From contig SEEL01000009.1 in NCBI GenBank assembly GCA_004144345.1, positions 1-64,000 on the forward strand: DNA of 64,000 bases, written 5' to 3'. The notes under the pieces were generated by a model. The model saw only the letters and a program-made list of their open reading frames with translations. It made no database searches and was not told where the DNA came from. The first letter of the stretch is position 1; every line of letters begins with the position of its first letter. Below, one piece after another: positions 1 to 64,000 of the stretch. A program made the position numbers and the translations under genes. This DNA comes from Hyphomicrobiales bacterium (GTDB lineage Bacteria; Pseudomonadota; Alphaproteobacteria; Rhizobiales; Devosiaceae).

Positions 1-87
1 CCCTCCCCAGCGCTACGCGCCGAGGAGGGATATCCCGACTGCGGGCACCGTGATGCACCTTGAGTGGAGCCCATCCCTCCCCACTCA

Positions 88-138
88 GCGGTTGTCCGAA
101 GCACGCGTCTTCGCGTGCTTCGGACAGAGCGCAAAGAA
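88..138. repeat. Hairpin repeat, isolated copy of the 55-bp repeat family
   Basis: The element starts GCGGTTG and ends GAGCGCAAAGAA, with a perfect hairpin between them: a 15-bp stem at 93-107 and 112-126 around the loop TCTT. The same start and end frame the three tandem units at 797-941, but the stem sequence differs. The frame is therefore conserved while the hairpin varies. Confidence 0.75.
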
Positions 139-190
139 TGCCTGGAGGGTGGACCGGCTAAGCCGGTGGGTGGGGCGAGCCGCACCCACA

Positions 191-219
191 ACGTCATTCC
201 CGCGCAGGCGGGAATCCAG
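191..219 (+). repeat. 29-bp dispersed palindromic repeat, copy 1
   Basis: This 29-base element contains TTCCCGCGCAGGCGGGAA, a near-palindrome. Two further copies in inverted orientation lie at 9011-9039 and 9065-9093. Elements of this type are widespread in intergenic DNA of Alphaproteobacteria. Confidence 0.85.
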
Positions 220-654
220 GGCAGCCAGCACAAAGGTTGGCAGTCAGGCATGAGGGGTTGGGGACGGGCCACGAGCACCAGAATCCCGCTACACTTTATG
301 TGAACATCCGCGCAGAACCCTCTGCGCCCATTCACCGATTCAAGAAAAATCGGAAAACTTATCCCCGTCGATTCGAGCGGCTTTATGCTTCCCCTCATCC
401 CACCGCACTGAGCGGAGTCGAGACGAACGGTTCGTGGTGGGAGGCCGGGTGGTGTGGGGGTCGCTTCACATCAGTCCGGCTCTGCCCGACGCCGTGGGAG
501 AGAAAACCTGCTCCCAGGGTCCGGTGCCGCCTGAGGTGGTGATCACCTTCAGGGATGGAAGGCGCGCCCTGATCACAGGGCAACCCAACCAGACGGCCCC
601 GCGCGCCGCGGTCAAGGTGGCCGGCGAAGGTAGAGTCCGGACTAAACCCCGGTC

Positions 655-720
655 GCAGCGGCGAGGCGCAAGCCTCTTTGACTGCGGACTACCCGCGACG
701 AGGCAAGCCCTCGCCGCTGC
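655..720. other. Nested inverted repeat with alternative pairings
   Basis: GCAGCGGCGAGG at 655-666 is perfectly complementary to CCTCGCCGCTGC at 709-720. The left arm can also pair locally, as GAGGC (663-667) with GCCTC (672-676) around the loop GCAA. The two pairings exclude each other. A similar design occurs at 8654-8709. Whether this is transcribed is unknown. Confidence 0.5.
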
Positions 721-796
721 ATCGCTCTTCGCGAGAGGAGCGCGTTCTTTGATATCGCCGGAGGGCCGGCGTGCGCCTTTGCACGCCCATACATCA

Positions 797-941
797 GCGG
801 TTGGATGAGCGAGCGTTCTTCACGCGCGCTCAGACGGAGCGCAAGGAAGCTACGGTTGGATGAGCGAGCGTTCTTCACGTTCGCTCAGGCAGAGCGCAAG
901 GAAGCCGCGGTTGGCCAAAGGAAAGCTTTCAGCGCAAAGAA
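797..941. repeat. Tandem array of a 55-bp hairpin repeat (3 units)
   Basis: Units begin at 797, 852 and 907, a period of exactly 55 bp. Each starts (G/A)CGGTTG and ends GCGCAA(A/G)GAA. The first two share the GGATGAGCGAGCGTTCTTCACG core, in which GAGCG pairs with CGCTC. The third has a shorter hairpin around AAAGCTTT. The array ends about 45 bp before the stop codon of the protease gene on the minus strand, so it may also affect the 3' end of that transcript. Confidence 0.8.
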
Positions 942-988
942 GACGGGCGCCCGAAGGCGCCCGCTCATGCATCGCAAGAACGATGTTC

Positions 989-2011
989 TTACTTATAGTT
1001 GTCGATGATGAACTGGTAGTACGGTTCGATGAAGCGCACGCCGTAGTTCACCTTGTCGTCCTCGGCCACGTTGATGCCGCGGACATAGAGATCACCGCCA
1101 CCGGCATCCTCGAACATCGAGGAACCCGACGAGCCCGCGAAGGTGTCGCAGGTGTGGAAGAACAGCTGGTCGCCGAACTGCTCCGGCGCGATGTCGCAAT
1201 TGACCTTCCACATCGTGCCTTCCGGCTTGTCGCCGGGATAGCCGATCGCGGTTGCGGCCCATTTGCTGGCGTCATCGGCGCGGAAGCCGAGCCAGCCGAG
1301 CTGGTTGCCGGCATCTTCGGCAAGGGTGATCACCGCGAGATCCCACGGCACGACCGAGCCGTAATTGGTGCCATCGTAGTTCTCGATGTAGCCCTTGAGG
1401 ATATTGATGTTCTCCCAGGTGAAGCTGCCGAAGGGCGCGCTTTCCGGGTCGGTCAGGCCGGGCAGGAAGACGGTGTCCTTGATCCAGCCGCCCTTGTCGT
1501 GGACGAACACGCAGTGTGCGGCGGTCACGACGGTGTAGGGGCCGATGAGCGTGGCCGAGCAGGTCGACCAGCTGTCATCCTGGGCCTGCGAGAACAGCCA
1601 ACCGACGATGCGCTCCGGATAGCCCGACGCGTCGGTGATCTGGACGCGGTCATCGGTGCCAGTGACGACGCGGTCAGCGGTCGCGGTTTCCGAGCCGGCA
1701 GTGCCCTGGAAGAAGGCGCGGACGGCGTCCGAGGCTTCCTTGGACTCGACCGAGCCGTCCTTGTTCAGCGTCTCGGTGCCCATGCTGACGGCGGCCGCAT
1801 CGGGGTCGAGGGCCATCGGGCCGCGGCTCAGCGTCGAGCTGTCGATCTGGAGCGGCGCGGCAGCCGAGGCCTTGCCCGGCAGCGTGAACGGCGCATCGCG
1901 GGTGGCGGGCACTTCGGCCGGGCCGGCATTGCCGGCGGTCTGGGCGAGGACCGGGGTCGCGGCGAGCGCGACGCCGACCAGGAGTGCAGTGGTCATGGCG
2001 CGAAGGTGCAT
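989..2011 (-). CDS. Secreted trypsin-like serine peptidase (glutamyl-endopeptidase-like, S1 family)
   Basis: The 340-residue precursor starts with a signal peptide (about residues 1-24, ending VLAQ). A low-complexity, probably inhibitory pro-region of about 100 residues follows, then a chymotrypsin-fold peptidase domain from about residue 130. His166 lies in TAAHC, Asp224 in PWDLAVITL, and the likely nucleophile Ser295 in AGSSGSS. GSSGS in place of the trypsin GDSGGP resembles the V8/glutamyl endopeptidase branch. Two cysteines bracket the His region (C151, C167) and two more lie before the Ser (C272, C288). The protein is probably exported to the periplasm or medium. It is followed on the same strand by the 55-bp repeats and preceded by a second protease gene 96 bp upstream. 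The natural substrate cannot be read from sequence. Confidence 0.88.
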   Translation of the reverse strand: MHLRAMTTALLVGVALAATPVLAQTAGNAGPAEVPATRDAPFTLPGKASAAAPLQIDSSTLSRGPMALDPDAAAVSMGTETLNKDGSVESKEASDAVRAFFQGTAGSETATADRVVTGTDDRVQITDASGYPERIVGWLFSQAQDDSWSTCSATLIGPYTVVTAAHCVFVHDKGGWIKDTVFLPGLTDPESAPFGSFTWENINILKGYIENYDGTNYGSVVPWDLAVITLAEDAGNQLGWLGFRADDASKWAATAIGYPGDKPEGTMWKVNCDIAPEQFGDQLFFHTCDTFAGSSGSSMFEDAGGGDLYVRGINVAEDDKVNYGVRFIEPYYQFIIDNYK

Positions 2012-2107
2012 GTCGGATTTTTTCCTTTGTTGACCTGTGGGCGAAGAAAAACGGGAATCAACTCGGCCGTCAATTGTTGTGCGACGGCCGGGGCAAGTCG
2101 TGAACGC

Positions 2108-3097
2108 TCAATTGCCAGTATGGCCGGCAATCCAGTCCTTGTAGCTCGAGACGCGGGCATAGACGCCGTAGACGTCCTTGTGGCCGCATTTGACGTCGGC
2201 ATCGGCGGGGCCCTCGCCCCAGCTGACGATGCCAAGCTGGGTGGCGCGGCCATTGACTGTGGCGACCAGCGGCCCGCCGCTGTCGCCATAGCAGGAGTCA
2301 CGGCCACCGGCCTTCACGCCGGCGCACAGCATGTTCTCGGTCAGCGGATTGGCGATCTGCGTCGCCAGCTCGTCGCCGACCCGCTCGCTGGCTTCCGCGC
2401 TGATGCCGTACTGGCTGCCCAGATTGGTCAGGGATTCGCGCAGCGACTTGGCGTAGATCACCTTGATGCCCGTGTTGCACTCGGCATTGGGCACGACTTC
2501 GATGTCGGATTCGAGCAGATGGCGCGGATATTCGCCGTCCTCGGCGAGGCCCCAGCCGATCACCACGGCCTTGTCGACCGCCGCGGCGTCGAGATCGAGG
2601 GCGACGGGCGCAAGGTCCACCGCTTCGCTGAGTTCGACCAGCGCGATGTCATTGTCCATCGTCCAGTCATCGTAGTTCTCGTGCACAAACACCGCTTTGG
2701 GCACGACGCGCTTGCCGGCCATCAGATCGGTGGTGCCGGTCAGCACCACGAAGCTCTCGGGCGAGACGGTCTCGCCATAGTCGCTCATGCAGTGCGCCGC
2801 CGTCAGCACCCAATTGGGGGCGATCAGCGAGCCGCCGCAGAACTCGGCATTGTACTGGCTCTCGGGGTCGTCGGAGAGGCTGTCCGCACGGAGCATCGCC
2901 ACCTGGAACGGATATTCTCCGGCGTCCGCCTGCTTGCCACCAAAAACGCGATCGGTGCTGTCGCCGCGTTCCGCCTGCTGCACGGCGCGAAGTTTCGGCA
3001 CGCTGTCGAACGGATTGGGGGCGGCCTGGGCAAAGGCGGTTGTACTAGCCATAGCGAAAACGGCCGCCAGAGCGAGCGGGCGAATAAGAGATGTCAC
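2108..3097 (-). CDS. Secreted trypsin-like serine protease (S1A) with zymogen-type activation site
   Basis: I chose the GTG at 3097 because it is preceded by GGGGAGGA and gives a clean signal peptide (about residues 1-24, ending AFAQA). The upstream ATG at 3142 would place extra residues before it. The protein has 329 residues. After a pro-segment of about 25 residues comes DR-VFGG (residues 49-54), which looks like the trypsinogen-type Arg-Ile/Val-Val-Gly-Gly cleavage site. The catalytic triad is His102 (TAAHC), Asp150 (DNDIAL) and Ser273 (GDSGGP). Asp267, six residues before Ser273, predicts cleavage after Arg or Lys. Autoactivation is therefore plausible. The neighbouring protease is of a different S1 branch, so this is not a simple recent duplication. 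Confidence 0.92.
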   Translation of the reverse strand: MTSLIRPLALAAVFAMASTTAFAQAAPNPFDSVPKLRAVQQAERGDSTDRVFGGKQADAGEYPFQVAMLRADSLSDDPESQYNAEFCGGSLIAPNWVLTAAHCMSDYGETVSPESFVVLTGTTDLMAGKRVVPKAVFVHENYDDWTMDNDIALVELSEAVDLAPVALDLDAAAVDKAVVIGWGLAEDGEYPRHLLESDIEVVPNAECNTGIKVIYAKSLRESLTNLGSQYGISAEASERVGDELATQIANPLTENMLCAGVKAGGRDSCYGDSGGPLVATVNGRATQLGIVSWGEGPADADVKCGHKDVYGVYARVSSYKDWIAGHTGN

Positions 3098-3214
3098 AAT
3101 AGTCCTCCCCACGCCGATGGCGCGAAACAGCAACGCGCCCACCAGCTGCCGTCTTCTATGGCGACCTCAGATGAACGCAGTTTGAACGGCGGCCAGCATT
3201 ACTTATACATTGGC

Positions 3215-3267
3215 CAGAATTCCGGCCGAAAGCGCAAGAAAAGGCGGCGCTTTCGGGCAGAATTCTG
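3215..3267 (-). terminator. Large hairpin downstream of the HIBDH-like gene
   Basis: Two 21-base arms (3215-3235 and 3247-3267) are complementary apart from two mismatches, and are separated by 11 bases. The hairpin directly follows the stop codon of the minus-strand dehydrogenase gene and lies upstream of the protease gene. There is no clear U-tract, so it may be a 3'-stabilising structure and not a classical terminator. Confidence 0.55.
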
Positions 3268-3269
3268 CT

Positions 3270-4136
3270 CTAGCGTTCGAGCCGTGCCAAGAGGGAAGAG
3301 GTATCCCAGCGCTTGCCGCCCATCGCCTGCACCTCGGCGTAGAACTGGTCGACCAGCGCCGTCAGCGGGAGCGTGGCGCCATTGCCGCGCGCTTCGTCGA
3401 GCACGATCCCGAGGTCCTTGCGCATCCAGTCGACGGCAAAGCCAAAATCATACTTGCCGGCGAGCATGGTCTTGTGGCGGTTCTCCATCTGCCAGGATTG
3501 CGCCGCGCCCTTCGAGATCACCTCGATCACCGCCTCGACGTCGAGGCCGGCCGATTTGCCGAAATGCACTGCCTCGGCCAGCCCCTGCACGACGCCCGCA
3601 ATGGCGATCTGGTTCATCATCTTGGCCAATTGCCCCGATCCGGCCGGCCCGAGCAGCCGGCATGCCCGGGCGAAGCTCATGATCACCGGCTCGGCCGTCG
3701 CAAAAGCCGCCGTCTCGCCGCCCACCATGACGGTCAGCTGGCCGTTCTCGGCGCCGGCCTGGCCACCCGAGACGGGCGCATCGAGGAAGGCGAAGCCGCC
3801 TGCTTCCGCGGCAGTGGCGAGGTCGCGGGCGATTGTGGCGGAGGCGGTGGTGTGGTCGACGAAGACAGCCCCCTGCCCCATCGCCTGGAAGGCGCCATCC
3901 GCCCCGAGCGTCACCTCGCGCAGATCGTCATCATTGCCGACGCAGGCGAAGACGATGTCCTGGCCCCGCGCCGCCTCGGCCGGCGTCCGGGCAGCGCGGC
4001 CGCCATGCTCGGCGACCCATTTGTCGGCCTTGGCGGCGGTGCGGTTGAAGACGGTGACGTCGTGGCCCTTGGCCTTGAGATGGCGGGCCATCGGGTATCC
4101 CATCACGCCGAGCCCGAGAAACGCTACCTTCGCCAT
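3270..4136 (-). CDS. NAD(P)-dependent oxidoreductase of the 3-hydroxyisobutyrate dehydrogenase family
   Basis: The start at 4136 is preceded by GAGAGGTG and places the Rossmann motif GLGVMGYPMA at the N-terminus. The protein has 288 residues, the usual length of beta-hydroxyacid dehydrogenases. The family signature DAPVSGGQAGAENG is present at about residues 116-130. The expected catalytic Lys lies in the GSGQLAKMMNQ segment, which is typical of this family. Substrates in the family include 3-hydroxyisobutyrate, tartronate semialdehyde and succinic semialdehyde. The exact one cannot be told here. It is apparently monocistronic, and the 3' hairpin at 3215-3267 fits that view. Confidence 0.9.
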   Translation of the reverse strand: MAKVAFLGLGVMGYPMARHLKAKGHDVTVFNRTAAKADKWVAEHGGRAARTPAEAARGQDIVFACVGNDDDLREVTLGADGAFQAMGQGAVFVDHTTASATIARDLATAAEAGGFAFLDAPVSGGQAGAENGQLTVMVGGETAAFATAEPVIMSFARACRLLGPAGSGQLAKMMNQIAIAGVVQGLAEAVHFGKSAGLDVEAVIEVISKGAAQSWQMENRHKTMLAGKYDFGFAVDWMRKDLGIVLDEARGNGATLPLTALVDQFYAEVQAMGGKRWDTSSLLARLER

Positions 4137-4191
4137 GTCACCTCTCCATTGTTGGCCGAGGCATAGACGAGGAAGCGGCAAAAGCGAAGCG

Positions 4192-4608
4192 TCACGAGAT
4201 TTCGTGCGGCCTCGAACGGCGCGCGTGGCGGCGGTCGATCTCGGCATTGGCCATTTCGCACTGCTTCAGCAGGGCCGCCCGCAATTCGTGCAGATCGTGG
4301 TCGGCCAGCTTCTCGGCCTGCACAAAGCGGTTGTCGGCCCCTTTGATCGCATAGATCAGTTCGTCGAGCTTGGCCTGCACGGCCTCGCCGTCGCGGTCCT
4401 GCGTGTTCTGCAACACGAAGACCATGAGGAAGGTAATGATTGTGGTGGCAGTGTTGATGACCAGTTGCCAGGTCTCGGAAAAGCCAAAGAGCGGGCCGCT
4501 GACCGCCCAGCCGATGATCAGAAGGCAGGCAATCGCAAAGGTCACCGGCCGGCCGCTCAAATGCGACACGGCGTGAGAAAACCGCGCAAACAGCGATTGT
4601 TGCGACAT
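4192..4608 (-). CDS. Low affinity iron permease family protein
   Basis: A 138-residue protein starts at 4608 behind GAGGTTGG. It has two predicted membrane segments (about residues 22-41 and 49-69). Between them and just after lie the conserved WQLVINTATTIITFLMVF and QNTQDRD motifs of the low-affinity iron permease family, followed by a charged cytoplasmic C-terminus. In bacteria these short proteins are annotated by homology to fungal Fet4, and direct evidence for iron transport is weak. It is transcribed divergently from the TetR gene at 4700, with only 91 bp between the two starts, so the promoter region may be shared. Confidence 0.85.
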   Translation of the reverse strand: MSQQSLFARFSHAVSHLSGRPVTFAIACLLIIGWAVSGPLFGFSETWQLVINTATTIITFLMVFVLQNTQDRDGEAVQAKLDELIYAIKGADNRFVQAEKLADHDLHELRAALLKQCEMANAEIDRRHARRSRPHEIS

Positions 4609-4699
4609 CGTCCAACCTCGATACGACAAATAACTGGAAAGTCCCCAGCTTCGTTCCAATCGACGGATATCCGGTCCATAAGGGGCGGCAGGGGGAGCA

Positions 4700-5365
4700 A
4701 TGGCCACTCGCCAGCCGGCAGCAAAAACATCCAGCGCGCGCAACGGCGCCGTCCGGGATCCGGAGGGCACGAAGGCGGCTATCCTGTCGGCCGCGACCCG
4801 CGAGTTCATGGAAAAGGGTTTTGGCGGCGCCCGCATCGACGCCATCGCCGACCATGCCAAGATCAACAAGCGGATGCTCTACCATTATTTCGGTGGCAAG
4901 GAGGACCTCTACCTTGCCGTGCTGGAGAACACCTACTCGGCCATCCGCCTGGCCGAGGCGAAACTCGATCTTGCCCATCGCGAGCCGAGGGACGGGCTGC
5001 GCGAACTGGTGCAGTTCACCTTCCGCTACTTTATCGAGCATCCCGAATTCATCAGCCTCCTCGGAACGGAGAATCTGCTGCGCGGCGAATTCCTCAAGCG
5101 CTCGCCGCGGATCGTGGCGATGAACTCGCCGCTGATCGACGAATTGCGCGGCGTGCTGGAGCGTGGCGCCGAGGCGGGGGTGTTCCGCAAGAACGCCGAT
5201 CCGCTCGATGTGTACATCACCATGGCGGCGCTCGGCTTCTTTCCCCTCTCCAACCGCTGGACGCTGTCGACCGTGTTCGGCCGCGATCCCGGCGGCAAGG
5301 CCGAAAGCGGGCGCTGGGCCGACCACATTGTCGACGTCCTCCTCCGCTCGCTCGAGCCGACCTGA
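4700..5365 (+). CDS. TetR/AcrR family transcriptional regulator
   Basis: A 221-residue regulator preceded by GGGGGAGCA. The TetR helix-turn-helix spans about residues 22-70 (AILSAATREFMEKGF, then IADHAKINKRMLYHYFGGKEDLY). The C-terminal ligand domain resembles the RutR-like branch. It lies directly upstream of the Gfo/Idh-DUF993-isomerase operon. The perfect inverted repeat at 5417-5432, between this gene and the operon, is the natural candidate operator. A second TetR gene in this window (36626-37270) has very similar helices but different candidate sites. The ligand is probably a sugar-derived intermediate of the downstream pathway, which is inference. Confidence 0.92.
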   Translation: MATRQPAAKTSSARNGAVRDPEGTKAAILSAATREFMEKGFGGARIDAIADHAKINKRMLYHYFGGKEDLYLAVLENTYSAIRLAEAKLDLAHREPRDGLRELVQFTFRYFIEHPEFISLLGTENLLRGEFLKRSPRIVAMNSPLIDELRGVLERGAEAGVFRKNADPLDVYITMAALGFFPLSNRWTLSTVFGRDPGGKAESGRWADHIVDVLLRSLEPT

Positions 5366-5416
5366 CTTTCGTCGCACGCCGGCGCGCTTGACCGCGCCAC
5401 TTTCCACGGGCTACGA

Positions 5417-5432
5417 GTAACCAAACGGTTAC
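5417..5432. promoter_or_regulatory. Candidate TetR operator GTAACC-N4-GGTTAC
   Basis: GTAACCAAACGGTTAC is a perfect 6+6 inverted repeat ending 18 bp before the ATG of the Gfo/Idh gene at 5451 and just 5' of its ribosome binding site. Its place between the TetR stop and the operon start makes repression of the operon likely. Confidence 0.55.
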
Positions 5433-5450
5433 AACTAGGTGGAGGGGTCT

Positions 5451-6602
5451 ATGGCCGAGCGGCGTCTGGGCATCATCATGCACGGGGTTACCGGGCGGAT
5501 GGGGTACAACCAGCATCTGGTGCGCTCGATCCTCGCCATCCGCGACCAGGGCGGCATTGCGCTCGCCAATGGCGACCGGCTGGTGGTCGACCCGATCATT
5601 GTCGGGCGTGACGCGGACAAGATCCGCCGGCTGGCGGAGAAGCACAACATCAAGCGCTGGGGCACCGACCTCGACATGGCGCTGAGCAATCCCGATGACA
5701 GCGTGTTCTTCGATGCCGGCACGACGCAGATGCGGGCGGAACTGTTGGGCCGGGCGATCGACGCGGGCAAGCACGTCTATTGCGAAAAGCCCGTCTCCGA
5801 TGATCTCGACAGCGCCATTGCGCTCGCGAGGAAGGTGAAGGCCGCCGGGATCAAGCACGGCGTGGTGCAGGACAAGCTGTTCCTCCCCGGCCTGCTCAAA
5901 CTCAAGATGCTGCGCGACAGCGGCTTCTTCGGCCGCATTCTCTCGGTGCGCGGCGAGTTCGGCTATTGGGTGTTCGAGGGCGACTGGCAGCCAGCGCAGC
6001 GGCCGAGCTGGAACTATCGCAAGGCCGATGGCGGCGGCATCATCCTCGATATGCTGTGCCACTGGCGCTATGTGCTCGACAACCTGTTCGGTGAAGTACA
6101 GGCGGTGAGCTGCCTTGGCGCGACGCACATTCCGGAGCGCGTCGACGAGAAGGGGAACAGCTACACTGCCGATGCGGACGATGCGGCCTATGCGACGTTC
6201 CAGCTGGCAGGCGGCGTGGTCGCCCACATCAATTCGAGCTGGGACGTGCGCGTCAGGCGCGACGATCTCGTGACGTTCCAGGTGGATGGCACGCATGGAT
6301 CGGCAGTGGCCGGGTTGCACAAATGCTTCACGCAGCACCGCGTCAACACGCCCAAGCCGGTGTGGAATCCGGACGAACCATCGAAGTTCAACTTCTTCGA
6401 GCAGTGGGAAGAAGTGCCGGACAATTGGCCCGCGCAGAACGGCTTCAAGGCGCAGTGGGAGATGTTCCTGAGGCATGTGGCGGAGGATGCGCCATGGCCC
6501 TACGGCCTCGAAGCCGGCGCCAAAGGCGTTCAGCTGGCGATGGCCGGTCTCCAGAGCTGGGAAGAGCGCCGCTGGATTGATGTTCCAGCGCTCGGGATCT
6601 GA
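5451..6602 (+). CDS. Gfo/Idh/MocA family NAD(P)-dependent oxidoreductase
   Basis: The ATG at 5451 follows GGTGGAGGGG and is preferred to the GTG at 5439. The 383-residue enzyme has an N-terminal Rossmann fold with GVTGRMGYNQH (about residues 10-20) and the family hallmark EKPVSDD at about residue 113. The C-terminal half is the usual open-sheet substrate domain. Members oxidise or epimerise sugars, inositols and derivatives. It opens a tight operon with DUF993 (3-bp gap) and a TIM-barrel isomerase (1-base overlap), so the three probably act in one catabolic pathway for a carbohydrate or polyol. No transporter gene is in the operon. Confidence 0.9.
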   Translation: MAERRLGIIMHGVTGRMGYNQHLVRSILAIRDQGGIALANGDRLVVDPIIVGRDADKIRRLAEKHNIKRWGTDLDMALSNPDDSVFFDAGTTQMRAELLGRAIDAGKHVYCEKPVSDDLDSAIALARKVKAAGIKHGVVQDKLFLPGLLKLKMLRDSGFFGRILSVRGEFGYWVFEGDWQPAQRPSWNYRKADGGGIILDMLCHWRYVLDNLFGEVQAVSCLGATHIPERVDEKGNSYTADADDAAYATFQLAGGVVAHINSSWDVRVRRDDLVTFQVDGTHGSAVAGLHKCFTQHRVNTPKPVWNPDEPSKFNFFEQWEEVPDNWPAQNGFKAQWEMFLRHVAEDAPWPYGLEAGAKGVQLAMAGLQSWEERRWIDVPALGI

Positions 6603-6605
6603 GCC

Positions 6606-7772
6606 ATGCCATCGATCACGCTGCCCAATGCCGACCGCACGTCGACGCTCTACACGCTGACCGGGGCGCCACTGCCGTTCGAAAAGCACCGGGCCAGCGC
6701 GTTTTCGCGCGTCGCCTATGGGGCGGCGCATGTGGTGGCGGATGCGCTGGCGGACAATGATCCGTGGCTCACTCCGGCGATCGATTGGGAGCGTACCCTC
6801 GCCTTCCGGCACCGGCTGTGGGATCTCGGGCTCGGCGTGGCCGAGGCGATGGACACGGCGCAGCGCGGCATGGGTCTGGGCTGGGTGGAAGCGCAGGAGC
6901 TGATCCGTAGGTCGCAGGCCGAGGCGCGGACGCGTGACGATGCGTTGATTGCCTATGGCGCGGGCACCGACCATCTGGCGCCCGGCCCCGACGTGACGAT
7001 TGAGCAGATCATCGGCGCCTATGAGGAGCAGGTGAGCTTTGTCGAGGGCCAGGGCGGGCGCGTGATCCTGATGGCGAGCCGGGCGCTCGCAGCGGCAGCG
7101 AAATCGCCGGACGATTATGCGCGGGTCTATGCGCATAACCTCGGCCAGGTGCAGCAGCCGGTGATCCTCCATTGGCTGGGCGAGATGTTCGACCCGGCGC
7201 TCAACGGCTATTGGGGCAAGGGCAGCCATGAGGAGGCGATGGATGTCTGCCTCGACGTGATCGCCGCCAATGCCAGCAAGGTCGACGGCATCAAGATCTC
7301 GCTGCTCAGCGCCGACAAGGAAATCGGCATGCGGCGGCGGCTGCCGCAGAGCGTCAAGATGTATACGGGCGACGATTTCAACTATGCCGAGCTGATCGCG
7401 GGTGACGAACACGGCTATTCGCACGCCCTGCTCGGCATTTTCGACGCCATCGCGCCGGCGGCATCGGCGGCGCTGAGCGCGCTGGGGCGCGGCAGCGAGA
7501 ACGAGTTCTTCGAACTGCTCGAACCGACGGTGCCGCTCAGCCGGCACATTTTCAAGGCGCCGACGCGCTTCTACAAGACCGGCGTCGTGTTCCTCGCTTA
7601 TCTCAACGGGCTGCAGGACAATTTCTCCATGATCGGCGGCCAGGAATCGGCGCGCTCGCTGCAGCATCTGGCGGAGCTGTTCCGGCTGGCCGACAAGGCC
7701 CGCGTGCTTGATGACCCCGATCTCGCCGTGGACCGCATGCGCCGCGTGCTCGCCGTGCACGGAGCCGCGTGA
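6606..7772 (+). CDS. DUF993 family protein (DHDPS-like TIM barrel)
   Basis: A 388-residue protein that I recognise as DUF993, a family annotated as dihydrodipicolinate-synthase-like aldolases/lyases. The segment KVDGIKISLLSADKE carries a lysine in a position suited to Schiff-base chemistry in this superfamily. The gene lies between a Gfo/Idh oxidoreductase and a sugar-phosphate-isomerase-type barrel in an operon arrangement I know from rhizobial sugar catabolic loci. An aldolase or lyase step on an oxidised sugar acid would fit. No activity has been established for the family as far as I know. Confidence 0.85.
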   Translation: MPSITLPNADRTSTLYTLTGAPLPFEKHRASAFSRVAYGAAHVVADALADNDPWLTPAIDWERTLAFRHRLWDLGLGVAEAMDTAQRGMGLGWVEAQELIRRSQAEARTRDDALIAYGAGTDHLAPGPDVTIEQIIGAYEEQVSFVEGQGGRVILMASRALAAAAKSPDDYARVYAHNLGQVQQPVILHWLGEMFDPALNGYWGKGSHEEAMDVCLDVIAANASKVDGIKISLLSADKEIGMRRRLPQSVKMYTGDDFNYAELIAGDEHGYSHALLGIFDAIAPAASAALSALGRGSENEFFELLEPTVPLSRHIFKAPTRFYKTGVVFLAYLNGLQDNFSMIGGQESARSLQHLAELFRLADKARVLDDPDLAVDRMRRVLAVHGAA

Positions 7773-8596
7773 TGGCCGAGCGCGTGCTGTCGATGAACCT
7801 CGCGACGCTGCGCAATGGCTCGAGCTTCGGCGCGATGATCGACGACTGCCTGCGGCATGGGGTGACGGCCATCTCGCCGTGGCGCGACCAGGTGGCCAGT
7901 GTCGGGCTCGCCGAGGCGGCGCGGATCGTCAAGGCGAACGGGCTGCGCGTCACCGGGCTTTGCCGGGGCGGCATGTTTCCGGCCGAAACGGCAGCGGGGC
8001 GGCAGCAGGCCATCGACGATAATCTGCGGGCCATCGATGAAGCGGCGGCGCTCAATGCCGATTGCCTCGTGCTGGTGGTGGGTGGGCTGCCTGGCGCGAG
8101 CAAGGACATTGCCGGGGCGCGGCAGATGGTGAGCGACGGTATTGCCGCGATGCTGCCGCATGCGATGGCGAGCGGCGTGCCCCTCGCCATCGAGCCGCTG
8201 CATCCGATGTATGCGGCAGACCGGGCCTGCGTGAACAGCGTCGACCAGGCGCTCGATATCTGCGCGGGACTTGGCGCGGGCGTGGGGGTCGCGATCGACG
8301 TGTATCATGTGTGGTGGGACCCGCACCTTGCCGCCGCCATTGCGCGGGCTGGTGCGATGCAGCGCATCCTGGCGCATCACATCTGCGACTGGCTGGTGCC
8401 GACGACCGACATGCTGCTCGATCGTGGGATGATGGGCGATGGAGTGATCGATTTGCGCGGCATTAGAACGATGCTCGAGGCGGCAGGCTATTTCGGTCCG
8501 CAGGAGGTCGAGATCTTTTCGCGCGACAATTGGTGGAAGCGCGAGGGCGATGAGGTCATCCGCGTGTGCGTGGAGCGCTTCAACAGCGTGTGCTGA
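7772..8596 (+). CDS. Sugar phosphate isomerase/epimerase family protein (xylose-isomerase-like TIM barrel)
   Basis: The ATG at 7772 overlaps the DUF993 stop by one base (TGATG), a sign of translational coupling. The 274-residue protein has the AP-endonuclease-2/xylose-isomerase-like barrel. Candidate metal ligands are Glu in IEPLHPMY (about residue 142), Asp in IDVYHVWWD (about 174), His in HHICDW (about 203) and Glu in VEIFS (about 246). This is the usual E-D-H-E layout of metal-dependent isomerases and epimerases. It is the last gene of the operon begun at 5451. The region beyond its stop is repeat-rich and non-coding. Confidence 0.88.
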   Translation: MAERVLSMNLATLRNGSSFGAMIDDCLRHGVTAISPWRDQVASVGLAEAARIVKANGLRVTGLCRGGMFPAETAAGRQQAIDDNLRAIDEAAALNADCLVLVVGGLPGASKDIAGARQMVSDGIAAMLPHAMASGVPLAIEPLHPMYAADRACVNSVDQALDICAGLGAGVGVAIDVYHVWWDPHLAAAIARAGAMQRILAHHICDWLVPTTDMLLDRGMMGDGVIDLRGIRTMLEAAGYFGPQEVEIFSRDNWWKREGDEVIRVCVERFNSVC

Positions 8597-8653
8597 AGGG
8601 CGTGAGTCATCGTCCATCGGTGATGAGCCTCCGGGTTTGAGGTAGTGGACGGG

Positions 8654-8709
8654 GCCCCGAGGCGCGTACGCCTCGATGTTTTAGATAGAGGCAGACGACG
8701 CCTCGGGGC
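8654..8709. other. Nested inverted repeat with alternative pairings
   Basis: GCCCCGAGGCG (8654-8664) pairs perfectly with CGCCTCGGGGC (8699-8709). The inner part CGAGGCG (8658-8664) can instead pair with CGCCTCG (8669-8675) around CGTA. The design matches that at 655-720: one left arm with two competing partners. Confidence 0.5.
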
Positions 8710-9010
8710 GCGGGATTTCAGGTCCCCATGCGGCCGTACGGACTTCAGCCCGTCGCATAACCCACGGGGCCCAGGCAGAGGACGCCTCTGCCCGCCCGCC
8801 TGCTGGAGCGCGTCCTTCGTCGCGAACTCCGTCCGTGCGACCCAGCTGAGGGGGAGTTTACACCCGCTCCGGGGGGACGTGGATAACTTGGCCCAAAATC
8901 GGGGTGTGAGCCTAGAGCTTGCTGGGGATTCCGCTAGTTGAGTTAAGCGGTTTTCGGGGTCGGGATTAATACGTAAATTCGTGCGAATCCGCTGCGACGA
9001 TTCCTGCCGA

Positions 9011-9093
9011 ACGTCATCCCCGCGCAGGCGGGGATCCAGAGCCACGACCACAGTGCTGACTGCCCTGGATTCCCGCCTGCGCGGGAATGACGT
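9011..9093. repeat. Inverted pair of the 29-bp palindromic repeat
   Basis: Copies at 9011-9039 and 9065-9093 are in opposite orientation, separated by 25 bp, so the whole block can form a long cruciform or a stem in RNA. The first copy carries the compensatory variant ATCCCC/GGGGAT where the others have ATTCCC/GGGAAT, so pairing is preserved. Confidence 0.85.
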
Positions 9094-9131
9094 TGTGGGT
9101 GGGCAGGACACGCAGTGCTTGTGGTCGCCCC

Positions 9132-9172
9132 ACCACCGCTGCGCGGTCCCCCTCCCCCGCAGGCGGGGGAGG
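9132..9172. repeat. GC-rich palindromic intergenic repeat
   Basis: CCTCCCCC (9151-9158) and GGGGGAGG (9165-9172) flank GCAGGC, preceded by ACCACCGCTGCGCGGTCCCC. This is a common intergenic repeat type in Alphaproteobacteria. A partial relative occurs at the very start of the window. Confidence 0.6.
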
Positions 9173-9207
9173 ATGGGGGTCGACTGCAGGTTCTGTGGAG
9201 CGTTGTT

Positions 9208-10467
9208 TTAGCGGGGCGTGCCCAGATGCATGGTGCGGACGCGGCGGACCAGGTACCAGACGAGGAGGATGATGAAGGGGGCGGCGATGGAGATGGCGAG
9301 GGGCTTGTCGAAATGGACGGTTTCGAGCGGGCCGGCGAGGAGGTAGCTCAGGATGCCGAGGGCGTAGTAGCTGATGGCGATGACCGAGAGGCCCTCGACC
9401 GTGGCCTGCAGGCGGAACTGGCTCTGGGCGGTGCTGGCGATGGTGTTGAGCACGGCGCGGTTCTGGATCTGGAGATCAAGGCCGATGCGGACGTTGAGCA
9501 GCTCGATGGCGCGTTCGATCTTGTCGGTGAGCGTGCTCAGCCGCTTTTCCAGCGCGAGGCAGGTGCCAAGCGCCGGCTCGACGCGATTGTTGAGATAGCG
9601 GCCGATGCTCGAGCCATAGGGCGTGGGACCTTCGCGCAGGCTGAGGAGGCGGGCGCGGAGAATTTCGCCATAGGCCTTCGAGGCGGCAAAGCGATAGCCG
9701 AGCTGTTCCGATAGCTGGCCCGAGCGGATCGAGAGCTCATGCAGCCGGTCGAGGGCCTCCTGGATGGTTTCGGTGGTGCTGGCGGCGGCGAGCGTGCCGA
9801 TGAGCGCGGTGAGGTCCTGCTCGGCGGCGCCCAGATCGGGGGCGGTGCGGCGGGCGAGCGGCAGGGCCAGCAGCGCCATGTTGCGATAGGTGTCGACCTC
9901 GAGCAGGCGGCGGACCAGCACCGAGCGGCGCAGCGGCTGGAGGCCGCCGGCGGCAAATTCGAGGCGAGTAAAGCCCGCCGCATCGGCGACAAAGTCGGTG
10001 GCGACCTGGGCGATGCCATCCTCGACGGTGGCGACGCAGAGGCTCGACAGGTTGAACTGGCCGATGAAGCGCTCGGGGATTTCGCGTTCGGCGATGACGT
10101 CGATGCGCATGGCGCCGATCAGGCGCGCATCGGCCAGCACCTCGATGCCGATATTGGCGGGCCAGTTCTCCCGATCGCCGAGCGGGGCGCGCCAGGTGAT
10201 GGTGACGAATTCGGTATGAAATTCCCAGGTAACGGCGCGTTCGCCGGCCGTGAAGCTGGTCTGGCGCTCGCCGCGCGGCAGGACTTCGAGGTTGTTCGCG
10301 GCGCAAAACTCGGCGAAGCGGCCGAGCAGCGCCTCATTGTCTTCCTGGCGCGGCGAGGTGACGAAGACCAGCCGGCGCACCCGGCATTCGGCCTCGATCA
10401 GGTCGACCGGGCGCGCGTGCAATTCCGCCGTGACCGCCTGGCGGTCGGGATGGTCGATGGGGATCAT
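9208..10467 (-). CDS. DUF3422 family membrane protein
   Basis: A 419-residue protein with the DUF3422 hallmark N-terminus (HPDRQAVTAELHARP). A large soluble domain is followed by two C-terminal transmembrane segments (about residues 357-379 and 388-408) and a short basic tail. The start at 10467 is preceded by GGAGCCTCAC. DUF3422 proteins are widespread in proteobacteria, and their function is not established. The gene is transcribed divergently from the LuxR-type gene at 10613, but nothing in the sequence ties it to the quinoprotein cluster. Confidence 0.88.
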   Translation of the reverse strand: MIPIDHPDRQAVTAELHARPVDLIEAECRVRRLVFVTSPRQEDNEALLGRFAEFCAANNLEVLPRGERQTSFTAGERAVTWEFHTEFVTITWRAPLGDRENWPANIGIEVLADARLIGAMRIDVIAEREIPERFIGQFNLSSLCVATVEDGIAQVATDFVADAAGFTRLEFAAGGLQPLRRSVLVRRLLEVDTYRNMALLALPLARRTAPDLGAAEQDLTALIGTLAAASTTETIQEALDRLHELSIRSGQLSEQLGYRFAASKAYGEILRARLLSLREGPTPYGSSIGRYLNNRVEPALGTCLALEKRLSTLTDKIERAIELLNVRIGLDLQIQNRAVLNTIASTAQSQFRLQATVEGLSVIAISYYALGILSYLLAGPLETVHFDKPLAISIAAPFIILLVWYLVRRVRTMHLGTPR

Positions 10468-10612
10468 GTGAGGCTCCTAGGGGAGAGGCAGCATGAGCGC
10501 CCGCAGCGTGCGTCGGCAACCGGCAGTTCGTCGCATCTACCAATGTCGCAGATTAGCACGGCTTGGTTCCCTCGGGGGCGGCGGCGTTGTAAATATCGGG
10601 GTGGAGCAGCCA

Positions 10613-11761
10613 GTGTTGAACGAGACCCGTACCAGCCCCGACTTTGCCGGAATGGCCTATGACGCCGCCCTTGGGCGGCGCAGCTGGCAGAGCTTTGTCG
10701 AGGCGGTGGCGACGGCGTTCGACGCGGTGCATGCGGTGGTGGCGCCGCATATGCCCGACCGGGGCACGGGGCGGCTCAACGGGGTGAGCTATATCGTCTC
10801 CAACCGCGCCTGCGGGACGTTCGAGGGGCAGGATCTGCTGATGGAACGCGCCTGGCGGCTGCCGCGCGGCGAGCTGTCGGTGGTGCAGAAGATGGGCGCC
10901 GACCCGTTCATCGGGAAATCGCCGTTCTACAAAACGACACTCAAGGACATCGATATCGGCCATGCGGTGCATGTGATGTTCGCGACGCGGCAGGGCGAGG
11001 TCGGCTTCTTCTGCGTGACGCGCTACGCGACGCAGCCGGTGTTTTCGGACGATGAGCTGGCGGTGATGCGCAGCATTGTCGGGCATCTGGCGCGGGCGAT
11101 CGAGATCGAGGACCGGATCGGCCGGCCGGCGCAGCTCGAAATGTTCGAGGGCCTGCCCTATGGGCTGGCGGTGCTGGATCGCAGCAGCCGCGTGCTGCGC
11201 ATGAATGCGCTGGCGCAGCAGCTATTCGCGGCAGAGGACGGGCTGCATATGCAACTGGACTCGCTGCACACGGCGCAGGGCCGGCTGGATGTCGAAGCGT
11301 TTCTCAACCTGCCGTCAGGGCCGACGGGCTCGCCCGAGCCGGTTTCGCTGCGCATCGACCGGTTCTTTGCCGAGCAGCCGCTTTCGGCGATGATTTCAGC
11401 GGTGCCGATGGAATGGCGCGACCCGCAGCATCAGGATGGCACGGTGCTGCTGGTGCTGAGCGACCCGGACTGGGTGGTGTGCCCGACCGAAGCGACGATG
11501 ATGGGGCTGTTCCGGCTGACGCAGGCCGAGGCCCGCTTCGTGCGCATGCTGGTGACCCGGCGCTCGCTGCCCAAGGCGAGCGCGGCGCTGTCGATTTCGC
11601 CGGAAACGGCGCGCCGGCACCTCAAATCGGTGTTCGAAAAGACCATGACGCACAGCCAGTCGGAGCTGATCCACTTCCTGGTGCGGCAGCCGACGGCGCG
11701 CCTGTTCAACCCCGAGTTGGCGCCGGGCGCCATGCAGCGCTTCCAGGCGGCGGCGGAATGA
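10613..11761 (+). CDS. LuxR-type HTH regulator of quinoprotein module A (orphan, with PAS-like sensor region)
   Basis: The start is uncertain. GTG at 10613 follows GGAG with a 6-base gap and gives 382 residues, and the frame stays open upstream to 10493. The N-terminal and middle parts (about 20-310) look like a GAF/PAS-type sensor. The C-terminal 65 residues form a LuxR helix-turn-helix (LTQAEARFVRMLVTRRSL, then ISPETARRHLKSVFEKTMTHSQ). It lacks an autoinducer-synthase partner and a receiver domain. The inverted repeat TGACCC-N4-GGGTCA follows 28 bp after its stop and precedes the cytochrome gene. A second copy lies in front of the dehydrogenase gene. It is homologous in layout to the regulator at 31597-32766. 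Confidence 0.87.
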   Translation: MLNETRTSPDFAGMAYDAALGRRSWQSFVEAVATAFDAVHAVVAPHMPDRGTGRLNGVSYIVSNRACGTFEGQDLLMERAWRLPRGELSVVQKMGADPFIGKSPFYKTTLKDIDIGHAVHVMFATRQGEVGFFCVTRYATQPVFSDDELAVMRSIVGHLARAIEIEDRIGRPAQLEMFEGLPYGLAVLDRSSRVLRMNALAQQLFAAEDGLHMQLDSLHTAQGRLDVEAFLNLPSGPTGSPEPVSLRIDRFFAEQPLSAMISAVPMEWRDPQHQDGTVLLVLSDPDWVVCPTEATMMGLFRLTQAEARFVRMLVTRRSLPKASAALSISPETARRHLKSVFEKTMTHSQSELIHFLVRQPTARLFNPELAPGAMQRFQAAAE

Positions 11762-11788
11762 CGGAACTGGCGCGGTTGTGAACGCGTT

Positions 11789-11804
11789 TGACCCAAACGG
11801 GTCA
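11789..11804. promoter_or_regulatory. Candidate LuxR operator, site A1 (TGACCC-N4-GGGTCA)
   Basis: TGACCCAAACGGGTCA is a perfect 6+6 inverted repeat that ends 61 bp before the cytochrome start at 11866. The same arms recur at 15870-15885. The spacing to the start codon matches that of the related site at 32751-32766. Confidence 0.7.
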
Positions 11805-11865
11805 TGAAGCCTCAATCTTGCCATGTCAGAAGCGCCGAAATCTGGCGACAACCCCGAGAGCACAC

Positions 11866-12429
11866 ATGCGTACTTCCCTTAGCAAAATCACCATGACGGC
11901 GGCGGCCGGCGTCCTCGGCTTCGCCCTGCTGTTCGGCGGCGCGGCCACCCCCAGCATTTCGCAGGACGCCGCGAGCGCCTCGTCGGAAGCGCCGTCGGCC
12001 GAGCCGGCAGCGCCGACCGAAGAGCAGATCCTCGCCGGCCTCGCGGTGTGGAAGGATCGCGGCGGCTGCTTCAACTGCCACGGCAATTTCGGCCAGGGCG
12101 GCGAAGGCGGGCACTTCCCGGCCGGCCCGAGCCTGCGCAAGACGCAGCTCGACCTCGAAACGCTGCACCTCGTGATCGCCTGCGGCCTGCCGACCACGAA
12201 GATGCCGTACAATCTCAAGGGCGCCTATGAGACCGACGATTTCTGCTACGGCGAAACCGGCGGCGTGCCGACCGATCTGAGCCCGGGCGCGACGCTCAGC
12301 AATGAAGAGATCACCGATCTCGTCGCCTATATGGAGGCCCGCATGGTGGGCCAGCGCCGCATCACCAAGGCGCAGTGCGTCGAGTATTTCGGCGATGCCA
12401 ACTACCCGGAATGCGCTGCCTACCGCTAA
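11866..12429 (+). CDS. Secreted c-type cytochrome of quinoprotein module A
   Basis: The start at 11866 gives 187 residues with a signal peptide (about 1-33). One haem-binding motif C-F-N-C-H lies at about residues 66-70. Candidate methionine ligands are in the TKMPYNL segment. Extra cysteines occur near CGLP, FCYGE and the C-terminus (QCVEYF, PECAAYR), a pattern shared with the module B cytochrome at 18463-19020 (MCGRP, RCYGM, ECQRYY, VCNMY). It is the likely electron acceptor of a PQQ dehydrogenase in the periplasm. It is convergent with the fused pentapeptide gene and separated from it by a terminator. The LuxR-type site lies 61 bp upstream. Confidence 0.9.
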   Translation: MRTSLSKITMTAAAGVLGFALLFGGAATPSISQDAASASSEAPSAEPAAPTEEQILAGLAVWKDRGGCFNCHGNFGQGGEGGHFPAGPSLRKTQLDLETLHLVIACGLPTTKMPYNLKGAYETDDFCYGETGGVPTDLSPGATLSNEEITDLVAYMEARMVGQRRITKAQCVEYFGDANYPECAAYR

Positions 12430-12451
12430 GCGGACCGCACAAGATCAAGCA

Positions 12452-12480
12452 AACGCCGCTCCCCAGGGGGCGGCGTTTTT
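12452..12480 (+). terminator. Rho-independent terminator after the module A cytochrome
   Basis: The GC-rich stem AACGCCGC/GCGGCGTT, with the CCCC-A-GGGG inner part, is followed by a run of T. It lies between the convergent cytochrome and pentapeptide-repeat genes and probably stops the plus-strand transcript. Confidence 0.85.
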
Positions 12481-12488
12481 GTTTGGGG

Positions 12489-13934
12489 TCAGGGAGCGGT
12501 GGTGCCGTCGGGCATCAGCGAGCCGGTGAAGATCGTGCCGGTCTGGATGCTGTCGCGCAGATTGCCCTTGTCGAAGCGGACATGGGTGAAATCGGCGTCG
12601 GTGAGGTCGGCCTCGCGCAAATCGGCGGCCTGGAAATCGGCGTCGCGGAAGACGGTGCCGGCAAGATTGGCCTGCCGCAGGATTGCCTCGTTGAAGGCGG
12701 AGCCCGGCGCCGTCACCTTGCTCAGATCGGCGCGAACGAGGCTCGCTTGGAAGAAGTAAGAGCCAGTGAGGTCGGCGCCGCCCAGTTTCGCATTGTTGAG
12801 GCGGGCCTGACCGAAATCGGCGGTGGTCATGGTGGCGCCGGTGAAATTGGCCTGCCGGATTTCAATGGAGCCGGCGCGGACGGCAGCGAGGTTGGCGCCG
12901 GAGAAATCGGTCTGCGCACCGCGGGCGCCGAACATGGTGACCTGGTGGAGGTCCGCACCGGTGAAATCGGTCTGGGTGAGATCGGTGAGATTGAGGTCGG
13001 CGCGCTCGAGATTGGCGCCGGCGAGTTTGGCCTGACGCAGCACCGCGCGGTGCAGATTGGTGGCGACGAGGGTAGCGCCGGTGAGGTCGGCGCCGGTCAG
13101 GTTGCGGCGGCGCAGATCGGCGCCGCTGAGGTCGCAGCCCACGCAATCATTGCTGAGGCCAGCAAGGAAGCGGCCGACGGTATCGTCGGCAGCGGGCTCG
13201 GGCGTGGGCTCAGCCGAGGCGACACCGGTGTCGGCGGGATAGGGCGCGTTCTGCGTCACGGTGATGGCGGCGGCGCTCTCGAAGGCGTTGAGCATAGGCC
13301 GACCCGAAGCGGGGTCGACCACGGCCTGGCCGGGCTTCAGATAGAACCGGGTTTCATTGACGGCGCTGACTTCGGCATCGCTGAAACCGCAGCGCTGCTT
13401 GATGTAGGTGCTCTCGATGGGCCCCTCGCCTTCGGCGCGCGGCAGGTCCTCGCAGCTCCAGCCCTCGACACCCAGCACGCCGCGCAGCAGGGGCGAGGCG
13501 GTGCGGTGGTCGTAGCGTTGGCGGGGATCGGCGGCCGGATCGGTATGGGCGCGGTAGCCGCGAATGCGGCCGGCATCATCGACGAGGAAGGACAGGATGG
13601 CCGGCTGCATGCCGACCTTGGTGAAGTTGAAGCGGATGGCCTGCACCGGGTTGCGCACGGCGCGGGCGAGATATTCGATGGTGTCGTCGTAGCGGAACCA
13701 GATTTCCCGCAGGCCGCTCGCTTCGGGCGTGCACTGGGCGAAATCGGCAAAACTCTGGAGCTGGGTGCTGGGCGGACCGCCATCGGTGCCGCAGGCGGGC
13801 TCAACGAAATCAGCGCCCAGACTGTCGATGGGCGTGCCGAACGGCACATCCCAGATCTTGGGCGGAATATCCTGAGCGAGGGCGGGGGTGGCGAGGAAGA
13901 GGGCCGCGAGAGCGGCGAGTAGACTGGGGCGCAA
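12489..13934 (-). CDS. Secreted fusion: uncharacterised quinoprotein-associated domain plus pentapeptide-repeat domain
   Basis: I place the start at TTG 13934, behind TGTGGAG, because it gives a clean signal peptide ending ATPALAQ. The GTG at 13967 would add 11 odd residues and lie in a hairpin. The protein has 481 residues. About residues 22-245 are a domain unknown to me with ACGTDGGPPS, FADFAQC and FRYDD. A Pro/Ala/Glu linker follows, then CVGCDL opens a pentapeptide-repeat solenoid of about 35 repeats (A-D/N-L-x-x) ending TGSLMPDGT. In module B the two halves are separate neighbouring genes (17712-18473 and 16951-17715). It follows the dehydrogenase gene on the same strand. It is probably a periplasmic scaffold or accessory for the quinoprotein, which is inference. 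Confidence 0.88.
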   Translation of the reverse strand: MRPSLLAALAALFLATPALAQDIPPKIWDVPFGTPIDSLGADFVEPACGTDGGPPSTQLQSFADFAQCTPEASGLREIWFRYDDTIEYLARAVRNPVQAIRFNFTKVGMQPAILSFLVDDAGRIRGYRAHTDPAADPRQRYDHRTASPLLRGVLGVEGWSCEDLPRAEGEGPIESTYIKQRCGFSDAEVSAVNETRFYLKPGQAVVDPASGRPMLNAFESAAAITVTQNAPYPADTGVASAEPTPEPAADDTVGRFLAGLSNDCVGCDLSGADLRRRNLTGADLTGATLVATNLHRAVLRQAKLAGANLERADLNLTDLTQTDFTGADLHQVTMFGARGAQTDFSGANLAAVRAGSIEIRQANFTGATMTTADFGQARLNNAKLGGADLTGSYFFQASLVRADLSKVTAPGSAFNEAILRQANLAGTVFRDADFQAADLREADLTDADFTHVRFDKGNLRDSIQTGTIFTGSLMPDGTTAP

Positions 13935-13954
13935 GGGAATCGCTCCACAAGAGA

Positions 13955-13981
13955 AACGGGGAGGCACGAAGCCTCCCCGTT
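13955..13981 (-). other. Intercistronic hairpin between dehydrogenase A and the fusion gene
   Basis: AACGGGGAGGC (13955-13965) and GCCTCCCCGTT (13971-13981) form a perfect 11-bp stem with a 5-base loop. It lies 9 bp after the dehydrogenase stop and 21 bp before the downstream start. It may stabilise the dehydrogenase mRNA or partly terminate, so that the downstream gene is expressed less. Confidence 0.7.
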
Positions 13982-13990
13982 CAATCAGGC

Positions 13991-15748
13991 TTAGTGGAGG
14001 CCGAACACCACAATTTGAGCAGCGTTCTGCATGTTGGCCAGCAGCGGGCTACCGCCCGTGCCACCACCGGTCAGGACGGCGACATACTGCTTGCCGTCGA
14101 GTTCGTAGCTGATCGGCGGCGCGCCGATGGGCGTACCGGTGTTGAACGACCAGACTTCCTTCATCGTGGCGCCGTCATAGGCGATCAGACGGCCATCCGA
14201 GCTACCGGCGAACACGAGGTCCGAACCAGTCGACAGCAGGCCCGAGTTGGTCGGGAAGTCGACGGTGGTCTGCGAGATCTTCTCGCCGGTTTCGGTGTTG
14301 ACGGCGATGATCAGGCCCGGGGCGTTCGGGAAGGCATAGTCGAACTTCCAGAAGTTACCGCCGCCCCAGATGCCGGGGTTGCCGGCGAGGTCGGTACGGG
14401 TCGTGTCGATGTGCTCATCGATCGACTGGCTGAAGCACGCATCGATCGCCTGGATGTAGGCAATCTTGGTGTCCGGGTTGTAGGTCGGCGGCCACCAGGT
14501 CGAGGTCTGCAGCGCCGGGCAGATGTTCTGCGCGGTCGCGGCGTCACCGACCTTCAGAGCGGCGTTCGGGGCGTATTCCTGGGTCAGCGAACCCGGGACA
14601 TATTCCACCGGCTTGCCGGTCTTGGGATCGAGGCCGGCGGTCCAGTTCGGATCGCGATAGGCGGTGGCGTAGATGAACGAGCCGTTGTTGCGGTCGAGCG
14701 TGTAGAAGAAGCCGTTACGCGAGAAGGTACCCATCACCTTGCGGCTCTCGCCGTTGTAGTTGATTTCGTACAGCATCTTCGGGTTGACGGTGTCGTAGTC
14801 CCAGGTCTCCTGCGGGATTTCCTGGAAGTACCACTTCAGCGCGCCGGTGTCGGCGTCGACCGAGACGGTCGAGTTCGTATAGAGGTTGTCGCCCGGACGG
14901 AACGCCGGATCAGCCCAGGGCTGCGACTCGCCGGTACCGAAGATCACCGAGTTGCTGTCGGCATCGTAGGACGGCGTGGTCCAGATACCGGCACCGCCGG
15001 TGAGGTAGGCGTTGTGATCGTCGGCCCAGGTTTCGTGGCCCGGTTCGCCCGGACCCGGGACGGCGTAGAAGCGCCACAGGAGCGAGCCATCTTCAGCGCT
15101 GAACGCACCGATCCACGAGCGGATGCCCGGGCCAGCGGCGCTGGTGATGATCTTGCTGTCGATGGCGAGCGTGCCGCCGGTGGCCATTTCGGCGCCGGGG
15201 GCATTGTCCGGACCGCGGGTGTCGACGTCCCAGATGATGTCGCCGGTGGCGTCATCGAGCTTGTAGAGGATCATGTCGTTGCGCGACACGTAATAGACCG
15301 CGTCGTCGAGCAGCGAGACCGAACCGAACTTGCTCGAGGCGCCCTGCCCGCTCAGATCGGCGAGCCAGACAATCTTGCCGGACTTGAGGTCGATCTTGCT
15401 GACCTGGTCCCAGGCGTTCTGGACGTACATGAAGCCGTCCTTGACCAGCGGCGTAGCGCGCTGGCTGGGGCTGACACCACCAACCGAAGCGGGCTGGCTG
15501 CCGCCGATGGCGGTCATGAACTTCACGTGGAGATCGCCCACGTTTTCCTTGGTGATTTCCTTGAGCGCGCTGTGCGAATAGGATTCGTAGCCGCCATAGG
15601 GGAGCAGCCAGTTCTGAGGCTCGGAAGCGGCGTTCTTCAGGCGGTCAAACGAGACTTCCTGGGCGACGGCCGCAGCGGCGAAGCCGGTCACGGTCAGGGC
15701 CAGCGCAGCTGCCACCATGGCAGAACGCGATAGATTCAAGATCTTCAT
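13991..15748 (-). CDS. PQQ-dependent dehydrogenase A (methanol/ethanol dehydrogenase family)
   Basis: This is a periplasmic quinoprotein of 585 residues with a signal peptide (about 1-30) and an eight-bladed propeller of tryptophan-docking repeats. The segment RPGDNLYTNSTVSVDADTG is typical of alcohol dehydrogenases of this family. Asp317 in WDYD is the expected catalytic base. Asp319, two residues on, occupies the position associated with lanthanide-dependent enzymes (XoxF/ExaF/PedH type). The adjacent Cys-Cys that contacts PQQ in classical enzymes is absent; the aligned stretch reads GSVSLLDDAVYYVSRND. Only two cysteines occur in the mature protein. The substrate is probably an alcohol or aldehyde, with electrons passing to a cytochrome c. 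It has a TGACCC-N4-GGGTCA site 122 bp upstream. Confidence 0.92.
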   Translation of the reverse strand: MKILNLSRSAMVAAALALTVTGFAAAAVAQEVSFDRLKNAASEPQNWLLPYGGYESYSHSALKEITKENVGDLHVKFMTAIGGSQPASVGGVSPSQRATPLVKDGFMYVQNAWDQVSKIDLKSGKIVWLADLSGQGASSKFGSVSLLDDAVYYVSRNDMILYKLDDATGDIIWDVDTRGPDNAPGAEMATGGTLAIDSKIITSAAGPGIRSWIGAFSAEDGSLLWRFYAVPGPGEPGHETWADDHNAYLTGGAGIWTTPSYDADSNSVIFGTGESQPWADPAFRPGDNLYTNSTVSVDADTGALKWYFQEIPQETWDYDTVNPKMLYEINYNGESRKVMGTFSRNGFFYTLDRNNGSFIYATAYRDPNWTAGLDPKTGKPVEYVPGSLTQEYAPNAALKVGDAATAQNICPALQTSTWWPPTYNPDTKIAYIQAIDACFSQSIDEHIDTTRTDLAGNPGIWGGGNFWKFDYAFPNAPGLIIAVNTETGEKISQTTVDFPTNSGLLSTGSDLVFAGSSDGRLIAYDGATMKEVWSFNTGTPIGAPPISYELDGKQYVAVLTGGGTGGSPLLANMQNAAQIVVFGLH

Positions 15749-15869
15749 GTAGATCCTCCACTCCTAGTTGTTGCCGCACTCTCTGAAGGGGAGCGCTGGA
15801 ACTGTTGTTGGTGGCCGCAGGCCACCGATAGAGAGGCGCAGGGTTCACGCGTTCCATCTTAAGCAGTCA

Positions 15870-15885
15870 TGACCCGAATGGGTCA
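15870..15885. promoter_or_regulatory. Candidate LuxR operator, site A2 (TGACCC-N4-GGGTCA)
   Basis: TGACCCGAATGGGTCA is a perfect 6+6 inverted repeat in the divergent region between dehydrogenase A (start 15748, minus) and the SMP-30-like gene (start 16027, plus). Its arms are identical to those of the site at 11789-11804. Either or both genes may be controlled. Confidence 0.7.
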
Positions 15886-16026
15886 GGCTTTGAGCAATGA
15901 GTGGCATAGGTAATTGATATGACCCCGCGTCGCGGGCGTCTCCGGCGCAGCATTTCCAATGACATGCATTCGTTTTCTCGGCGCTCCGCCCTGCGATGAT
16001 GGGGGGCGAAGAGGAGGATGTTTCAG

Positions 16027-16944
16027 ATGAAACTACACGCGATTGTGACTATTTCGACGTTGGCGCTGACCGTTGCGGCAGTGGGCGCGCAGGATCTCGC
16101 CAAACTGCAGATCGGCGACAACCAGCGCGTCTTTCCCGAAAGCATCACCAGCACGACGGACGGCACGATCTATGCGGGATCGATGCTGACCGGCCTGATC
16201 TTCAAGGGCAAGATGGGCGACGCTGCGGCGATCGCCTGGACGCAGCCGGCGACGGAAGGCCCGACGGGCGTGGCCGGCGTCTATGCCGACGAAAAGACCG
16301 GCCTGCTGTGGGCCTGCTATGTGGATCTGGCGGCGTTTGCCGGCGGCGAATCGCAGCCGTCGATCCTGCGCACCTACAACATTGCCGACGGCTCGCTCGC
16401 GGGCACCTATCCGCTGCCCGAAAAGAGCTTCTGCAACGACATCGCGACGGCTGAAGACGGCACGGCCTATATCGCCGATACGTCGGGCGCCCGCATCATG
16501 CGGCTGAAGCCCGGCGCGACCGAGCTCGACAGCTGGTATGCCGATGCGAGCCTTGGCGGCGTCGATGGCCTCGACTTCGATGACAGCGGCGTCCTCTATG
16601 CCAACAATGTGATGACCGGCACGCTGTTCCGCGTCGGCATCGGGGCGGATGGCGCGCCGACCGGCACGACCAATATCGCGACGTCGGCACCGCTTGCCGG
16701 TCCCGATGGCATGCGCTTTGGCGATGACGGCCGGCTGTATGTGGCCGAGAACGGCGCGGGCCGCGTGTCGGCGCTGACGATCGACGGCGACAAGGCCGAG
16801 GTGACGGTGCTGAAGGACGGCTTCGACATGCCGACGGCAGTGGCGCTGCTAGGCCATGAAGTGCTGGTGGGCGAAGCCCGCTTCTCGCAGATGCAGTCGG
16901 AAAACCCCGGCCAGTTCTACGTCTACGCCGTGCCGCTCCACTAA
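16027..16944 (+). CDS. Secreted SMP-30/gluconolactonase-like beta-propeller protein
   Basis: The start at 16027 lies 9 bases after AGGAGG. The ATG at 16018 touches the ribosome binding site and is less likely. The 305-residue protein has a short signal peptide ending VGAQ and repeated propeller motifs (NDIATAEDGTAYIADTSG, DGLDFDDSGVLYANN, GPDGMRFGDDGRLYVAENG). Asn and Asp in these loops match the metal-binding pattern of SMP-30-like lactonases. It could hydrolyse a lactone made by a dehydrogenase, or bind a metal. It sits head-to-head with dehydrogenase A and tail-to-tail with the module B pentapeptide gene (6-bp gap), so it joins the two modules. Confidence 0.85.
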   Translation: MKLHAIVTISTLALTVAAVGAQDLAKLQIGDNQRVFPESITSTTDGTIYAGSMLTGLIFKGKMGDAAAIAWTQPATEGPTGVAGVYADEKTGLLWACYVDLAAFAGGESQPSILRTYNIADGSLAGTYPLPEKSFCNDIATAEDGTAYIADTSGARIMRLKPGATELDSWYADASLGGVDGLDFDDSGVLYANNVMTGTLFRVGIGADGAPTGTTNIATSAPLAGPDGMRFGDDGRLYVAENGAGRVSALTIDGDKAEVTVLKDGFDMPTAVALLGHEVLVGEARFSQMQSENPGQFYVYAVPLH

Positions 16945-16950
16945 GAGCGT

Positions 16951-17715
16951 TTACTCATGGACGGTGCCATCAGGCATGGTGGCACCGGTCCAGACCGTTC
17001 CGGTCTGCTCGGTATCGGTGAAGCGCGAAAAGTGCAGGCGCGCATTTGAAAAATCGGCATTGGTCAGCGTCGCGCCGTTGAATTCGGAGCGCTCGAGCTT
17101 GGCATGATGCAGGCGCGCGCCGGTCAGGTCGACGTCGTTGGCCCTGATCTGGAACGAGTTGGTGTTGTCGAGAATGGCGCCGCGCATCTTGCTGCGGCGC
17201 AGATCGGCCTCGGCCAGCACGCTACCGGTAAAATCGACGCCATCGAGCGTGGCGCTCGACATGTTGATGCGCTGCAGGGCCGAGTTGCGCCATGTCGCGC
17301 CCGGCAGCTTGGCGCCCTGGAAATGCGCGGTCTGGGCGCGGGTATCGTCGAGATTGGCAGCGGCGAAATTGGCGCCGCCGGCCTGCGCCTCATAGAGCAG
17401 CGCGCCCTTGAGGTTGGCGCCGCTCAGATCGGCAAAGCGCAGATCGGCGAGATTGAGATTGGCGCGTTCGAGATTGGCACCGGCCAGGTTGGCCTTGCTG
17501 AGATTGGAACGATGGAACACGGCGCGCGTCAGATTGGCCCCGGCTAGATTGGCGCCGCTCAGATCGCGGTCCTTCATGCGCACGCCCACCAGATCGCAGC
17601 CCGGGCAATCCTTCGAGGTGCCGGCGATGAAGGCGTCGCGATCCCCAATCTCCTGGGCCGCACCCGATCCCGCAGCGAGCAGCACGAGTGCAAACGCGAC
17701 GGCGAGCTTGTTCAT
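16951..17715 (-). CDS. Secreted pentapeptide-repeat protein of quinoprotein module B
   Basis: A 254-residue protein with a signal peptide (about 1-20, ending GAAQ). Then comes CPGCDL and about 35 pentapeptide repeats (A-N-L-x-x, A-D-L-x-x), ending TGATMPDGT. Start, CxxCDL entry and MPDGT end match the C-terminal half of the fusion protein at 12489-13934. Its ATG overlaps the stop of the upstream gene by four bases, so the two are translated together. The right-handed solenoid usually makes protein contacts. No enzymatic residues are evident. It is the last gene of the module B operon. Confidence 0.92.
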
Positions 17716-18473
17716 CGATCAACTCCGGTATTCGCGGCGACAGAGAATTTGGGGTCGAGCAGCAGGAAGCGCGTGCCGGCGACAAAGCGGTCGCCGCGGA
17801 CTTCGCCGCTGAACGGGTCGATCATCTTCTGGCCGGCGCGACGCAGCAGACGGGTCTCCATGTGGAGCTTGACGCCATCCTTGGTCAGGCCAACGCAGTT
17901 CTGCTTGATCAGGCGCTGGGCGACGGGCGTTTCGCCCTCGCGCACCGGCAGGTCGACGCAGTCCCAGGGGTCGGGGGCATACATCTGATAGATGTAGTCG
18001 GCCACCTGATAGGCCGTGAAGCGGCCGCGCAAAGTGGTTCGATCATCGGTCACCGCCCGCACGCCGCGCAGTATCCCGCCGTCGTCGAAGAGCGCCGAGG
18101 CGATGATCTCGTGATTGCCGGCGGTGGTGCCGTGATAGCGGTTGGCGACGACCTGCAGATTGTGCGCGAGCGCCCAGTATTCCGCCTCGTCATCGTAGCG
18201 GAAGGTGATCTCGTGGAGGCCTGTCTCGGCCTCCACGGGGCACTGGGCGAAATCGCCGAAGCCCTTCATCGCCAGCGAGGGCGGGCCACCATTGGTGCCG
18301 CAGGCATATTGCTGAAACTCCACCGGTTGCTGGTCAAACGGCAGGCCGATGACCAGTTCGGAAAAGGTGGAGCGCGCCTTTGGTTCGGGGATCTCCTGGG
18401 CGGCCGCGTTGCCCAGCGCGAGCAGGGCAACGAGACCAGTCAGGCCCAGGCGTTGCAGCAGCTTATTCAGCAT
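17712..18473 (-). CDS. Secreted protein of unknown function, split counterpart of the fusion protein N-terminal domain
   Basis: The ATG at 18473 lies inside the end of the cytochrome gene (11-base overlap) and gives MLNKLL plus a signal peptide ending GNAAAQ. The 253-residue protein shares [17 protein letters not shown] and [12 protein letters not shown] with residues 50-100 of the fusion protein. Conserved cysteines recur in CVDLP and NCVGL. I recognise no known domain. Strict neighbourhood with a pentapeptide protein in both modules, once fused and once split, implies that the two domains interact in the periplasm. That is inference from gene fusion logic. Confidence 0.87.
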
Positions 18474-19020
18474 ACATATTGCAGACGGGCTTCTTGCCGT
18501 AATAGCGCTGGCACTCTTCGAGGCTCGGGCGCTCCGGCTTGCCATAGAGGTCCTGGATGATGAAGGCGACGATATCGTCGGCCTGCGAATCCGTCATCGG
18601 CTTGCCCTTGGGCGGGGCGGTATTGCCGAGATCGGCAAAGACCATGCCGTAGCAGCGATCGTCGACATAGGCGCGCTCATCATGGAACGCCATGAAGGTG
18701 CTCGGACGGCCGCACATGATAATTTCCTTGAGGATGTCCGCGTCGTATTCGAGGACACGCAGATTAGGACCCTTGGGGTTCTCGCCAATCTTTTCGCCAT
18801 TGCCGGACCAGCCGTGGCAGCCGGCACAATCGGAGCCGCGCCAGACCTTGAAGCCACGTTCGGCGGCCGCGGGATCGACAGCGGCGACTTCAACGACGGC
18901 CGGGGCTTCGCTGGACGAGGCTGTGTCCTGCGCAAAGGCGGGCGTGAAGACCGAAAGGCTGACGAGACCGGCAAGGACAAGTCCGAGACCGAGGCGGCGG
19001 GCGTGGGGGGCAAGGGACAT
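18463..19020 (-). CDS. Secreted c-type cytochrome of quinoprotein module B
   Basis: A 185-residue protein with a signal peptide (about 1-30, ending PAFAQ). The single haem motif C-A-G-C-H is at about residues 65-69. Possible Met ligands lie in FMAFHDE and elsewhere, and further cysteines match those of the module A cytochrome. It lies between the dehydrogenase B gene and the two accessory genes on one strand, so the order is dehydrogenase, cytochrome, unknown domain, pentapeptide. It probably takes electrons from dehydrogenase B toward the terminal oxidase. Confidence 0.92.
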   Translation of the reverse strand: MSLAPHARRLGLGLVLAGLVSLSVFTPAFAQDTASSSEAPAVVEVAAVDPAAAERGFKVWRGSDCAGCHGWSGNGEKIGENPKGPNLRVLEYDADILKEIIMCGRPSTFMAFHDERAYVDDRCYGMVFADLGNTAPPKGKPMTDSQADDIVAFIIQDLYGKPERPSLEECQRYYGKKPVCNMYAE

Positions 19021-19052
19021 AGTGGGTCGGTATCCGTAATTGAAAGTTTGAA

Positions 19053-19080
19053 GGGCATGGCCGCTGACGCGACCATGCCC
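19053..19080 (-). other. Intercistronic hairpin after dehydrogenase B
   Basis: GGGCATGG (19053-19060) pairs with CCATGCCC (19073-19080) in the gap between the dehydrogenase B stop and the cytochrome start. The position mirrors the hairpin at 13955-13981 behind dehydrogenase A, although the sequences differ. Confidence 0.55.
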
Positions 19081-19087
19081 GATTTGC

Positions 19088-20803
19088 TTAGAGCGTGAAG
19101 ACGTAGAGAGTCGAGGACTTCTGCATGTTCACGTAGGTGTCAGCCTTGGGGTCGGTACCCATGGCGGCGTATTTGTGGAAGTCGAGCGGGATGCCGCCCG
19201 GGCCCACCATGATGGCGATGTACTGCTTGCCATCGACGGTGAAGGTGATCGGCGGCGCGTCGATCGTGGTGCCGAGGTTGATGTTCCACAGGCGCTCGAG
19301 CGTGGTGTCGTCGACGGCGAAGAAGTCGCCGTTGGTCGAACCACCGAACACGATACGGCCGGCGGTGGCGATGGTGCCGCCGCGACCCGTGCTGGTGAGG
19401 TCGAGCTTCTTGGCAACGGTGCCGGTCGCCACGTCGATGGCGGTCAGCGAACCGGTCAGCACTTCACCTTCCGGACGGGTGGCGAAGGAGCAACCCTCGA
19501 TGCCCAGGCCGTAGTTCAGCTTGGTGATCGGGCTGTAGGACGTCGGGTACATGTTCACGCCGCCCTCGATATACGGGCAGTAGGACTGATCCGGCGCATC
19601 CGGCCCGAACAGGCTGGCGTTGAGGCGCGTCTCGGGGATGTAGGTCTGCACATCCTTGGTGGCATCGTACTCAACCGGCATGCCGGTCTTGGGGTCGATA
19701 CCGGCGGTCCAGGTGACCTTGTCCGAGTACTGCGAACCGTTGATGTAGGCACCCGTGCCGGCGTCGAGGTTGTAGAAGAAACCGTTGCGGGCGAAGTGGC
19801 CCACGACCTTGGTTTCCTTGCCACGGACTTCGGTGGTGTAGAGCTGCATCGTGCCGGTTTCGTCGAAGTCCCAGGCATCGTTCGGCGTGTACTGGAAGTG
19901 CCAGTTGATCTTGCCGGTGGCGGCGTCAACCGCGACGGTGGAGTTCGAGTAGAGGTTGTCGCCGGGGCGCTTCTGCGGCTCGAAATCCGGGTACGGGTTA
20001 CCGATACCGTAGACGAGTTCGTTGCGTTCGACGTCGTACGAGCCGGTCACCCAGGTAGCAGCGCCACCGACCTTCCAGGCCTCGTCCTTCCAGCTCTCGT
20101 GACCCGGTTCGCCCGGACCCGGGACGGTCCAGAACGTCCAGATCAGATCGCCAGTCTCGGGATCGCGGGCTTCGAGGCGGCCGCGCATCGGGCCGTCGCC
20201 ACCGCCAGGTCCGACGATGATCATGCCGTCGATGGCGAGCGGCGCCATCGAGAAGTACTCGACCGGGTTCTGCTGGGTTTCGATCTCGAACTTGACCTCG
20301 CCCGTCACCTTGTCGGTGCGGATGAAGCGGCCATCGGGGCTCATCGAGTAGATGGAATCGCCATAGAGCGCGACGCCGCGGTTGTTGAGCAGGCCCGTTG
20401 CCAGTTCAGGATCGGTCTTGGGATCCATGATCCAGTCGATGTAACCGCGGTCGCCCTGGGTCATATCGATGCGGTAGACACGGCCCCAGCCGTCGGTGGT
20501 GAACATGATGCCGTCTTCGACGAGCGGGGTGCCCTGAAGGGCGCTCGAGGCGAAGGACGAACCCTGCGAGGGGGGCGCCATCGGCACGGCAAAGGCGAGC
20601 TTGAGGCCCTTGACGGTGTCCTTGTTGATCTCATCCAACGTCGAATAACGGTTGGAATCGTAGGTCATGTTGTTGCTGAGCCAGTTGCCCGGCTCGGGAT
20701 TGACCAGTCGTTCGAAGGTAACGTCGGCGGCGGATGCCGACAGCGCGGTGCCAAGCAAAAGCGCACCGGCGATCGCGATGCGCGATCGGTTCAGGAAAGA
20801 CAT
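19088..20803 (-). CDS. PQQ-dependent dehydrogenase B (methanol/ethanol dehydrogenase family)
   Basis: The start at 20803 follows GAGGAGATATAT and gives 571 residues with a signal peptide ending SASA. It carries the family segments WVTGSYDVERNELVYGIGNP and RPGDNLYSNSTVAVD. Asp312 in WDFD is the likely catalytic base, and Asp314 is the extra acidic residue linked to lanthanide binding. At the place of the usual Cys-Cys before NRG it reads ATGLLNNRG, so the vicinal disulfide is missing here too. It heads the module B operon (cytochrome, unknown domain, pentapeptide). Sequence similarity to dehydrogenase A is moderate, so the two probably differ in substrate. Confidence 0.92.
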   Translation of the reverse strand: MSFLNRSRIAIAGALLLGTALSASAADVTFERLVNPEPGNWLSNNMTYDSNRYSTLDEINKDTVKGLKLAFAVPMAPPSQGSSFASSALQGTPLVEDGIMFTTDGWGRVYRIDMTQGDRGYIDWIMDPKTDPELATGLLNNRGVALYGDSIYSMSPDGRFIRTDKVTGEVKFEIETQQNPVEYFSMAPLAIDGMIIVGPGGGDGPMRGRLEARDPETGDLIWTFWTVPGPGEPGHESWKDEAWKVGGAATWVTGSYDVERNELVYGIGNPYPDFEPQKRPGDNLYSNSTVAVDAATGKINWHFQYTPNDAWDFDETGTMQLYTTEVRGKETKVVGHFARNGFFYNLDAGTGAYINGSQYSDKVTWTAGIDPKTGMPVEYDATKDVQTYIPETRLNASLFGPDAPDQSYCPYIEGGVNMYPTSYSPITKLNYGLGIEGCSFATRPEGEVLTGSLTAIDVATGTVAKKLDLTSTGRGGTIATAGRIVFGGSTNGDFFAVDDTTLERLWNINLGTTIDAPPITFTVDGKQYIAIMVGPGGIPLDFHKYAAMGTDPKADTYVNMQKSSTLYVFTL

Positions 20804-20965
20804 ATATATCTCCTCATGCCTCACATGGCGCCCGGTTCCGGGCGCAGAAGATCCGTCAGTTGCCCCAGCGGACTCTCCGCGTCACTTGACCGCATCTGCG
20901 ACGCGTTGTCGCGAATGAGGCATATAAGTTTTCGAAATGAGCGACGAAGGTCGTACGCAGCTGCC

Positions 20966-21778
20966 TCAGGCCCGGCGTACGTTCCGGATGGCGCCGGCCT
21001 GCGGATTGTAGCCGTGCGCGGCGAGCAAAAAGGCCAGCAAGGCACAGCCGGCGACCACGCCGAGGGAGAGCCAATTCAGCTGGCCGTAGGCGGCGAAGCG
21101 GATGAGCTCGATGGCGTGGGTGAAAGGGTTGGCCTGCGAGATGTAGTAGATCGGATAGGCGCCGGCCTCGCGCAGCTTCCACAGCGGATAGAGCGCGGAG
21201 GAGAGGAAGAACATCGGGAAGACGACGAAGTTCATCATGCCGGCGAAGTTCTCGATCTGGGGCGTGTAGACCGAGACGAGCAGGCCGATGGAGCCGAGCA
21301 GCAGCCCGGCCATGATGACGGCCGGGATAATGGTCAGCCAGCTCCAGGCGGGCATGGAGATGCCGAACAGGGCAGCGAGGATGAGGAACGCATAGACCTG
21401 CAGCAGCGACAGCATGGTCGCCGCGACGATCTTGGCAAAGAGCAGGAAACTGCGCGGCAGCGGGCTGACGAGCATGACGCGCATGACACCCGCCTCGCGG
21501 TCGTAGACCATAGAGAGCGCCGACTGCATGCACTGGAAGAGGATGACGATCCCGATGAGGCCCGGGATGATGTATTCCTGGTAGGGCGTGTAGGTCCGGT
21601 AGGGCGGGATGATCGAGAGGCCCAACAGGTCGTGGAGGCCCGTCGCGAAGACGAGCAGCCACAGCGACGGACGGATCAGCGCCGACAGCAGCCGCTCCGT
21701 CTGACGCAGGAATTTCAGGACTTCACGGCGCGTTATGGCGAGCAGGCCCAGCCACAGCGCGCCGATCGTTACTTGCAT
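20966..21778 (-). CDS. ABC-2 type permease of the PQQ-associated (PedA1A2BC/Lut-like) ABC system
   Basis: A 270-residue membrane protein with about six transmembrane segments and the ABC-2 pattern (YDREAGVMRVMLVSPLPRSFLL, then FPMFFLSSALYPLW and ANPFTHAIELIR). It is the fourth gene of a minus-strand operon with cupredoxin-like, beta-propeller and binding-protein genes, each overlapping the next by a few bases. Its ATPase partner is most likely the product of 26988-27746, encoded in the divergent operon. Systems of this type are required for lanthanide-dependent growth in Pseudomonas and Methylobacterium. Assigning that role here is inference. Confidence 0.88.
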   Translation of the reverse strand: MQVTIGALWLGLLAITRREVLKFLRQTERLLSALIRPSLWLLVFATGLHDLLGLSIIPPYRTYTPYQEYIIPGLIGIVILFQCMQSALSMVYDREAGVMRVMLVSPLPRSFLLFAKIVAATMLSLLQVYAFLILAALFGISMPAWSWLTIIPAVIMAGLLLGSIGLLVSVYTPQIENFAGMMNFVVFPMFFLSSALYPLWKLREAGAYPIYYISQANPFTHAIELIRFAAYGQLNWLSLGVVAGCALLAFLLAAHGYNPQAGAIRNVRRA

Positions 21779-22953
21779 AGATGCTCCGGCTCATCGGTTC
21801 CGAGACTATCGAGTGTGTTCACCTGATGCTCGAAGCCGTCAAGCGGGGCCGCCGCGATGACTGCGTCTTCCGTGGAAAGCGTGATGGGCATTCGCATCTG
21901 GCCGTCCCAAGGGCGGAAGTTCAGTTGGTAGCCCTTGGAGCCATCGACGTTGAAGCGCGGACCGCGCAGCCAGGCGTCGATTTCGTCGGGCTCGGTCTTC
22001 CGCGACTTGCCATAGGCGGTCATCACGGACTTCGCGGCGACCCAGGTCGACCAGTCGGCGCCGTTCATGTGCAGATCGCCGGTGAGCTTCTGGAAGCGGG
22101 AGCTGACCTGCGCGGCGCCATCACGCTCCCAGGTCCACTGCCATTCGGCGGCGTCGAGGCCGGTGGAACCGATGACGGGACGCGGCAACTGCGTGGCGTA
22201 AGGCAGATAGCGGGCGTAATCGCCCTGCGTGTCGGCGATATAGATGACGTCGTAGTCGACGCCGCCGGTGACCAGCAGGGTATTGTTCTCTTCCATGCTC
22301 TCGGAATCGGTCGAGAGCGTCACCTGCCGCGTGTCCGCAATGCTGAGGCGCATGCGTTCGGCGGAGGCGACGAAGGTATCGGCCAGCACCTTGTCGCGCG
22401 GCGCCTGTCCATAAAGGACAAGCACGCGGGTCCAGTTGCGCACGCGCAGGAGCTGGACGAAGGAATCGGCGAGCTGCCGGTCCGACGCAGCGGTGTGGAG
22501 GAGATTGGGATAGCAGCGCTCGCGCAGGAAATCCTCGGACGCGGTGGCGTTGATCAGGGTAACCTTGAGGTCCCTGGTCTGCGCGGCGACCTGGTCGAGA
22601 ATATCGGCTTCGAGATCGGTGATGATGAAGCGTTCGCCGGCGCCGACCATGTCGTTGACCTTGGCGACGAGGCCCGCAACGTCGGTGGCCTGCTGCGCAT
22701 CCAAAGTGGCCTTGAAGCCACCAGCTTCGCCGAGGATGGCGAGATCTTCCAGCCCGAGGACCGCGCCCGGTTCGGGGCGGCGCAGCGGATCAAGGACGAT
22801 GCCGAGATACTGGCGGGTGTCGTAACGGGCATCGTTTTCGAGGCTGAGATAGCCGATCTTGACGTCGCGCGGCGCAGCGGCGTCCTGCGCGACAGCGGCG
22901 AGCGGGAGCAGCGCGAACGCTGCCCCCATAAGCCAGGGCGAAAGCCTAGGCAT
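21769..22953 (-). CDS. Periplasmic binding-protein-like component of the PQQ-associated ABC system
   Basis: A 394-residue protein with a signal peptide (about 1-22, ending AVAQ). The fold is that of branched-chain-amino-acid-type periplasmic binding proteins, and I recognise it as the substrate-binding protein of the PQQ-dependent alcohol dehydrogenase ABC system. Motifs include KIGYLSLENDARYDTRQY near the N-terminus and NFRPWDGQMRMPI near the C-terminus. It overlaps the beta-propeller gene upstream by 8 bases and the permease gene downstream by 10. Homologues are PedA1 in Pseudomonas and LutA in Methylobacterium. The cargo (lanthanide complex, PQQ or another molecule) is unproven. Confidence 0.88.
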   Translation of the reverse strand: MPRLSPWLMGAAFALLPLAAVAQDAAAPRDVKIGYLSLENDARYDTRQYLGIVLDPLRRPEPGAVLGLEDLAILGEAGGFKATLDAQQATDVAGLVAKVNDMVGAGERFIITDLEADILDQVAAQTRDLKVTLINATASEDFLRERCYPNLLHTAASDRQLADSFVQLLRVRNWTRVLVLYGQAPRDKVLADTFVASAERMRLSIADTRQVTLSTDSESMEENNTLLVTGGVDYDVIYIADTQGDYARYLPYATQLPRPVIGSTGLDAAEWQWTWERDGAAQVSSRFQKLTGDLHMNGADWSTWVAAKSVMTAYGKSRKTEPDEIDAWLRGPRFNVDGSKGYQLNFRPWDGQMRMPITLSTEDAVIAAAPLDGFEHQVNTLDSLGTDEPEHLCK

Positions 22954-23935
22954 GAATCATCACCGTGTGCGGCACGCGGCCGACGGGGATGGTCTGGACC
23001 GGCTCCAGCGTGGCCATGTCGACGACGGTGATGTCGTCGGAAAGGCCGTTCGAGACGATGGCAACCGATTCATCGGGCGACAAATCCACCGACCAGGCGC
23101 GCTTGCCCACGAGGATGTACTTGATGATCTCGTGGGTGGTGCCGTCGATGACGGCGACATGGTTGGCGCGGCCAAGGCTGAGCAGGATCTTGCTGCCATC
23201 CTTGGTGACGGCCATGCCGACCGGTGTCACGTCCTCGGGCTTGAAACCCGGCGGAACGAAGAACAGCGAGTCGCCAACGATCTCGTTAGTGGCGCGATCG
23301 ATGATGAAGATCTCGCTCGACAGCTCGCACGACACCCAGACCTGCTTGCCGTCCGGCGTGAAGATGAAGCGGCGCGGGCGCGTACCGACCATGATGTTCT
23401 TGATCACGGCACCGGAAGCGACATCGACCACGTGCACCATGTCGGCGACTTCCGACGTGACGTAGACCGTCTTGCCGTCTTCGCTGACGATGACGCCCTC
23501 GGGCTCGGCGCCGGTGGGCACCTGAACCATCGAGACGCGGCTTTCGAGATCGATCAGTTCGAGCTGCGAATATTCCTCGTTCGACACCCAGACACCCTTG
23601 TAGTCGGGCGTGAAGGCGAAGACCTCGGGGCTCGGGCCGGTCGGCACAGTGTCGACCACTTCGAGCGTCGCAACGTCGATGATGTCGATGGCATCATCGT
23701 CACCACACGCAACGTAAAGCTGCGTACGGTCCTGGTTGAAGTGCATGTCGCGCGGGCGCTTGGAGGTCGGGATACGCTTGACCTCGACATAGGATTTGTC
23801 GAGCACAACGACCTCGTTGCCCTTTTCGAGCGACACGAAGATGTTGCCCGTTCCGGCCGCGAAGGCGGGGCGGGCGACGAGAGCTGCGGCGCTAAGCGCG
23901 GCAGCTCCCTGCAAAATAGCGCGACGCGTGGTCAT
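22946..23935 (-). CDS. PQQ-associated YVTN-type beta-propeller protein with Tat signal
   Basis: A 329-residue protein starting MTTRRAILQG, a likely twin-arginine signal, followed by a hydrophobic stretch ending AFAA. The mature part is a seven-bladed propeller of 40-residue YVTN repeats (for example DRTQLYVACGDDDAIDIIDVATLEVVDTVP with its family spacing). This is the beta-propeller protein typical of PQQ-dependent catabolism clusters, related to PedA2 and the Lut propeller, for which metal binding has been reported. It sits between cupredoxin-like and binding-protein genes with overlapping ends. Export by Tat suggests folding or metal loading in the cytoplasm. Confidence 0.9.
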   Translation of the reverse strand: MTTRRAILQGAAALSAAALVARPAFAAGTGNIFVSLEKGNEVVVLDKSYVEVKRIPTSKRPRDMHFNQDRTQLYVACGDDDAIDIIDVATLEVVDTVPTGPSPEVFAFTPDYKGVWVSNEEYSQLELIDLESRVSMVQVPTGAEPEGVIVSEDGKTVYVTSEVADMVHVVDVASGAVIKNIMVGTRPRRFIFTPDGKQVWVSCELSSEIFIIDRATNEIVGDSLFFVPPGFKPEDVTPVGMAVTKDGSKILLSLGRANHVAVIDGTTHEIIKYILVGKRAWSVDLSPDESVAIVSNGLSDDITVVDMATLEPVQTIPVGRVPHTVMIHA

Positions 23936-24354
23936 TTGACGATGAACTTGCCGGCGAGGCCGCGGTTCTCATAGCCCGGGACGTAGATGTCATATTCACC
24001 CGGACGGATCGGCACGAAGCTGATCCGGAACGTGCCTTCGTCGTCGAATTCGATGGAGTACAGGCCATAGGCCTTGGTCTCGAGATCGTTGACGACGATC
24101 TGGTTGAGCCAGGAATTGCGGAACAGTTCGGGGGCGACCACCGAGATTTCCTCATTGCCGTCGCTGGAGACGCTGAGGATGTAGTACTTGCCCGTCTCGA
24201 GTTCCCACTCGGTCTGCGAGAACTTCAGATCAACCGTGTCGATGTTCAGTTCAAGCTCAGTGCCCTGCGACGCGAGGTTGCCCGCGGCCAGAGCCGGCTG
24301 GACGGCCAACAGGGCCAGAGCCGCACCCGCGGCCAATGCCAAATTCTTCATCAT
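23932..24354 (-). CDS. Secreted cupredoxin-like protein without copper ligands
   Basis: A 140-residue precursor with a signal peptide (about 1-23, ending ALAA) and a cupredoxin-type beta sandwich. The C-terminal YDIYVPGYENRGLAGKFIVK looks like the copper-site loop C-x-V-P-G-H-x4-G-M-x-G-K-F-x-V. However, the Cys, His and Met positions are Tyr, Tyr and Leu, and the mature protein has no cysteine or histidine. Blue-copper electron transfer is therefore unlikely. The fold may bind another metal through its many acidic residues or serve in protein contacts. It is the first gene of the minus-strand ABC operon. Confidence 0.8.
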   Translation of the reverse strand: MMKNLALAAGAALALLAVQPALAAGNLASQGTELELNIDTVDLKFSQTEWELETGKYYILSVSSDGNEEISVVAPELFRNSWLNQIVVNDLETKAYGLYSIEFDDEGTFRISFVPIRPGEYDIYVPGYENRGLAGKFIVK

Positions 24355-24506
24355 GACGTCGTCGATTCCCTTATTTTTAATGAGAAATTCCGGTTCATGG
24401 TGGGCCGGGCGACCGGGCGGTTCAACGGCCGGTCCGCAATAGTCTATATTGATATGGGCAATGTGTCGCAGTGCTAGCTCAAGGTCAAATTCACTGGAGG
24501 ATGCTC
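24355..24506. promoter_or_regulatory. Divergent promoter region of the two ABC operons
   Basis: This 152-bp gap separates the cupredoxin-like gene (minus) from the binding-protein gene (plus) and is the only place for promoters of both operons. It is AT-richer than its surroundings (TTATTTTTAATGAG near 24371). I see no copy of the TGACCC repeat here, so control by the LuxR-type gene at 10613 is not suggested. Confidence 0.5.
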
Positions 24507-25496
24507 ATGAAAAGCGCCATTCGCACCATAATCGCGACCGCCGCCCTCGCCGGAGCGATGATCGCTCCCGGCTTCGCCGCCGACCCACTCAAGCTGACGC
24601 TTGGCGCGATGGAAAACGGCACCGTGTTCTGGGAACTCGAGGCGATGAAAGCGCTCGAGCTCGACAAGAAGCACAATCTAGAACTCGAGGTCCGGCCGCT
24701 GGCCGATGCCAAGGCCGGGCAGATTGCCCTGCAGGCGGGTGAGGTCGACGTGATCCTCTCCGACTTCGTCTATGCCTCGATCCAGCGCAATAGCGGCAAC
24801 GAGCTGACCTTCGTGCCGCACTCGCTGGCCGTGGGCGGCCTGATCGTCGATCCGGCGGCCAACATCACCAAGATCGAGGACCTGAAGGGCAAGACGCTGG
24901 CCATTTCGGGCAGCCCGGTCGACAAGAGCTATGTGATCCTGCAGGCCTATTACAACAGCGTGACCGGCACGGCCCTCGCCGACGATGCCACGGTGCGCTT
25001 TGGCGCCCCGCCGCTGATCAACGAACTGATCACCACCGGCCAGGCGCAGGCCTCGCTGAATTTGTGGAACTGGAACGCCCGGGCCAAGCTCGCCGGCAAG
25101 ACCGAACTGATGTCGGTGTGGGACATGCTCAAGGCGCTGGGCGTCACCGAACAGCCGCCGCTCCTCGGCTGGCTGTTCAGCGACAAGACCGCCGCCGACA
25201 AGACCGCCGCGCTGACAGCGTTCCTCGATGCGTCGTTCGACACCAAGGCGGTGCTGCTGAGCGATGACGCGATCTGGGACACGATCCGCCCGGTGATGAA
25301 CGTCAAGGACAATGACGCGCTGTTCGCGCAGCTGCGTGACGACTACCGCCTCGGCATCGTGAGGGGCTATGATCCCAACAATATCAGCGCGGCGCAGCAG
25401 AGCTTCGAGCTGATGGCGAAATATGGTGGGGCGGACGTGGTTGGCGATGTGCCGACGATGGCCGACGGCACCTTCTGGAAGGGATACAGCAAATAA
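24507..25496 (+). CDS. ABC transporter substrate-binding protein (SsuA/TauA/NMT1-like)
   Basis: The start at 24507 lies 6 bases after CTGGAGG and gives 329 residues with a signal peptide ending GFAA. The two-lobed periplasmic binding fold of the NMT1/sulfonate/taurine class is supported by GAMENGTVFWELEAMK, GEVDVILSDFV and KGKTLAISGSPVDKSY. It forms a transporter with the permease and ATPase that follow. The operon then continues into the ATPase of the PQQ-associated system, so this transporter may serve quinoprotein metabolism (for example a metal chelate, thiamin-like or sulfonate compound). The substrate is not readable. Confidence 0.88.
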   Translation: MKSAIRTIIATAALAGAMIAPGFAADPLKLTLGAMENGTVFWELEAMKALELDKKHNLELEVRPLADAKAGQIALQAGEVDVILSDFVYASIQRNSGNELTFVPHSLAVGGLIVDPAANITKIEDLKGKTLAISGSPVDKSYVILQAYYNSVTGTALADDATVRFGAPPLINELITTGQAQASLNLWNWNARAKLAGKTELMSVWDMLKALGVTEQPPLLGWLFSDKTAADKTAALTAFLDASFDTKAVLLSDDAIWDTIRPVMNVKDNDALFAQLRDDYRLGIVRGYDPNNISAAQQSFELMAKYGGADVVGDVPTMADGTFWKGYSK

Positions 25497-25525
25497 GCTT
25501 CCTGCCTGCGGGCAAGCCACTGACC

Positions 25526-25555
25526 AAGGTCGCGCGTAAGAACACGCGCGACCTT
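25526..25555 (+). other. Intercistronic hairpin between binding protein and permease
   Basis: AAGGTCGCGCG (25526-25536) and CGCGCGACCTT (25545-25555) form a perfect 11-bp stem with an 8-base loop, ending directly before the GTG at 25556. Such hairpins often protect binding-protein mRNA and lower permease expression. Here it would also mask the permease initiation region. Confidence 0.65.
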
Positions 25556-26293
25556 GTGCTTGAGGCGCTCTCCCTGCCGCTGCTGCTGGCGATCTGGCAG
25601 CTGCTGGCGATGATTTTTCCCGGCCGCCTGTTCCCCTCGCCCATCGCCGTGGCGGTGGAACTGTGGGATCTGACGCTGCACGGCAAGCTGCTCGCCGATC
25701 TGGGCAAGACGCTGATGCGCGCGATCACGGCCTTCCTGCTTGCCATGACCGTCGGCACTGCCCTCGGCATCATTTTCGGCCGGGTGCGCTGGGCCGACCG
25801 GCTGTTCTCCACCTGGGTGGTGGTTGGCCTCAATCTGCCGGCGATCGTGATCGCCATCGCGCTCTATATCTGGCTGGGGCTGACCGAGACGGCCCTGCTG
25901 ATTGCGGTGGTGCTCAACAAGGTGCCGCTGGTGATCATCAATATCCGCGAAGGCGTGCGCTCGTTCTCGCGCGACTATGACGAGCTGGGCGCGGCCTTCC
26001 GCCTGCCCTTCTGGCGGCGGCTGCGACTGATCTTCATCCCGCAGCTGATGCCGTTCGCGCTCGCCGCGGCCCGTACCGGCCTGTCGCTCATCTGGAAGAT
26101 CGTTCTGGTGTTCGAGGTGCTCGGGTCGGATGGCGGCGTCGGTTTCCGGGTCTCGGTGTTTTTCCAGTTCTTCGACATCACCGGCATCCTTGCCTATACG
26201 ACAGCCTTCATCCTCGTGGTGCTGGCGTTCGAATACCTCGTGATGCGGCCTCTTGAACGCAGGATTTTGAGATGGCGAGCGGACCCGGCATAA
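25556..26293 (+). CDS. ABC transporter permease (SsuC/TauC-like)
   Basis: A membrane protein of 245 residues from GTG 25556, with six predicted helices. The inner-membrane EAA loop is recognisable in YDELGAAFRLPFWRRLRLIFIPQLMP. The start is uncertain: no ribosome binding site precedes the GTG, and the frame is open upstream through the hairpin at 25526-25555 as far as the binding-protein stop, without ATG, GTG or TTG. Initiation may depend on coupling. It pairs with the ATPase at 26272, whose start lies inside this gene (22-base overlap). Confidence 0.85.
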   Translation: MLEALSLPLLLAIWQLLAMIFPGRLFPSPIAVAVELWDLTLHGKLLADLGKTLMRAITAFLLAMTVGTALGIIFGRVRWADRLFSTWVVVGLNLPAIVIAIALYIWLGLTETALLIAVVLNKVPLVIINIREGVRSFSRDYDELGAAFRLPFWRRLRLIFIPQLMPFALAAARTGLSLIWKIVLVFEVLGSDGGVGFRVSVFFQFFDITGILAYTTAFILVVLAFEYLVMRPLERRILRWRADPA

Positions 26294-26991
26294 AGATCAC
26301 CATAAGCGAGAAGCGCTTCGCGAATGCGGAGACGGCGCTGTTCACGGACATCTCACTCGAGATCGCGCCGCATTCGGTGACGGCGCTGGTCGGGCCATCG
26401 GGCGTCGGCAAATCGACCCTGCTGCGCATGATTGCGGGCATCGACACCGATTTCGACGGCGAGATCCGGGTTGGCGGGCAGCGCGCCGAAGCGGCACCGC
26501 CGCCGGGCTTCGTGTTCCAGGATGCGCGGCTGCTGCCGTGGCTGACGGCGCTCGACAATATTCTCGCCGTGGCGCCGCATGTGGCGGAAGAGACAGCACG
26601 CGGGCTGCTCGACCGGGTGGGCCTCAAGGGCAGCGAGACTGCCTATCCGCATGAGCTGTCCGGCGGCATGCAGCGGCGCGTGGCGCTGGCGCGGGCGTTC
26701 TCGGTGAATGCCGGGCTGCTGCTGCTCGACGAGCCATTCGTGTCGCTCGACCGGACGCTGGTGGGCGAACTACAGGGGCTCTTCCTCGAACTGGTGGCGG
26801 CAGAGCGGCCGACGGTGGTGCTGGTGACGCATCTGGCCGAAGACGCGGCGCGGCTCGCCGATCGCGCGGTGATGCTGAAGGGCCGCCCTGCCCGCATTGC
26901 CTCGGATATTGAACTGGCGGTGCCGCGCGGCGAGCGGTCGGCGCTCGACCATGCGCGGCTGGGCCGGCAGATCGAGGAGCATGTGCGATGA
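26272..26991 (+). CDS. ABC transporter ATPase (SsuB/TauB-like)
   Basis: A 239-residue ATPase with Walker A GPSGVGKST (about residues 42-50), Q-loop FVFQDARLLPW, signature LSGGMQRR and Walker B LLLLDEPF. QDARLLPW is typical of nitrate/sulfonate/taurine-class ATPases. It overlaps the permease gene by 22 bases and the next ATPase gene by 4, so four genes are probably co-transcribed. It is expected to energise the permease at 25556. Confidence 0.92.
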   Translation: MASGPGIKITISEKRFANAETALFTDISLEIAPHSVTALVGPSGVGKSTLLRMIAGIDTDFDGEIRVGGQRAEAAPPPGFVFQDARLLPWLTALDNILAVAPHVAEETARGLLDRVGLKGSETAYPHELSGGMQRRVALARAFSVNAGLLLLDEPFVSLDRTLVGELQGLFLELVAAERPTVVLVTHLAEDAARLADRAVMLKGRPARIASDIELAVPRGERSALDHARLGRQIEEHVR

Positions 26992-27746
26992 GCGAGCCGG
27001 TGCTCGACCTCGAAGAGGTGCGCAAATCCTACGGCAAGGTGGAGGCGGTGCGCGGCGTCAGCCTCAGGGTCGCGCCCGGCGAGATCGTCGGCCTGCTCGG
27101 ACCTAACGGCGCCGGCAAATCGACGCTGTTCCAGATCGCGGCCGGATTGTTCGCGCCGGATTCGGGGGACGTGAAGCTCTTCGGGCTCGACTACAAGCGC
27201 AATTCGTCGAAAATCCTCAAGCGGCTGGGCGTGGTGTTCCAGTCGCGCTCGGTTGATCTCGACATGACGGTCAAGGCCAACCTCGCCTTCCACGGCAATC
27301 TGTTTGGCCTCACCGGCAGGACGTTGCGGGACCGGATCGCCGAGACGACGGAACTGCTCGAGATCGGCGACCTGACGGCAAAGCCGGTGCGGACGCTGTC
27401 GGGCGGCAATCAGCGGCGCGTCGAGATTGCGCGGGCGCTGCTCAATGCGCCGGATCTGCTGCTGATGGACGAACCGACAGTGGGCCTTGACCCGGCGATG
27501 CGGCGCCTCGTGACATCGCATATGCAGAAGGTGCGCGAGCAGAAGGGCACATCGATCCTGTGGTCGACGCATCTGGTGGAAGAGGTGATGGACGCCGACC
27601 GGATCGCGCTGATCATGAAGGGCGAGATTATCCGCGACACGACGCCGGCGGGTTTGCTCGACGCGACAGGCGCGGCCGATTTGACGGAAGCCTATATCAA
27701 ACTAACGGGCGTGGCGGCGAACGCCGTTCCAGCGGCCGAGGCCTAG
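26988..27746 (+). CDS. ATPase of the PQQ-associated ABC-2 type system
   Basis: A 252-residue ATPase with Walker A GPNGAGKST, Q-loop VVFQSRSVDLDMTV, signature LSGGNQRRVEIARALL and Walker B LLLMDEPTVGLDP. The form matches the ATP-binding protein of PQQ-dependent alcohol dehydrogenase systems (PedC/LutE type), the natural partner of the ABC-2 permease at 20966-21778. It is the last gene of the SsuACB-like operon, so the two halves of this transporter lie in divergent operons. Its last four bases overlap the end of the convergent LysR gene. Confidence 0.9.
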   Translation: MSEPVLDLEEVRKSYGKVEAVRGVSLRVAPGEIVGLLGPNGAGKSTLFQIAAGLFAPDSGDVKLFGLDYKRNSSKILKRLGVVFQSRSVDLDMTVKANLAFHGNLFGLTGRTLRDRIAETTELLEIGDLTAKPVRTLSGGNQRRVEIARALLNAPDLLLMDEPTVGLDPAMRRLVTSHMQKVREQKGTSILWSTHLVEEVMDADRIALIMKGEIIRDTTPAGLLDATGAADLTEAYIKLTGVAANAVPAAEA

Positions 27747-28723
27747 CCCGTCGACGTTACCAGGCGGATGGCGTCGAACTTCATCTCTTCGCGATATTCG
27801 TCGCGGCAGAAATCGACCAGGCGCCGGTAGATATTGGCGTAGGACGGCAAGGTCAGCAGATGCTTGGGCATCACCAGAACGAGATTGCGCACGATCTCGG
27901 TGGGGATGAACTGCAGCTTGACCCGATCGACATCAGGCAGATTGGGCAGCATCGACATGGGGCAATGTGCCGTGGCGAGGCCGGCGGCGACGATGTCGGT
28001 GGCCGCCGCATAAGTGATGGCGCGGAAGGTCGGCGACGAGCCGGGCAGATGGTGCCGGTACCATTCCTCGGTCTGGGCGCGCAGTTGCTGGTTGGAATAG
28101 ACGTCGACGAAATGACCGAGCGGCTCGGGCAGCGGTTCGCCGCGCGGGCCGGGCTTGAGGGCGGCGCGCACTTCAGCGGCAGGAACGCTGGAGGGGACGA
28201 CCCACGCCAGCTGGTCCTGGAAAATATCGGTGATGACGAAGGAGTTGCGGTCCTCGGCCAGCGCATCGACATTGATGATGGCGCAGTTGAGCTGATGGAG
28301 GCGGAGCTTTTCGACAAGCTCGGCACTCGACAGGCCGTAGAAGAGATCGAATTTGGTGAAGCCGGGCTCTTCGCGCGCGATGCGGGCCGCGGCGGCGACG
28401 AAGCGGCCGCGCAGCGTGGGCGTCACGCCGATATGGAGGCTGACGCTGTTGTCGATGAAGCGCTGGCGATGCTCGTCGACGGAATTTTCCATCTGCTGCA
28501 GCATGGAGTCGCCGGTGCGGAACCAGTATTCACCGGCGGGCGTGAGGCTTATGAGGCCGGTGCGGTTGCGGCGGAGCAGCGGGGTGCCCAGCATTTCCTC
28601 GAGCTTGGCGAGCTGCTGCGAGATCGACGGCTGAGACAGGCCCATGCGCCGCGACGCCTTGGTGATCGACCCGGCGACAACGACGGCCCGAAACATCTCG
28701 AGCTGTTTCAGCGAAATATCCAA
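27743..28723 (-). CDS. LysR family transcriptional regulator
   Basis: A 326-residue regulator. The start is TTG at 28723 behind GGAG (8-base spacing). The N-terminal winged helix-turn-helix is clear (LEMFRAVVVAGSITKASRRMGLSQPSISQQLAKLEEMLG), followed by a periplasmic-binding-type effector domain. It overlaps convergently with the ABC ATPase gene and is divergent from the MotA-like trio. The target is therefore either the ABC operon or the trio. The palindrome TAACGTTA lies at 28752-28759, 29 bp upstream of its start, and could be part of a LysR site. Confidence 0.9.
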   Translation of the reverse strand: MDISLKQLEMFRAVVVAGSITKASRRMGLSQPSISQQLAKLEEMLGTPLLRRNRTGLISLTPAGEYWFRTGDSMLQQMENSVDEHRQRFIDNSVSLHIGVTPTLRGRFVAAAARIAREEPGFTKFDLFYGLSSAELVEKLRLHQLNCAIINVDALAEDRNSFVITDIFQDQLAWVVPSSVPAAEVRAALKPGPRGEPLPEPLGHFVDVYSNQQLRAQTEEWYRHHLPGSSPTFRAITYAAATDIVAAGLATAHCPMSMLPNLPDVDRVKLQFIPTEIVRNLVLVMPKHLLTLPSYANIYRRLVDFCRDEYREEMKFDAIRLVTSTG

Positions 28724-28988
28724 GGGAGGGGCTCCTATCGAGCCTATCAGATAACGTTACCGGCCAGGGGGGAAGTATGTATTTAGTCGCAGTTTGAACG
28801 TTCCTAAAGGGCTTGACCGCAGATGTGATCGCGATCGCGGCGGGCGGCATGGAGCCGGGAACAGAGTTGATACCAATGAGTTTTGCGGCAGTTCCCGGCG
28901 GCCCGGCATATCGGAGCCGCCAATCTTGTTCATTGGAATCGCTGCAGCAGGCCCGTGCCAGTTTCAGCAACGAGGAAGCCGAGGAAAC

Positions 28989-29792
28989 ATGCAGGATATC
29001 GACGTCAGCACCGCCAACGCGGCGCCAAGGGGTAATGCCGTGCTCGGAACGCCGGCAGAAATCAGAGATTTTGCGCCGGTCCTCAAATGGCTGCTCGTGA
29101 ATTTGCTGGTCGCGATCGCGCTGATCGTCCTGTGGTCGCTGGGGCTGATCCAGCAGGTGCTGGAGACCGACCACACGCGCGTGGCGCTGGTGATCTTCGC
29201 GATCTTTGCGCTGACCTCGCTGCATTGCTTGTATCAGACCTGGGTGACCTCGCGTGACCTCGTCACGGCGCGGCATGTGAGCGCCGCGGTGAACGCCGCC
29301 GACGCCATTCCGGTACAATTGGCCGATGGCCGCGTGATGCTGGATGGGCAGGTGCTAGAAGCCGGCGTGATTTCGACCCACATCGCCAATTTGATCCGCA
29401 AGGCCTCGCTCGGCCAGGGCGGCGGCTTCGACCAGACGGTGCTGCTGCGCTCGCTGGCCGACCGGCTGCGGTCGCGCGAGAAGCTGGGCCTGTTCGTGTC
29501 GGAAGCGCTGCTGCGCCTGGCGCTGCTGGGCACCGCCATCGGCTTCATCCTGATGCTTATCCCGCTGTCGGGACTTAGCTCGTTCGACGCCGAGACGCTG
29601 CGCGGCGCGCTCGCCGGCATGACCGCCGGCATGGCGATTGCGCTCAACGTGACGGTGACAGGCATCGGCGCGGCGCTGGTGCTGAAGTTCCAGTATTACC
29701 TGCTGGACGAGGCGATCGGCGAACTGTTCGAGATCATCACCGAGACGACCGAAGTCTCCGTCCTTCCCCGCATCGGCAAAGCTGAAGGATGA
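28989..29792 (+). CDS. MotA/TolQ/ExbB-like membrane protein of an uncharacterised three-gene unit
   Basis: The start at 28989 is preceded by GAGGAA. The 267-residue protein has four predicted membrane segments (about 27-50, 58-78, 172-192, 211-235). The last two carry the MotA/TolQ/ExbB proton-channel pattern: LALLGTAIGF, then ALAGMTAGMAIALNVTVTGIGAALVLKFQYY. Between helices 2 and 3 lies a cytoplasmic region of about 90 residues. It overlaps the ExbD-like gene by four bases. It has no flagellar, Tol or TonB neighbours and no Zorya genes, so the driven partner is unknown. Confidence 0.82.
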   Translation: MQDIDVSTANAAPRGNAVLGTPAEIRDFAPVLKWLLVNLLVAIALIVLWSLGLIQQVLETDHTRVALVIFAIFALTSLHCLYQTWVTSRDLVTARHVSAAVNAADAIPVQLADGRVMLDGQVLEAGVISTHIANLIRKASLGQGGGFDQTVLLRSLADRLRSREKLGLFVSEALLRLALLGTAIGFILMLIPLSGLSSFDAETLRGALAGMTAGMAIALNVTVTGIGAALVLKFQYYLLDEAIGELFEIITETTEVSVLPRIGKAEG

Positions 29793-30418
29793 ACGACGAG
29801 AGCCTGTTCACCGGGGCCAGCGACGACGGCACGTTCGTTCCCTTCACGGACATCCTGTTCAACGCGCTGCTCGGCTTTGCGGTGATGCTGTTCATCGCGT
29901 TCGCGCTGATCAAGCCGGACGACAAGACCGGCAATATCAACATCATGGCGGAGATGCTGATCACGGTCACCTGGCCGGACAACAGCCCCGACGACGTCGA
30001 TGTGTATGTGCGCGATCCGCAGGACAACATCGTCTGGTACAACACGCTGGACCGCGGCTTCCTGCATCTGGATCGCGACGATCGCGGCGAATATCTCGAC
30101 CAGGTCATGGTTGATGGCGAAAAGGTGACGTTCCCGCTGAACCAGGAGACGGTGACCGTGCGCGGCATCGTGCCGGGCGAGTACACGGTGAACGTGTATG
30201 CCTTCCTCAATCCGTCGGGCATGCCGATCCCGGTGTCGGTGAAGGTTGAAAAACTCAATCCGACCGTAAAGGTGATCTACTACGAGTCGATGAAGCTGAC
30301 CTATGTGGGCGATGAGAGGACGGCGATCCGCTTCTCCATGGATGCGGATGGCGAAATCACCGATCTCAACACCATGCAGGATTCCCTCGTCGACGCCGTG
30401 AGGGCCCCGAAAAAATGA
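29789..30418 (+). CDS. ExbD/TolR-like protein with a DUF2135-like beta-sandwich domain
   Basis: A 209-residue protein with one N-terminal membrane helix (about residues 16-40). Asp21 in PFTDILFN sits where ExbD/TolR/MotB carry their proton-accepting aspartate. The periplasmic part (about 45-190) resembles DUF2135-type domains (WPDNSPDDVDVYVRDPQDN, RDDRGEYLD, PGEYTVNVYAFL) and not the usual ExbD or OmpA-like domain. The putative proton channel would therefore drive or sense something through an unusual domain. Its coding frame overlaps both neighbours by four bases. Confidence 0.78.
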   Translation: MNDESLFTGASDDGTFVPFTDILFNALLGFAVMLFIAFALIKPDDKTGNINIMAEMLITVTWPDNSPDDVDVYVRDPQDNIVWYNTLDRGFLHLDRDDRGEYLDQVMVDGEKVTFPLNQETVTVRGIVPGEYTVNVYAFLNPSGMPIPVSVKVEKLNPTVKVIYYESMKLTYVGDERTAIRFSMDADGEITDLNTMQDSLVDAVRAPKK

Positions 30419-31050
30419 CCGCGCAGCAGATCGCCCTGTGGGGAACGGTAGGTGTCTACGGGCTGGTGGCGCTGCTGCTGGTCAGCCTTAACATCTTTTC
30501 GCTGTGGCGGTGGTGGATCAAGGCGGCGGCCATCGTGCTGACCGGCGTGATGTTCCTGTCGGCCTACAGCGTCATCTCCGGCCTCATCGGCTGGCCCAGC
30601 GACGCGCGGCTGCCGACGCGCTTCAGCCTGCTCCACACCTATGTGGAGGAGCCCAACAAGCTGTCGGGCGACCCTGGCCATATCTATCTGTGGGTGCAGG
30701 AACTCGATGCGCAGCAGGTGCCGATTGCGGCCCCGCGCGCCTATGTGATGCCGTTTGTGGTCGAGACCATGAAGGGTGTAACCCAGAGCCAGGAAATGCT
30801 CGACCGCGGCGAAGCCGTGTTGGGTGAGTCCACCGAGCAGGTCGTGCAAAGCAGCGGCAAGCCGGGTGAAGAGGCGACCAGTTCGGACAACAAATATGCC
30901 GAGACCGGCGGGATAAACCTGTCGCTCGGCGGCACGCCCACCGACAAGGGCGCCGGCTCGATCTTCGGCTTCCCGGGCGGGCAAACTGTGAATTTCTCGC
31001 CGATGCCGCCGCCGCCGATGCCCCAGAAGGCCGCGATCCCGCAAGGCTGA
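30415..31050 (+). CDS. Membrane protein of unknown function, third gene of the MotA/ExbB-like unit
   Basis: A 211-residue protein with two N-terminal hydrophobic segments (about 6-28 and 35-58). An extracytoplasmic region follows (LHTYVEEPNKLSGDPGHIYLWVQ) and then a low-complexity tail rich in Gly, Ser and Pro (GGTPTDKGAGS, PMPPPPMP). I recognise no family. Four-base overlap with the ExbD-like gene shows it belongs to the unit. The proline-rich C-terminus could span part of the periplasm or bind a partner. Confidence 0.75.
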   Translation: MTAQQIALWGTVGVYGLVALLLVSLNIFSLWRWWIKAAAIVLTGVMFLSAYSVISGLIGWPSDARLPTRFSLLHTYVEEPNKLSGDPGHIYLWVQELDAQQVPIAAPRAYVMPFVVETMKGVTQSQEMLDRGEAVLGESTEQVVQSSGKPGEEATSSDNKYAETGGINLSLGGTPTDKGAGSIFGFPGGQTVNFSPMPPPPMPQKAAIPQG

Positions 31051-31076
31051 TCCCGCCGCACGCGAATGCGGCGGGA
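31051..31076 (+). terminator. Hairpin terminator after the three-gene unit
   Basis: TCCCGCCGCA (31051-31060) and TGCGGCGGGA (31067-31076) form a perfect 10-bp stem with a 6-base loop, immediately after the stop codon. No U-tract follows. It lies between convergent genes and may act for both strands. Confidence 0.7.
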
Positions 31077-31089
31077 CGAGCGGTTGCCA

Positions 31090-31386
31090 TCAGACTGCCG
31101 CAGCGGCAATCGATGCGACGGCAACGCGCTGGAAGCCAGCTTCGAGCGCGAGATGGAAGTTCGAGCTCGCGCAGACATTGTCGTCGCGGCAGAACACATC
31201 GGTCAGCGGCGTGGCGCAGAACGAGAAGCTGCCGCCTTCGATGAGATGGTAACCCTCGCCCTTGCAGAAGGCGCGCACGTCGGCCCGCGAACCGCTGAAG
31301 TCGGTGGACGCCGGAGCGGCCAGAGCCATGGTTGCCAGACCCAGCAGAGCTGCAAGGCCAGTGGCGATAATCTTGGTCGTATGCAT
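31090..31386 (-). CDS. Small secreted cysteine-containing protein of unknown function
   Basis: A 98-residue precursor with a signal peptide (about 1-23, ending ALAA). The mature peptide of about 75 residues has four cysteines (FCKGEGYH, FCATP, FCRDD, VCASS), probably two disulfides. I recognise no family. The gene is divergent from the second LuxR-type gene. An imperfect copy of the TCATCC-N4-GGATGA repeat lies 73 bp upstream of its start, so it may be a target of that regulator. Confidence 0.75.
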   Translation of the reverse strand: MHTTKIIATGLAALLGLATMALAAPASTDFSGSRADVRAFCKGEGYHLIEGGSFSFCATPLTDVFCRDDNVCASSNFHLALEAGFQRVAVASIAAAAV

Positions 31387-31458
31387 TTGTCGTTTCCTTG
31401 AACGTTGTGGTGCCCGTAACCGCGGTGGGGGTTTTGCACCCGGCGAAACGGCGCCGCG

Positions 31459-31474
31459 TCATCCGAGCGGAGGA
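31459..31474. promoter_or_regulatory. Imperfect LuxR-type site B1 (TCATCC-N4-GGAGGA)
   Basis: TCATCCGAGCGGAGGA differs by one base from a perfect inverted repeat and matches the site at 32751-32766 in 14 of 16 positions. It lies between the divergent small secreted gene and the LuxR-type gene, where autoregulation would be expected. Confidence 0.45.
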
Positions 31475-31596
31475 CGCGATTTCGGATTTCCGTTCAGTTA
31501 GTGTTCATCGGCCGGGGCCGGAGGGGCGGTTCATCCTGGCTTCAGCTTCAGGGGCATAGGGGGCGCCGGTTTTGCACAGGCGGCAGAGGCCCCATC

Positions 31597-32766
31597 ATGC
31601 AAGTTCACACGATGCCGACGGCTTTTGCCGAGACCGACTTCTCCGAATTGGTGGCGAGTATCTATGACGCAGCGGTGACCCCGGCGCTGTGGAGCGACGT
31701 GCTGAATTCCTGCCGCGAGTTCATGGGTGGCGCGTCGGCCGACATCTTCGCCAAGAACGTGACCGGCCGCATCTCGCAGCTCTACTTCACCGATGGACGG
31801 CTCGATGAGAAACGGGCCCTGTCGTATTTCGACGGCATGGCGCTGATCGATCCGAGCAATTCAGTGCAGGTGCTGGGCGATGTGGAACAGGCGGTGATCA
31901 CCAGCCAGCGCATCGACCTCGAAGATTTCGCCAAGACGCGGTTTGCGAAAGAGTGGGTGGCGCCGCTCGGGCTTGTCGACATGGTGGTGGCGCCGATCGA
32001 GCGGCGCGGCAGCTGGTCGGCGCTGTTCGGCGTGTTTCGGCACGAGCGCGACGGACTTGGCGACGAGGGCGTGCAGCGGCGCGTGACGATCCTGGCGCCG
32101 CATGTGCGCCGCGCCATCAATATCGGCAACATCATCGGCAAGGCGCAGCAGCGGGCCGACAATTTCCGCGAACTGATCGACGGCCTCGCCGCCGGGGTGT
32201 TCCTTGTGGATGCCGACGGGCGGCTGCTGCACGCCAATGCCAATGGCAGTGCGCTGCTCGAGACCAGCCGCGCCATTGCCTCGGGACAGGAGGGCACGCT
32301 GCGGCTCGACCGGACGAGCATGCGCGAGCTGATGCCGCGCGCGCTGCGCTCGGAGCCGAGTTCCGTCAGCATCGAGACGGCAAGCGGCGAGCGCATGATC
32401 GCGCATGTGCTGCCGCTGACCGGTGGCGCCCGGCAGTTCGCCGGCCTTGGTGGCGATGCCGTGGCGGCGCTGTTCGTGCAGCCGGCCGAGTTCTCGCCCG
32501 AGTCGATCCCCGAAACGCTGGAGCGGGCCTTTGACCTGACGCCGGCAGAGCTGCGCGTGGCGCTTGCCACGCTGCGCCATGACGGGGTGGCCGATGTCGC
32601 CGAGCAACTGGGCGTGGCCGAGTCGACGGTGAAGACGCATCTGAGCCGCATCTTTGCCAAGACCGACACCAAGCGGCAGGCCGATATCGTCAAGCTCGTG
32701 GCAGCGTTTGCCAGCCCATTGCGGACGATGGGTGCCAAGCGGCAGGACGATCATCCGAACGGATGA
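31597..32766 (+). CDS. LuxR-type HTH regulator, second copy
   Basis: I chose the ATG at 31597, preceded by AGAGG, giving 389 residues. The frame is open upstream to 31501. The N-terminal region starts FSELVASIYDAAVTPALWSDVLN, the same layout as the regulator at 10613. A PAS-like centre (RELIDGLAAGVFLVDADGRLLHANANGSALL) and a C-terminal LuxR helix-turn-helix (LTPAELRVALATLRHDG, then VAESTVKTHLSRIFAKTDTKRQ) follow. The stop codon lies within the perfect repeat at 32751-32766, which precedes the methyltransferase gene. It is probably a signal-sensing orphan regulator. Confidence 0.9.
   Translation: MQVHTMPTAFAETDFSELVASIYDAAVTPALWSDVLNSCREFMGGASADIFAKNVTGRISQLYFTDGRLDEKRALSYFDGMALIDPSNSVQVLGDVEQAVITSQRIDLEDFAKTRFAKEWVAPLGLVDMVVAPIERRGSWSALFGVFRHERDGLGDEGVQRRVTILAPHVRRAINIGNIIGKAQQRADNFRELIDGLAAGVFLVDADGRLLHANANGSALLETSRAIASGQEGTLRLDRTSMRELMPRALRSEPSSVSIETASGERMIAHVLPLTGGARQFAGLGGDAVAALFVQPAEFSPESIPETLERAFDLTPAELRVALATLRHDGVADVAEQLGVAESTVKTHLSRIFAKTDTKRQADIVKLVAAFASPLRTMGAKRQDDHPNG
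32751..32766. promoter_or_regulatory. Candidate LuxR operator, site B2 (TCATCC-N4-GGATGA)
   Basis: TCATCCGAACGGATGA is a perfect 6+6 inverted repeat covering the stop codon of the LuxR-type gene and ending 60 bp before the methyltransferase start. The design parallels site A1 at 11789-11804, with different outer bases in the arms. Confidence 0.65.
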
Positions 32767-32826
32767 CGCGGCGGCGAGCCGGGCTCTCTAGGAAGCATGC
32801 CAAGGGGCTTCCCACGGAGATCCATG

Positions 32827-33654
32827 ATGACGCTCGACACTACCATGACTGAACCGGCGATCGACTTTACCGCCATCAAGCTGAAGCAGCAGGCGGCCTG
32901 GGCCTCGGGCAACTACGCCATCGTCGGCACGACCCTGCAGATCGTCGGCGAGAGGCTGTGCGAAGCGCTGAACCTCAGACCCGGCAGCAAGGTGCTCGAT
33001 GTCGCCGCCGGCAATGGCAACGCCACGCTGGCCGCGGCGCGCCGCTTTGCAGAAGTGACCTCAACCGATTATGTCGGCCATTTGCTCGACAAGGGCCGCA
33101 GCCGTGCCGAAGCCGAAGGGCTCAAGGTCGACTTCGCCATAGCCGATGTCGAGGCCCTACCCTATGGCGATGACAGTTTTGACTGTGTGCTCTCCACCTT
33201 CGGCGTGATGTTCTCACCCGATCACGAGCAGGCGGCGGCGGAGATGCTGCGCGTGGTCCGCAGGAATGGCCGCATCGGCCTTGCCAACTGGACGCCGGAC
33301 AGTTTCATCGGCCATGTGTTCAAGACGCTGGGCAAGCATGTGGCGCCGCCCAAGGGCGTACGCTCGCCGGCATTGTGGGGCGACTACAAGCATCTGGCGG
33401 TGCTGTTCGCCGGCAACCGCATCCACCTCACCGAGCGGGTGTTCAACTTCCGCTATCGCTCGGTGGCGCATTTCCTCGATGTGTTCCGTACCTATTACGG
33501 GCCGGTGCACAAGGCCTTCCTCAGCCTCGACGAGACCGGGCGCGAGGCGCTGACCCGCGATCTCACGGTGCTGCTGCAGAGCTCCAACAAGGCCGATGAC
33601 GGCACGCTACTGATCGCTTCGGCCTATTCGGAAGCGATCATCGAAAAGGCGTGA
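32827..33654 (+). CDS. Class I SAM-dependent methyltransferase
   Basis: A 275-residue enzyme. The start may be ATG 32824 or 32827, and the second has better spacing from GGAGA. Motif I is LDVAAGNGNATLAAA (about residues 56-70), motif II VDFAIADVEALPYGDDSFD, and motif post-I VTSTDYVG. The family acts on small molecules such as quinones, lipids or secondary metabolites. The substrate is not evident. It lies just downstream of the second LuxR-type gene and its candidate operator, so signal-controlled expression is likely. Confidence 0.9.
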   Translation: MTLDTTMTEPAIDFTAIKLKQQAAWASGNYAIVGTTLQIVGERLCEALNLRPGSKVLDVAAGNGNATLAAARRFAEVTSTDYVGHLLDKGRSRAEAEGLKVDFAIADVEALPYGDDSFDCVLSTFGVMFSPDHEQAAAEMLRVVRRNGRIGLANWTPDSFIGHVFKTLGKHVAPPKGVRSPALWGDYKHLAVLFAGNRIHLTERVFNFRYRSVAHFLDVFRTYYGPVHKAFLSLDETGREALTRDLTVLLQSSNKADDGTLLIASAYSEAIIEKA

Positions 33655-33679
33655 CGCAAAGCGGCCGGCGGATCGAGCC

Positions 33680-33708
33680 CTGGTTGGCAGTCGCGTTACG
33701 CCAACCAG
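33680..33708. terminator. Hairpin between convergent methyltransferase and DapA-like genes
   Basis: CTGGTTGGC (33680-33688) and GCCAACCAG (33700-33708) form a perfect 9-bp stem. The right half covers the last codons of the minus-strand gene. It probably terminates one or both transcripts, although no U-tract is evident. Confidence 0.5.
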
Positions 33709-34739
33709 CGGTCCCGGTTGGCGGCGACGAAGGCGTCGTCATTGAGGTCCGGGTAGAGCCGATAGACGCGGTCGATGGCTTCGGCCTGGCCGGGGCTCAG
33801 ATCCTCATGCGGATCGAGGCACCAGCGCCCCTCGAGCAGGCCCTGGCGGCGCAGGACTTCGTGGCAGCCGGCGATGACGCCGTGGAAATTGTTGGCGACG
33901 TCGAAGAACGCGGCGTTGCTGTCGGTCACGGCACTGTCGAGGCGCAGCAGATCGGCGGGCACCGTGCTGGCGCCGCGAACGGCCTTGCAGCGGGCGAGCA
34001 GTTCCGTGGCCTTTTGCGTCCACACCGACCAGTGACCCAGCAATCCACCGGAGAACCGCATCTCGCCGTGCGGCGTGGCGAAGGGCAGGATGAGGTCGAG
34101 CACGATGTGATCGTCATTGCCGGTGTAGAGCGTGATGCGATCAGCGGCGCCCGCTGCCGCGACGCCATGCACCACATCGAGGGTGGCGTAGCGGTTGAAC
34201 GGCGCGGCCTTGATGCCGATGACATTGTCGATGGCCGCAAAGCGAGTCCAGAAACTCATCGGCAGACGCATGCCGCCGACGGCCGGTTGCAGATAGAAGC
34301 CGATCAACGGCATCTCGGCGGCGACGGCCTCGCAATGCGCGATCAGTTCGTCTTCGCTGGCGCCCTTGAGTGCGGCGAGGCTGAGCAGCACAGCGTGATA
34401 GCCGAGACTGCGCGCCGTCTTGGCTTCCTCCACGGCCTGCTGTGTTTTCCCGGCGGCGCCAGCGATCAGCATGAGGGGGCGATCGGTCCAAGCAGCGGCG
34501 GTCTCCGCGGCCGTCTCGAGGACGGGGCGATAAAGACCGACATCGCGGATGGCGAACTGCGTCGTGTGGACACCAACAGCAAGGCCGCCAGATCCCGCAT
34601 CAATGTAGTAGCGGGCGAGCGCGCGCTGGCGGCGCATGTCGAGCTTGCGATCGGCATCAAGCGCGAGGGGATGGGCGGGGATCACCGCGCCATCACGGAA
34701 GACGGCGAGAATGTCGGCGGGAATGTCGGACCAGTGCAT
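33696..34739 (-). CDS. Dihydrodipicolinate synthase (DapA) family protein
   Basis: A 347-residue TIM-barrel protein of the DapA/NAL superfamily. The likely Schiff-base lysine is in NVIGIKAAPFNRY (about residue 178), and GFYLQPAVGG lies before it. GSGGLAVGVHTTQF matches the superfamily's substrate-loop region. It is longer than true DapA (about 290), and the carboxylate-binding pattern is not canonical. It is therefore more likely a catabolic aldolase or dehydratase. It is the last gene of the minus-strand operon after GNAT and NAD-epimerase-like genes (4-bp gap). Confidence 0.87.
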   Translation of the reverse strand: MHWSDIPADILAVFRDGAVIPAHPLALDADRKLDMRRQRALARYYIDAGSGGLAVGVHTTQFAIRDVGLYRPVLETAAETAAAWTDRPLMLIAGAAGKTQQAVEEAKTARSLGYHAVLLSLAALKGASEDELIAHCEAVAAEMPLIGFYLQPAVGGMRLPMSFWTRFAAIDNVIGIKAAPFNRYATLDVVHGVAAAGAADRITLYTGNDDHIVLDLILPFATPHGEMRFSGGLLGHWSVWTQKATELLARCKAVRGASTVPADLLRLDSAVTDSNAAFFDVANNFHGVIAGCHEVLRRQGLLEGRWCLDPHEDLSPGQAEAIDRVYRLYPDLNDDAFVAANRDRWLA

Positions 34740-34743
34740 TGTG

Positions 34744-35562
34744 CTATCCCAGTTCGGGGCCGGCGATGGCCCGCATTGCGTCGCCCATCGGGGCGAATGT
34801 ACCCAGGCTCATGCGCGTGAAGGCGCGCTCCACGGCGAAGCCGCGTGATTGCAGCAAGTCCCGCAGCGCGTTCTCGCGGCGGGGAACGTCGATCAGGAGC
34901 GGTCCGGCGATGGCGTCGATGGCCCGTTCGCACAGCGCCGATGCCGCAAGCGGATCGGGGGCGAGCAGCGGGCCCAGTTGCGTAGCGGTGCGGCCGGGCC
35001 GGCCAAGCAGCACGCTGCCATCGAGCTGGAGGCGCGGGGCGCCGTCACGCTGCGCCAGACTGGCGATGAGGTCTCGGCGATCTGCACCGAAGGCGGCGTG
35101 ATCAATGCGGCACGCGAGATCGATATCCATCGGGTCGTTCTGCGTCGCGCTGCCGTTGCCCGTGCCGCGCCAGCGCTCGATCACCTCACCATCAGAAAAT
35201 CCGAGACGCCGGTAGACTTCGCGGCCTGCCGGCGTGGCGTCGAGCATTGGCGTCAATGCTTCGCCGCGGCACCAATCGATCGTGTGACCCAGCAGACGGG
35301 TCGCGAGACCGCGATTGCGGTGAGTAGTGGCAACGAGGACCATGCCGATCCAGCCGATACCCGGGCGGTAGGGCAGCACGATACTCGTCGCGACGACACG
35401 GCCGGTATCGTCGCGAAAGCCCGTGCCATGACCAGCGGTCAGCATGTAGCGCCAATCGGCCGCCACCTGGTTCCAGCCGGCCTCACTCACGAGCGCGAGG
35501 CCGTCGTCGACGTCGTCCAGGGTCAGCGGCGAGAGAGCGAGGTCGCCCTCAATAGGCGCCAT
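34744..35562 (-). CDS. GNAT family N-acetyltransferase
   Basis: The ATG at 35562 follows GAGGTTCGCG and gives 272 residues. The longer frame upstream lies within the epimerase gene and is not credible. The N-terminal GNAT domain carries [21 protein letters not shown] (acetyl-CoA binding, about residues 78-98). A second, degenerate GNAT-like domain fills the C-terminus. It overlaps the epimerase-like gene by 14 bases. It is probably a small-molecule acetyltransferase acting in the same pathway. Confidence 0.85.
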
Positions 35563-36565
35563 CGCGAACCTCGAAGCCGGTCGGCTTGCCGAGCGCCGGC
35601 ATGTCGCGCGACACCCAGTCGGCGACCCAGTCGAGCATCTGCGCCAGCGCGACCGTGGGATAACCGAAGAGGCCAAACGCCTTGCCGGCATTGTTGAGCC
35701 ACGCCGTCGGCGCTTCCTCGCCGGTAAAGACCGGCGTGCGGTCCAGCCGCGCCCCGATCTGCTGCGCCAGCCAGCGCACCGACAGCGTCTCGGGACCGGT
35801 GACATTGAGCGGCACCGCGGGGGTGCCGACATGGCAAAGCGAGCGCAGGGTCATGGCGTTGGAATCGCCCTGCCAGATGACGTTGACGTAGCCCGTCGTA
35901 ACGTCGATCGGCTGGTTCGCGAGCACCTTGGTGGCGATGTCGAAGAGCACGCCGTAGCGGCAGTCAATCGCGTAGTTGAGGCGGAACATCAGAGCTGCCG
36001 TACCGTTGCGGCCGGCTTCCCACTCGACGGTGCGCTCGCGGCCGACGCAGGAATTGGCATATTCGCCGGGCGGCGAGAGGGGGTAATCCTCGGTGGCGCC
36101 ATTGGAATTGATCGGCACGAAGGGGTAGACGCAGCCGGTTGAAAAAGCGACTAGGCGGCGCTCCTTGAGGGTGCTGGCGACCTGCGCCGGGAGCAGTGTG
36201 TTGACGGCCCAGGTGCGGGCCGGGTTGCCGGTGGCACCGAACTTGTAACCCGTCATGAGGATTACGTTTTTGACCGGCGGAAGGGCGGCTACGGCGGCCG
36301 GGTCGAGCAGGTCGCACTGGATGGTGTCGATGCCCTGGCGCTTGAACTGATCGATCAGCGAGGCGTCGGAAAAGCGTGCGACGGCAATGACTTGCTTGTC
36401 GGGCGCGGCGCGGCGCGCCATGCGGGTGAGGCTGGGGCCGATCTTGCCCGTGGCGCCCAGAATCAGGATGTCGCCATCGAGTTCGGCGAGGTCGGAAACG
36501 ACGCTATCATCCGGGCGCGAAAGCCTTTCTTCCAGCGCTTCGATGTCGGCAAAGCCGGTTTCCAT
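35549..36565 (-). CDS. NAD-dependent epimerase/dehydratase family protein
   Basis: A 338-residue protein from ATG 36565 (ATG 36571 is an alternative). The Rossmann motif [10 protein letters not shown] lies at about residue 38. FSTGCVYPF supplies the Ser of the short-chain dehydrogenase pattern, but the expected YxxxK is not clear ([11 protein letters not shown]). It may therefore bind NAD without classical epimerase chemistry. It is the first gene of a minus-strand operon with GNAT and DapA-like genes. The repeat CAACTATCTAGTTG lies 20 bp upstream of the start, where the TetR protein at 36626 could bind. Confidence 0.85.
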
Positions 36566-36585
36566 GTGCATTTCCCCACTCGATC

Positions 36586-36599
36586 CAACTATCTAGTTG
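36586..36599. promoter_or_regulatory. Candidate TetR operator, site 1 (CAAC-N6-GTTG)
   Basis: CAACTATCTAGTTG is an inverted repeat just upstream of the epimerase-like gene. It matches CAACCAACCAGTTG at 37278-37291 in 11 of 14 positions, giving CAACYAWCYAGTTG. The two sites flank the TetR gene on both sides. Confidence 0.6.
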
Positions 36600-36625
36600 A
36601 TAATCGGGTGAGCGGCACGGCTTTG

Positions 36626-37270
36626 TCAAGCGGAGGTGCGACGGCGGATGGCGTTGAGAGCGAAGTCGGTCAGGTGGGCGCGGCGTTCGTCGATGGCGCC
36701 GGGCGAGCCGAGCGGACGGTTGAAGGCGCGGCTCAGCGTGTGGACGTTGGCGAAGTAGAAGAAGCTCATGCCGGCGATCGACAGGTAGACATGGAGCGGA
36801 TCGAGGCCGCGGCGGAACACGCCCTCCTCGGCACCGCGCTCGAGCGTCTTGCGCATCAGCTCGATGATCGGCCGGTTCATCGCCTCGACCGTCTCGGAGG
36901 CCTGCAGATGGCGGCCGTGATGGGCGTTCTCATCGGCAAGAATGCGCACGAAATCCGGGGATTTCTGCAGATAGTCGAAGGAGAATTCGACCAGCCGGCG
37001 CATCGCCTCCTCGGCCGGCAGCGCGTCGAGGGCGAGGGCCGCCTCCTGCTCGCGGATCTCGTGATAGACCTGCTCCAGCACAGCCGTGTAGAGCCCGTCC
37101 TTGCTGCCGAAATAATGGTAGAGCAACTGCTTGTTGATGCCGGCGCGCCGGGCGATGTCGTCGACGCGGGCGCCTTCAAGGCCACCCTCGGCAAAGGCCG
37201 CCCGGGCCGCGCGGAGCAACTGCCCCCTGGTGCCCTCGGCCGCCGCCAGATCCTTGTCCACCACCGTCAT
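36626..37270 (-). CDS. TetR/AcrR family transcriptional regulator
   Basis: A 214-residue regulator with the TetR DNA-binding domain at about residues 14-60 (LLRAARAAFAEGGLEGARVDDIARRAGINKQLLYHYFGSKDGLY) and an all-helical ligand domain. It resembles the TetR protein at 4700. It lies between the DapA/GNAT/epimerase operon and the divergent isochorismatase/ABC/nitrilase operon. Matching repeats in front of both suggest that it controls both and itself. A catabolic intermediate is the likely inducer. Confidence 0.92.
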   Translation of the reverse strand: MTVVDKDLAAAEGTRGQLLRAARAAFAEGGLEGARVDDIARRAGINKQLLYHYFGSKDGLYTAVLEQVYHEIREQEAALALDALPAEEAMRRLVEFSFDYLQKSPDFVRILADENAHHGRHLQASETVEAMNRPIIELMRKTLERGAEEGVFRRGLDPLHVYLSIAGMSFFYFANVHTLSRAFNRPLGSPGAIDERRAHLTDFALNAIRRRTSA

Positions 37271-37277
37271 TTCGGTT

Positions 37278-37310
37278 CAACCAACCAGTTGGATTGTCTT
37301 GACTCAAGAC
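37278..37310. promoter_or_regulatory. Divergent control region: TetR site 2 and a second palindrome
   Basis: CAACCAACCAGTTG (37278-37291) matches the site at 36586-36599. It is followed by GTCTTGACTCAAGAC (37296-37310), a perfect 7+7 inverted repeat around one C that contains TTGACT, a possible -35 element for the plus-strand operon. The TetR start is at 37270 and the isochorismatase start at 37377. Confidence 0.55.
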
Positions 37311-37376
37311 ATAACCCGCCCCACACTCGCCGACAAGTTTGAGCACCGATGGCTGCAAACGTAGGGGGTTTGGCGG

Positions 37377-38018
37377 GTGGTTTTTCCTGCAACAGCGGCG
37401 GAAGTCGAGCCAAGGGCACGCGTCGAGCGGCCGGCCCTCGTCATCGTCGACATGCAGAACGACTTCGTACGGGCGGGCGCGCCGCTGGAAGTCCCCGATG
37501 CGCGCAACACCATCGCCGCCCACCGGCGGCTGATTGCCGAGTTCCGCAGCCGCGGGCTGCCGGTGATCTACACGCAGTTCATCTCGCGCCAGACGGAGAA
37601 TTTGCTGTGGCTGTGGTCGCCGACGAACGGTCCGGGCACGAAATGCTGCTGGAAGGGCTTCCGCCGCCGCTATGACGATGCGCAGGGCGAACTCGACTGC
37701 ACCGAGGTGATCGACGAGCTGCAGCCGGAGCCCGGCGATCTGCGCATCGAGAAGTTCAGCTATGGCGCGTTCCACGGCACCGATCTCGACGGGCATCTGC
37801 GGACGCTGGGTGTCAAATCGCTGGTGGTGACCGGTACGGTGACGCAGATCTGCGTGGACGACACGGCGCGCGGCGCCTTCGACCATGGCTATCGCACGAC
37901 GCTGGTCAGCGACGCGGTGTCGTCCTTCGCGCCCGACCTCCACGATGCGACGCTCAAGAACTTCGCCATGAAGTTCGGCTGGGTGGCCGACACCTCGACG
38001 GTGATTTCATGGCTGTAG
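37377..38018 (+). CDS. Isochorismatase family cysteine hydrolase
   Basis: A 213-residue enzyme starting with GTG 37377 behind AGGGGG. The triad is Asp in IVDMQNDF (about residue 25), Lys in IEKFSYGAF (about 124) and Cys in TQICVDDTAR (about 161). This is the cysteine-hydrolase form, as in ureidoacrylate, biuret and other amide hydrolases, and not the true isochorismatase. It is the first gene of an operon with a ribose-type ABC transporter and a nitrilase-type amidase, so an imported amide or N-carbamoyl compound is a reasonable substrate. It overlaps the first permease gene by 10 bases. Confidence 0.9.
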   Translation: MVFPATAAEVEPRARVERPALVIVDMQNDFVRAGAPLEVPDARNTIAAHRRLIAEFRSRGLPVIYTQFISRQTENLLWLWSPTNGPGTKCCWKGFRRRYDDAQGELDCTEVIDELQPEPGDLRIEKFSYGAFHGTDLDGHLRTLGVKSLVVTGTVTQICVDDTARGAFDHGYRTTLVSDAVSSFAPDLHDATLKNFAMKFGWVADTSTVISWL

Positions 38019-38956
38019 CCCGCGCCCCGCGACGGCTCGCCCTCGACCGCGACGGCATCTTCGTGCTGTTGGCGGCGACGGTGGTCACCGCGGCGCTGGC
38101 GATCCCCGCCTTTCGCGACCCGGCGAACCTCGCCAATGTCATCCGGCAGGCGGGCGTGCTCGGCATTCTCGCCATCGGGCAGACGTTCGTCATCACCGCG
38201 GGCATGATCGATCTGTCGATCGGCATGATCGCCGGGCTGGTGGTAGTGCTGAGCTCGGTGCTGCTCAATGGCGATGCGACGCTGACGCTGCCCATCGTAG
38301 CGCTGATGCTGCTGGTGGGCGCCGCGATCGGCACGCTCAATGGCGTGCTGCTCAACACGCTGCGGCTGCATCCGCTGATCCTGACCTTCGGCATGCTGTC
38401 GGTGCTGCAGGGCGCCATCTTCACGTTCACCGACAAGAGCGTCGGCCGCACCTCGGAGCCGCTGTCGATCCTCGCCAATGGCGACATCTTCGGCATCCCG
38501 TGGACCGCGCTGCTGCTCGCGGCGCTGGCGATCGGCGCGCATCTCATCTTCGCGCGTACGCGGTTCGGCTATCACCTCGTCGCGGCGGGCGGTAATCCCG
38601 AAAGCGCGCGCCGCGCCGGCATCAGCGTCGAGCGCATCCGCCTTGCGGTGTTCATCATCTCGGGCGCCACCGCGGCGCTGGCGGGCGTGCTGCTCGCCGG
38701 ACGGCTGGGCACCGGCTATCCGCTGGCGGGCAACGGGCTCGAACTCGATGCCATCGTCGCGGTGGTGCTGGGCGGCACGCTGCTGTCGGGCGGCCGCGGC
38801 AGCATCTGGCGGTCGCTGGCGGGCGTGCTGATGCTGGCGGTGATTTCCAACGTGCTCAATCTGCTCGGCGTGTCGGCCTTCGTGCAGCAATTCATCAAGG
38901 GCCTGATCGTGATCGTCGCGATCCTGCTCAACCAGCCGCGCGGAGCCCAGTCGTGA
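38009..38956 (+). CDS. Ribose-type ABC transporter permease 1 (RbsC-like)
   Basis: A 315-residue membrane protein of the branched-chain/ribose permease class, with about nine hydrophobic segments. The hallmark GQTFVITAGMIDLSIGMIAGL lies near residue 55, and GGNPESARRAGIS and GTLLSGGRGSIW follow in the C-terminal half. It forms a heterodimer with the next gene product. Its start lies within the isochorismatase gene and its end overlaps the next gene by four bases. Confidence 0.9.
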   Translation: MAVARAPRRLALDRDGIFVLLAATVVTAALAIPAFRDPANLANVIRQAGVLGILAIGQTFVITAGMIDLSIGMIAGLVVVLSSVLLNGDATLTLPIVALMLLVGAAIGTLNGVLLNTLRLHPLILTFGMLSVLQGAIFTFTDKSVGRTSEPLSILANGDIFGIPWTALLLAALAIGAHLIFARTRFGYHLVAAGGNPESARRAGISVERIRLAVFIISGATAALAGVLLAGRLGTGYPLAGNGLELDAIVAVVLGGTLLSGGRGSIWRSLAGVLMLAVISNVLNLLGVSAFVQQFIKGLIVIVAILLNQPRGAQS

Positions 38957-39921
38957 CCGCCGCCGCCCTGCCCCGCAAAGGTCTGTCGCTGCCGGGCGCC
39001 TCGCGCTACGCGATCTTCTTCGTGCTGGTGGCTGTCTATCTCGCGGGGCTGGCCGTGTCGCCGGCATTCGCCGAGCCCAATTACATCTTCAACATCCTGC
39101 GCCAGATCGCGCCGGTGGGCATTGCGGCGATCGGCGTGACGCTGGTGATGATCCTGGGCGGTGTCGATCTTTCGGTTGGCGCGGTGATCTCGCTGACGGC
39201 GGTGCTGGCGGCGACGTTGATGGGCGGCGATCCCGCCAACATCGCGCCGGCGATCCTCGTCGCCTGCGCGACGGGGCTCGGCATCGGGCTGCTCAACGGC
39301 ATCATCGTGGCGTTCAGCCGCGTGTCGCCCTTCATCCTGACGCTGGGCATGGGCGTGGCGGTGATCGGGCTGACGCAGATGTTCACCGGCGGCACGGCCA
39401 AGGGCATCGTCGCGCCGGGCTTCCGCGAATTCTTCAACTTCCGCATCGGCGGGCTGATGCCCGTATTGGCGCTGGCGTTGCTGCTGCTCGCCTGTGTGGG
39501 CCTGTTCATCGAGAAGGCGACGACTTTCGGCCGCCAGCTTTTTCTCGTCGGCACCAACCGCGCCACGGCGATCCTGTCGGGCCTGCCGGTGCGCGGCGTC
39601 ACCATTGCGGCCTATGCGCTGTCGGGCCTGTTCGGGGCGCTGGCGGGCATTGCGCTGCTGGCGCGCTCGGGCGTGTCGAGCACAGTGGCTGGACAGGGCC
39701 TCGAATTCCAGGTGCTGGCGGCGGTGGTGCTTGGCGGCACGACATTCGTCGGCGGCCGCGGCGGCATTGCCGGCACCGTGGCGGGCACGCTGGTGCTGGT
39801 CATTGCCTTCAACCTCGTGAACATCGGGGGCCTCCCCTACCAAATGCAGCTCGTCGTGATGGGCAGCATCATCATCCTCGCCTCCGCCCTTTACGGACGG
39901 ATCAGCGAGCGTGTCGGCTAG
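38953..39921 (+). CDS. Ribose-type ABC transporter permease 2 (RbsC-like)
   Basis: A 322-residue membrane protein of the same class, with GVTLVMILGGVDLSVGAVISL near residue 55 and GTNRATAILSGLPVRG and GGTTFVGGRGG later. Together with the preceding permease it makes the channel. Four-base overlap indicates equimolar synthesis. The binding-protein gene follows after 27 bp. Confidence 0.9.
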   Translation: MTAAALPRKGLSLPGASRYAIFFVLVAVYLAGLAVSPAFAEPNYIFNILRQIAPVGIAAIGVTLVMILGGVDLSVGAVISLTAVLAATLMGGDPANIAPAILVACATGLGIGLLNGIIVAFSRVSPFILTLGMGVAVIGLTQMFTGGTAKGIVAPGFREFFNFRIGGLMPVLALALLLLACVGLFIEKATTFGRQLFLVGTNRATAILSGLPVRGVTIAAYALSGLFGALAGIALLARSGVSSTVAGQGLEFQVLAAVVLGGTTFVGGRGGIAGTVAGTLVLVIAFNLVNIGGLPYQMQLVVMGSIIILASALYGRISERVG

Positions 39922-39948
39922 TCGGAAATATCAACAGGGATGGAAAAC

Positions 39949-41004
39949 ATGAAACTCACGCGAAGACTGTTACTGGGCGTAGCGGCCCTTGCCACGGCGG
40001 CGCTGGCCTCGGGCCCCGTGCTTGCCGACCAGGCGAGCGACGCCGCGCAGACCGCCAAGGCCGCCGAAACGGTGGACACGACGGCGTTCAAGAAGGAAGG
40101 CCCGATCAAGATCGGCGTCTCGGCCGGCTACCTCGCCAATTCGTGGGTGGTGTTCGCGCTGCAGCATGTGCGCTGGGAAGCCAGCAAGCATGATGTGAGC
40201 GACGTCGTGGTGACCGACGCGGCCTTCAATCCGGCCAAGCAGGTTTCCGACATCGAAGATCTGCTGCGCCAGGACATCGACCTGTTGATCTACTGGCCGG
40301 TGGACGATGCCTCGGTTGCCGACGTGCTGAAGCGCGCCGTCGATGCGGGCGTGCCGACGGTGCAGGCCGGTGGCGGCTTCACCGACGCGCCGGGCGTTGT
40401 TTCCAACGCCTATATCAGCCAGTGGCAGTTGGGCGAGATGGTGGCGCGACAGCTGATTACCGACATCGGCGGCAAGGGCAAGATTGTCGCCATGCTGCCG
40501 ATCGCCGGCACGACCGCGGCGGTGGACCAGCTCGACGCGCTGCAGACGGTGCTGAAGGACCATCCTGACGTTGAACTGCTGAGCGTCGAATATGGCGACT
40601 GGAACCGCGCCAAGGCCAAGCAGATCACCGAAAACCTGCTGCAGCGCTTCCCGGAGATCAACGGCGTGTTCTCGCCGGCCGGGCAGATGTCGATCGGCAT
40701 GGCGGAAGCCTTCGACGAGGCCGGTCGCCTCGGCGACACGGTGTTCTCGCCGGGTGACGAATACAATGGCTGGCTGAAGTGGATTGCCAGCCACAACCAG
40801 GGTGGCGTCGTGACCTTCCCGACCCGCGCCGGCCAGGTGGCGGTGCAGATCGGCATGGACATCCTCGCCGGCAAGCCGGTGAACCGCGGCGTCGCCGTGC
40901 CGTCGGAATACATTGCGCCGGCCGATACTGGTGCGCTGACCGCGGCCGACAAGCCGGACGATTGGTGGGCGAGCGATCTGCCCGCCGAGTTCCTGCCGCA
41001 GTAA
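39949..41004 (+). CDS. Ribose-type ABC transporter substrate-binding protein
   Basis: A 351-residue periplasmic protein from ATG 39949 (AGGGATGGA upstream; ATG 39940 would leave no spacing). It has a signal peptide ending VLAD and a linker rich in Ala/Lys. The sugar-binding fold follows (IKIGVSAGYLANSWVVFALQHV, DLLIYWPVDDASV, GVFSPAGQMSIGMAEAFDE). Aromatic and acidic residues typical of this class are present, but the ligand is not predictable. The gene order permease, permease, binding protein, ATPase is unusual; rbs-type operons often start with the ATPase. Confidence 0.9.
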   Translation: MKLTRRLLLGVAALATAALASGPVLADQASDAAQTAKAAETVDTTAFKKEGPIKIGVSAGYLANSWVVFALQHVRWEASKHDVSDVVVTDAAFNPAKQVSDIEDLLRQDIDLLIYWPVDDASVADVLKRAVDAGVPTVQAGGGFTDAPGVVSNAYISQWQLGEMVARQLITDIGGKGKIVAMLPIAGTTAAVDQLDALQTVLKDHPDVELLSVEYGDWNRAKAKQITENLLQRFPEINGVFSPAGQMSIGMAEAFDEAGRLGDTVFSPGDEYNGWLKWIASHNQGGVVTFPTRAGQVAVQIGMDILAGKPVNRGVAVPSEYIAPADTGALTAADKPDDWWASDLPAEFLPQ

Positions 41005-41019
41005 GGGACGACCAGCCGC

Positions 41020-42519
41020 ATGCCTTTGCTCGAGGTCCGCAACCTCCATAAGCACTATCCGGGCGTAGCGGCGCTCAAGGGCGTGGATTTCTCCGGCGAT
41101 GCCGGGGAGGTCCACGCCATCGTCGGCGCCAATGGCGCCGGCAAATCCACATTGATGAATTTGATCTCGGGCGCGACGGCCCCGACCGGCGGCGACATCC
41201 TGCTCGATGGCGCCGTGGTGAAGCTCAACAGCCCGCAGGCCGCGCAGGCCGCGGGAATTGCCACCGTCTACCAGGAATTCAGCCTCGTGCCGCAGCTCAG
41301 CGTCGCGCGCAACATCTTCCTCGGCCGCGAACCGCGCGGCGTCCTGGGGCTGGTGGATGAGGCAAAGCTCAATGCCGACGCGACGCAGCTGCTGTCGCGC
41401 TTTCATATCGCGCTCGATCCGCGCACCGAAGTGGCCGACCTCAGCGTCGCCGAACAGCAGATGGTCGAGATCGTGCGGGCGCTGTCGTTCAAGGCGCGCA
41501 TCCTCATTCTCGACGAGCCGACGGCGGTGCTGTCACTGAGCGAGCAGGACAATCTGTTCGCCATCATGCGCCAGCTGCGCAGCGAGGGGATGCTGATCCT
41601 TTACGTGTCGCACCGGCTGGAGGAGATCCTCGCCATTGCCGACCGCGTGACCGTGGTGCGCGACGGCAGCAAGGTGGGCACGCGCGCCATTGCCGAGCTG
41701 ACGATGGACGGGCTGGTCAACATGATGATCGGCGAGAGCCAGCGCGCGGCGCCGATGCGCAGCACCGTGCCGCAGGGCGCGCCGCGCTACGACATTGCCT
41801 ATACGACCGCCGACGGTACGCAGCAGATCGCGGTGCAGCAGGGGGAGATCCTCGGGCTCGCCGGCCTCGTCGGCGCCGGACGCACGACGTTCGCCCGGGC
41901 GCTTGCCGGGATGGGCGGGAAGCACGCCGCGACACGCATCACGCTCGATGGCAAGGCGCTGCGCAATGGCTCGCCGGAGGCGGCGATGCGCGATGGCGTG
42001 GTGTATCTCACCGAGGACCGCAAGCGCGACGGTATCTTCGCCGGCATCGACATCATCGGCAATGCGACGGCAGCGGCGCTGCCGGGATTGGGACGGCTCG
42101 GCCTCCGCGATCGCCGCAAGGAACGCGAGCGGTCTGGCACGATCCTCAAGCGATTGCGGCTGGTGGCGGCGAGCCTCGACATGCCGATCGGCAAGCTCTC
42201 GGGCGGCAACCAGCAGAAGGTTGTTCTAGGACGGGCGCTGATGATGGCGCCGAAGCTGCTGATCTGCGACGAGCCGACGCGCGGCGTCGATGTGGGCGCC
42301 AAGAGCGAAATCCACGATCTGCTGCGCGAGCTGGCGGCGCAGGGCGCGGCGATCATCGTGATCTCGTCGGAGATCGATGAATTGCTGGGGCTGGCGCACC
42401 GCATCGTGGTGATGAACGACCGGCGCTTCGTTGCCGAAATGCCGGTGGAAGACGCCAGCGAAGCCGCTATCCTCACAGCCGCCGCGGGCGGCACGATGAC
42501 GAACAAGGAACTGACATGA
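41020..42519 (+). CDS. Ribose-type ABC transporter ATPase with two nucleotide-binding domains (RbsA-like)
   Basis: A 499-residue protein with two ABC domains. The first has Walker A GANGAGKST (about 37-45), signature LSVAEQQMVEI and Walker B ILILDEPT. The second has the degenerate Walker A GLVGAGRTTF, signature LSGGNQQKVVLGRAL and LLICDEPTRGVD. One degenerate site is normal in this family. It powers the two permeases encoded upstream. The next gene overlaps its end by four bases. Confidence 0.94.
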   Translation: MPLLEVRNLHKHYPGVAALKGVDFSGDAGEVHAIVGANGAGKSTLMNLISGATAPTGGDILLDGAVVKLNSPQAAQAAGIATVYQEFSLVPQLSVARNIFLGREPRGVLGLVDEAKLNADATQLLSRFHIALDPRTEVADLSVAEQQMVEIVRALSFKARILILDEPTAVLSLSEQDNLFAIMRQLRSEGMLILYVSHRLEEILAIADRVTVVRDGSKVGTRAIAELTMDGLVNMMIGESQRAAPMRSTVPQGAPRYDIAYTTADGTQQIAVQQGEILGLAGLVGAGRTTFARALAGMGGKHAATRITLDGKALRNGSPEAAMRDGVVYLTEDRKRDGIFAGIDIIGNATAAALPGLGRLGLRDRRKERERSGTILKRLRLVAASLDMPIGKLSGGNQQKVVLGRALMMAPKLLICDEPTRGVDVGAKSEIHDLLRELAAQGAAIIVISSEIDELLGLAHRIVVMNDRRFVAEMPVEDASEAAILTAAAGGTMTNKELT

Positions 42520-43343
42520 GCGCATTGCCGCGAACCGAACCGATCCGCGCCGCCGTAGCGCAGCTGCATCCGGTGCCCGACGATGTGGTGGGCAATCTCG
42601 CCCGCATCGGCACGATGGTGCGCGAGGCGGCGGCGGGTGGCGCGAAGCTCGTGGTGGTGCCGGAGACGGCGACGACGGGCTATTTCATCGCCGACCGGCT
42701 GGACCGGCTGGCCGAGCCGGAGGACGGGCCGTCGGCGAATGCGCTGGCGGCGCTGGCGGGCGAATGCGGCGTCTATCTCGCGGTGGGCATGGCGATCATC
42801 GCCGATGGCACCTATTACGATGCGCAGCTGCTGTTTTCGCCGGAGGGCAAGCGGGTCGCGACCTATCGCAAGGTGCACCTCTTTTCCGCGGAGCGCGAAT
42901 GGTATGGCGCGGGCGATACGCCGGTGGTGGTCGATACGCCGCTGGGCAAGATCGGGCTCAGCATCTGCTACGATTTCATGTTCCCCGAATTCATCCGCCG
43001 GCTCGTCGACAATGGCGCCGAGATCGTCATCAACAGCACCAACTGGATCTCGAACGATTTCCAGCGCGGCATGGGATGGACCGGCGCGGCGGTGGAGTCG
43101 CTGGCGCGGACGCGGGCGCTCGAGAATGGCGTGTGGCTGGTGATGGCCAATTGCACGGGCGAGGAAGCAGGCTTCGGCTCGCTCGGCCACAGCTGCGTCT
43201 GTTCGCCGTCGGGCAATGTGCTGGCTTCGGCGGGTGATCGCGAGACGGTCGCCATGGGCGACATCGTGCATGAGAGCGAGGCGCTGAGCGCCTGGCGCGG
43301 CATCGCGACCTACCGCGCCGACCGGCGGCACGAGGTCTATTGA
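42516..43343 (+). CDS. Carbon-nitrogen hydrolase (nitrilase superfamily amidase)
   Basis: A 275-residue enzyme with the nitrilase-superfamily triad: Glu in VVPETATTGYF (about residue 50), Lys in TYRKVHLF (about 116) and Cys in SICYDFMFPE (about 151). This group contains N-carbamoyl-amino-acid and N-carbamoylputrescine amidohydrolases and aliphatic amidases. It ends the operon begun by the isochorismatase-type hydrolase. Two different amide-cleaving enzymes with one transporter suggest stepwise breakdown of a compound with two C-N bonds to cleave. That is inference. Confidence 0.92.
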   Translation: MSALPRTEPIRAAVAQLHPVPDDVVGNLARIGTMVREAAAGGAKLVVVPETATTGYFIADRLDRLAEPEDGPSANALAALAGECGVYLAVGMAIIADGTYYDAQLLFSPEGKRVATYRKVHLFSAEREWYGAGDTPVVVDTPLGKIGLSICYDFMFPEFIRRLVDNGAEIVINSTNWISNDFQRGMGWTGAAVESLARTRALENGVWLVMANCTGEEAGFGSLGHSCVCSPSGNVLASAGDRETVAMGDIVHESEALSAWRGIATYRADRRHEVY

Positions 43344-43597
43344 GGGCGTCGCCGTCGTGTCAGGCGCAGCAGGGCATCGACGATCGAGGCGCGGCGGCGG
43401 TCCGGCGGGCCGATCTCGGTGTCGGCGAGGTTCTGCAGATCGGCGAGGCTGAGCGGCTGGCCGTCGCTGGTGCGGGTGATGCTGCTGACCGAGCCGCCGC
43501 CGGTGAGGATTTCCCGAACGAGGGTGGCGCCGGCCATGGCTGATGGCGCGTAGTGCTGGCTGGGCCCGACGGTCAGCCGATACTTGATCAGATACAC
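43337..43597 (-). CDS. Small protein of unknown function
   Basis: An 86-residue frame from GTG 43597, convergent with and overlapping the nitrilase gene by 7 bases. The sequence has an ordered N-terminal half (TLVREILTGGGSVSSITR, PLSLADLQNLA) and a basic C-terminal tail (LTRRRRP). Codon usage is GC-rich at third positions, like the neighbours, and the translation looks protein-like, hence the call. The ribosome binding site is weak (AGGTCC). I recognise no family. Confidence 0.55.
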   Translation of the reverse strand: MYLIKYRLTVGPSQHYAPSAMAGATLVREILTGGGSVSSITRTSDGQPLSLADLQNLADTEIGPPDRRRASIVDALLRLTRRRRPQ

Positions 43598-43809
43598 GTG
43601 GTGGACCTTTGCGCTGTCGAGGTCTTCAACGTCGCCGCCACCGGATCGATCCGGCAGCGTCGCTGTGCCGACCGAAAAGCAAGTGCCGCCAGATGCTGTA
43701 TCGGAGGGCCGGACTATAGCCCCGCGGCGCAGCGCGATTCAACGCCGTGATGGGCGGCAACAAAGTTCAGGCACTCACGTTGGCCCAGTAACCAACAATG
43801 GAGAGTGTC

Positions 43810-44274
43810 ATGAGACATGCAATTGCCATCGGCGCGGCCGCGATGCTGGCGCTGGCCGTTCCCGCACTGGGCCAGGAGGCGGGCGCCAATCCGTCGCTCA
43901 GCCTGAGCGGCGAGACGAGCGCCGTCGGGACGGCCAATCAGGGGCCGCTCGATGCCCAGATCACGGGCGACAACAGCTATGGCGCGCTGCTTGCCGCGAT
44001 CAATGCGGGCGACGCGGTGGATCTGTCCGCCGTCAGCGACGCCAACCAGGTGTCGGTGGTGCTGGTGTCGACGCTGGAGGGCGACGCGGCCGAGCTCGAC
44101 GCGGCTCTTGCCGGGCACAGCGACGCGCTGACGACGCTGCGCGGCAATGTGACGGCAAACGCGGCGATCAGCGCCAAGCTCACGGCGGATGGCCACAGTG
44201 TGGATGACGTGATTGCGCTGCGCACCGACGCCAATGGTCATGTGCTGGTGTTTGTCGACGACCGCGCGAAATGA
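43810..44274 (+). CDS. Small secreted protein of unknown function
   Basis: A 154-residue precursor from ATG 43810 (GGAGAG upstream), with a signal peptide ending ALGQ. The mature part is rich in Ala, Asp and Asn (SLSGETSAVG, ITGDNSYGALLAAINAGDAVDLSAV, ALTTLRGNVTANAAISAKL). It contains no cysteine and no motif I can name. It is flanked by 212 bp without features on the left and by the rnk leader on the right. It is probably a periplasmic protein transcribed alone. Confidence 0.72.
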   Translation: MRHAIAIGAAAMLALAVPALGQEAGANPSLSLSGETSAVGTANQGPLDAQITGDNSYGALLAAINAGDAVDLSAVSDANQVSVVLVSTLEGDAAELDAALAGHSDALTTLRGNVTANAAISAKLTADGHSVDDVIALRTDANGHVLVFVDDRAK

Positions 44275-44327
44275 CGCGTAGCGGCCCCGTTGCTTGACTT
44301 TGCTGCCTTCACTCCTAAGTTGGAGGC

Positions 44328-44399
44328 ATGCAACGGCTTCTCACATCGCTGAGTGATGCCGCTCGCGCGGGCCATGGCCGCGCAAGCGTCCTGCCCTAG
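44328..44399 (+). CDS. Possible leader peptide upstream of rnk
   Basis: A 23-codon frame (MQRLLTSLSDAARAGHGR plus five residues) has a strong ribosome binding site, TTGGAGG, two bases before its ATG. It ends in a TAG that lies inside the base of a long hairpin (44392-44429). Translation to the end would melt that hairpin. The layout resembles an attenuation or translational-coupling leader, but no run of a single amino acid is present. Confidence 0.4.
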   Translation: MQRLLTSLSDAARAGHGRASVLP

Positions 44400-44516
44400 G
44401 CGCTGCGCGCGCAGCGGTGTCTAGGGGCACAGCAGTTCGCGATCCGATAGATCGGGCCTGCCGTCGTTTTGCGCTTCCCCACCCTTAGCCGGCCCGAGGT
44501 GCATCTGCACCGGGCC
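44392..44516 (+). promoter_or_regulatory. Structured 5' leader of rnk (two strong hairpins)
   Basis: Hairpin 1 (44392-44429) has a lower stem CCCTAG/CTAGGG and an upper stem CGCTGC/GCAGCG around GCGC. Hairpin 2 (44491-44516) has GGCCC/GGGCC and GGTGCA/TGCACC with a two-base bulge, and ends 19 bp before the rnk start. Between them lies CCGAT-AG-ATCGG and then a TTTT run at 44467. The leader is too ordered to be chance spacing. Confidence 0.5.
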
Positions 44517-44535
44517 ACCGGATGGACAGCAAGCC

Positions 44536-44940
44536 ATGCAACAAGATCCCATGCGGCCCGCGATTACGCTGGGCCAGAGCGAACATCGCAAACTCCGTAT
44601 CCTCGCCATGATCGCGGCCGGTCATACGGCCGACGACAGCGACTTTCTTAACCAGGAACTGGACCGGGCGGCACTTGTGCCCGACGCCCACGTCCCCGAC
44701 GATGTGGTGATTGTCGGCTCGCGCGTGACCTACGCGACCGAGGACGGGCGGCGCCACAGCGTGACCCTCGCTTATCCCGAGCAGGCCGATCCGGCAGCCG
44801 GGCGGGTTTCGGTGACGTCGCCGGTGGGCGCGGCGCTGCTCGGGCTCCGGCCGGGTCAGTCGATCACGCGGATGGGCTGGGACGGGGCGTTCACGCGCTT
44901 TGCCGTGCTGTCGGTGATCCCGCCGCGGTCGCTGCAGTAA
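44536..44940 (+). CDS. rnk: Nucleoside diphosphate kinase regulator / GreA-GreB-like C-terminal domain protein (Rnk)
   Basis: A 134-residue protein with a short N-terminal helical part (RPAITLGQSEHRKLRILA). The GreA/GreB-type C-terminal domain follows (VPDDVVIVGSRVTYATEDG, VTLAYPEQADPAAGRVSVTSPVGAALLGLRPGQSI). This is the Rnk arrangement; Rnk proteins bind RNA polymerase and affect nucleoside diphosphate kinase levels. The long, structured leader with a possible leader peptide points to post-transcriptional control. Confidence 0.88.
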   Translation: MQQDPMRPAITLGQSEHRKLRILAMIAAGHTADDSDFLNQELDRAALVPDAHVPDDVVIVGSRVTYATEDGRRHSVTLAYPEQADPAAGRVSVTSPVGAALLGLRPGQSITRMGWDGAFTRFAVLSVIPPRSLQ

Positions 44941-45098
44941 TTTACGCCCGCGTGCCGGCATGGGCGCGCTGACCCCGCGAATCAGGTATTTCGGGCTGGT
45001 TCACTGCGGCGGACGGGCAGATTGACGCCGGGCGAACTTGCCCCTACCCCATCCTTGTCCCGTGATGCTATCGCTAGATGGATCAACGGGATGGATTG

Positions 45099-48023
45099 AT
45101 GCCAGACGGACTACTGCTGACCACGATAACGGTTCTGCCCTTCCTGGGCATGCTCGCCGCGCCCTTTATTCCGGCGCGCCGGGCCCGTAACGCAGCAGCA
45201 GTTTTGGCCGGTTTTGTTGCCCTTGCCGGGCTGGCGATCATGATCGCGATGTATCCCGGCATCGCCGATGGCGGCGTGGTGCGACACGACATCGCATGGC
45301 TGCCCGATCTGGGCCTCAACATCGTCCTGCGCCTCAACGGGCTGTCCTGGATGTTTGCGGTGATGATCACCGGCATCGGCTTTTTGGTGGTGCTCTACGC
45401 CCGCTACTACATGCAGCCGGACGAACCCGTGGCGCGCTTCTTCGCGCTGTTCCTCGGCTTCATGGGCTCGATGCTGGGCATCGTGCTGTCCGGCAATCTC
45501 GTGCAGCTGGTGCTGTTCTGGGAACTCACCAGCATCTTCTCGTTCCTGTTGATCGGCTATTGGCACGCCTCGTCGAATGCCCGTGACGGCGCGCGCATGG
45601 CGCTGATCCTCACCGGTACCGGCGGGCTCGCGCTGTTCGTGGGCATGCTGGTGCTCGGGCATATCGTGGGGAGCTACGATGTCGATGTCGTCCTCGCCTC
45701 GGGCGACATCATCCGTAACCACCCGCTCTATCTGACGGCGCTGATCCTCGTGCTCATCGGGGCCTTCACCAAGAGCGCGCAGTTTCCGTTCCAGTTCTGG
45801 CTGCCCCGCGCCATGGCGGCGCCGACGCCGGTGTCGGCCTATCTCCATTCGGCGACCATGGTGAAGGCCGGCGTCTATGTGCTGCTGCTGCTGTCGCCGG
45901 CGATGTCGGGCACCGGGCCATGGGTGTGGATCGTTACCTATACGGGCCTTATCACGCTGCTGATCGGCGCCTATTCGGCGGTGTTCCAGAGCGACCTCAA
46001 GGGGCTTCTTGCCTATTCGACCATCAGCCATCTCGGGCTGATCGTGACGCTGATCGGCATGAGTTCGCCGCTCGCCCTTGTCGCCGCGGTCTTCCACGTC
46101 GCCAACCATGCCACGTTCAAGGCCTCGCTGTTCATGGCGGCCGGCATCATCGATCATGAGACGGGCACGCGCGAATTCCGCAAGCTCAGCGGGCTGTTCC
46201 GCTACCTGCCCTTTACCGGCACGCTGGCGATGGTGGCGGCTGCCGCAATGGCGGGCGTGCCGCTGCTCAACGGCTTCCTGTCGAAGGAAATGTTCTTCGC
46301 CGAAACCGCGCTCAAGAACTCGAACGCGTTTGTCGATGTGTCGCTGCCGCTCGGGGCGGTGATTGCGAGCCTGTTTGCCGTCACCTACTCGCTGCGCTTC
46401 ATCCACGACGTGTTCTTCGGTCCGCCGCCGACGCAACTGGATCGCGTGCCGCACGAACCGCCGGCGCTGATGCGGCGGCCGATCGAAATTCTCGTCCTGC
46501 TCTGCCTCCTCGTCGGCATCATCCCGGGGCTGACGATCGGCCCCTATCTCGAGACGGCGGTTCGCTCGGTGCTCGGTGACGAGACGCCCTATTACAGCCT
46601 TGCCGTCTGGCATGGCCTCAATGTGCCGCTGCTGATGAGCCTGGGCGCGCTGGTGGGCGGCGCGCTGCTCTATCTGCTGATCCAGGGCTATCTGAAGCGC
46701 GGGGCGGATGGTCCGCCGATTATCCGGCATCTGATGGGGCAACGCATCTTCGAGCGTATCCTCCTCCTCGTTTCAGTGAAATGGGCGCGCGCCCTCGAGC
46801 GCCTGCTCGGCACGCGCCGCCTGCAGCCGCAACTGGCGCTGCTGGTCGGCGTAGCGCTGATCGCCGGCGCCATTCCGCTGCTGATGAATCCGGCGGGCGG
46901 GCTCGGCGCCTCGCCGACGCCGATCGACCCGGCCCTCGTGATCGTCTGGCTGCTGGGCAATGCCTGCGCGGTCGGCGCGGCGTTCCAGGCCAAATATCAT
47001 CGTCTCGTCGCGCTGGTCCTGATGGGTGGCGCGGGGCTTGCCACCACCATCACCTTCGCCTGGTTCTCGGCCCCCGATCTGGCGCTGACGCAGGTGCTGG
47101 TCGAAGTGGTGACGACCATCCTCATCCTGCTGGGCCTGCGCTGGCTGCCGCAGCGTCGCGAGGAAGTGGAGATCGACATCGCGGCGACGCGTGGCGCCAG
47201 GCTGCGCCGCGCCCGCGACCTCGTCATGGCGTGCGCGGCAGGCCTCGGCATGGCGCTGTTCTCCTACGCGATCCTCACCAGCGAGGCGCCCGACAGCATC
47301 GCCAAATTCTTCCTCGAGAACGCGTACAATCTCGGCGGCGGCCGTAACGTGGTCAATGTGATCCTCGTCGATTTCCGCGGCTTCGACACACTGGGCGAAA
47401 TCACGGTGCTGGGCATCGTAGCGCTGACGACGTTCGCGCTGCTGCGCCGCTTCCGCCCGGCCGCCGACAGTATCGAGCGACCAGAACAACAGCGCCTGCA
47501 GAGCGAATATGAAGCGGCCTCGCCGGACGACGTGACCGGCAGCATCGCGTCGGACTTCCTCCGCGTGCCCGCCGTGACGATGCGCTGGCTGTTCCCGATC
47601 ATCGTCGTGCTCTCGGTCTATCTGTTCCTGCGCGGCCACGACCTGCCGGGCGGCGGCTTCATTGCCGGCATCACGCTGTCGACCGGCTTCGTGCTGCAAT
47701 ATCTGGCGGGTGGCACGCGCTGGGTGGAAAGCAGGTTGCGCATCAACCCGATCATCTGGATCGGCGCGGGCCTGCTGATCGCCATGCTGACCGGGGTCGG
47801 AGCCTGGCTGTTCGGCATGCCGTTCCTCACCTCGAGCTTCCAGTACCTCGATCTGCCGCTGCTCGGCCGCGTGCCGCTGGCGAGTGCGCTGGCCTTCGAT
47901 CTGGGCGTATTCGTCCTCGTGGTTGGCGCCACGGTGCTGATCCTCATCGCGCTGGCCCACCAATCTATCCGCAACGCCAAGCCGTCGGCGCGGCGTGCGG
48001 CCAGCGGAACGGGAGGCGCCTGA
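45099..48023 (+). CDS. mrpA: Na+/H+ antiporter subunit A fused to subunit B (MrpAB)
   Basis: The ATG at 45099 is preferred over 45078. The 974-residue membrane protein has the proton-pumping NADH-dehydrogenase-type core in its first 500 residues (FWELTSIFSFLLIG, KSAQFPFQFWLPRAMAAPTPVSAYLHSATMVKAG, with its key Lys and His). Further MrpA helices follow. From about residue 825 it carries a complete MrpB domain (PIIVVLSVYLFLRGHDLPGGGFIAG). A/B fusion is known for Mrp/Pha systems of Alphaproteobacteria. It exports Na+ or K+ in exchange for protons as part of a seven-subunit complex. The next gene overlaps by one base. Confidence 0.95.
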   Translation: MPDGLLLTTITVLPFLGMLAAPFIPARRARNAAAVLAGFVALAGLAIMIAMYPGIADGGVVRHDIAWLPDLGLNIVLRLNGLSWMFAVMITGIGFLVVLYARYYMQPDEPVARFFALFLGFMGSMLGIVLSGNLVQLVLFWELTSIFSFLLIGYWHASSNARDGARMALILTGTGGLALFVGMLVLGHIVGSYDVDVVLASGDIIRNHPLYLTALILVLIGAFTKSAQFPFQFWLPRAMAAPTPVSAYLHSATMVKAGVYVLLLLSPAMSGTGPWVWIVTYTGLITLLIGAYSAVFQSDLKGLLAYSTISHLGLIVTLIGMSSPLALVAAVFHVANHATFKASLFMAAGIIDHETGTREFRKLSGLFRYLPFTGTLAMVAAAAMAGVPLLNGFLSKEMFFAETALKNSNAFVDVSLPLGAVIASLFAVTYSLRFIHDVFFGPPPTQLDRVPHEPPALMRRPIEILVLLCLLVGIIPGLTIGPYLETAVRSVLGDETPYYSLAVWHGLNVPLLMSLGALVGGALLYLLIQGYLKRGADGPPIIRHLMGQRIFERILLLVSVKWARALERLLGTRRLQPQLALLVGVALIAGAIPLLMNPAGGLGASPTPIDPALVIVWLLGNACAVGAAFQAKYHRLVALVLMGGAGLATTITFAWFSAPDLALTQVLVEVVTTILILLGLRWLPQRREEVEIDIAATRGARLRRARDLVMACAAGLGMALFSYAILTSEAPDSIAKFFLENAYNLGGGRNVVNVILVDFRGFDTLGEITVLGIVALTTFALLRRFRPAADSIERPEQQRLQSEYEAASPDDVTGSIASDFLRVPAVTMRWLFPIIVVLSVYLFLRGHDLPGGGFIAGITLSTGFVLQYLAGGTRWVESRLRINPIIWIGAGLLIAMLTGVGAWLFGMPFLTSSFQYLDLPLLGRVPLASALAFDLGVFVLVVGATVLILIALAHQSIRNAKPSARRAASGTGGA

Positions 48024-48355
48024 TGGAAGCTGTCATTGCCATCAGCATCGGCATTCTTGCCGCCTCGGGCGTGTGGCTGATCCTCCGCCCGCGCACCTTC
48101 CAGGTCGTCATCGGGCTGTCGCTGCTCTCCTACGCGGTCAACCTCTTCATCTTCTCAATGGGCCGGCTGCGCAGCAATGCGGCGGCGGTTGTCGACGGCT
48201 CGGGCGATATCAGCGCCTATGCCGATCCGGTGCCGCAATCGCTGGTGCTCACGGCCATCGTCATCGGCTTTGCCATGACCGCGCTGTTCCTTGTGGTGCT
48301 GCTCGCGGCGCGCGGCCTGACCGGCACCGACCACGTTGACGGAAGGGAGCGGTAA
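48023..48355 (+). CDS. mrpC: Na+/H+ antiporter subunit C
   Basis: A 110-residue, three-helix membrane protein related to NuoK (ASGVWLILRPRTFQVVIGLSLLSYAVNLFIF, QSLVLTAIVIGFAMTALFLVVL). Length and position between A/B and D match MrpC. Both ends overlap the neighbouring genes by one base, so the subunits are translationally coupled. Confidence 0.95.
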   Translation: MEAVIAISIGILAASGVWLILRPRTFQVVIGLSLLSYAVNLFIFSMGRLRSNAAAVVDGSGDISAYADPVPQSLVLTAIVIGFAMTALFLVVLLAARGLTGTDHVDGRER

Positions 48356-49947
48356 TGGACCATCTTGCCGTTCTCCCGGTCGTTCTGCCGCTGTTTGCCG
48401 GCGCAGCCCTGACGCTGATCGACGACCGCCATCACAAGACCAAGCTCGGGATCAGCATCGCTGCGACCCTGCTGCTGGTTGTCGTCAGCCTGCTGCTGCT
48501 GGCCGAGGCGACGCAGGGGCCGACACGCATCAGCACCTACCAGCTCGGCAACTGGCCGGTGCCCTATGGCATCGTGCTGGTCGTCGACCCGCTCTCGGCA
48601 ATGATGGTGGCGCTGACCTCCGCCCTGGCGCTGGGGGCTATCATCTTCTCGGCCGCGCGCTGGCACCTTGCCGGCCAGCATTTCAACAGCCTGTTCCAGC
48701 TGCTGCTGATGGGACTGAACGGCGCCTTCCTCACGGGCGACCTGTTCAACCTCTTCGTCTTCTTCGAAGTCCTGCTGGCCGCCTCCTATGGCCTTGCGCT
48801 CCACGGCCAGGGCACATCGCGCGTCAAGGCGAGCCTCCACTATGTCGCCATCAACCTCGCGAGCTCGTCGCTGTTCCTGATCGGCGCGACGGCGATCTAC
48901 GGCGTTGCCGGGACGCTCAACATGGCCGACCTTGCGATGCGCATCCCGCTGCTGTCGGCCAGCGACCACACGCTGCTGCAGACCGGCGCCGCCATCCTCG
49001 GCGTGGCCTTCCTCGTCAAGGCGGGGATGTGGCCGCTCGGCATGTGGCTGCCAACCACCTATGCCGCGGCTGCGCCACCGGTTGCCGCGATGTTCGCCAT
49101 CCTCAGCAAGCTCGGCGTCTATGTCGTGCTCCGCCTCACCTCGCTGCTGTTCGGCGAGGGGGCCGGCCCGTCCGCACAGTTCGGCGACGCCGTGCTGCAA
49201 TATGGCGGGCTCGCCACCATCGCCTTCGGCACGATCGGCGTTCTTGCCTCGCAGGGCATCGCGCGCATCGCCTGCTTCAGCGTGATCGTGTCGTCGGGCA
49301 CCATGCTGGCCATGGTCGGGTATGATGACGCGGGCGTAACCGCGGGCGCCCTCTATTATCTCGTCAGCTCGACGCTTGGCCTCGCCTGCCTGTTCCTGCT
49401 GGTCGAACTGATGGAACGCGGCCGCTCGATGGGCGACGACGTGCTGGCGGTTACCCTCGAAGCCTATGGCGATGACGAGGAGCCTGAGCATATGCAGGAG
49501 GCGGGCGCCGCCACGCCGGGCACGTTTGCCGCGCTTGGCATCGCCTTCGTGTGCTGCGCCATCCTCATTGCCGGCATGCCGCCGCTCTCGGGTTTTCTCG
49601 GCAAGTTCGCCATGATCGGCGCCATGCTCGACCTCGGCGGCGCCAGCGGCACGGTGCCGGTGGAAGTCTGGGTGACGATCGGCATCCTGATCGCCTCGGG
49701 CCTGGCCGCGACGATTGCGCTGATGCGCAGTGGCATCAACACCTTCTGGGTGTCGCTCGAAGGGGTGATCCCGGCGGTGCGCGCGGTTGAGATTGCGCCG
49801 ATCCTGATGTTCCTCACGCTCGGCCTGCTGCTGACGGTCTATGCGCAGCCGGTGATGAGCTTCATGGAGACGGCCGCGCAGTCGCTCTACACGCAGGGCG
49901 AATACGCCAATGCGGTGTTCGGCGTGGCCGGGGGAGAACGGCCATGA
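48355..49947 (+). CDS. mrpD: Na+/H+ antiporter subunit D
   Basis: A 530-residue membrane protein homologous to NuoM/NuoN-type subunits, with about fourteen helices. FNLFVFFEVLLAASYGLALHGQ carries the conserved Glu, and KAGMWPLGMWLPTTYAAAAPPVAAMFAILSKLGVYV carries the conserved lysines. The loop near residues 365-385 is charged (EAYGDDEEPEHMQEAG). It is essential to antiport in characterised Mrp systems. Confidence 0.95.
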   Translation: MDHLAVLPVVLPLFAGAALTLIDDRHHKTKLGISIAATLLLVVVSLLLLAEATQGPTRISTYQLGNWPVPYGIVLVVDPLSAMMVALTSALALGAIIFSAARWHLAGQHFNSLFQLLLMGLNGAFLTGDLFNLFVFFEVLLAASYGLALHGQGTSRVKASLHYVAINLASSSLFLIGATAIYGVAGTLNMADLAMRIPLLSASDHTLLQTGAAILGVAFLVKAGMWPLGMWLPTTYAAAAPPVAAMFAILSKLGVYVVLRLTSLLFGEGAGPSAQFGDAVLQYGGLATIAFGTIGVLASQGIARIACFSVIVSSGTMLAMVGYDDAGVTAGALYYLVSSTLGLACLFLLVELMERGRSMGDDVLAVTLEAYGDDEEPEHMQEAGAATPGTFAALGIAFVCCAILIAGMPPLSGFLGKFAMIGAMLDLGGASGTVPVEVWVTIGILIASGLAATIALMRSGINTFWVSLEGVIPAVRAVEIAPILMFLTLGLLLTVYAQPVMSFMETAAQSLYTQGEYANAVFGVAGGERP

Positions 49948-50423
49948 TCCTGCTGAGCCGCCCCATCATCTGGCTGAGCCTCATCGTGCTGTGGCTGCTG
50001 CTGAACGGCAGCGTGGCGCCGGGGCAGATCATCCTGGGCATGATCGTCGCGACCTTTGCCTGCTGGGCCGCGTTGCCGGTGGTGCCGGGCAAGGCGCGGG
50101 TGCGCAATATCGGGACCGTGGCAGCGCTGGTGCTCGCCGTGCTGGTCGACGTGGTGAAGTCCAACATTGCGGTGCTGCGGCTGATCCTCAGCGGCCGGAC
50201 GGCCCGCTCGGCCTTCGTCGACATTCCGCTTGAGCTCACCGACGAGAACGGCCTCGCGGTTCTCGCCTGCATCGTCACGGCGACGCCGGGTAGCGCCTGG
50301 GTGCAGCACAATTCGACGCGCAATGTGGTGACCATCCATGTCCTCGACACCGCGGACGTCGACGCGTGGGCGGCCGAGTTCAGGCAGACCTATGAACGAC
50401 GATTGGTGGAGATCCTGCAATGA
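49944..50423 (+). CDS. mrpE: Na+/H+ antiporter subunit E
   Basis: A 159-residue protein with two N-terminal membrane segments and a cytoplasmic domain (IVTATPGSAWVQ, NVVTIHVLDTAD), the form of MrpE. It overlaps mrpD and mrpF by four bases each. It is needed for assembly or full activity of the complex. Confidence 0.94.
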   Translation: MILLSRPIIWLSLIVLWLLLNGSVAPGQIILGMIVATFACWAALPVVPGKARVRNIGTVAALVLAVLVDVVKSNIAVLRLILSGRTARSAFVDIPLELTDENGLAVLACIVTATPGSAWVQHNSTRNVVTIHVLDTADVDAWAAEFRQTYERRLVEILQ

Positions 50424-50701
50424 TGGCTTCCGTGATCGACTGGATCTACCTCGCCGCGCAGCTGTTCCTCGGCTTTGCCATGCTGGCGGGATGCTGGCGG
50501 CTGTTCCGCGGACCGCGCGCGCAGGACCGGATCCTCGCGCTCGACAGCGTCTATCTGAGCGCCATGCTGCTGCTCGTGACCTTCGGCATGCGCTCTGGAA
50601 CCTTGATCTATTTCGAGATTGCGCTGGTACTCGGCGCCCTGAGCTTCGTGTCGACACTGGCGCTCGCCAAATTCGTGATGCGCGGCGAGGTGATCGAATG
50701 A
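50420..50701 (+). CDS. mrpF: Na+/H+ antiporter subunit F
   Basis: A 93-residue, three-helix membrane protein with the MrpF core (FRGPRAQDRILALDSVYL, TFGMRSGTLIYFEIALVLG). It overlaps mrpE and mrpG by four bases each, in the standard A-G order. Confidence 0.94.
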   Translation: MMASVIDWIYLAAQLFLGFAMLAGCWRLFRGPRAQDRILALDSVYLSAMLLLVTFGMRSGTLIYFEIALVLGALSFVSTLALAKFVMRGEVIE

Positions 50702-51057
50702 GCGCCGTGCCGGAATGGCTGCAGCTGGTGATTGCACTCGTCGTGCTGACCGGCGCGATCGTGACTTTCATCGGCACGGTGGGGCTGGTGCGCTGGGCGA
50801 GCTTTTACCAGCGCATACATGCGCCGACGCTGGGCAGCAGCCTGGGCGCGGCGCTGATCCTCCTCGCCTCGTCGCTCTATTCGAGCTTCGCGCTGGGCCG
50901 CCCGGTGTTGCATGAAGTGCTGGTGCTGTTCTTCATCCTCGTCACCACGCCGGTGACACTGACGCTGCTGGCACGCGCCGCGCTCTATCGCGACCGCTCG
51001 GAGGGCAGCGCCGAGGTGCCGCTGCCGCCAGAGACCGAGCCGGGCACCGACCGCTAG
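50698..51057 (+). CDS. mrpG: Na+/H+ antiporter subunit G
   Basis: A 119-residue, three-helix membrane protein with the MrpG pattern (VGLVRWASFYQRIHAPTLGSSLGAALILLAS, then FFILVTTPVTLTLLARAALYR). The start at 50698 overlaps the mrpF stop. The longer frame starting at 50338 runs through mrpE and mrpF and is not real at its N-terminus. It ends the mrp operon. A weak CCGCG/CGCGG hairpin follows. Confidence 0.94.
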   Translation: MSAVPEWLQLVIALVVLTGAIVTFIGTVGLVRWASFYQRIHAPTLGSSLGAALILLASSLYSSFALGRPVLHEVLVLFFILVTTPVTLTLLARAALYRDRSEGSAEVPLPPETEPGTDR

Positions 51058-51079
51058 ACGTCGGCCGCGGGAACGCGGT

Positions 51080-51922
51080 TCAGCCCTTCACGGCGCCCTG
51101 CAGCAGGGCGGCGACGAACTGCTTCTGGAAGAGCACAAAGACGATCACCGACGGCGCGAGGATGATGAGCGAGCCGGCGCACAGCAGCGGGATGTTGGTG
51201 CCCCATTGTCCCTGGAACGCCCCCAGCGCGCCCGCCATGGTGCGCTCCAGCGGTATTTCGACGAGCACCAGCGGCAACAGGAACGAGTTCCACGTCCAGA
51301 GGAATTGCAGGATCGCCAGCGACATGATGGGCGGGCGGGCCAGCGGCACCTGGACGAGCCAGAACTGCTGCCAGGCACTGGCGCCATCGATCTCGGCGGC
51401 TTCGCTCATCTCGGCGGGCACGTTCACGAAATGCGCGCGCATCCAGTAGATCGAGAACGGCATGTACAGGCCGATGAGCGGCAGGATGATCGCGAATTTG
51501 GTGTTCAGGAGCCCCAGCCACTGTATCTCGTAGTAGAGCGGGATGATCACCACTTCGAGCGGCAGCGTCAGCCCGATGACGAACAGCAGATAGACGAACT
51601 GGCTGCCGCGCGGCGCGAGCTTGGCGAGACCGAAGCCGGCCATCGTGCCGATCAGCACCGACACCGGCACCACGCAGGCGACGATGGTGATGCTTGAGAG
51701 CAGCAGCCGGTCGAGCTTGGCGGCGACGAAGGCGTCGACGAAATTGCTCCATTGCGGATCGGCCGGCCATTGCAGGCCCGGCGGATAGGTGCCCGAGGGG
51801 GCGAGTGCCGCCGAGAACATGGTGATGAACGGCAGCAGCGTGACGAGCATCAGGGCAATGAGAATGGCGCGGGCCGCGAATGCGCCGATCGGCGCGGCCC
51901 TTGCCGTCGAGGCCAGGCTCAT
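51080..51922 (-). CDS. Carbohydrate ABC transporter permease (UgpE/MalG-like)
   Basis: A 280-residue membrane protein from ATG 51922, with six helices. The EAA loop SEAAEIDGASAWQQFWLVQVPLARP contacts the ATPase, and GLYMPFSIYWMRAHFVNVP precedes it. It overlaps the partner permease by four bases. A frame extending to 52351 covers the partner gene and is spurious at its start. No ATPase gene lies in the locus, so a shared MsmK/UgpC-type ATPase must come from elsewhere. Confidence 0.92.
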   Translation of the reverse strand: MSLASTARAAPIGAFAARAILIALMLVTLLPFITMFSAALAPSGTYPPGLQWPADPQWSNFVDAFVAAKLDRLLLSSITIVACVVPVSVLIGTMAGFGLAKLAPRGSQFVYLLFVIGLTLPLEVVIIPLYYEIQWLGLLNTKFAIILPLIGLYMPFSIYWMRAHFVNVPAEMSEAAEIDGASAWQQFWLVQVPLARPPIMSLAILQFLWTWNSFLLPLVLVEIPLERTMAGALGAFQGQWGTNIPLLCAGSLIILAPSVIVFVLFQKQFVAALLQGAVKG

Positions 51923-52848
51923 CGGCGCCGCTCCCGCATGATCCACTGAATGGGCAGGATGCAGACGATCACGAGGATCATCAGCACGATGGCCAGCGCC
52001 GAGGCGAGGCCGACCTGCCGGTGTGCAAACGCGAGGCGATATATTTCCAAGCCGGGCACGTTGGTAGACCCGCCCGGTCCGCCGCCGGTCGCGATGTAGA
52101 CAATGTCGAAGCTTGCCAGCGCCGCGATCACGGTCACGGTGATGCAGACGCCGATCTCCTGGCGCAGGCCGGGAACGGTGACATAGATGAACTCGTCCCA
52201 GCCCGATGCGCCATCGAGCTTGGCGGCCTCGTAGAGCGTGGGGTCGATCTTGGCGATGCCGGTCACCAGCAGCATGGTGCACAGCCCGAGCAGCACCCAG
52301 GCGCCGATGATGCCGACCGCCGGCAGGGCGAAGTCGAAATCGCCGAGCCAACCGCGCGTCCAGCCGCCGAGGCCTACGGCGCTGAGCAGCTGATTGACCA
52401 CGCCGTTCGACGCCAGCATCCAGCTCCAGGCGATGCCGGCCGCGACGAGCGGAATGACCTGCGGGACAAAGAGGATGGTGCGCGCGGTGGTGCCGAACGG
52501 CCCGTTCAGATGCTGGCGGATGATCTGCGCGACGCCGAGGCCGATGCCGACCGGCAGCAGCGAGAAATAGAGGACCAGCTGAAAGGCGTTGCCGATGGTC
52601 GAGAGCAGATCGGGTTCGGTGAGAACCGTGATGTAATTCTGGAGGCCACGGAACTGCGCGGCGCCGATGCCATTCCAGCGCAGCAGCGAGTAATAGGCCG
52701 TCATGCCGATGGGGATGAGCACGAACGCGCTGTAGAACAGCAGCGCCGGTGCAATGAACAGCCAGGCCACAAAGGTACCGCGACCCCGATTTGACGTTCG
52801 GGGTCGCGGGCCTGGCCGTCGAGAGATCGACGTAGTGTCAGTCATCAA
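51919..52848 (-). CDS. Carbohydrate ABC transporter permease (UgpA/MalF-like)
   Basis: A 309-residue membrane protein with a basic N-terminus (RRPGPRPRTSNRGRG), six helices and an EAA loop (YEAAKLDGASGWDEFIYVTVPGLRQEIG). It forms the channel with the product of 51080-51922. It lies 17 bp after the binding-protein gene on the same strand. Confidence 0.92.
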   Translation of the reverse strand: MMTDTTSISRRPGPRPRTSNRGRGTFVAWLFIAPALLFYSAFVLIPIGMTAYYSLLRWNGIGAAQFRGLQNYITVLTEPDLLSTIGNAFQLVLYFSLLPVGIGLGVAQIIRQHLNGPFGTTARTILFVPQVIPLVAAGIAWSWMLASNGVVNQLLSAVGLGGWTRGWLGDFDFALPAVGIIGAWVLLGLCTMLLVTGIAKIDPTLYEAAKLDGASGWDEFIYVTVPGLRQEIGVCITVTVIAALASFDIVYIATGGGPGGSTNVPGLEIYRLAFAHRQVGLASALAIVLMILVIVCILPIQWIMRERRR

Positions 52849-52865
52849 TCACGCAGTGGACCGAG

Positions 52866-54170
52866 TTATCGCGAGAGCTGCTTCTCATACTCTGCCTGCA
52901 CCGACTTGAGTACGGTGGCCGCATCCGTCCGGCCGCCGACCAGAAGCTGCAGCTGCGGCGTCCAGCCTTCGGCGAAGATCGCGCCGGTGGCATTGGCGAT
53001 GAAGTCCATCGCGCCATTGTCGCCCGCCAGCACATTGCCGGCGGTCAGCGTGGCTTCAGTGACCGAGCCCGGGGCAACGGCCGGGATCGGCAGATCCGGC
53101 GGACCGCCGGGGTTGGAGCCACCGACCTCGACGTTGATCTTGCGCGCCTGCTCGTTGGTCGCGACCCAATTGAGGAAGAACGCCGCGCAATCGGGGTTCT
53201 TCGCCTTGGCGCCGATGCCGTAGGTGAGCGGAGCCGACATCGCGGCATGCTTGGCCCCGGCGACGGCTGGCGGCATCAGGAAGAAGCCCGCATTGCCCGC
53301 CATCTGCTTGTCGAGATTCCCCGACTCCCAGTCGCCATTGAACAGGAACAGGCCGGTGCCGCCGATGAACAGGCCCATATTGGCGCCGTAGTCGATCGAG
53401 TTCGCATCAGCCGGGAAATAGCCCGCCTTGATCCACTTCTCGAGATGCTCGGTCGCCTGGAGGTTCGACGGCGTGTCGATGGTGGCGCCGGGCTTCTGGA
53501 AGATCCAGTCGTTGATCGGCGTCGCGTCGCCATAGGCGCCCATGAGGTTCTGCAGCGGGAAGGCGAGACCGGCGGTCGGCGCGTTCCATTCCTGGATCGG
53601 CTGGATCCCGGCGGCCTTGGCCTTTTCGAGCAGCCCATCGAGCTCGGCAAGGGTCTTGGGCGCCTCGGTCATGCCGATCTGCGCCGCGAGGGCCTTGTTG
53701 TAGAACACGCCGGTGAGACTGTAGTTGAGGCCCATCGAATAGAGCGAGCCTTCGCCGCGCGGGCGGCCGGATTCGTGGATGCGCAACTGCACCAGCTGCG
53801 ACGCGGGGAATTTGTCCCAGCCGAATTCGGTGAAATAGCCATCGAGATTCTTGAGCAGGCCGTCGACCACCAGATCGCTGATGCTGGGCAGGCGGATCAG
53901 GTCCGGCGCATTGTCACCCGCGAGCACGCGCGGGCTGTTCTCCATCAGATTGGCGAACTGGTCTTCCTTGATGTCGAACGTGACATTGGGGAACTGCTTG
54001 GTGAACTCTTCGGCAAGCCGGGTCGGCAGCGGAAAGCCCGTTTCGAAATAGCTGTTCAGCACGACGGGGTCGGCACCGCAGCTCGGCGCAGCTAGCGCCA
54101 TGGTGCTGGTTGAAACGCTCGAAAGTGCGGCGACGATACCGACGGTCCAGAGAGATGAAACCCTCATCAT
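52866..54170 (-). CDS. Carbohydrate ABC transporter substrate-binding protein (family 1)
   Basis: A 434-residue precursor from ATG 54170, or 54167 three bases on, both served by GGAGGAGG. The signal peptide ends MALAA. The fold is that of maltose-type binding proteins (VVLNSYFETGFPLPTRLAEEFTKQFPNVTFDIKE, NGDWESGNLDKQMAGNAGFFLMP). The repeat TGCTAAA-N4-TTTAGCA lies 39 bp upstream, so this operon is probably repressed by the LacI protein at 56483. Neighbouring GH32-like and hydrolase genes suggest a fructoside or acylated oligosaccharide as ligand. Confidence 0.9.
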   Translation of the reverse strand: MMRVSSLWTVGIVAALSSVSTSTMALAAPSCGADPVVLNSYFETGFPLPTRLAEEFTKQFPNVTFDIKEDQFANLMENSPRVLAGDNAPDLIRLPSISDLVVDGLLKNLDGYFTEFGWDKFPASQLVQLRIHESGRPRGEGSLYSMGLNYSLTGVFYNKALAAQIGMTEAPKTLAELDGLLEKAKAAGIQPIQEWNAPTAGLAFPLQNLMGAYGDATPINDWIFQKPGATIDTPSNLQATEHLEKWIKAGYFPADANSIDYGANMGLFIGGTGLFLFNGDWESGNLDKQMAGNAGFFLMPPAVAGAKHAAMSAPLTYGIGAKAKNPDCAAFFLNWVATNEQARKINVEVGGSNPGGPPDLPIPAVAPGSVTEATLTAGNVLAGDNGAMDFIANATGAIFAEGWTPQLQLLVGGRTDAATVLKSVQAEYEKQLSR

Positions 54171-54208
54171 GTCCTCCTCCTGATGGGTGCGACAGTATCT
54201 CGAACTGT

Positions 54209-54226
54209 TGCTAAAAGGATTTAGCA
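54209..54226. promoter_or_regulatory. LacI-type operator 1 (TGCTAAA-N4-TTTAGCA)
   Basis: TGCTAAAAGGATTTAGCA is a perfect 7+7 inverted repeat upstream of the binding-protein gene and just downstream of the serine hydrolase stop. It implies a separate, repressible promoter for the transport genes. The identical arms at 56395-56412 strengthen the call. Confidence 0.8.
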
Positions 54227-54272
54227 CTAGGTTTCGTGGCGGTGTCAAGGCGCGTCGCGCGCGACTGTCCGG

Positions 54273-55433
54273 TCAGCCCAGAATCTGCCGCAGCGCATCG
54301 ATGATCGCAGTGGCGCGATCATCGTTTCCGGCCTCCAGCCAGTTGGTAATGAAGGCAAAGCCGATTGCATGCTCCGGATCGGCAAAGGCCGACTGCCCCC
54401 CTGCCCCGTCATGCCCAAAGCTCGTGGCGGTGAGATAGCGCCGTGCCTCCGAATCGAGCTGGAAGCCCATTCCCCAGCGCGCATAGGGTGGTGGCGCGTC
54501 AAAGACCGGCGGGCCCGCCGATGCGGCGCGTGTCGCCAGCGCTACGGTTCCGGGCTGCAGGAGTTGCACGCCTGCCGTCGGCGTCACGGTGGCCGACCAG
54601 ATCGACGCAAGAGCCGATGCGGTTGCGATGCCACCCGCGCCGGGTATTTCCGCCGATTGCAACCGGCGGTCGTTGAAGGCGCCCGAGGACGTCACCAAGG
54701 TTGGCGGCAAGGCGCCGCCCAGCGTCATGGCGCGGTAGGGCCAGTTGGGCGCCACAGCATCACGCGCCGCCTCCGCGTCCCAGAAATTCTCCAGCGTCGG
54801 GGCAAGCTGCAGATGCGCGACCTGCCCCTCAAAGCCGGACGGCAGGCCGATCCAGGCCGGCACATCGAGTGGCGCCGTGACGGCCTCGGCGAAGCAGGTG
54901 CCGACGCTCTGTCCCGCGACGCGGCGGATGATCTCGCCCGCCAGCCAACCATGCGTGATGGCGTGGTAGGCATAGCCGCTACCGGGCGACCACAACGGGC
55001 TCTGTCTTGCAAGGCGCGAGGTGGGCACGGACCAGTCGAGCAGATCGTCGAACGACCAGGCATCGGCCGGCGCCGACAGCCCGGCGCGGTGCGCCAGCAC
55101 ATCGCCGACGGTGATCCGGTCCTTGCCGCCTGCGGCGAACTCCGGCCAGTAGCGGGCGACCGGCGCGGCATAGTCGAGCCGGCCCTCTTCGACCAGCCTG
55201 GCCGCCAGAATGGAGACAAGACCCTTGGTGCAGGAGAAGATCACGGAGGCCGTCGACTCGCCCCATGCCGCTTGGGCCCGTTCGTCAGCGGTGCCGCCCC
55301 ACAGGCTCACCACTTCCTCGCCCTTGTGCCTTATGGCAAGGGCCGCGCCCATGGTCGGCCGGCCGTCGAAGGCCCGGGCGAATGCATCGGCGACGCTCTC
55401 GAAGCCGGCGGCCACCCTGCCCTGTATGCTCAT
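54273..55433 (-). CDS. Serine hydrolase of the beta-lactamase class C / esterase EstB family
   Basis: A 386-residue protein without a signal peptide. The S-x-x-K motif is SCTK (about residues 68-71), the Tyr motif YAYH lies near residue 156, and FGHDGAGG stands at the third motif position (about 342). Such proteins are usually esterases or amidases and not beta-lactamases. Its ATG at 55433 overlaps the stop of the GH32-like gene by one base, so they are coupled. Removal of an ester or acyl group from an imported sugar is plausible. Confidence 0.87.
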   Translation of the reverse strand: MSIQGRVAAGFESVADAFARAFDGRPTMGAALAIRHKGEEVVSLWGGTADERAQAAWGESTASVIFSCTKGLVSILAARLVEEGRLDYAAPVARYWPEFAAGGKDRITVGDVLAHRAGLSAPADAWSFDDLLDWSVPTSRLARQSPLWSPGSGYAYHAITHGWLAGEIIRRVAGQSVGTCFAEAVTAPLDVPAWIGLPSGFEGQVAHLQLAPTLENFWDAEAARDAVAPNWPYRAMTLGGALPPTLVTSSGAFNDRRLQSAEIPGAGGIATASALASIWSATVTPTAGVQLLQPGTVALATRAASAGPPVFDAPPPYARWGMGFQLDSEARRYLTATSFGHDGAGGQSAFADPEHAIGFAFITNWLEAGNDDRATAIIDALRQILG

Positions 55434-56383
55434 CAGGCCGCGCCCCGGAGGCCCAGCCCGCCATCCGCGTCGACGGACAGCGGAATGGGATCGCTGACGC
55501 CGCCGACGAAGGGACTGTCATTGCGAAAGCCCATGAGCGCCCATTCGCCATTTCGCTGGCAGACGAAACGTCCGGCGTAGAGACTTTGCGGCGCCAGCAG
55601 CCTTGCGCGCGAGGTATCGATGGGACCGGTGAAACTGTCGACGGGAATGTACCAGATGCCGCCCATGGTGCCGGCCAGCTTGCCGGAAAGGCGCGGCGTG
55701 TCGCAGCAGAATAGAATGTAGTTCCTGCCGCCGATGGTCGCGGTCTGGAACACTTCGAGATGCGCGAAGTCGATATCGGCCGCGCTCAGCGGTGGCCTTA
55801 CTTCCCAGTGCTCCATGTCGGTCGACACGGCATGGCCGACGACGCCGCGCCGCATGTCGTCGCCATGGTTGGCGCGTGCGGTGATGAGCATGTGCCAGTT
55901 CTTCCCATCGGCATCGGGAAACACCCACGGGTCGCGCCAGGCTTCTTCCGGCCATGACGAGCTGCCGAGGGTTTCATACCAGCGCGGGTCGGCGGCGACG
56001 ATCGGTCCGGGCTGCTTCGTCCAGCTGTAGAGGTCGTCGGACACGGCAAGCCCGATGGTCTCGATATTGGTGTTGCGATCCGGCGAGAGGAAGCGCGAGC
56101 CGGTGTAATAGAGGCGCCATTTGCCGTCCGCGCCCTGCACGACGCTGCCCGTCCAGTTCGCGGTGTCGTCGAAGCTGCCAGCGGGACCGGGCTCGAAGAT
56201 GCGGCCGTGATCGGTCCAGTCGCGCAGATCCACCGACGTAGCGTGGCCAATCCGGGCGTTGCGGTGGCGCAGATCGGGATCGCCAAGAGATTTGGGCGCG
56301 TGGAGATAAAAGAGGTGATACCGCTCGCCATCATCGGCCAGCCAGAAATCCCAGACCCAGTGATCGGCCAGTTGAAAGCTCAC
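55433..56383 (-). CDS. Glycoside hydrolase, GH32-like (beta-fructosidase superfamily)
   Basis: The GTG at 56383 follows AAGAGGACGAGC and gives 316 residues without a signal peptide. The longer frame to 57451 is antisense to the LacI gene and spurious. The five-bladed propeller pattern of clan GH-J/F is seen in HWVWDFWLADDGERYHLFYLHAP (first Asp as nucleophile), WTGSVV, AWRDPWVF (RDP motif) and LEVFQTA (candidate acid/base Glu). There is no C-terminal GH32 sandwich, so it is short for the family. It probably acts in the cytoplasm on an imported fructoside. A LacI-type operator lies 12 bp before its start. Confidence 0.82.
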   Translation of the reverse strand: MSFQLADHWVWDFWLADDGERYHLFYLHAPKSLGDPDLRHRNARIGHATSVDLRDWTDHGRIFEPGPAGSFDDTANWTGSVVQGADGKWRLYYTGSRFLSPDRNTNIETIGLAVSDDLYSWTKQPGPIVAADPRWYETLGSSSWPEEAWRDPWVFPDADGKNWHMLITARANHGDDMRRGVVGHAVSTDMEHWEVRPPLSAADIDFAHLEVFQTATIGGRNYILFCCDTPRLSGKLAGTMGGIWYIPVDSFTGPIDTSRARLLAPQSLYAGRFVCQRNGEWALMGFRNDSPFVGGVSDPIPLSVDADGGLGLRGAA

Positions 56384-56394
56384 GCTCGTCCTCT

Positions 56395-56412
56395 TGCTAA
56401 ATGGTTTTAGCA
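56395..56412. promoter_or_regulatory. LacI-type operator 2 (TGCTAAA-N4-TTTAGCA)
   Basis: TGCTAAATGGTTTTAGCA is a perfect 7+7 inverted repeat in the 99-bp region between the divergent GH32-like and LacI genes. It can control both. Arms are identical to those at 54209-54226; only the 4-base spacer differs. Confidence 0.82.
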
Positions 56413-56482
56413 GTTGCAACCTTGGCAGACACGTTGTCAACCTGATACGCGGGACGCGAGCGGGGGCAAGGCAGACGCTTTG

Positions 56483-57490
56483 GTGAAGAAACGGGTAACT
56501 TTGGCCGACGTGGCCCGCCTCGCCGGGCTCTCGTCGACGGCGGCGTCGATGATCCTCACGGGTCGTCCCGACACGCGCCTCTCGGCCGAAGCGCATGAGC
56601 GGGTGCATGCCGCGGCGGCGCAGCTTGGCTACCGCCCCAACATCGCGGCGCGGGCCCTGCGCACAGACAAGACGCGCACGATTGCCTTCATCTCCGACTA
56701 TGTGGCGACGACACGCTTTGCGAGCGGCCTCATTCGTGGCGCGCTCGATGCGGCCGAGAAGGCCAACCATGTGATGCTGGTGCTCGAAACCGGTGGCGAA
56801 CCGGCGCGCGAGGTGCAGGCCATCGAGGCGGCGCTTGACCGCCAGGTCGACGGCATTGTCTTTGCGGCGATGCGGTCGCGCGAGATTTTCGTCCCCGACG
56901 TTCCGGCCAACACCCAGGTGGTGATGCTCAACGGCACCAGCGCCAAGTACCGCAACTCGGTGCTCGCCGACGAGTTCGCGGGCGGGCGGGCGGCGGTGGA
57001 GGCGCTGCTTGCCCGGGGAATGGGCCAGCAGATCGCCCTGATCGGCCACAATGAACTGGCCGAGCGTGGGCTGTTCCGCTCGGAAACGGTCGAGAAGCGC
57101 TTTGCAGGCATCCGGCACGCGATGGAGGAGCACAAGCTGGCGTTCGTCGCCGAGGAGAGCTGCTGGGAGTGGGAGCCGCATCACGGCTATGAGCTGGTCC
57201 GCAAGCTGCTGAAGCAGGGACCTAAATTCACCGCCCTGCTCTGCCTCAATGACCGCCTCGCCTTTGGCGCCTACCAGGCGCTGGCGGAAGCCGGCCTGCG
57301 CATCCCTACCGACGTCGCCGTCATGGGCTTCGACAATGACGAACTCGCCTCCTATCTCCGCCCGGGACTGACGACGGTCGCGCTGCCGCATGAAGAAATG
57401 GGCCGCAAGGCGGTGTCGCTGATGATGGGCGATGACGAGCCTCGCGAGCATCTGATCGATATGCCGCTGGTCGTGCGCGGCTCGATCTAG
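56483..57490 (+). CDS. LacI family transcriptional regulator
   Basis: I chose the GTG at 56483, which puts the LacI helix-turn-helix at residues 4-23 (VTLADVARLAGLSSTAASMI), as is usual. The 335-residue protein continues with a hinge helix (PNIAARALR) and a sugar-binding core (TIAFISDYVATTRFASGLIRGALDAAEKANH, VPANTQVVMLNG, VAVMGFDNDELASYLRPGLTTV). It is divergent from the GH32-like gene and most likely binds the two TGCTAAA-N4-TTTAGCA sites as a sugar-responsive repressor. Confidence 0.93.
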   Translation: MKKRVTLADVARLAGLSSTAASMILTGRPDTRLSAEAHERVHAAAAQLGYRPNIAARALRTDKTRTIAFISDYVATTRFASGLIRGALDAAEKANHVMLVLETGGEPAREVQAIEAALDRQVDGIVFAAMRSREIFVPDVPANTQVVMLNGTSAKYRNSVLADEFAGGRAAVEALLARGMGQQIALIGHNELAERGLFRSETVEKRFAGIRHAMEEHKLAFVAEESCWEWEPHHGYELVRKLLKQGPKFTALLCLNDRLAFGAYQALAEAGLRIPTDVAVMGFDNDELASYLRPGLTTVALPHEEMGRKAVSLMMGDDEPREHLIDMPLVVRGSI

Positions 57491-57493
57491 GGC

Positions 57494-58183
57494 TCAGTTC
57501 GCGGCGATCATGCGGTAGCCGACGCCGGGTTCTGTGAGGATTATCCGGGGGTTGGCGGCGTCGTCGTGGAGCTTTTCGCGCAGATGGGCGATGGCGATGC
57601 GCAGGTAGTGGGTATCGGCCAGATGGGCCGGACCCCACACCGTCGTAAGTAGCTGTTTGTGCGTCACTAACCGGCCAGCGTGGCGCGCCAGCAGAGCCAG
57701 GACCTCGAATTCCTTGCGCGTCAGCTTGACCTCGCGGCCGTCGATTTCGACGGTGTGGGCCGCCAAATCGATGCGCAACGGCGGCAAAGATATGGTGCTT
57801 TTGGCGGCGACAGCGGGCTTGCGCGAGCGAAGGAGCGCGCGCAGGCGGGCGAGCAGCTCGCCGGTCGCGAAGGGCTTGGTGACATAGTCATCGGCACCGG
57901 CATCGAGGGCGGCGATCTTTTCGGTCTCGGCATCCCGCACCGAGAGGACGAGGATCGGCAGGTCGCTCCATTCGCGGATGGCCGAGATGACCGCCTTGCC
58001 GTCCATGTCGGGCAGGCCCAGATCGAGGATGACGAGATCGGGCGCCTCGGTGGCGGCCCGTTCGATGCCGAGGCGGCCGCGATCGGCTTCGAGCAAAGTG
58101 AAGCCGGCGCTCTCGATGGCGATGCGGAGGAAGCGCCTTATGGGGGCTTCGTCTTCAACGATCAGAATGCGCGCTTCGCTCAT
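57494..58183 (-). CDS. kdpE: Response regulator KdpE
   Basis: A 229-residue OmpR-type regulator. The receiver domain has Asp54 in VILDLGLPDMDG, with Thr/Ser and Lys in ILVLSVRDAE and YVTKPF. The winged-helix domain follows (ELTRKEFEVLALLARHAGRLVTHKQLLTTVWGPAH in family terms). Its ATG overlaps the kdpD stop by four bases. It activates kdp transcription under K+ limitation or salt stress. It is convergent with the LacI gene, with only three bases between the stops. Confidence 0.95.
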   Translation of the reverse strand: MSEARILIVEDEAPIRRFLRIAIESAGFTLLEADRGRLGIERAATEAPDLVILDLGLPDMDGKAVISAIREWSDLPILVLSVRDAETEKIAALDAGADDYVTKPFATGELLARLRALLRSRKPAVAAKSTISLPPLRIDLAAHTVEIDGREVKLTRKEFEVLALLARHAGRLVTHKQLLTTVWGPAHLADTHYLRIAIAHLREKLHDDAANPRIILTEPGVGYRMIAAN

Positions 58184-60843
58184 TGCCCTGCTGCCACCGG
58201 CAGCTCCAACTCGATGCTGGTGCCACGCCCGCCCGGTCCGGCTAGGGCGCGCACGCGACCGCCGTGAGCCTCGACGAAGCCGCGCACGATGGCAAGGCCG
58301 AGCCCGGTGCCGGTCGGCCGGCGATCGCCTTCGGTGACGCGATAGAACAGGTCGAACACCTTCTCGCGCTCCGCTGCGGGGATGCCCGGCCCTTCATCGG
58401 AGACAGCCAGGATCACGCTGCTGCCGGCGGCATGCGCGGCGATGCGGATGGTCGAGCCCGGCGGCGCGTATTTGGCGGCGTTCTCAAGCACATTGGCGAG
58501 CGCCTGACCGATCAGCACCGGATCGGCATCGATACGCGGCAGATCCGCCGGCAGGTCGAGCGCGAGTTCGTGCCCTTCCAGCCCGCGGCGGAGATCGGCG
58601 CGCGCCGTGCCCACCAGTTCGCGCAGATCGACAATCGTCCGGCGCGGTTGCAAGGCGCCGTATTCGAGCCGGGTCATATTGAGGAGGTTCTGCACATAGC
58701 GATCAAGCCGCCGCGCTTCATCGAGGCCGGTTTCGACCAGCGCATCGCGGTCCGCCTTGGGCAGATCGCCCTCGAGCCCGGTGAAGGCACCGATGACCGA
58801 CACCAGCGGCGTGCGCAGATCGTGGCTCAGTGAGTTGAGCAGCGCACTGCGGAGTTTTTCGCCTTCAGCCTCGACGCGCAAATTCTGCAGATCCGTCGCC
58901 ATGCGCGTGCGCTCGATGGCGACGGCCACCTGGTCCTCCACGGCCTGCAGCAGCCGCCGGATTTCGGGGTCGGCGCCGCGCCGCGCATCGGCGAATTGCA
59001 GCCCGACGACACCGAGCGGCGTGGCGGCGGCCAGGGGCACGAACATCCAGGCGGATGTGGGCAGCGTGGCAGTGCCGGCGCCCGCCGCCTCATTGTGCTC
59101 GAAGGCCCAGCGGGCGGCAGCGGCGGCGCGCGGATCGAGTTCTTCCTCGATCGAGGGATAGCCCTGCATCTGTTGCAGCACACCCGAGCTATCGGGCAGG
59201 AGGATCAGCGAGCGGCAATTGAGAGTGGCCGCGATGTGGTAGGCGCCGGCATAGAGCACATCGTCGAGGTCGGATTTGTCGGCGATGCGCTTGGCGAAAT
59301 CGTAGAGCATTTCGGTGCGGCGCTGGCTGGTGCGCAGCGACATCAGCTGCTGGCGCAGCCGCCCCGCCAGCGTCCCGGTGAACAGCGCGCCGATGAGGAA
59401 GATGATGATGGCGAGGATGGATTCGGGCTGCGCTACCGCAAAACTGAGGCGCGGTTCGGTGAAGAAGAAATTGTAGGCGAGGAACGACACAATGCTGGTC
59501 GCCAGCGCGGGGACGAGGCCATAGCGCGCGCCGACGGCGAGGACCACGACGAGGTAGACGACGGAAAGCGTGCCGGCATCGACGATCTGCACATTGTCGA
59601 TGCCCCAGGCGATGAGCGTGGCCAGCAAGGCACCGCCGAGGCCCGCCAGCGCCGCCTGCCACGACAGGCTGAGTTTCGGCCATTGCGGCCCTGGCGCCCG
59701 GCCCGCATCGCCCGAGATGATGGTGATTTCGAAATCGCTGGCGGCGTCGAGCAGGCTATCGGCCACCGCCTCGCGGCCAAGACCGAACAGGCCGCGCGGC
59801 CGCGGCCGGCCGACCAGCAGCCGCGTCACATTGCGGGCACGGGCGAAAGCGACAAGCTCGGTGGCAATGCCGCTCTCGACGCTGAGCGTCGCCGTTTCGG
59901 CGCCGAGCGCCTCGGCGAGTTGCATGGCCTCGGTGGTGAGGCGGCGGGCGGTGTCGGGCAGTGCCTCGTGGCGCGGCGTGACGACCGTTGCGACGATCCA
60001 GGCGATGCCCGAGCGCTCGGCCATGCGCTTGCCGGCCCGGACCAGCGACTTGGCCAGCGGCGTTTCGTTGATGCACACCAGCAGCCTCTCCTGCGTCGGC
60101 CATGGCCCTTCGACCGCCCCCTGACGCATCAGCGACAGCATCTCGGCATCGACGCGGCTGGCAGCCGTGCGCAGCGCCAGCTCGCGGAGGGCGGTGAGGT
60201 TGGGGCGGGTGAAGAAATTATCGAGCGCCCGGCCGACCGTGCCGGCGCGATAGACCTTGCCTTCGTGCAGGCGCTTGATGAGTTCCTCGGGCGGCAGATC
60301 GATCAACTCGATCTCGTCGGCGCGCGCCACGATGGCGTCGGGCACTGTCTCCTGCACGCGGACACCAGAGATGCGCGCCACGGCATCATTGAGGGATTCG
60401 ATGTGCTGGATGTTGAGCGCGGTGGTGACGTCGATGCCCGCGTCCAGCACTTCGATCACGTCCTGCCAGCGCTTCACATGGCGGGAGCCGGGGACATTGC
60501 TGTGGGCCAGTTCATCGATCAGCGCCAGTTGCGGCCGCCGCAACAGGAGGGCATCGAGGTCGAGTTCATCGAGACGCTGGCCACGATAGTCGAGCGCCTT
60601 GCGCGGCAGCATTTCGAGCCCCGTCAGCAGGGCTTCGGTTTCGGCGCGGCCGTGCGTTTCGACAATCCCCACCACCACGTCGGCGCCCTGCGCGCGCCGC
60701 GCGGCTGCCTCCTGCAGCATGGCGTAGGTCTTGCCCACGCCGGGCGAGGCGCCGAGAAAAATCTTCAGCCGGCCCCGCTCTCCGCGCTTTGCTTCGGCGA
60801 GGAGCGAGTCCGGCGATGGGCGATCGGCAGCAGCGGTGGCTAT
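58180..60843 (-). CDS. kdpD: Sensor histidine kinase KdpD, start codon apparently ATA
   Basis: The protein carries the N-terminal KdpD domain (FLGASPGVGKTYAML), the UspA-like domain, four central membrane helices (about 395-500), a GAF domain and a C-terminal kinase with SHDLRTPL (H-box) and NVLENAAKYAPPG (N-box). There is no ATG, GTG or TTG between the kdpC stop and codon 36, where a GTG lies inside Walker A (60738). The frame opens with ATA at 60843, overlapping the kdpC TAG as ATAG exactly where ATGA would be expected. This gives 887 residues, the normal length. Start at ATA is inference; a sequencing error or mutation is the alternative. Confidence 0.88.
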   Translation of the reverse strand: MATAAADRPSPDSLLAEAKRGERGRLKIFLGASPGVGKTYAMLQEAAARRAQGADVVVGIVETHGRAETEALLTGLEMLPRKALDYRGQRLDELDLDALLLRRPQLALIDELAHSNVPGSRHVKRWQDVIEVLDAGIDVTTALNIQHIESLNDAVARISGVRVQETVPDAIVARADEIELIDLPPEELIKRLHEGKVYRAGTVGRALDNFFTRPNLTALRELALRTAASRVDAEMLSLMRQGAVEGPWPTQERLLVCINETPLAKSLVRAGKRMAERSGIAWIVATVVTPRHEALPDTARRLTTEAMQLAEALGAETATLSVESGIATELVAFARARNVTRLLVGRPRPRGLFGLGREAVADSLLDAASDFEITIISGDAGRAPGPQWPKLSLSWQAALAGLGGALLATLIAWGIDNVQIVDAGTLSVVYLVVVLAVGARYGLVPALATSIVSFLAYNFFFTEPRLSFAVAQPESILAIIIFLIGALFTGTLAGRLRQQLMSLRTSQRRTEMLYDFAKRIADKSDLDDVLYAGAYHIAATLNCRSLILLPDSSGVLQQMQGYPSIEEELDPRAAAAARWAFEHNEAAGAGTATLPTSAWMFVPLAAATPLGVVGLQFADARRGADPEIRRLLQAVEDQVAVAIERTRMATDLQNLRVEAEGEKLRSALLNSLSHDLRTPLVSVIGAFTGLEGDLPKADRDALVETGLDEARRLDRYVQNLLNMTRLEYGALQPRRTIVDLRELVGTARADLRRGLEGHELALDLPADLPRIDADPVLIGQALANVLENAAKYAPPGSTIRIAAHAAGSSVILAVSDEGPGIPAAEREKVFDLFYRVTEGDRRPTGTGLGLAIVRGFVEAHGGRVRALAGPGGRGTSIELELPVAAGQ

Positions 60844-61388
60844 GGCTTGAGCGCATCCAGCGCAAGGTTGAGGGCGAGAACATTCACCCGGGGCTGGCCC
60901 AATATACCAAGGTCTGGACCCCGAACGTTAGCCGCAATCAGCTGACGCAGGGCAGCCTCGTCCAAACCGCGGGATGCGGCAATGCGGGGCATCTGGGCCA
61001 GCGCGCCAGCGGGGGAAATGTCGGGATCGAGGCCCGAACCGGAGGCGGTGACCAGATCAGCCGGGACGCCATCGGGATAGGCGGCGGCCCGCTCGGCGAG
61101 GCTATCCAGTAGCGCCTTGCTCGAGGGGCCCAGATTGGTGCCCGAGGAGGTCGCCGCGTCATAGTTCACCGCCGAGGGACGGCCGTGGAAGTAGCTGTCG
61201 CGCTCGAACAGCTGGCCGATCAGCGCCGAACCGAGCAGCGTGCCATCGGCACGAACGACCGGCGAGCCGCTCGCCTGATGCGGGAACATGGCCTGTGCGG
61301 CGCCGGTGATGGCGAGGGGGTAGGCAATACCGGTGAGCGCGGCGAAAAACAGCGTCAGGGCGATGGCGGGACGAAGATGAGTGAACAT
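60840..61388 (-). CDS. kdpC: K+-transporting ATPase subunit KdpC
   Basis: A 182-residue protein from ATG 61388 with AAGGAGG upstream. One N-terminal membrane helix (about 8-30) is followed by the KdpC periplasmic domain (FHGRPSAVNYDAATSSGTNLGPSS, GLDPDISPAGA). It stabilises the KdpFABC complex. It lies 11 bp after kdpB. The longer frame to 62426 is antisense noise. Confidence 0.95.
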   Translation of the reverse strand: MFTHLRPAIALTLFFAALTGIAYPLAITGAAQAMFPHQASGSPVVRADGTLLGSALIGQLFERDSYFHGRPSAVNYDAATSSGTNLGPSSKALLDSLAERAAAYPDGVPADLVTASGSGLDPDISPAGALAQMPRIAASRGLDEAALRQLIAANVRGPDLGILGQPRVNVLALNLALDALKP

Positions 61389-61399
61389 TGTCGCCTCCT

Positions 61400-63445
61400 T
61401 CAGGCGAGGTGCAGCAGATCGACCAAGAGGTCGATGAGCTTGATGCCGATGAAGGGAGCGATGAGGCCGCCCACACCGTAGATGAGGAGATTGCGGCCGA
61501 GCAGCGCCGAGGCGGAAGCCGGGAGATAACGCACGCCGCGCAGCGCCACCGGAATGAGCGCCACGATGACGAGGGCGTTGAAGATCAGCGCCGAGAGAAT
61601 GGCCGAGGCGGGCGTGCCGAGGCGCATGATGTCGAGCACGGCAAGGCCGGGATAGGCGGTGACGAACAGCGCCGGCAGGATGGCGAAGTATTTTGCCACA
61701 TCGTTGGCGATGGAAAAGGTGGTGAGCGCGCCGCGCGAGATGAGCAATTGCTTGCCCACCAGGACGATCTCGATGAGCTTGGTCGGATCGCTGTCGAGAT
61801 CCACGAGATTGCCCGCCTCCTTGGCCGCGGCCGTGCCCGAGTTCATCGCCACGCCGACATCGGCCTGAGCGAGCGCGGGCGCGTCGTTGGAGCCATCGCC
61901 GCACATGGCGACGAGGCGGCCATCGGCTTGCGCGGCGCGGATCAGTTCGAGCTTTTTCTCCGGCGTCGCTTCGGCGAGGAAATCGTCGACGCCCGCCTCG
62001 GCGGCGATGGCGGCGGCGGTGAGCGAATTGTCGCCGGTGATCATCACCGTGCGAATGCCCATCTGCCGCAGCTCGGCGAAGCGTTCGCGAATGCCGGGCT
62101 TCACCACATCCTTCAGATGCACGACACCAAGCAGGCGCGTGTCCTCGGCGACCACCAGCGGCGTGCCGCCAGAGGAGGCGATGGTGCGCACGATACGGTC
62201 GAGCTCCTGGCTGGCGGGCAGGCCCACATGGCGCAGCATGGCGTCGGACGCGCCCTTGCGGATGGCGGTGCCGTCGGCAAGGTTGGCGCCCGACATGCGG
62301 CTCTGCGCGGTGAAGGGAACGAAGCTCGCGCCCTTGGCCGCATCGCCGCGCAGGCTGAACTGCTTTTGCGCCAGGTCGACGATGGACTTGCCCTCGGGCG
62401 TGTCGTCGGCGAGCGAGGCCAGCCACGCCGCTTCGGCCAGCTGATGCACCGTGACGCCCTCGAGCGGCATGAAGGCATCGGCCATGCGGTTGCCGAAGGT
62501 GATGGTGCCGGTCTTGTCGAGCAGCAGCACATCGATGTCGCCGGCGGCTTCGACGGCACGGCCCGATTTGGCGATGACATTGGCCTTCACCAGCCGGTCC
62601 ATGCCGGCAATGCCGATGGCCGAGAGCAGGCCGCCAATGGTGGTGGGGATCAGCGTGACGAACAGCGCGGCGAGATAGATCACCGGGATCTGCGTGCCGC
62701 TCCAGATGGCAAAGACCGGCAGCGATACGACGACGAACAGGAACACCAGCGTCAGCGCGGCGAGCAGGATATCGAGGGCGATCTCGTTGGGCGTCTTCTG
62801 GCGCCTGGCGCCTTCGACCAGCGCGATCATCCGATCGAGGAACGTATTGCCGGGCGCGGCGGTGACCTTCACCACCAGCCAGTCGGAAACAAGCCGCGTG
62901 CCGCCCGTCACCGATGAACGATCGCCGCCCGATTCACGAATGACCGGCGCGGATTCGCCGGTGATGGCGCTCTCGTCCACCGAGGCGACGCCTTCGACCA
63001 CTTCACCATCGGTGGGGACGATGTCACCAGCCTCGACGAGGATGACGTCACCCTCGACGAGCGCCGCAGCATCCTTGGGCACGGCGATATCGCGGCGCGC
63101 GGGATCCATCAGCGTCTTGGCCCGCGTGGTCGAGCGGGTGGCGCGGAAGGCATCGGCGCGCGCCTTGCCCCGGCCTTCGGCGATGGCTTCGGCGAAGTTG
63201 GCGAACAGCACGGTGAACCAGAGCCAGACCGCGACCTGCACGCCGATGCCGAAGGTGGCGGCCCCGGTGATGCCATCGCGAATGACGAGCAGCGTCACCA
63301 GCAGCGCGGTGAGACCGGTAACGAAGATCACCGGATTGCGAGCGAGGCCGCGCGGATTGAGCTTGAGCACGGCCTGGCCCAGCGCCCGGCGCAGGATGGC
63401 GCCGTCGAACAGGCCGATTTCGCCGGTGGTGGATGTCTTTGACAT
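61400..63445 (-). CDS. kdpB: K+-transporting P-type ATPase subunit KdpB
   Basis: A 681-residue P-type ATPase from ATG 63445 (GAGGTTC upstream). The phosphorylated Asp is in [10 protein letters not shown] (about residue 307), the actuator motif TGES in ITGESAPV (about 160), and the hinge [19 protein letters not shown] is present in its usual place. It energises K+ uptake through KdpA. kdpA ends 8 bp upstream. Confidence 0.96.
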
Positions 63446-63453
63446 GATGAACC

Positions 63454-64000
63454 TCAGAAGCTCTGCCCGGCCGCGATCGAGACCTGCTCGGCGATGGGGC
63501 CGAGGGCGAGCACGGGCAGGAAGGTGAGCGCGCCGACGATGATGATGGTGGCGCAGAGAAGCGTGACGAAGACCGGCCCATGGGTCGGGAAGGTGCCGGA
63601 GGAGGCAGGCGCGGTTTTCTTCTGCGCGAGCGAGCCGGCGATGGCGAGGATCGGGATGATGTAACCGAAGCGGCCGACCAGCATGGCGAGGCCGAGGAAG
63701 GTATTGTGCCAGTCGACATTGACGGTGAGGCCGGCGAAGGCCGAGCCATTGTTGCCGGTGGCGGAACTGTAGGCGTAGAGCAGTTCGGTGAGGCCATGCG
63801 GCCCCTGATTCAGAACGGCGCTCTGGCCGGTGCCGGCGACGATGGAGAGCGCAGCGAAGGCCAGCACGCCGATCGGCATCACGAGCAGGGTGAGCGCGGC
63901 GAGTTTTACTTCGCGGGCTTCGATCTTCTTGCCCAGATATTCCGGCGTGCGGCCGACCATCAGCCCGGCGAGGAACACCGTGACGATGACCAGCAGCAGC
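63454..64000 (-). CDS. kdpA: K+-transporting ATPase subunit KdpA, C-terminal part (cut by the window end)
   Basis: The last 181 codons of kdpA are present; the start lies beyond the window. The selectivity-filter segment [14 protein letters not shown] and [17 protein letters not shown] are typical of the C-terminal third of KdpA. It is the K+ channel-like subunit of KdpFABC and the first of the kdp genes visible here on the minus strand. kdpF, if present, would be outside. Confidence 0.95.

Follow-up and report, generated by a model that had tools for sequence, protein, structure and literature searches.

Comparison of gene neighbourhoods and of the encoded proteins showed that a putatively secreted domain, here called N, and a pentapeptide-repeat solenoid (PPR) belong together, and that N is tied to one clade of PQQ alcohol dehydrogenases. 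The pair is a real, conserved accessory system that adds a partner domain to the known theme of PPR genes beside PQQ dehydrogenases and, judging from sequence, is probably a dedicated helper of one branch of these enzymes. N and PPR may well work as two parts of a single accessory unit in the periplasm, serving one dehydrogenase clade whose members mostly carry D-x-D. That PPR genes accompany PQQ dehydrogenases has been published before (PedD/QedB); what this analysis adds is the N family, the finding that it is confined to one clade of the enzymes, and its repeated fusion to PPR.

The window, a 64,000-nucleotide stretch of contig SEEL01000009.1, contains two quinoprotein modules, each with open reading frames (ORFs) for a PQQ dehydrogenase, a cytochrome c, a putatively secreted N domain, and a PPR. 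As the original prediction had described, N and PPR form a single fused ORF in module A and two genes in module B, where they overlap by 4 bases (17712-17715). The features were located as follows:

11866-12429, + strand (convergent): module A cytochrome c with one CxxCH (PF13442 E = 9e-5, below the cut-off; signal-peptide-like start by eye)
12489-13967, - strand: module A N-PPR fusion (ORF; N domain at about 13230-13886; alternative start at 13934)
13991-15748, - strand: module A PQQ dehydrogenase (D-x-D present, vicinal Cys pair absent, Glu at the Asn261 position)
16018-16944, + strand: SMP-30/NHL-type propeller between the modules
16951-17715, - strand: module B PPR (PF00805; CxxC entry, MPDGT near the end; signal-peptide-like start by eye)
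17712-18473, - strand: module B N-domain protein (four conserved Cys, without a known family; signal-peptide-like start by eye)
18463-19020, - strand: module B cytochrome c with one CxxCH (PF00034 E = 1.5e-7)
19088-20803, - strand: module B PQQ dehydrogenase (D-x-D present, vicinal Cys pair absent)
20966-23935, - strand: ped-type genes for a PedC permease, a PQQ-system substrate-binding protein (below the cut-off), and a PQQ-associated beta-propeller

The two copies of N share 41% identity over 198 aa (E = 1e-42), the dehydrogenases 36% over 621 columns, and the cytochromes 33% over 162 columns, so the modules are old paralogous sets and not the product of a recent duplication; the fusion protein matched the split PPR with 137 bits (phmmer). 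Within the window's own genome, PF00805 gave 8 matches, all in the two PPR stretches of the modules, and the two full-length TIGR03075 matches were the window dehydrogenases (two further matches, both in one other frame, were partial). Because PPR and full-length dehydrogenase matches fell only at the modules, the pairing of N-PPR with these enzymes is not due to chance. A 298-bit relative of the SMP-30/NHL-type propeller adjoined the module in another locus (L042).

The idea that N belongs to a known family was rejected after both window copies, 52 members of the N family, and 5 distant members had been scanned with Pfam and NCBIfam and the PDB had been searched by profile and by fold. The split N protein had no match at E <= 1, and all matches of the fusion protein lay in its PPR half. 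Weak matches were scattered among the 52 members: Cu_amine_oxidN3 in three (best E 0.06) and GanS, a galactooligosaccharide-binding protein (E 0.006), YaeR (0.086), and DUF6723 (0.091) in one each. No PDB chain matched the N profile at E <= 1. The AlphaFold2 model of N (227 residues, 52-row alignment) was mixed alpha-beta with a mean pLDDT of 90.5 and a pTM of 0.86, and searching the PDB with this fold returned 411 matches up to E 10, none of them at E <= 0.001. The same search with the model of the fusion protein gave 50 matches at E <= 0.001, which showed that the method works for the solenoid half only. The best-looking candidate among the fold matches listed, DUF4309 (probability 0.44, TM 0.22, E 0.3), was not accepted as a homologue of N. 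Once the sequences had been aligned to the N profile, four cysteines proved to be kept in 83, 83, 83, and 82 of 83 proteins, the one gap (L147) arising where the alignment ends before that Cys; N likely carries two disulfides. Nothing in N was recognised as a metal-binding motif, and signal-peptide-like starts, read by eye, suggest that it is secreted.

N was found in 31 of the 136 genomes of the window's family, and in at least 9 of 297, 8 of 385, and 4 of 398 genomes sampled from the order, class, and phylum, respectively; these samples overlap, each includes the window's own genome, and with at most 7-10 candidates scored per genome N may be missed. A single-protein scan of genome contigs added 1 relative. 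The neighbourhood census covered 83 N genes from 44 genomes in fetched stretches, with ORFs called mechanically (some run on at the N-terminus) and contig L144 left out as a repeat of the L009 contig. A PQQ dehydrogenase lay within 3 kb of 76 of the 83 N genes and within 8 kb of 77, and 73 of the 76 linked enzymes were on the strand of N. The original prediction had named two outcomes that would speak against it; given this linkage N is not common away from quinoprotein genes, and the Pfam, NCBIfam, and PDB searches returned no confident match to a known unrelated family. A TIGR03075 match at E <= 1e-60 was present in 30 of the 31 N-bearing genomes of the window's family vs 33 of the 105 N-less ones (Fisher p = 1.5e-11), and in the 31st (G102) the dehydrogenase is cut by a contig end (L078). 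N had no match in 33 of the 63 dehydrogenase-bearing genomes of this family.

Of the six N genes without a dehydrogenase within 8 kb, four lie at contig ends (L084, L136, L138, and L057, the last with a dehydrogenase fragment). At L145, on a 10-kb contig, N is clustered with a cytochrome, a PPR, and, by eye, PQQ-associated genes, with no dehydrogenase; L154 has neither dehydrogenase nor PPR within about 8 kb of N, and at L052 the dehydrogenase is 6.6 kb away and belongs to another clade. PPR was fused to N or within 8 kb of it at 74 of the 83 genes, the nine others being L139-L142, L147, L052, L154, and the contig-end loci L043 and L136. At L139-L142 and L147, N accompanies a dehydrogenase and a cytochrome (the N and cytochrome ORFs of L140 share 4 bases), and the PPR genes of these five genomes are elsewhere. 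Conversely, PPR adjoins PedE-type enzymes at L165 and L167, where no N was seen, so the two halves are separable. Only 54 of the 83 N genes had a window-like cytochrome within 8 kb; docking to the cytochrome is thus not a general feature, unless divergent cytochromes were missed. Genomes with several copies mostly keep the sets together (10 N genes in G288, 7 in G496, and 5 in G780), and the possession of its own N and PPR by most dehydrogenase paralogues of the clade fits a dedicated partner and not a general housekeeping factor.

The partnership of N and PPR and their tie to the quinoproteins, which had been proposed from the two modules, gained support from this wide co-occurrence and clade-specific linkage, from repeated fusion, and from co-variation within genomes. 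Fusions accounted for 15 of the 83 N genes, in 7 genomes, with N first in all 15. The fused or split state requires four changes on a quick tree of N, of which starred branches force three; gains and losses cannot be told apart. Of the 57 split PPR genes, 25 share the strand of N and 32 run against it, so their adjacency survives strand changes and is more than read-through. Across 68 loci and 87 same-genome pairs, paralogue distances were correlated within genomes between N and dehydrogenase (rho 0.47; 8 of 2000 shuffles as high), N and PPR (rho 0.53; 16 of 2000), and PPR and dehydrogenase (rho 0.21; 23 of 2000), a co-variation that joint duplication of linked genes alone could produce. Linked blocks are inherited together, and N-PPR might on that account be an old neighbour passed on with the dehydrogenase clade and sharing no function with it; four changes of fusion state in one fixed order, adjacency kept through strand changes, and a linkage retained across several families within the order and the class make such hitch-hiking very improbable.

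The usual ratio of one N per linked dehydrogenase, the shared strand, and the fusions would also suit a structural subunit that stays permanently in the mature enzyme, serving stability or membrane attachment, in contrast to a transient assembly factor. AdhS, the small third subunit of the alcohol dehydrogenase of acetic acid bacteria, offers a parallel: it is a small protein that partners a PQQ dehydrogenase and its cytochrome in the periplasm, as N would. However, the N profile matched no PDB chain at E <= 1, where such subunits could appear. We consider a permanent subunit unlikely, and assembly or docking remains our preferred role for N-PPR.

A quick FastTree of 99 dehydrogenases separated the 76 N-linked enzymes from 23 others (20 N-less, 2 PedE-type, and that of L052) with a support of 1.0, and the enzymes of the five PPR-less loci L139-L142 and L147 grouped on the N-linked side. 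The 20 N-less enzymes, hand-picked from the window's family in 13 cases from genomes with N and in 7 from genomes without it, showed neither N nor PPR in flanks of about 4-6 kb per side (L192, whose enzyme is incomplete, on one side only). The window dehydrogenases scored 174 and 204 bits with PF01011, over the cut-off of 26.7, and 367 and 404 bits with TIGR03075, under the curated cut-off of 480; the N-linked, PPR-less enzyme of L140 reached 537 bits and passed it.

The PQQ dehydrogenases that N singles out as a clade also show unusual changes in the active site. The D-x-D motif, treated as diagnostic of lanthanide enzymes in the part of PMC11996626 available to us, occurs in both window dehydrogenases (WDYD and WDFD) and in 68 of the 76 N-linked ones (62 of the 70 whose locus includes PPR and 6 of 6 whose locus does not); it is not specific to the clade, being present in 19 of the 20 N-less enzymes as well. 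Among the exceptions, Glu or Asn replaces the first Asp in L131, L135, and L152, and both Asp are missing from L053 4419-6029, L062 4473-6083, L066 6305-8032, L079 8708-10363, and L086 8728-10293. These five Asp-less dehydrogenase-like proteins lie within 3 kb of N, a second dehydrogenase in the same locus has both residues, and they are possibly empty partners. The vicinal Cys pair was found in 15 of the 76 N-linked enzymes and was absent from 61, including both in the window; among the 20 N-less enzymes, the pair is present in only 3. Since 15 N-linked enzymes keep the pair, we rejected as a rule the idea that N compensates for a missing vicinal disulfide. For the metal ligands we assume the numbering and roles of Glu177 and Asn261 in MxaF. 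The Glu177 position is non-acidic in ten N-linked enzymes, and eight of these show a reciprocal change to Glu (6) or Asp (2) at Asn261 (window 13991-15748, L048, L055, L056, L151, L153, L157, and L158); of the other two, L079 carries Ser/His and the last enzyme is gapped at both sites.

The prevalence of D-x-D among the linked enzymes raises the question of whether N is a periplasmic carrier, held by PPR, that supplies the dehydrogenase with a lanthanide or with PQQ. MxaJ, XoxJ, and PedG are periplasmic accessory proteins of PQQ dehydrogenases for which a role in maturation is proposed, according to the portion of PMC12997753 at hand, and N differs from them in matching no periplasmic binding-protein family (Pfam) or fold (E <= 0.001). 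Among the N loci, an MxaJ-like ORF (binding-protein-like, by eye) was seen in L052 alone, as expected if N took over such a function. However, 17 of the 20 N-less dehydrogenase loci equally lack an MxaJ-like gene, so its absence beside N is not telling for a replacement of MxaJ; together with four cysteines that look like disulfides and the failure to recognise a metal-binding motif, this makes a carrier function distinctly improbable, and we return to assembly or docking as the favoured reading.

The second half of the pair is a pentapeptide solenoid. Both window PPRs matched PF00805 (E = 4e-45 and 3e-50; 151 and 168 bits vs a cut-off of 20.2). The model of the fusion protein (near-mature chain, 15 rows) had a pLDDT of 90.4, with 92-98 in the solenoid blocks and below 50 in the linker (residues 224-230), and does not give the packing of N against the solenoid. 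Its 50 PDB matches at E <= 0.001 comprised pentapeptide, Rfr-domain, Qnr, MfpA, AlbG, and synthetic solenoid proteins and NleL, with HetL, among other pentapeptide proteins, and synthetic solenoids ranking best. The window PPRs share the solenoid fold with Qnr and MfpA and differ from them in their signal-peptide-like starts and in scoring 42.5 and 55.2 bits with the Qnr model NF033086, far below its cut-off of 240. Across 77 PPR-containing ORFs, a set that includes the duplicate contig L144 and some ORFs over-extended by mechanical calling, the CxxC entry occurred in 73 and an [MLIV]P[DN]G end in 41, so both are frequent without being universal.

The window PPRs end in MPDGT plus 3 residues and lack the CxxCPxDW end of two plasmid-borne relatives. 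PPR matched 309 plasmid records; of four inspected, two adjoin a PQQ dehydrogenase, one lies elsewhere, and one is without annotation. N had no match on plasmids. In Gemmobacter fulvus and Azospirillum brasilense, PPR directly follows an annotated PQQ dehydrogenase, and its CPG-x-DL entry resembles the CPGCDL of the window; no N was seen at these loci, the PPR ends in CxxCPxDW vs MPDGT, and the second Asp is present in neither of the two dehydrogenases, unlike most N-linked enzymes. In two N-bearing genomes (L178 in G323 and L179 in G301), a PPR gene apart from N lies about 6 kb or less from MxaJ-like (by eye) and metallo-hydrolase-like genes, with no dehydrogenase found in the fetched stretch.

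The premise that no role had been described for a pentapeptide protein in PQQ dehydrogenase function needs a correction. PedD (PP_2673/PA1981) is a pentapeptide protein of undefined role beside the PQQ alcohol dehydrogenase PedE/ExaA, its expression follows the ped cluster and is co-regulated with PedE, and its truncation in P. putida U impaired growth on several short-chain alcohols, as summarised in the sections of the review PMC12997753 available to us; QedB is the pentapeptide member of a small operon that includes qedA1 (PMC12875217, likewise in part). The window PPRs resemble both as pentapeptide solenoids next to a PQQ alcohol dehydrogenase. The available parts of these two papers make no mention of a domain like N, literature searches on pentapeptide proteins with PQQ, quinoproteins, or methanol dehydrogenase listed PedD/QedB papers and a thylakoid proteome paper, and those on dehydrogenase clades, the disulfide, and XoxJ yielded nothing on N. 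A role of PedD outside catalysis, for example on the cell surface or in the matrix of biofilms, was suggested from its predicted localisation and alcohol induction (PMC12997753, same sections), and N-PPR could in the same manner act outside catalysis, merely co-regulated with alcohol oxidation. Such a role would hardly confine N to one dehydrogenase clade among the enzymes compared, or make it co-vary with its dehydrogenase within genomes, and we judge it improbable.

The likeliest role that we infer for N-PPR is that of a dedicated assembly or docking partner. By binding the dehydrogenase and/or its cytochrome, N would help to assemble or dock them, and the rod formed by PPR would be a rigid platform that holds N or the partner. 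The comparisons speak neither for nor against the docking scaffold for dehydrogenase and cytochrome that the original prediction had suggested. Since N keeps its dehydrogenase and cytochrome in the five loci without a nearby PPR, N appears to be the enzyme-associated part and PPR the added one; the placement of N at the enzyme with PPR as holder is the weakest step of this model. It is rather doubtful that N-PPR forms a new class of assembly factor with a fold outside the PDB, which would provide cofactor loading and acceptor contact for the lanthanide-motif branch (where most enzymes lack the vicinal disulfide), replace the J-type protein, and have been fused to the solenoid several times. 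For the assembly, metal loading, and cytochrome coupling of PQQ dehydrogenases, the pair offers a direct handle.

Two further gene groups were observed near the modules. ABC-importer-like genes stand beside the PQQ cluster in the window (24471-26293, + strand; matches of the permease to SsuC-type models were below the cut-off) and in L009 (191-3509, + strand, by eye). A three-gene set encoding a TolQ/ExbB-like, an ExbD-like (by eye), and a small membrane-type protein is present in the window (28794-31050, + strand) and in L009 (3506-5530, - strand); it occurred in 21 of the 108 loci scanned, a count in which L144 is a duplicate contig and L143 shows two of the three genes at a contig end, and all 21 were N-module loci, with none among the 20 N-less dehydrogenase loci.
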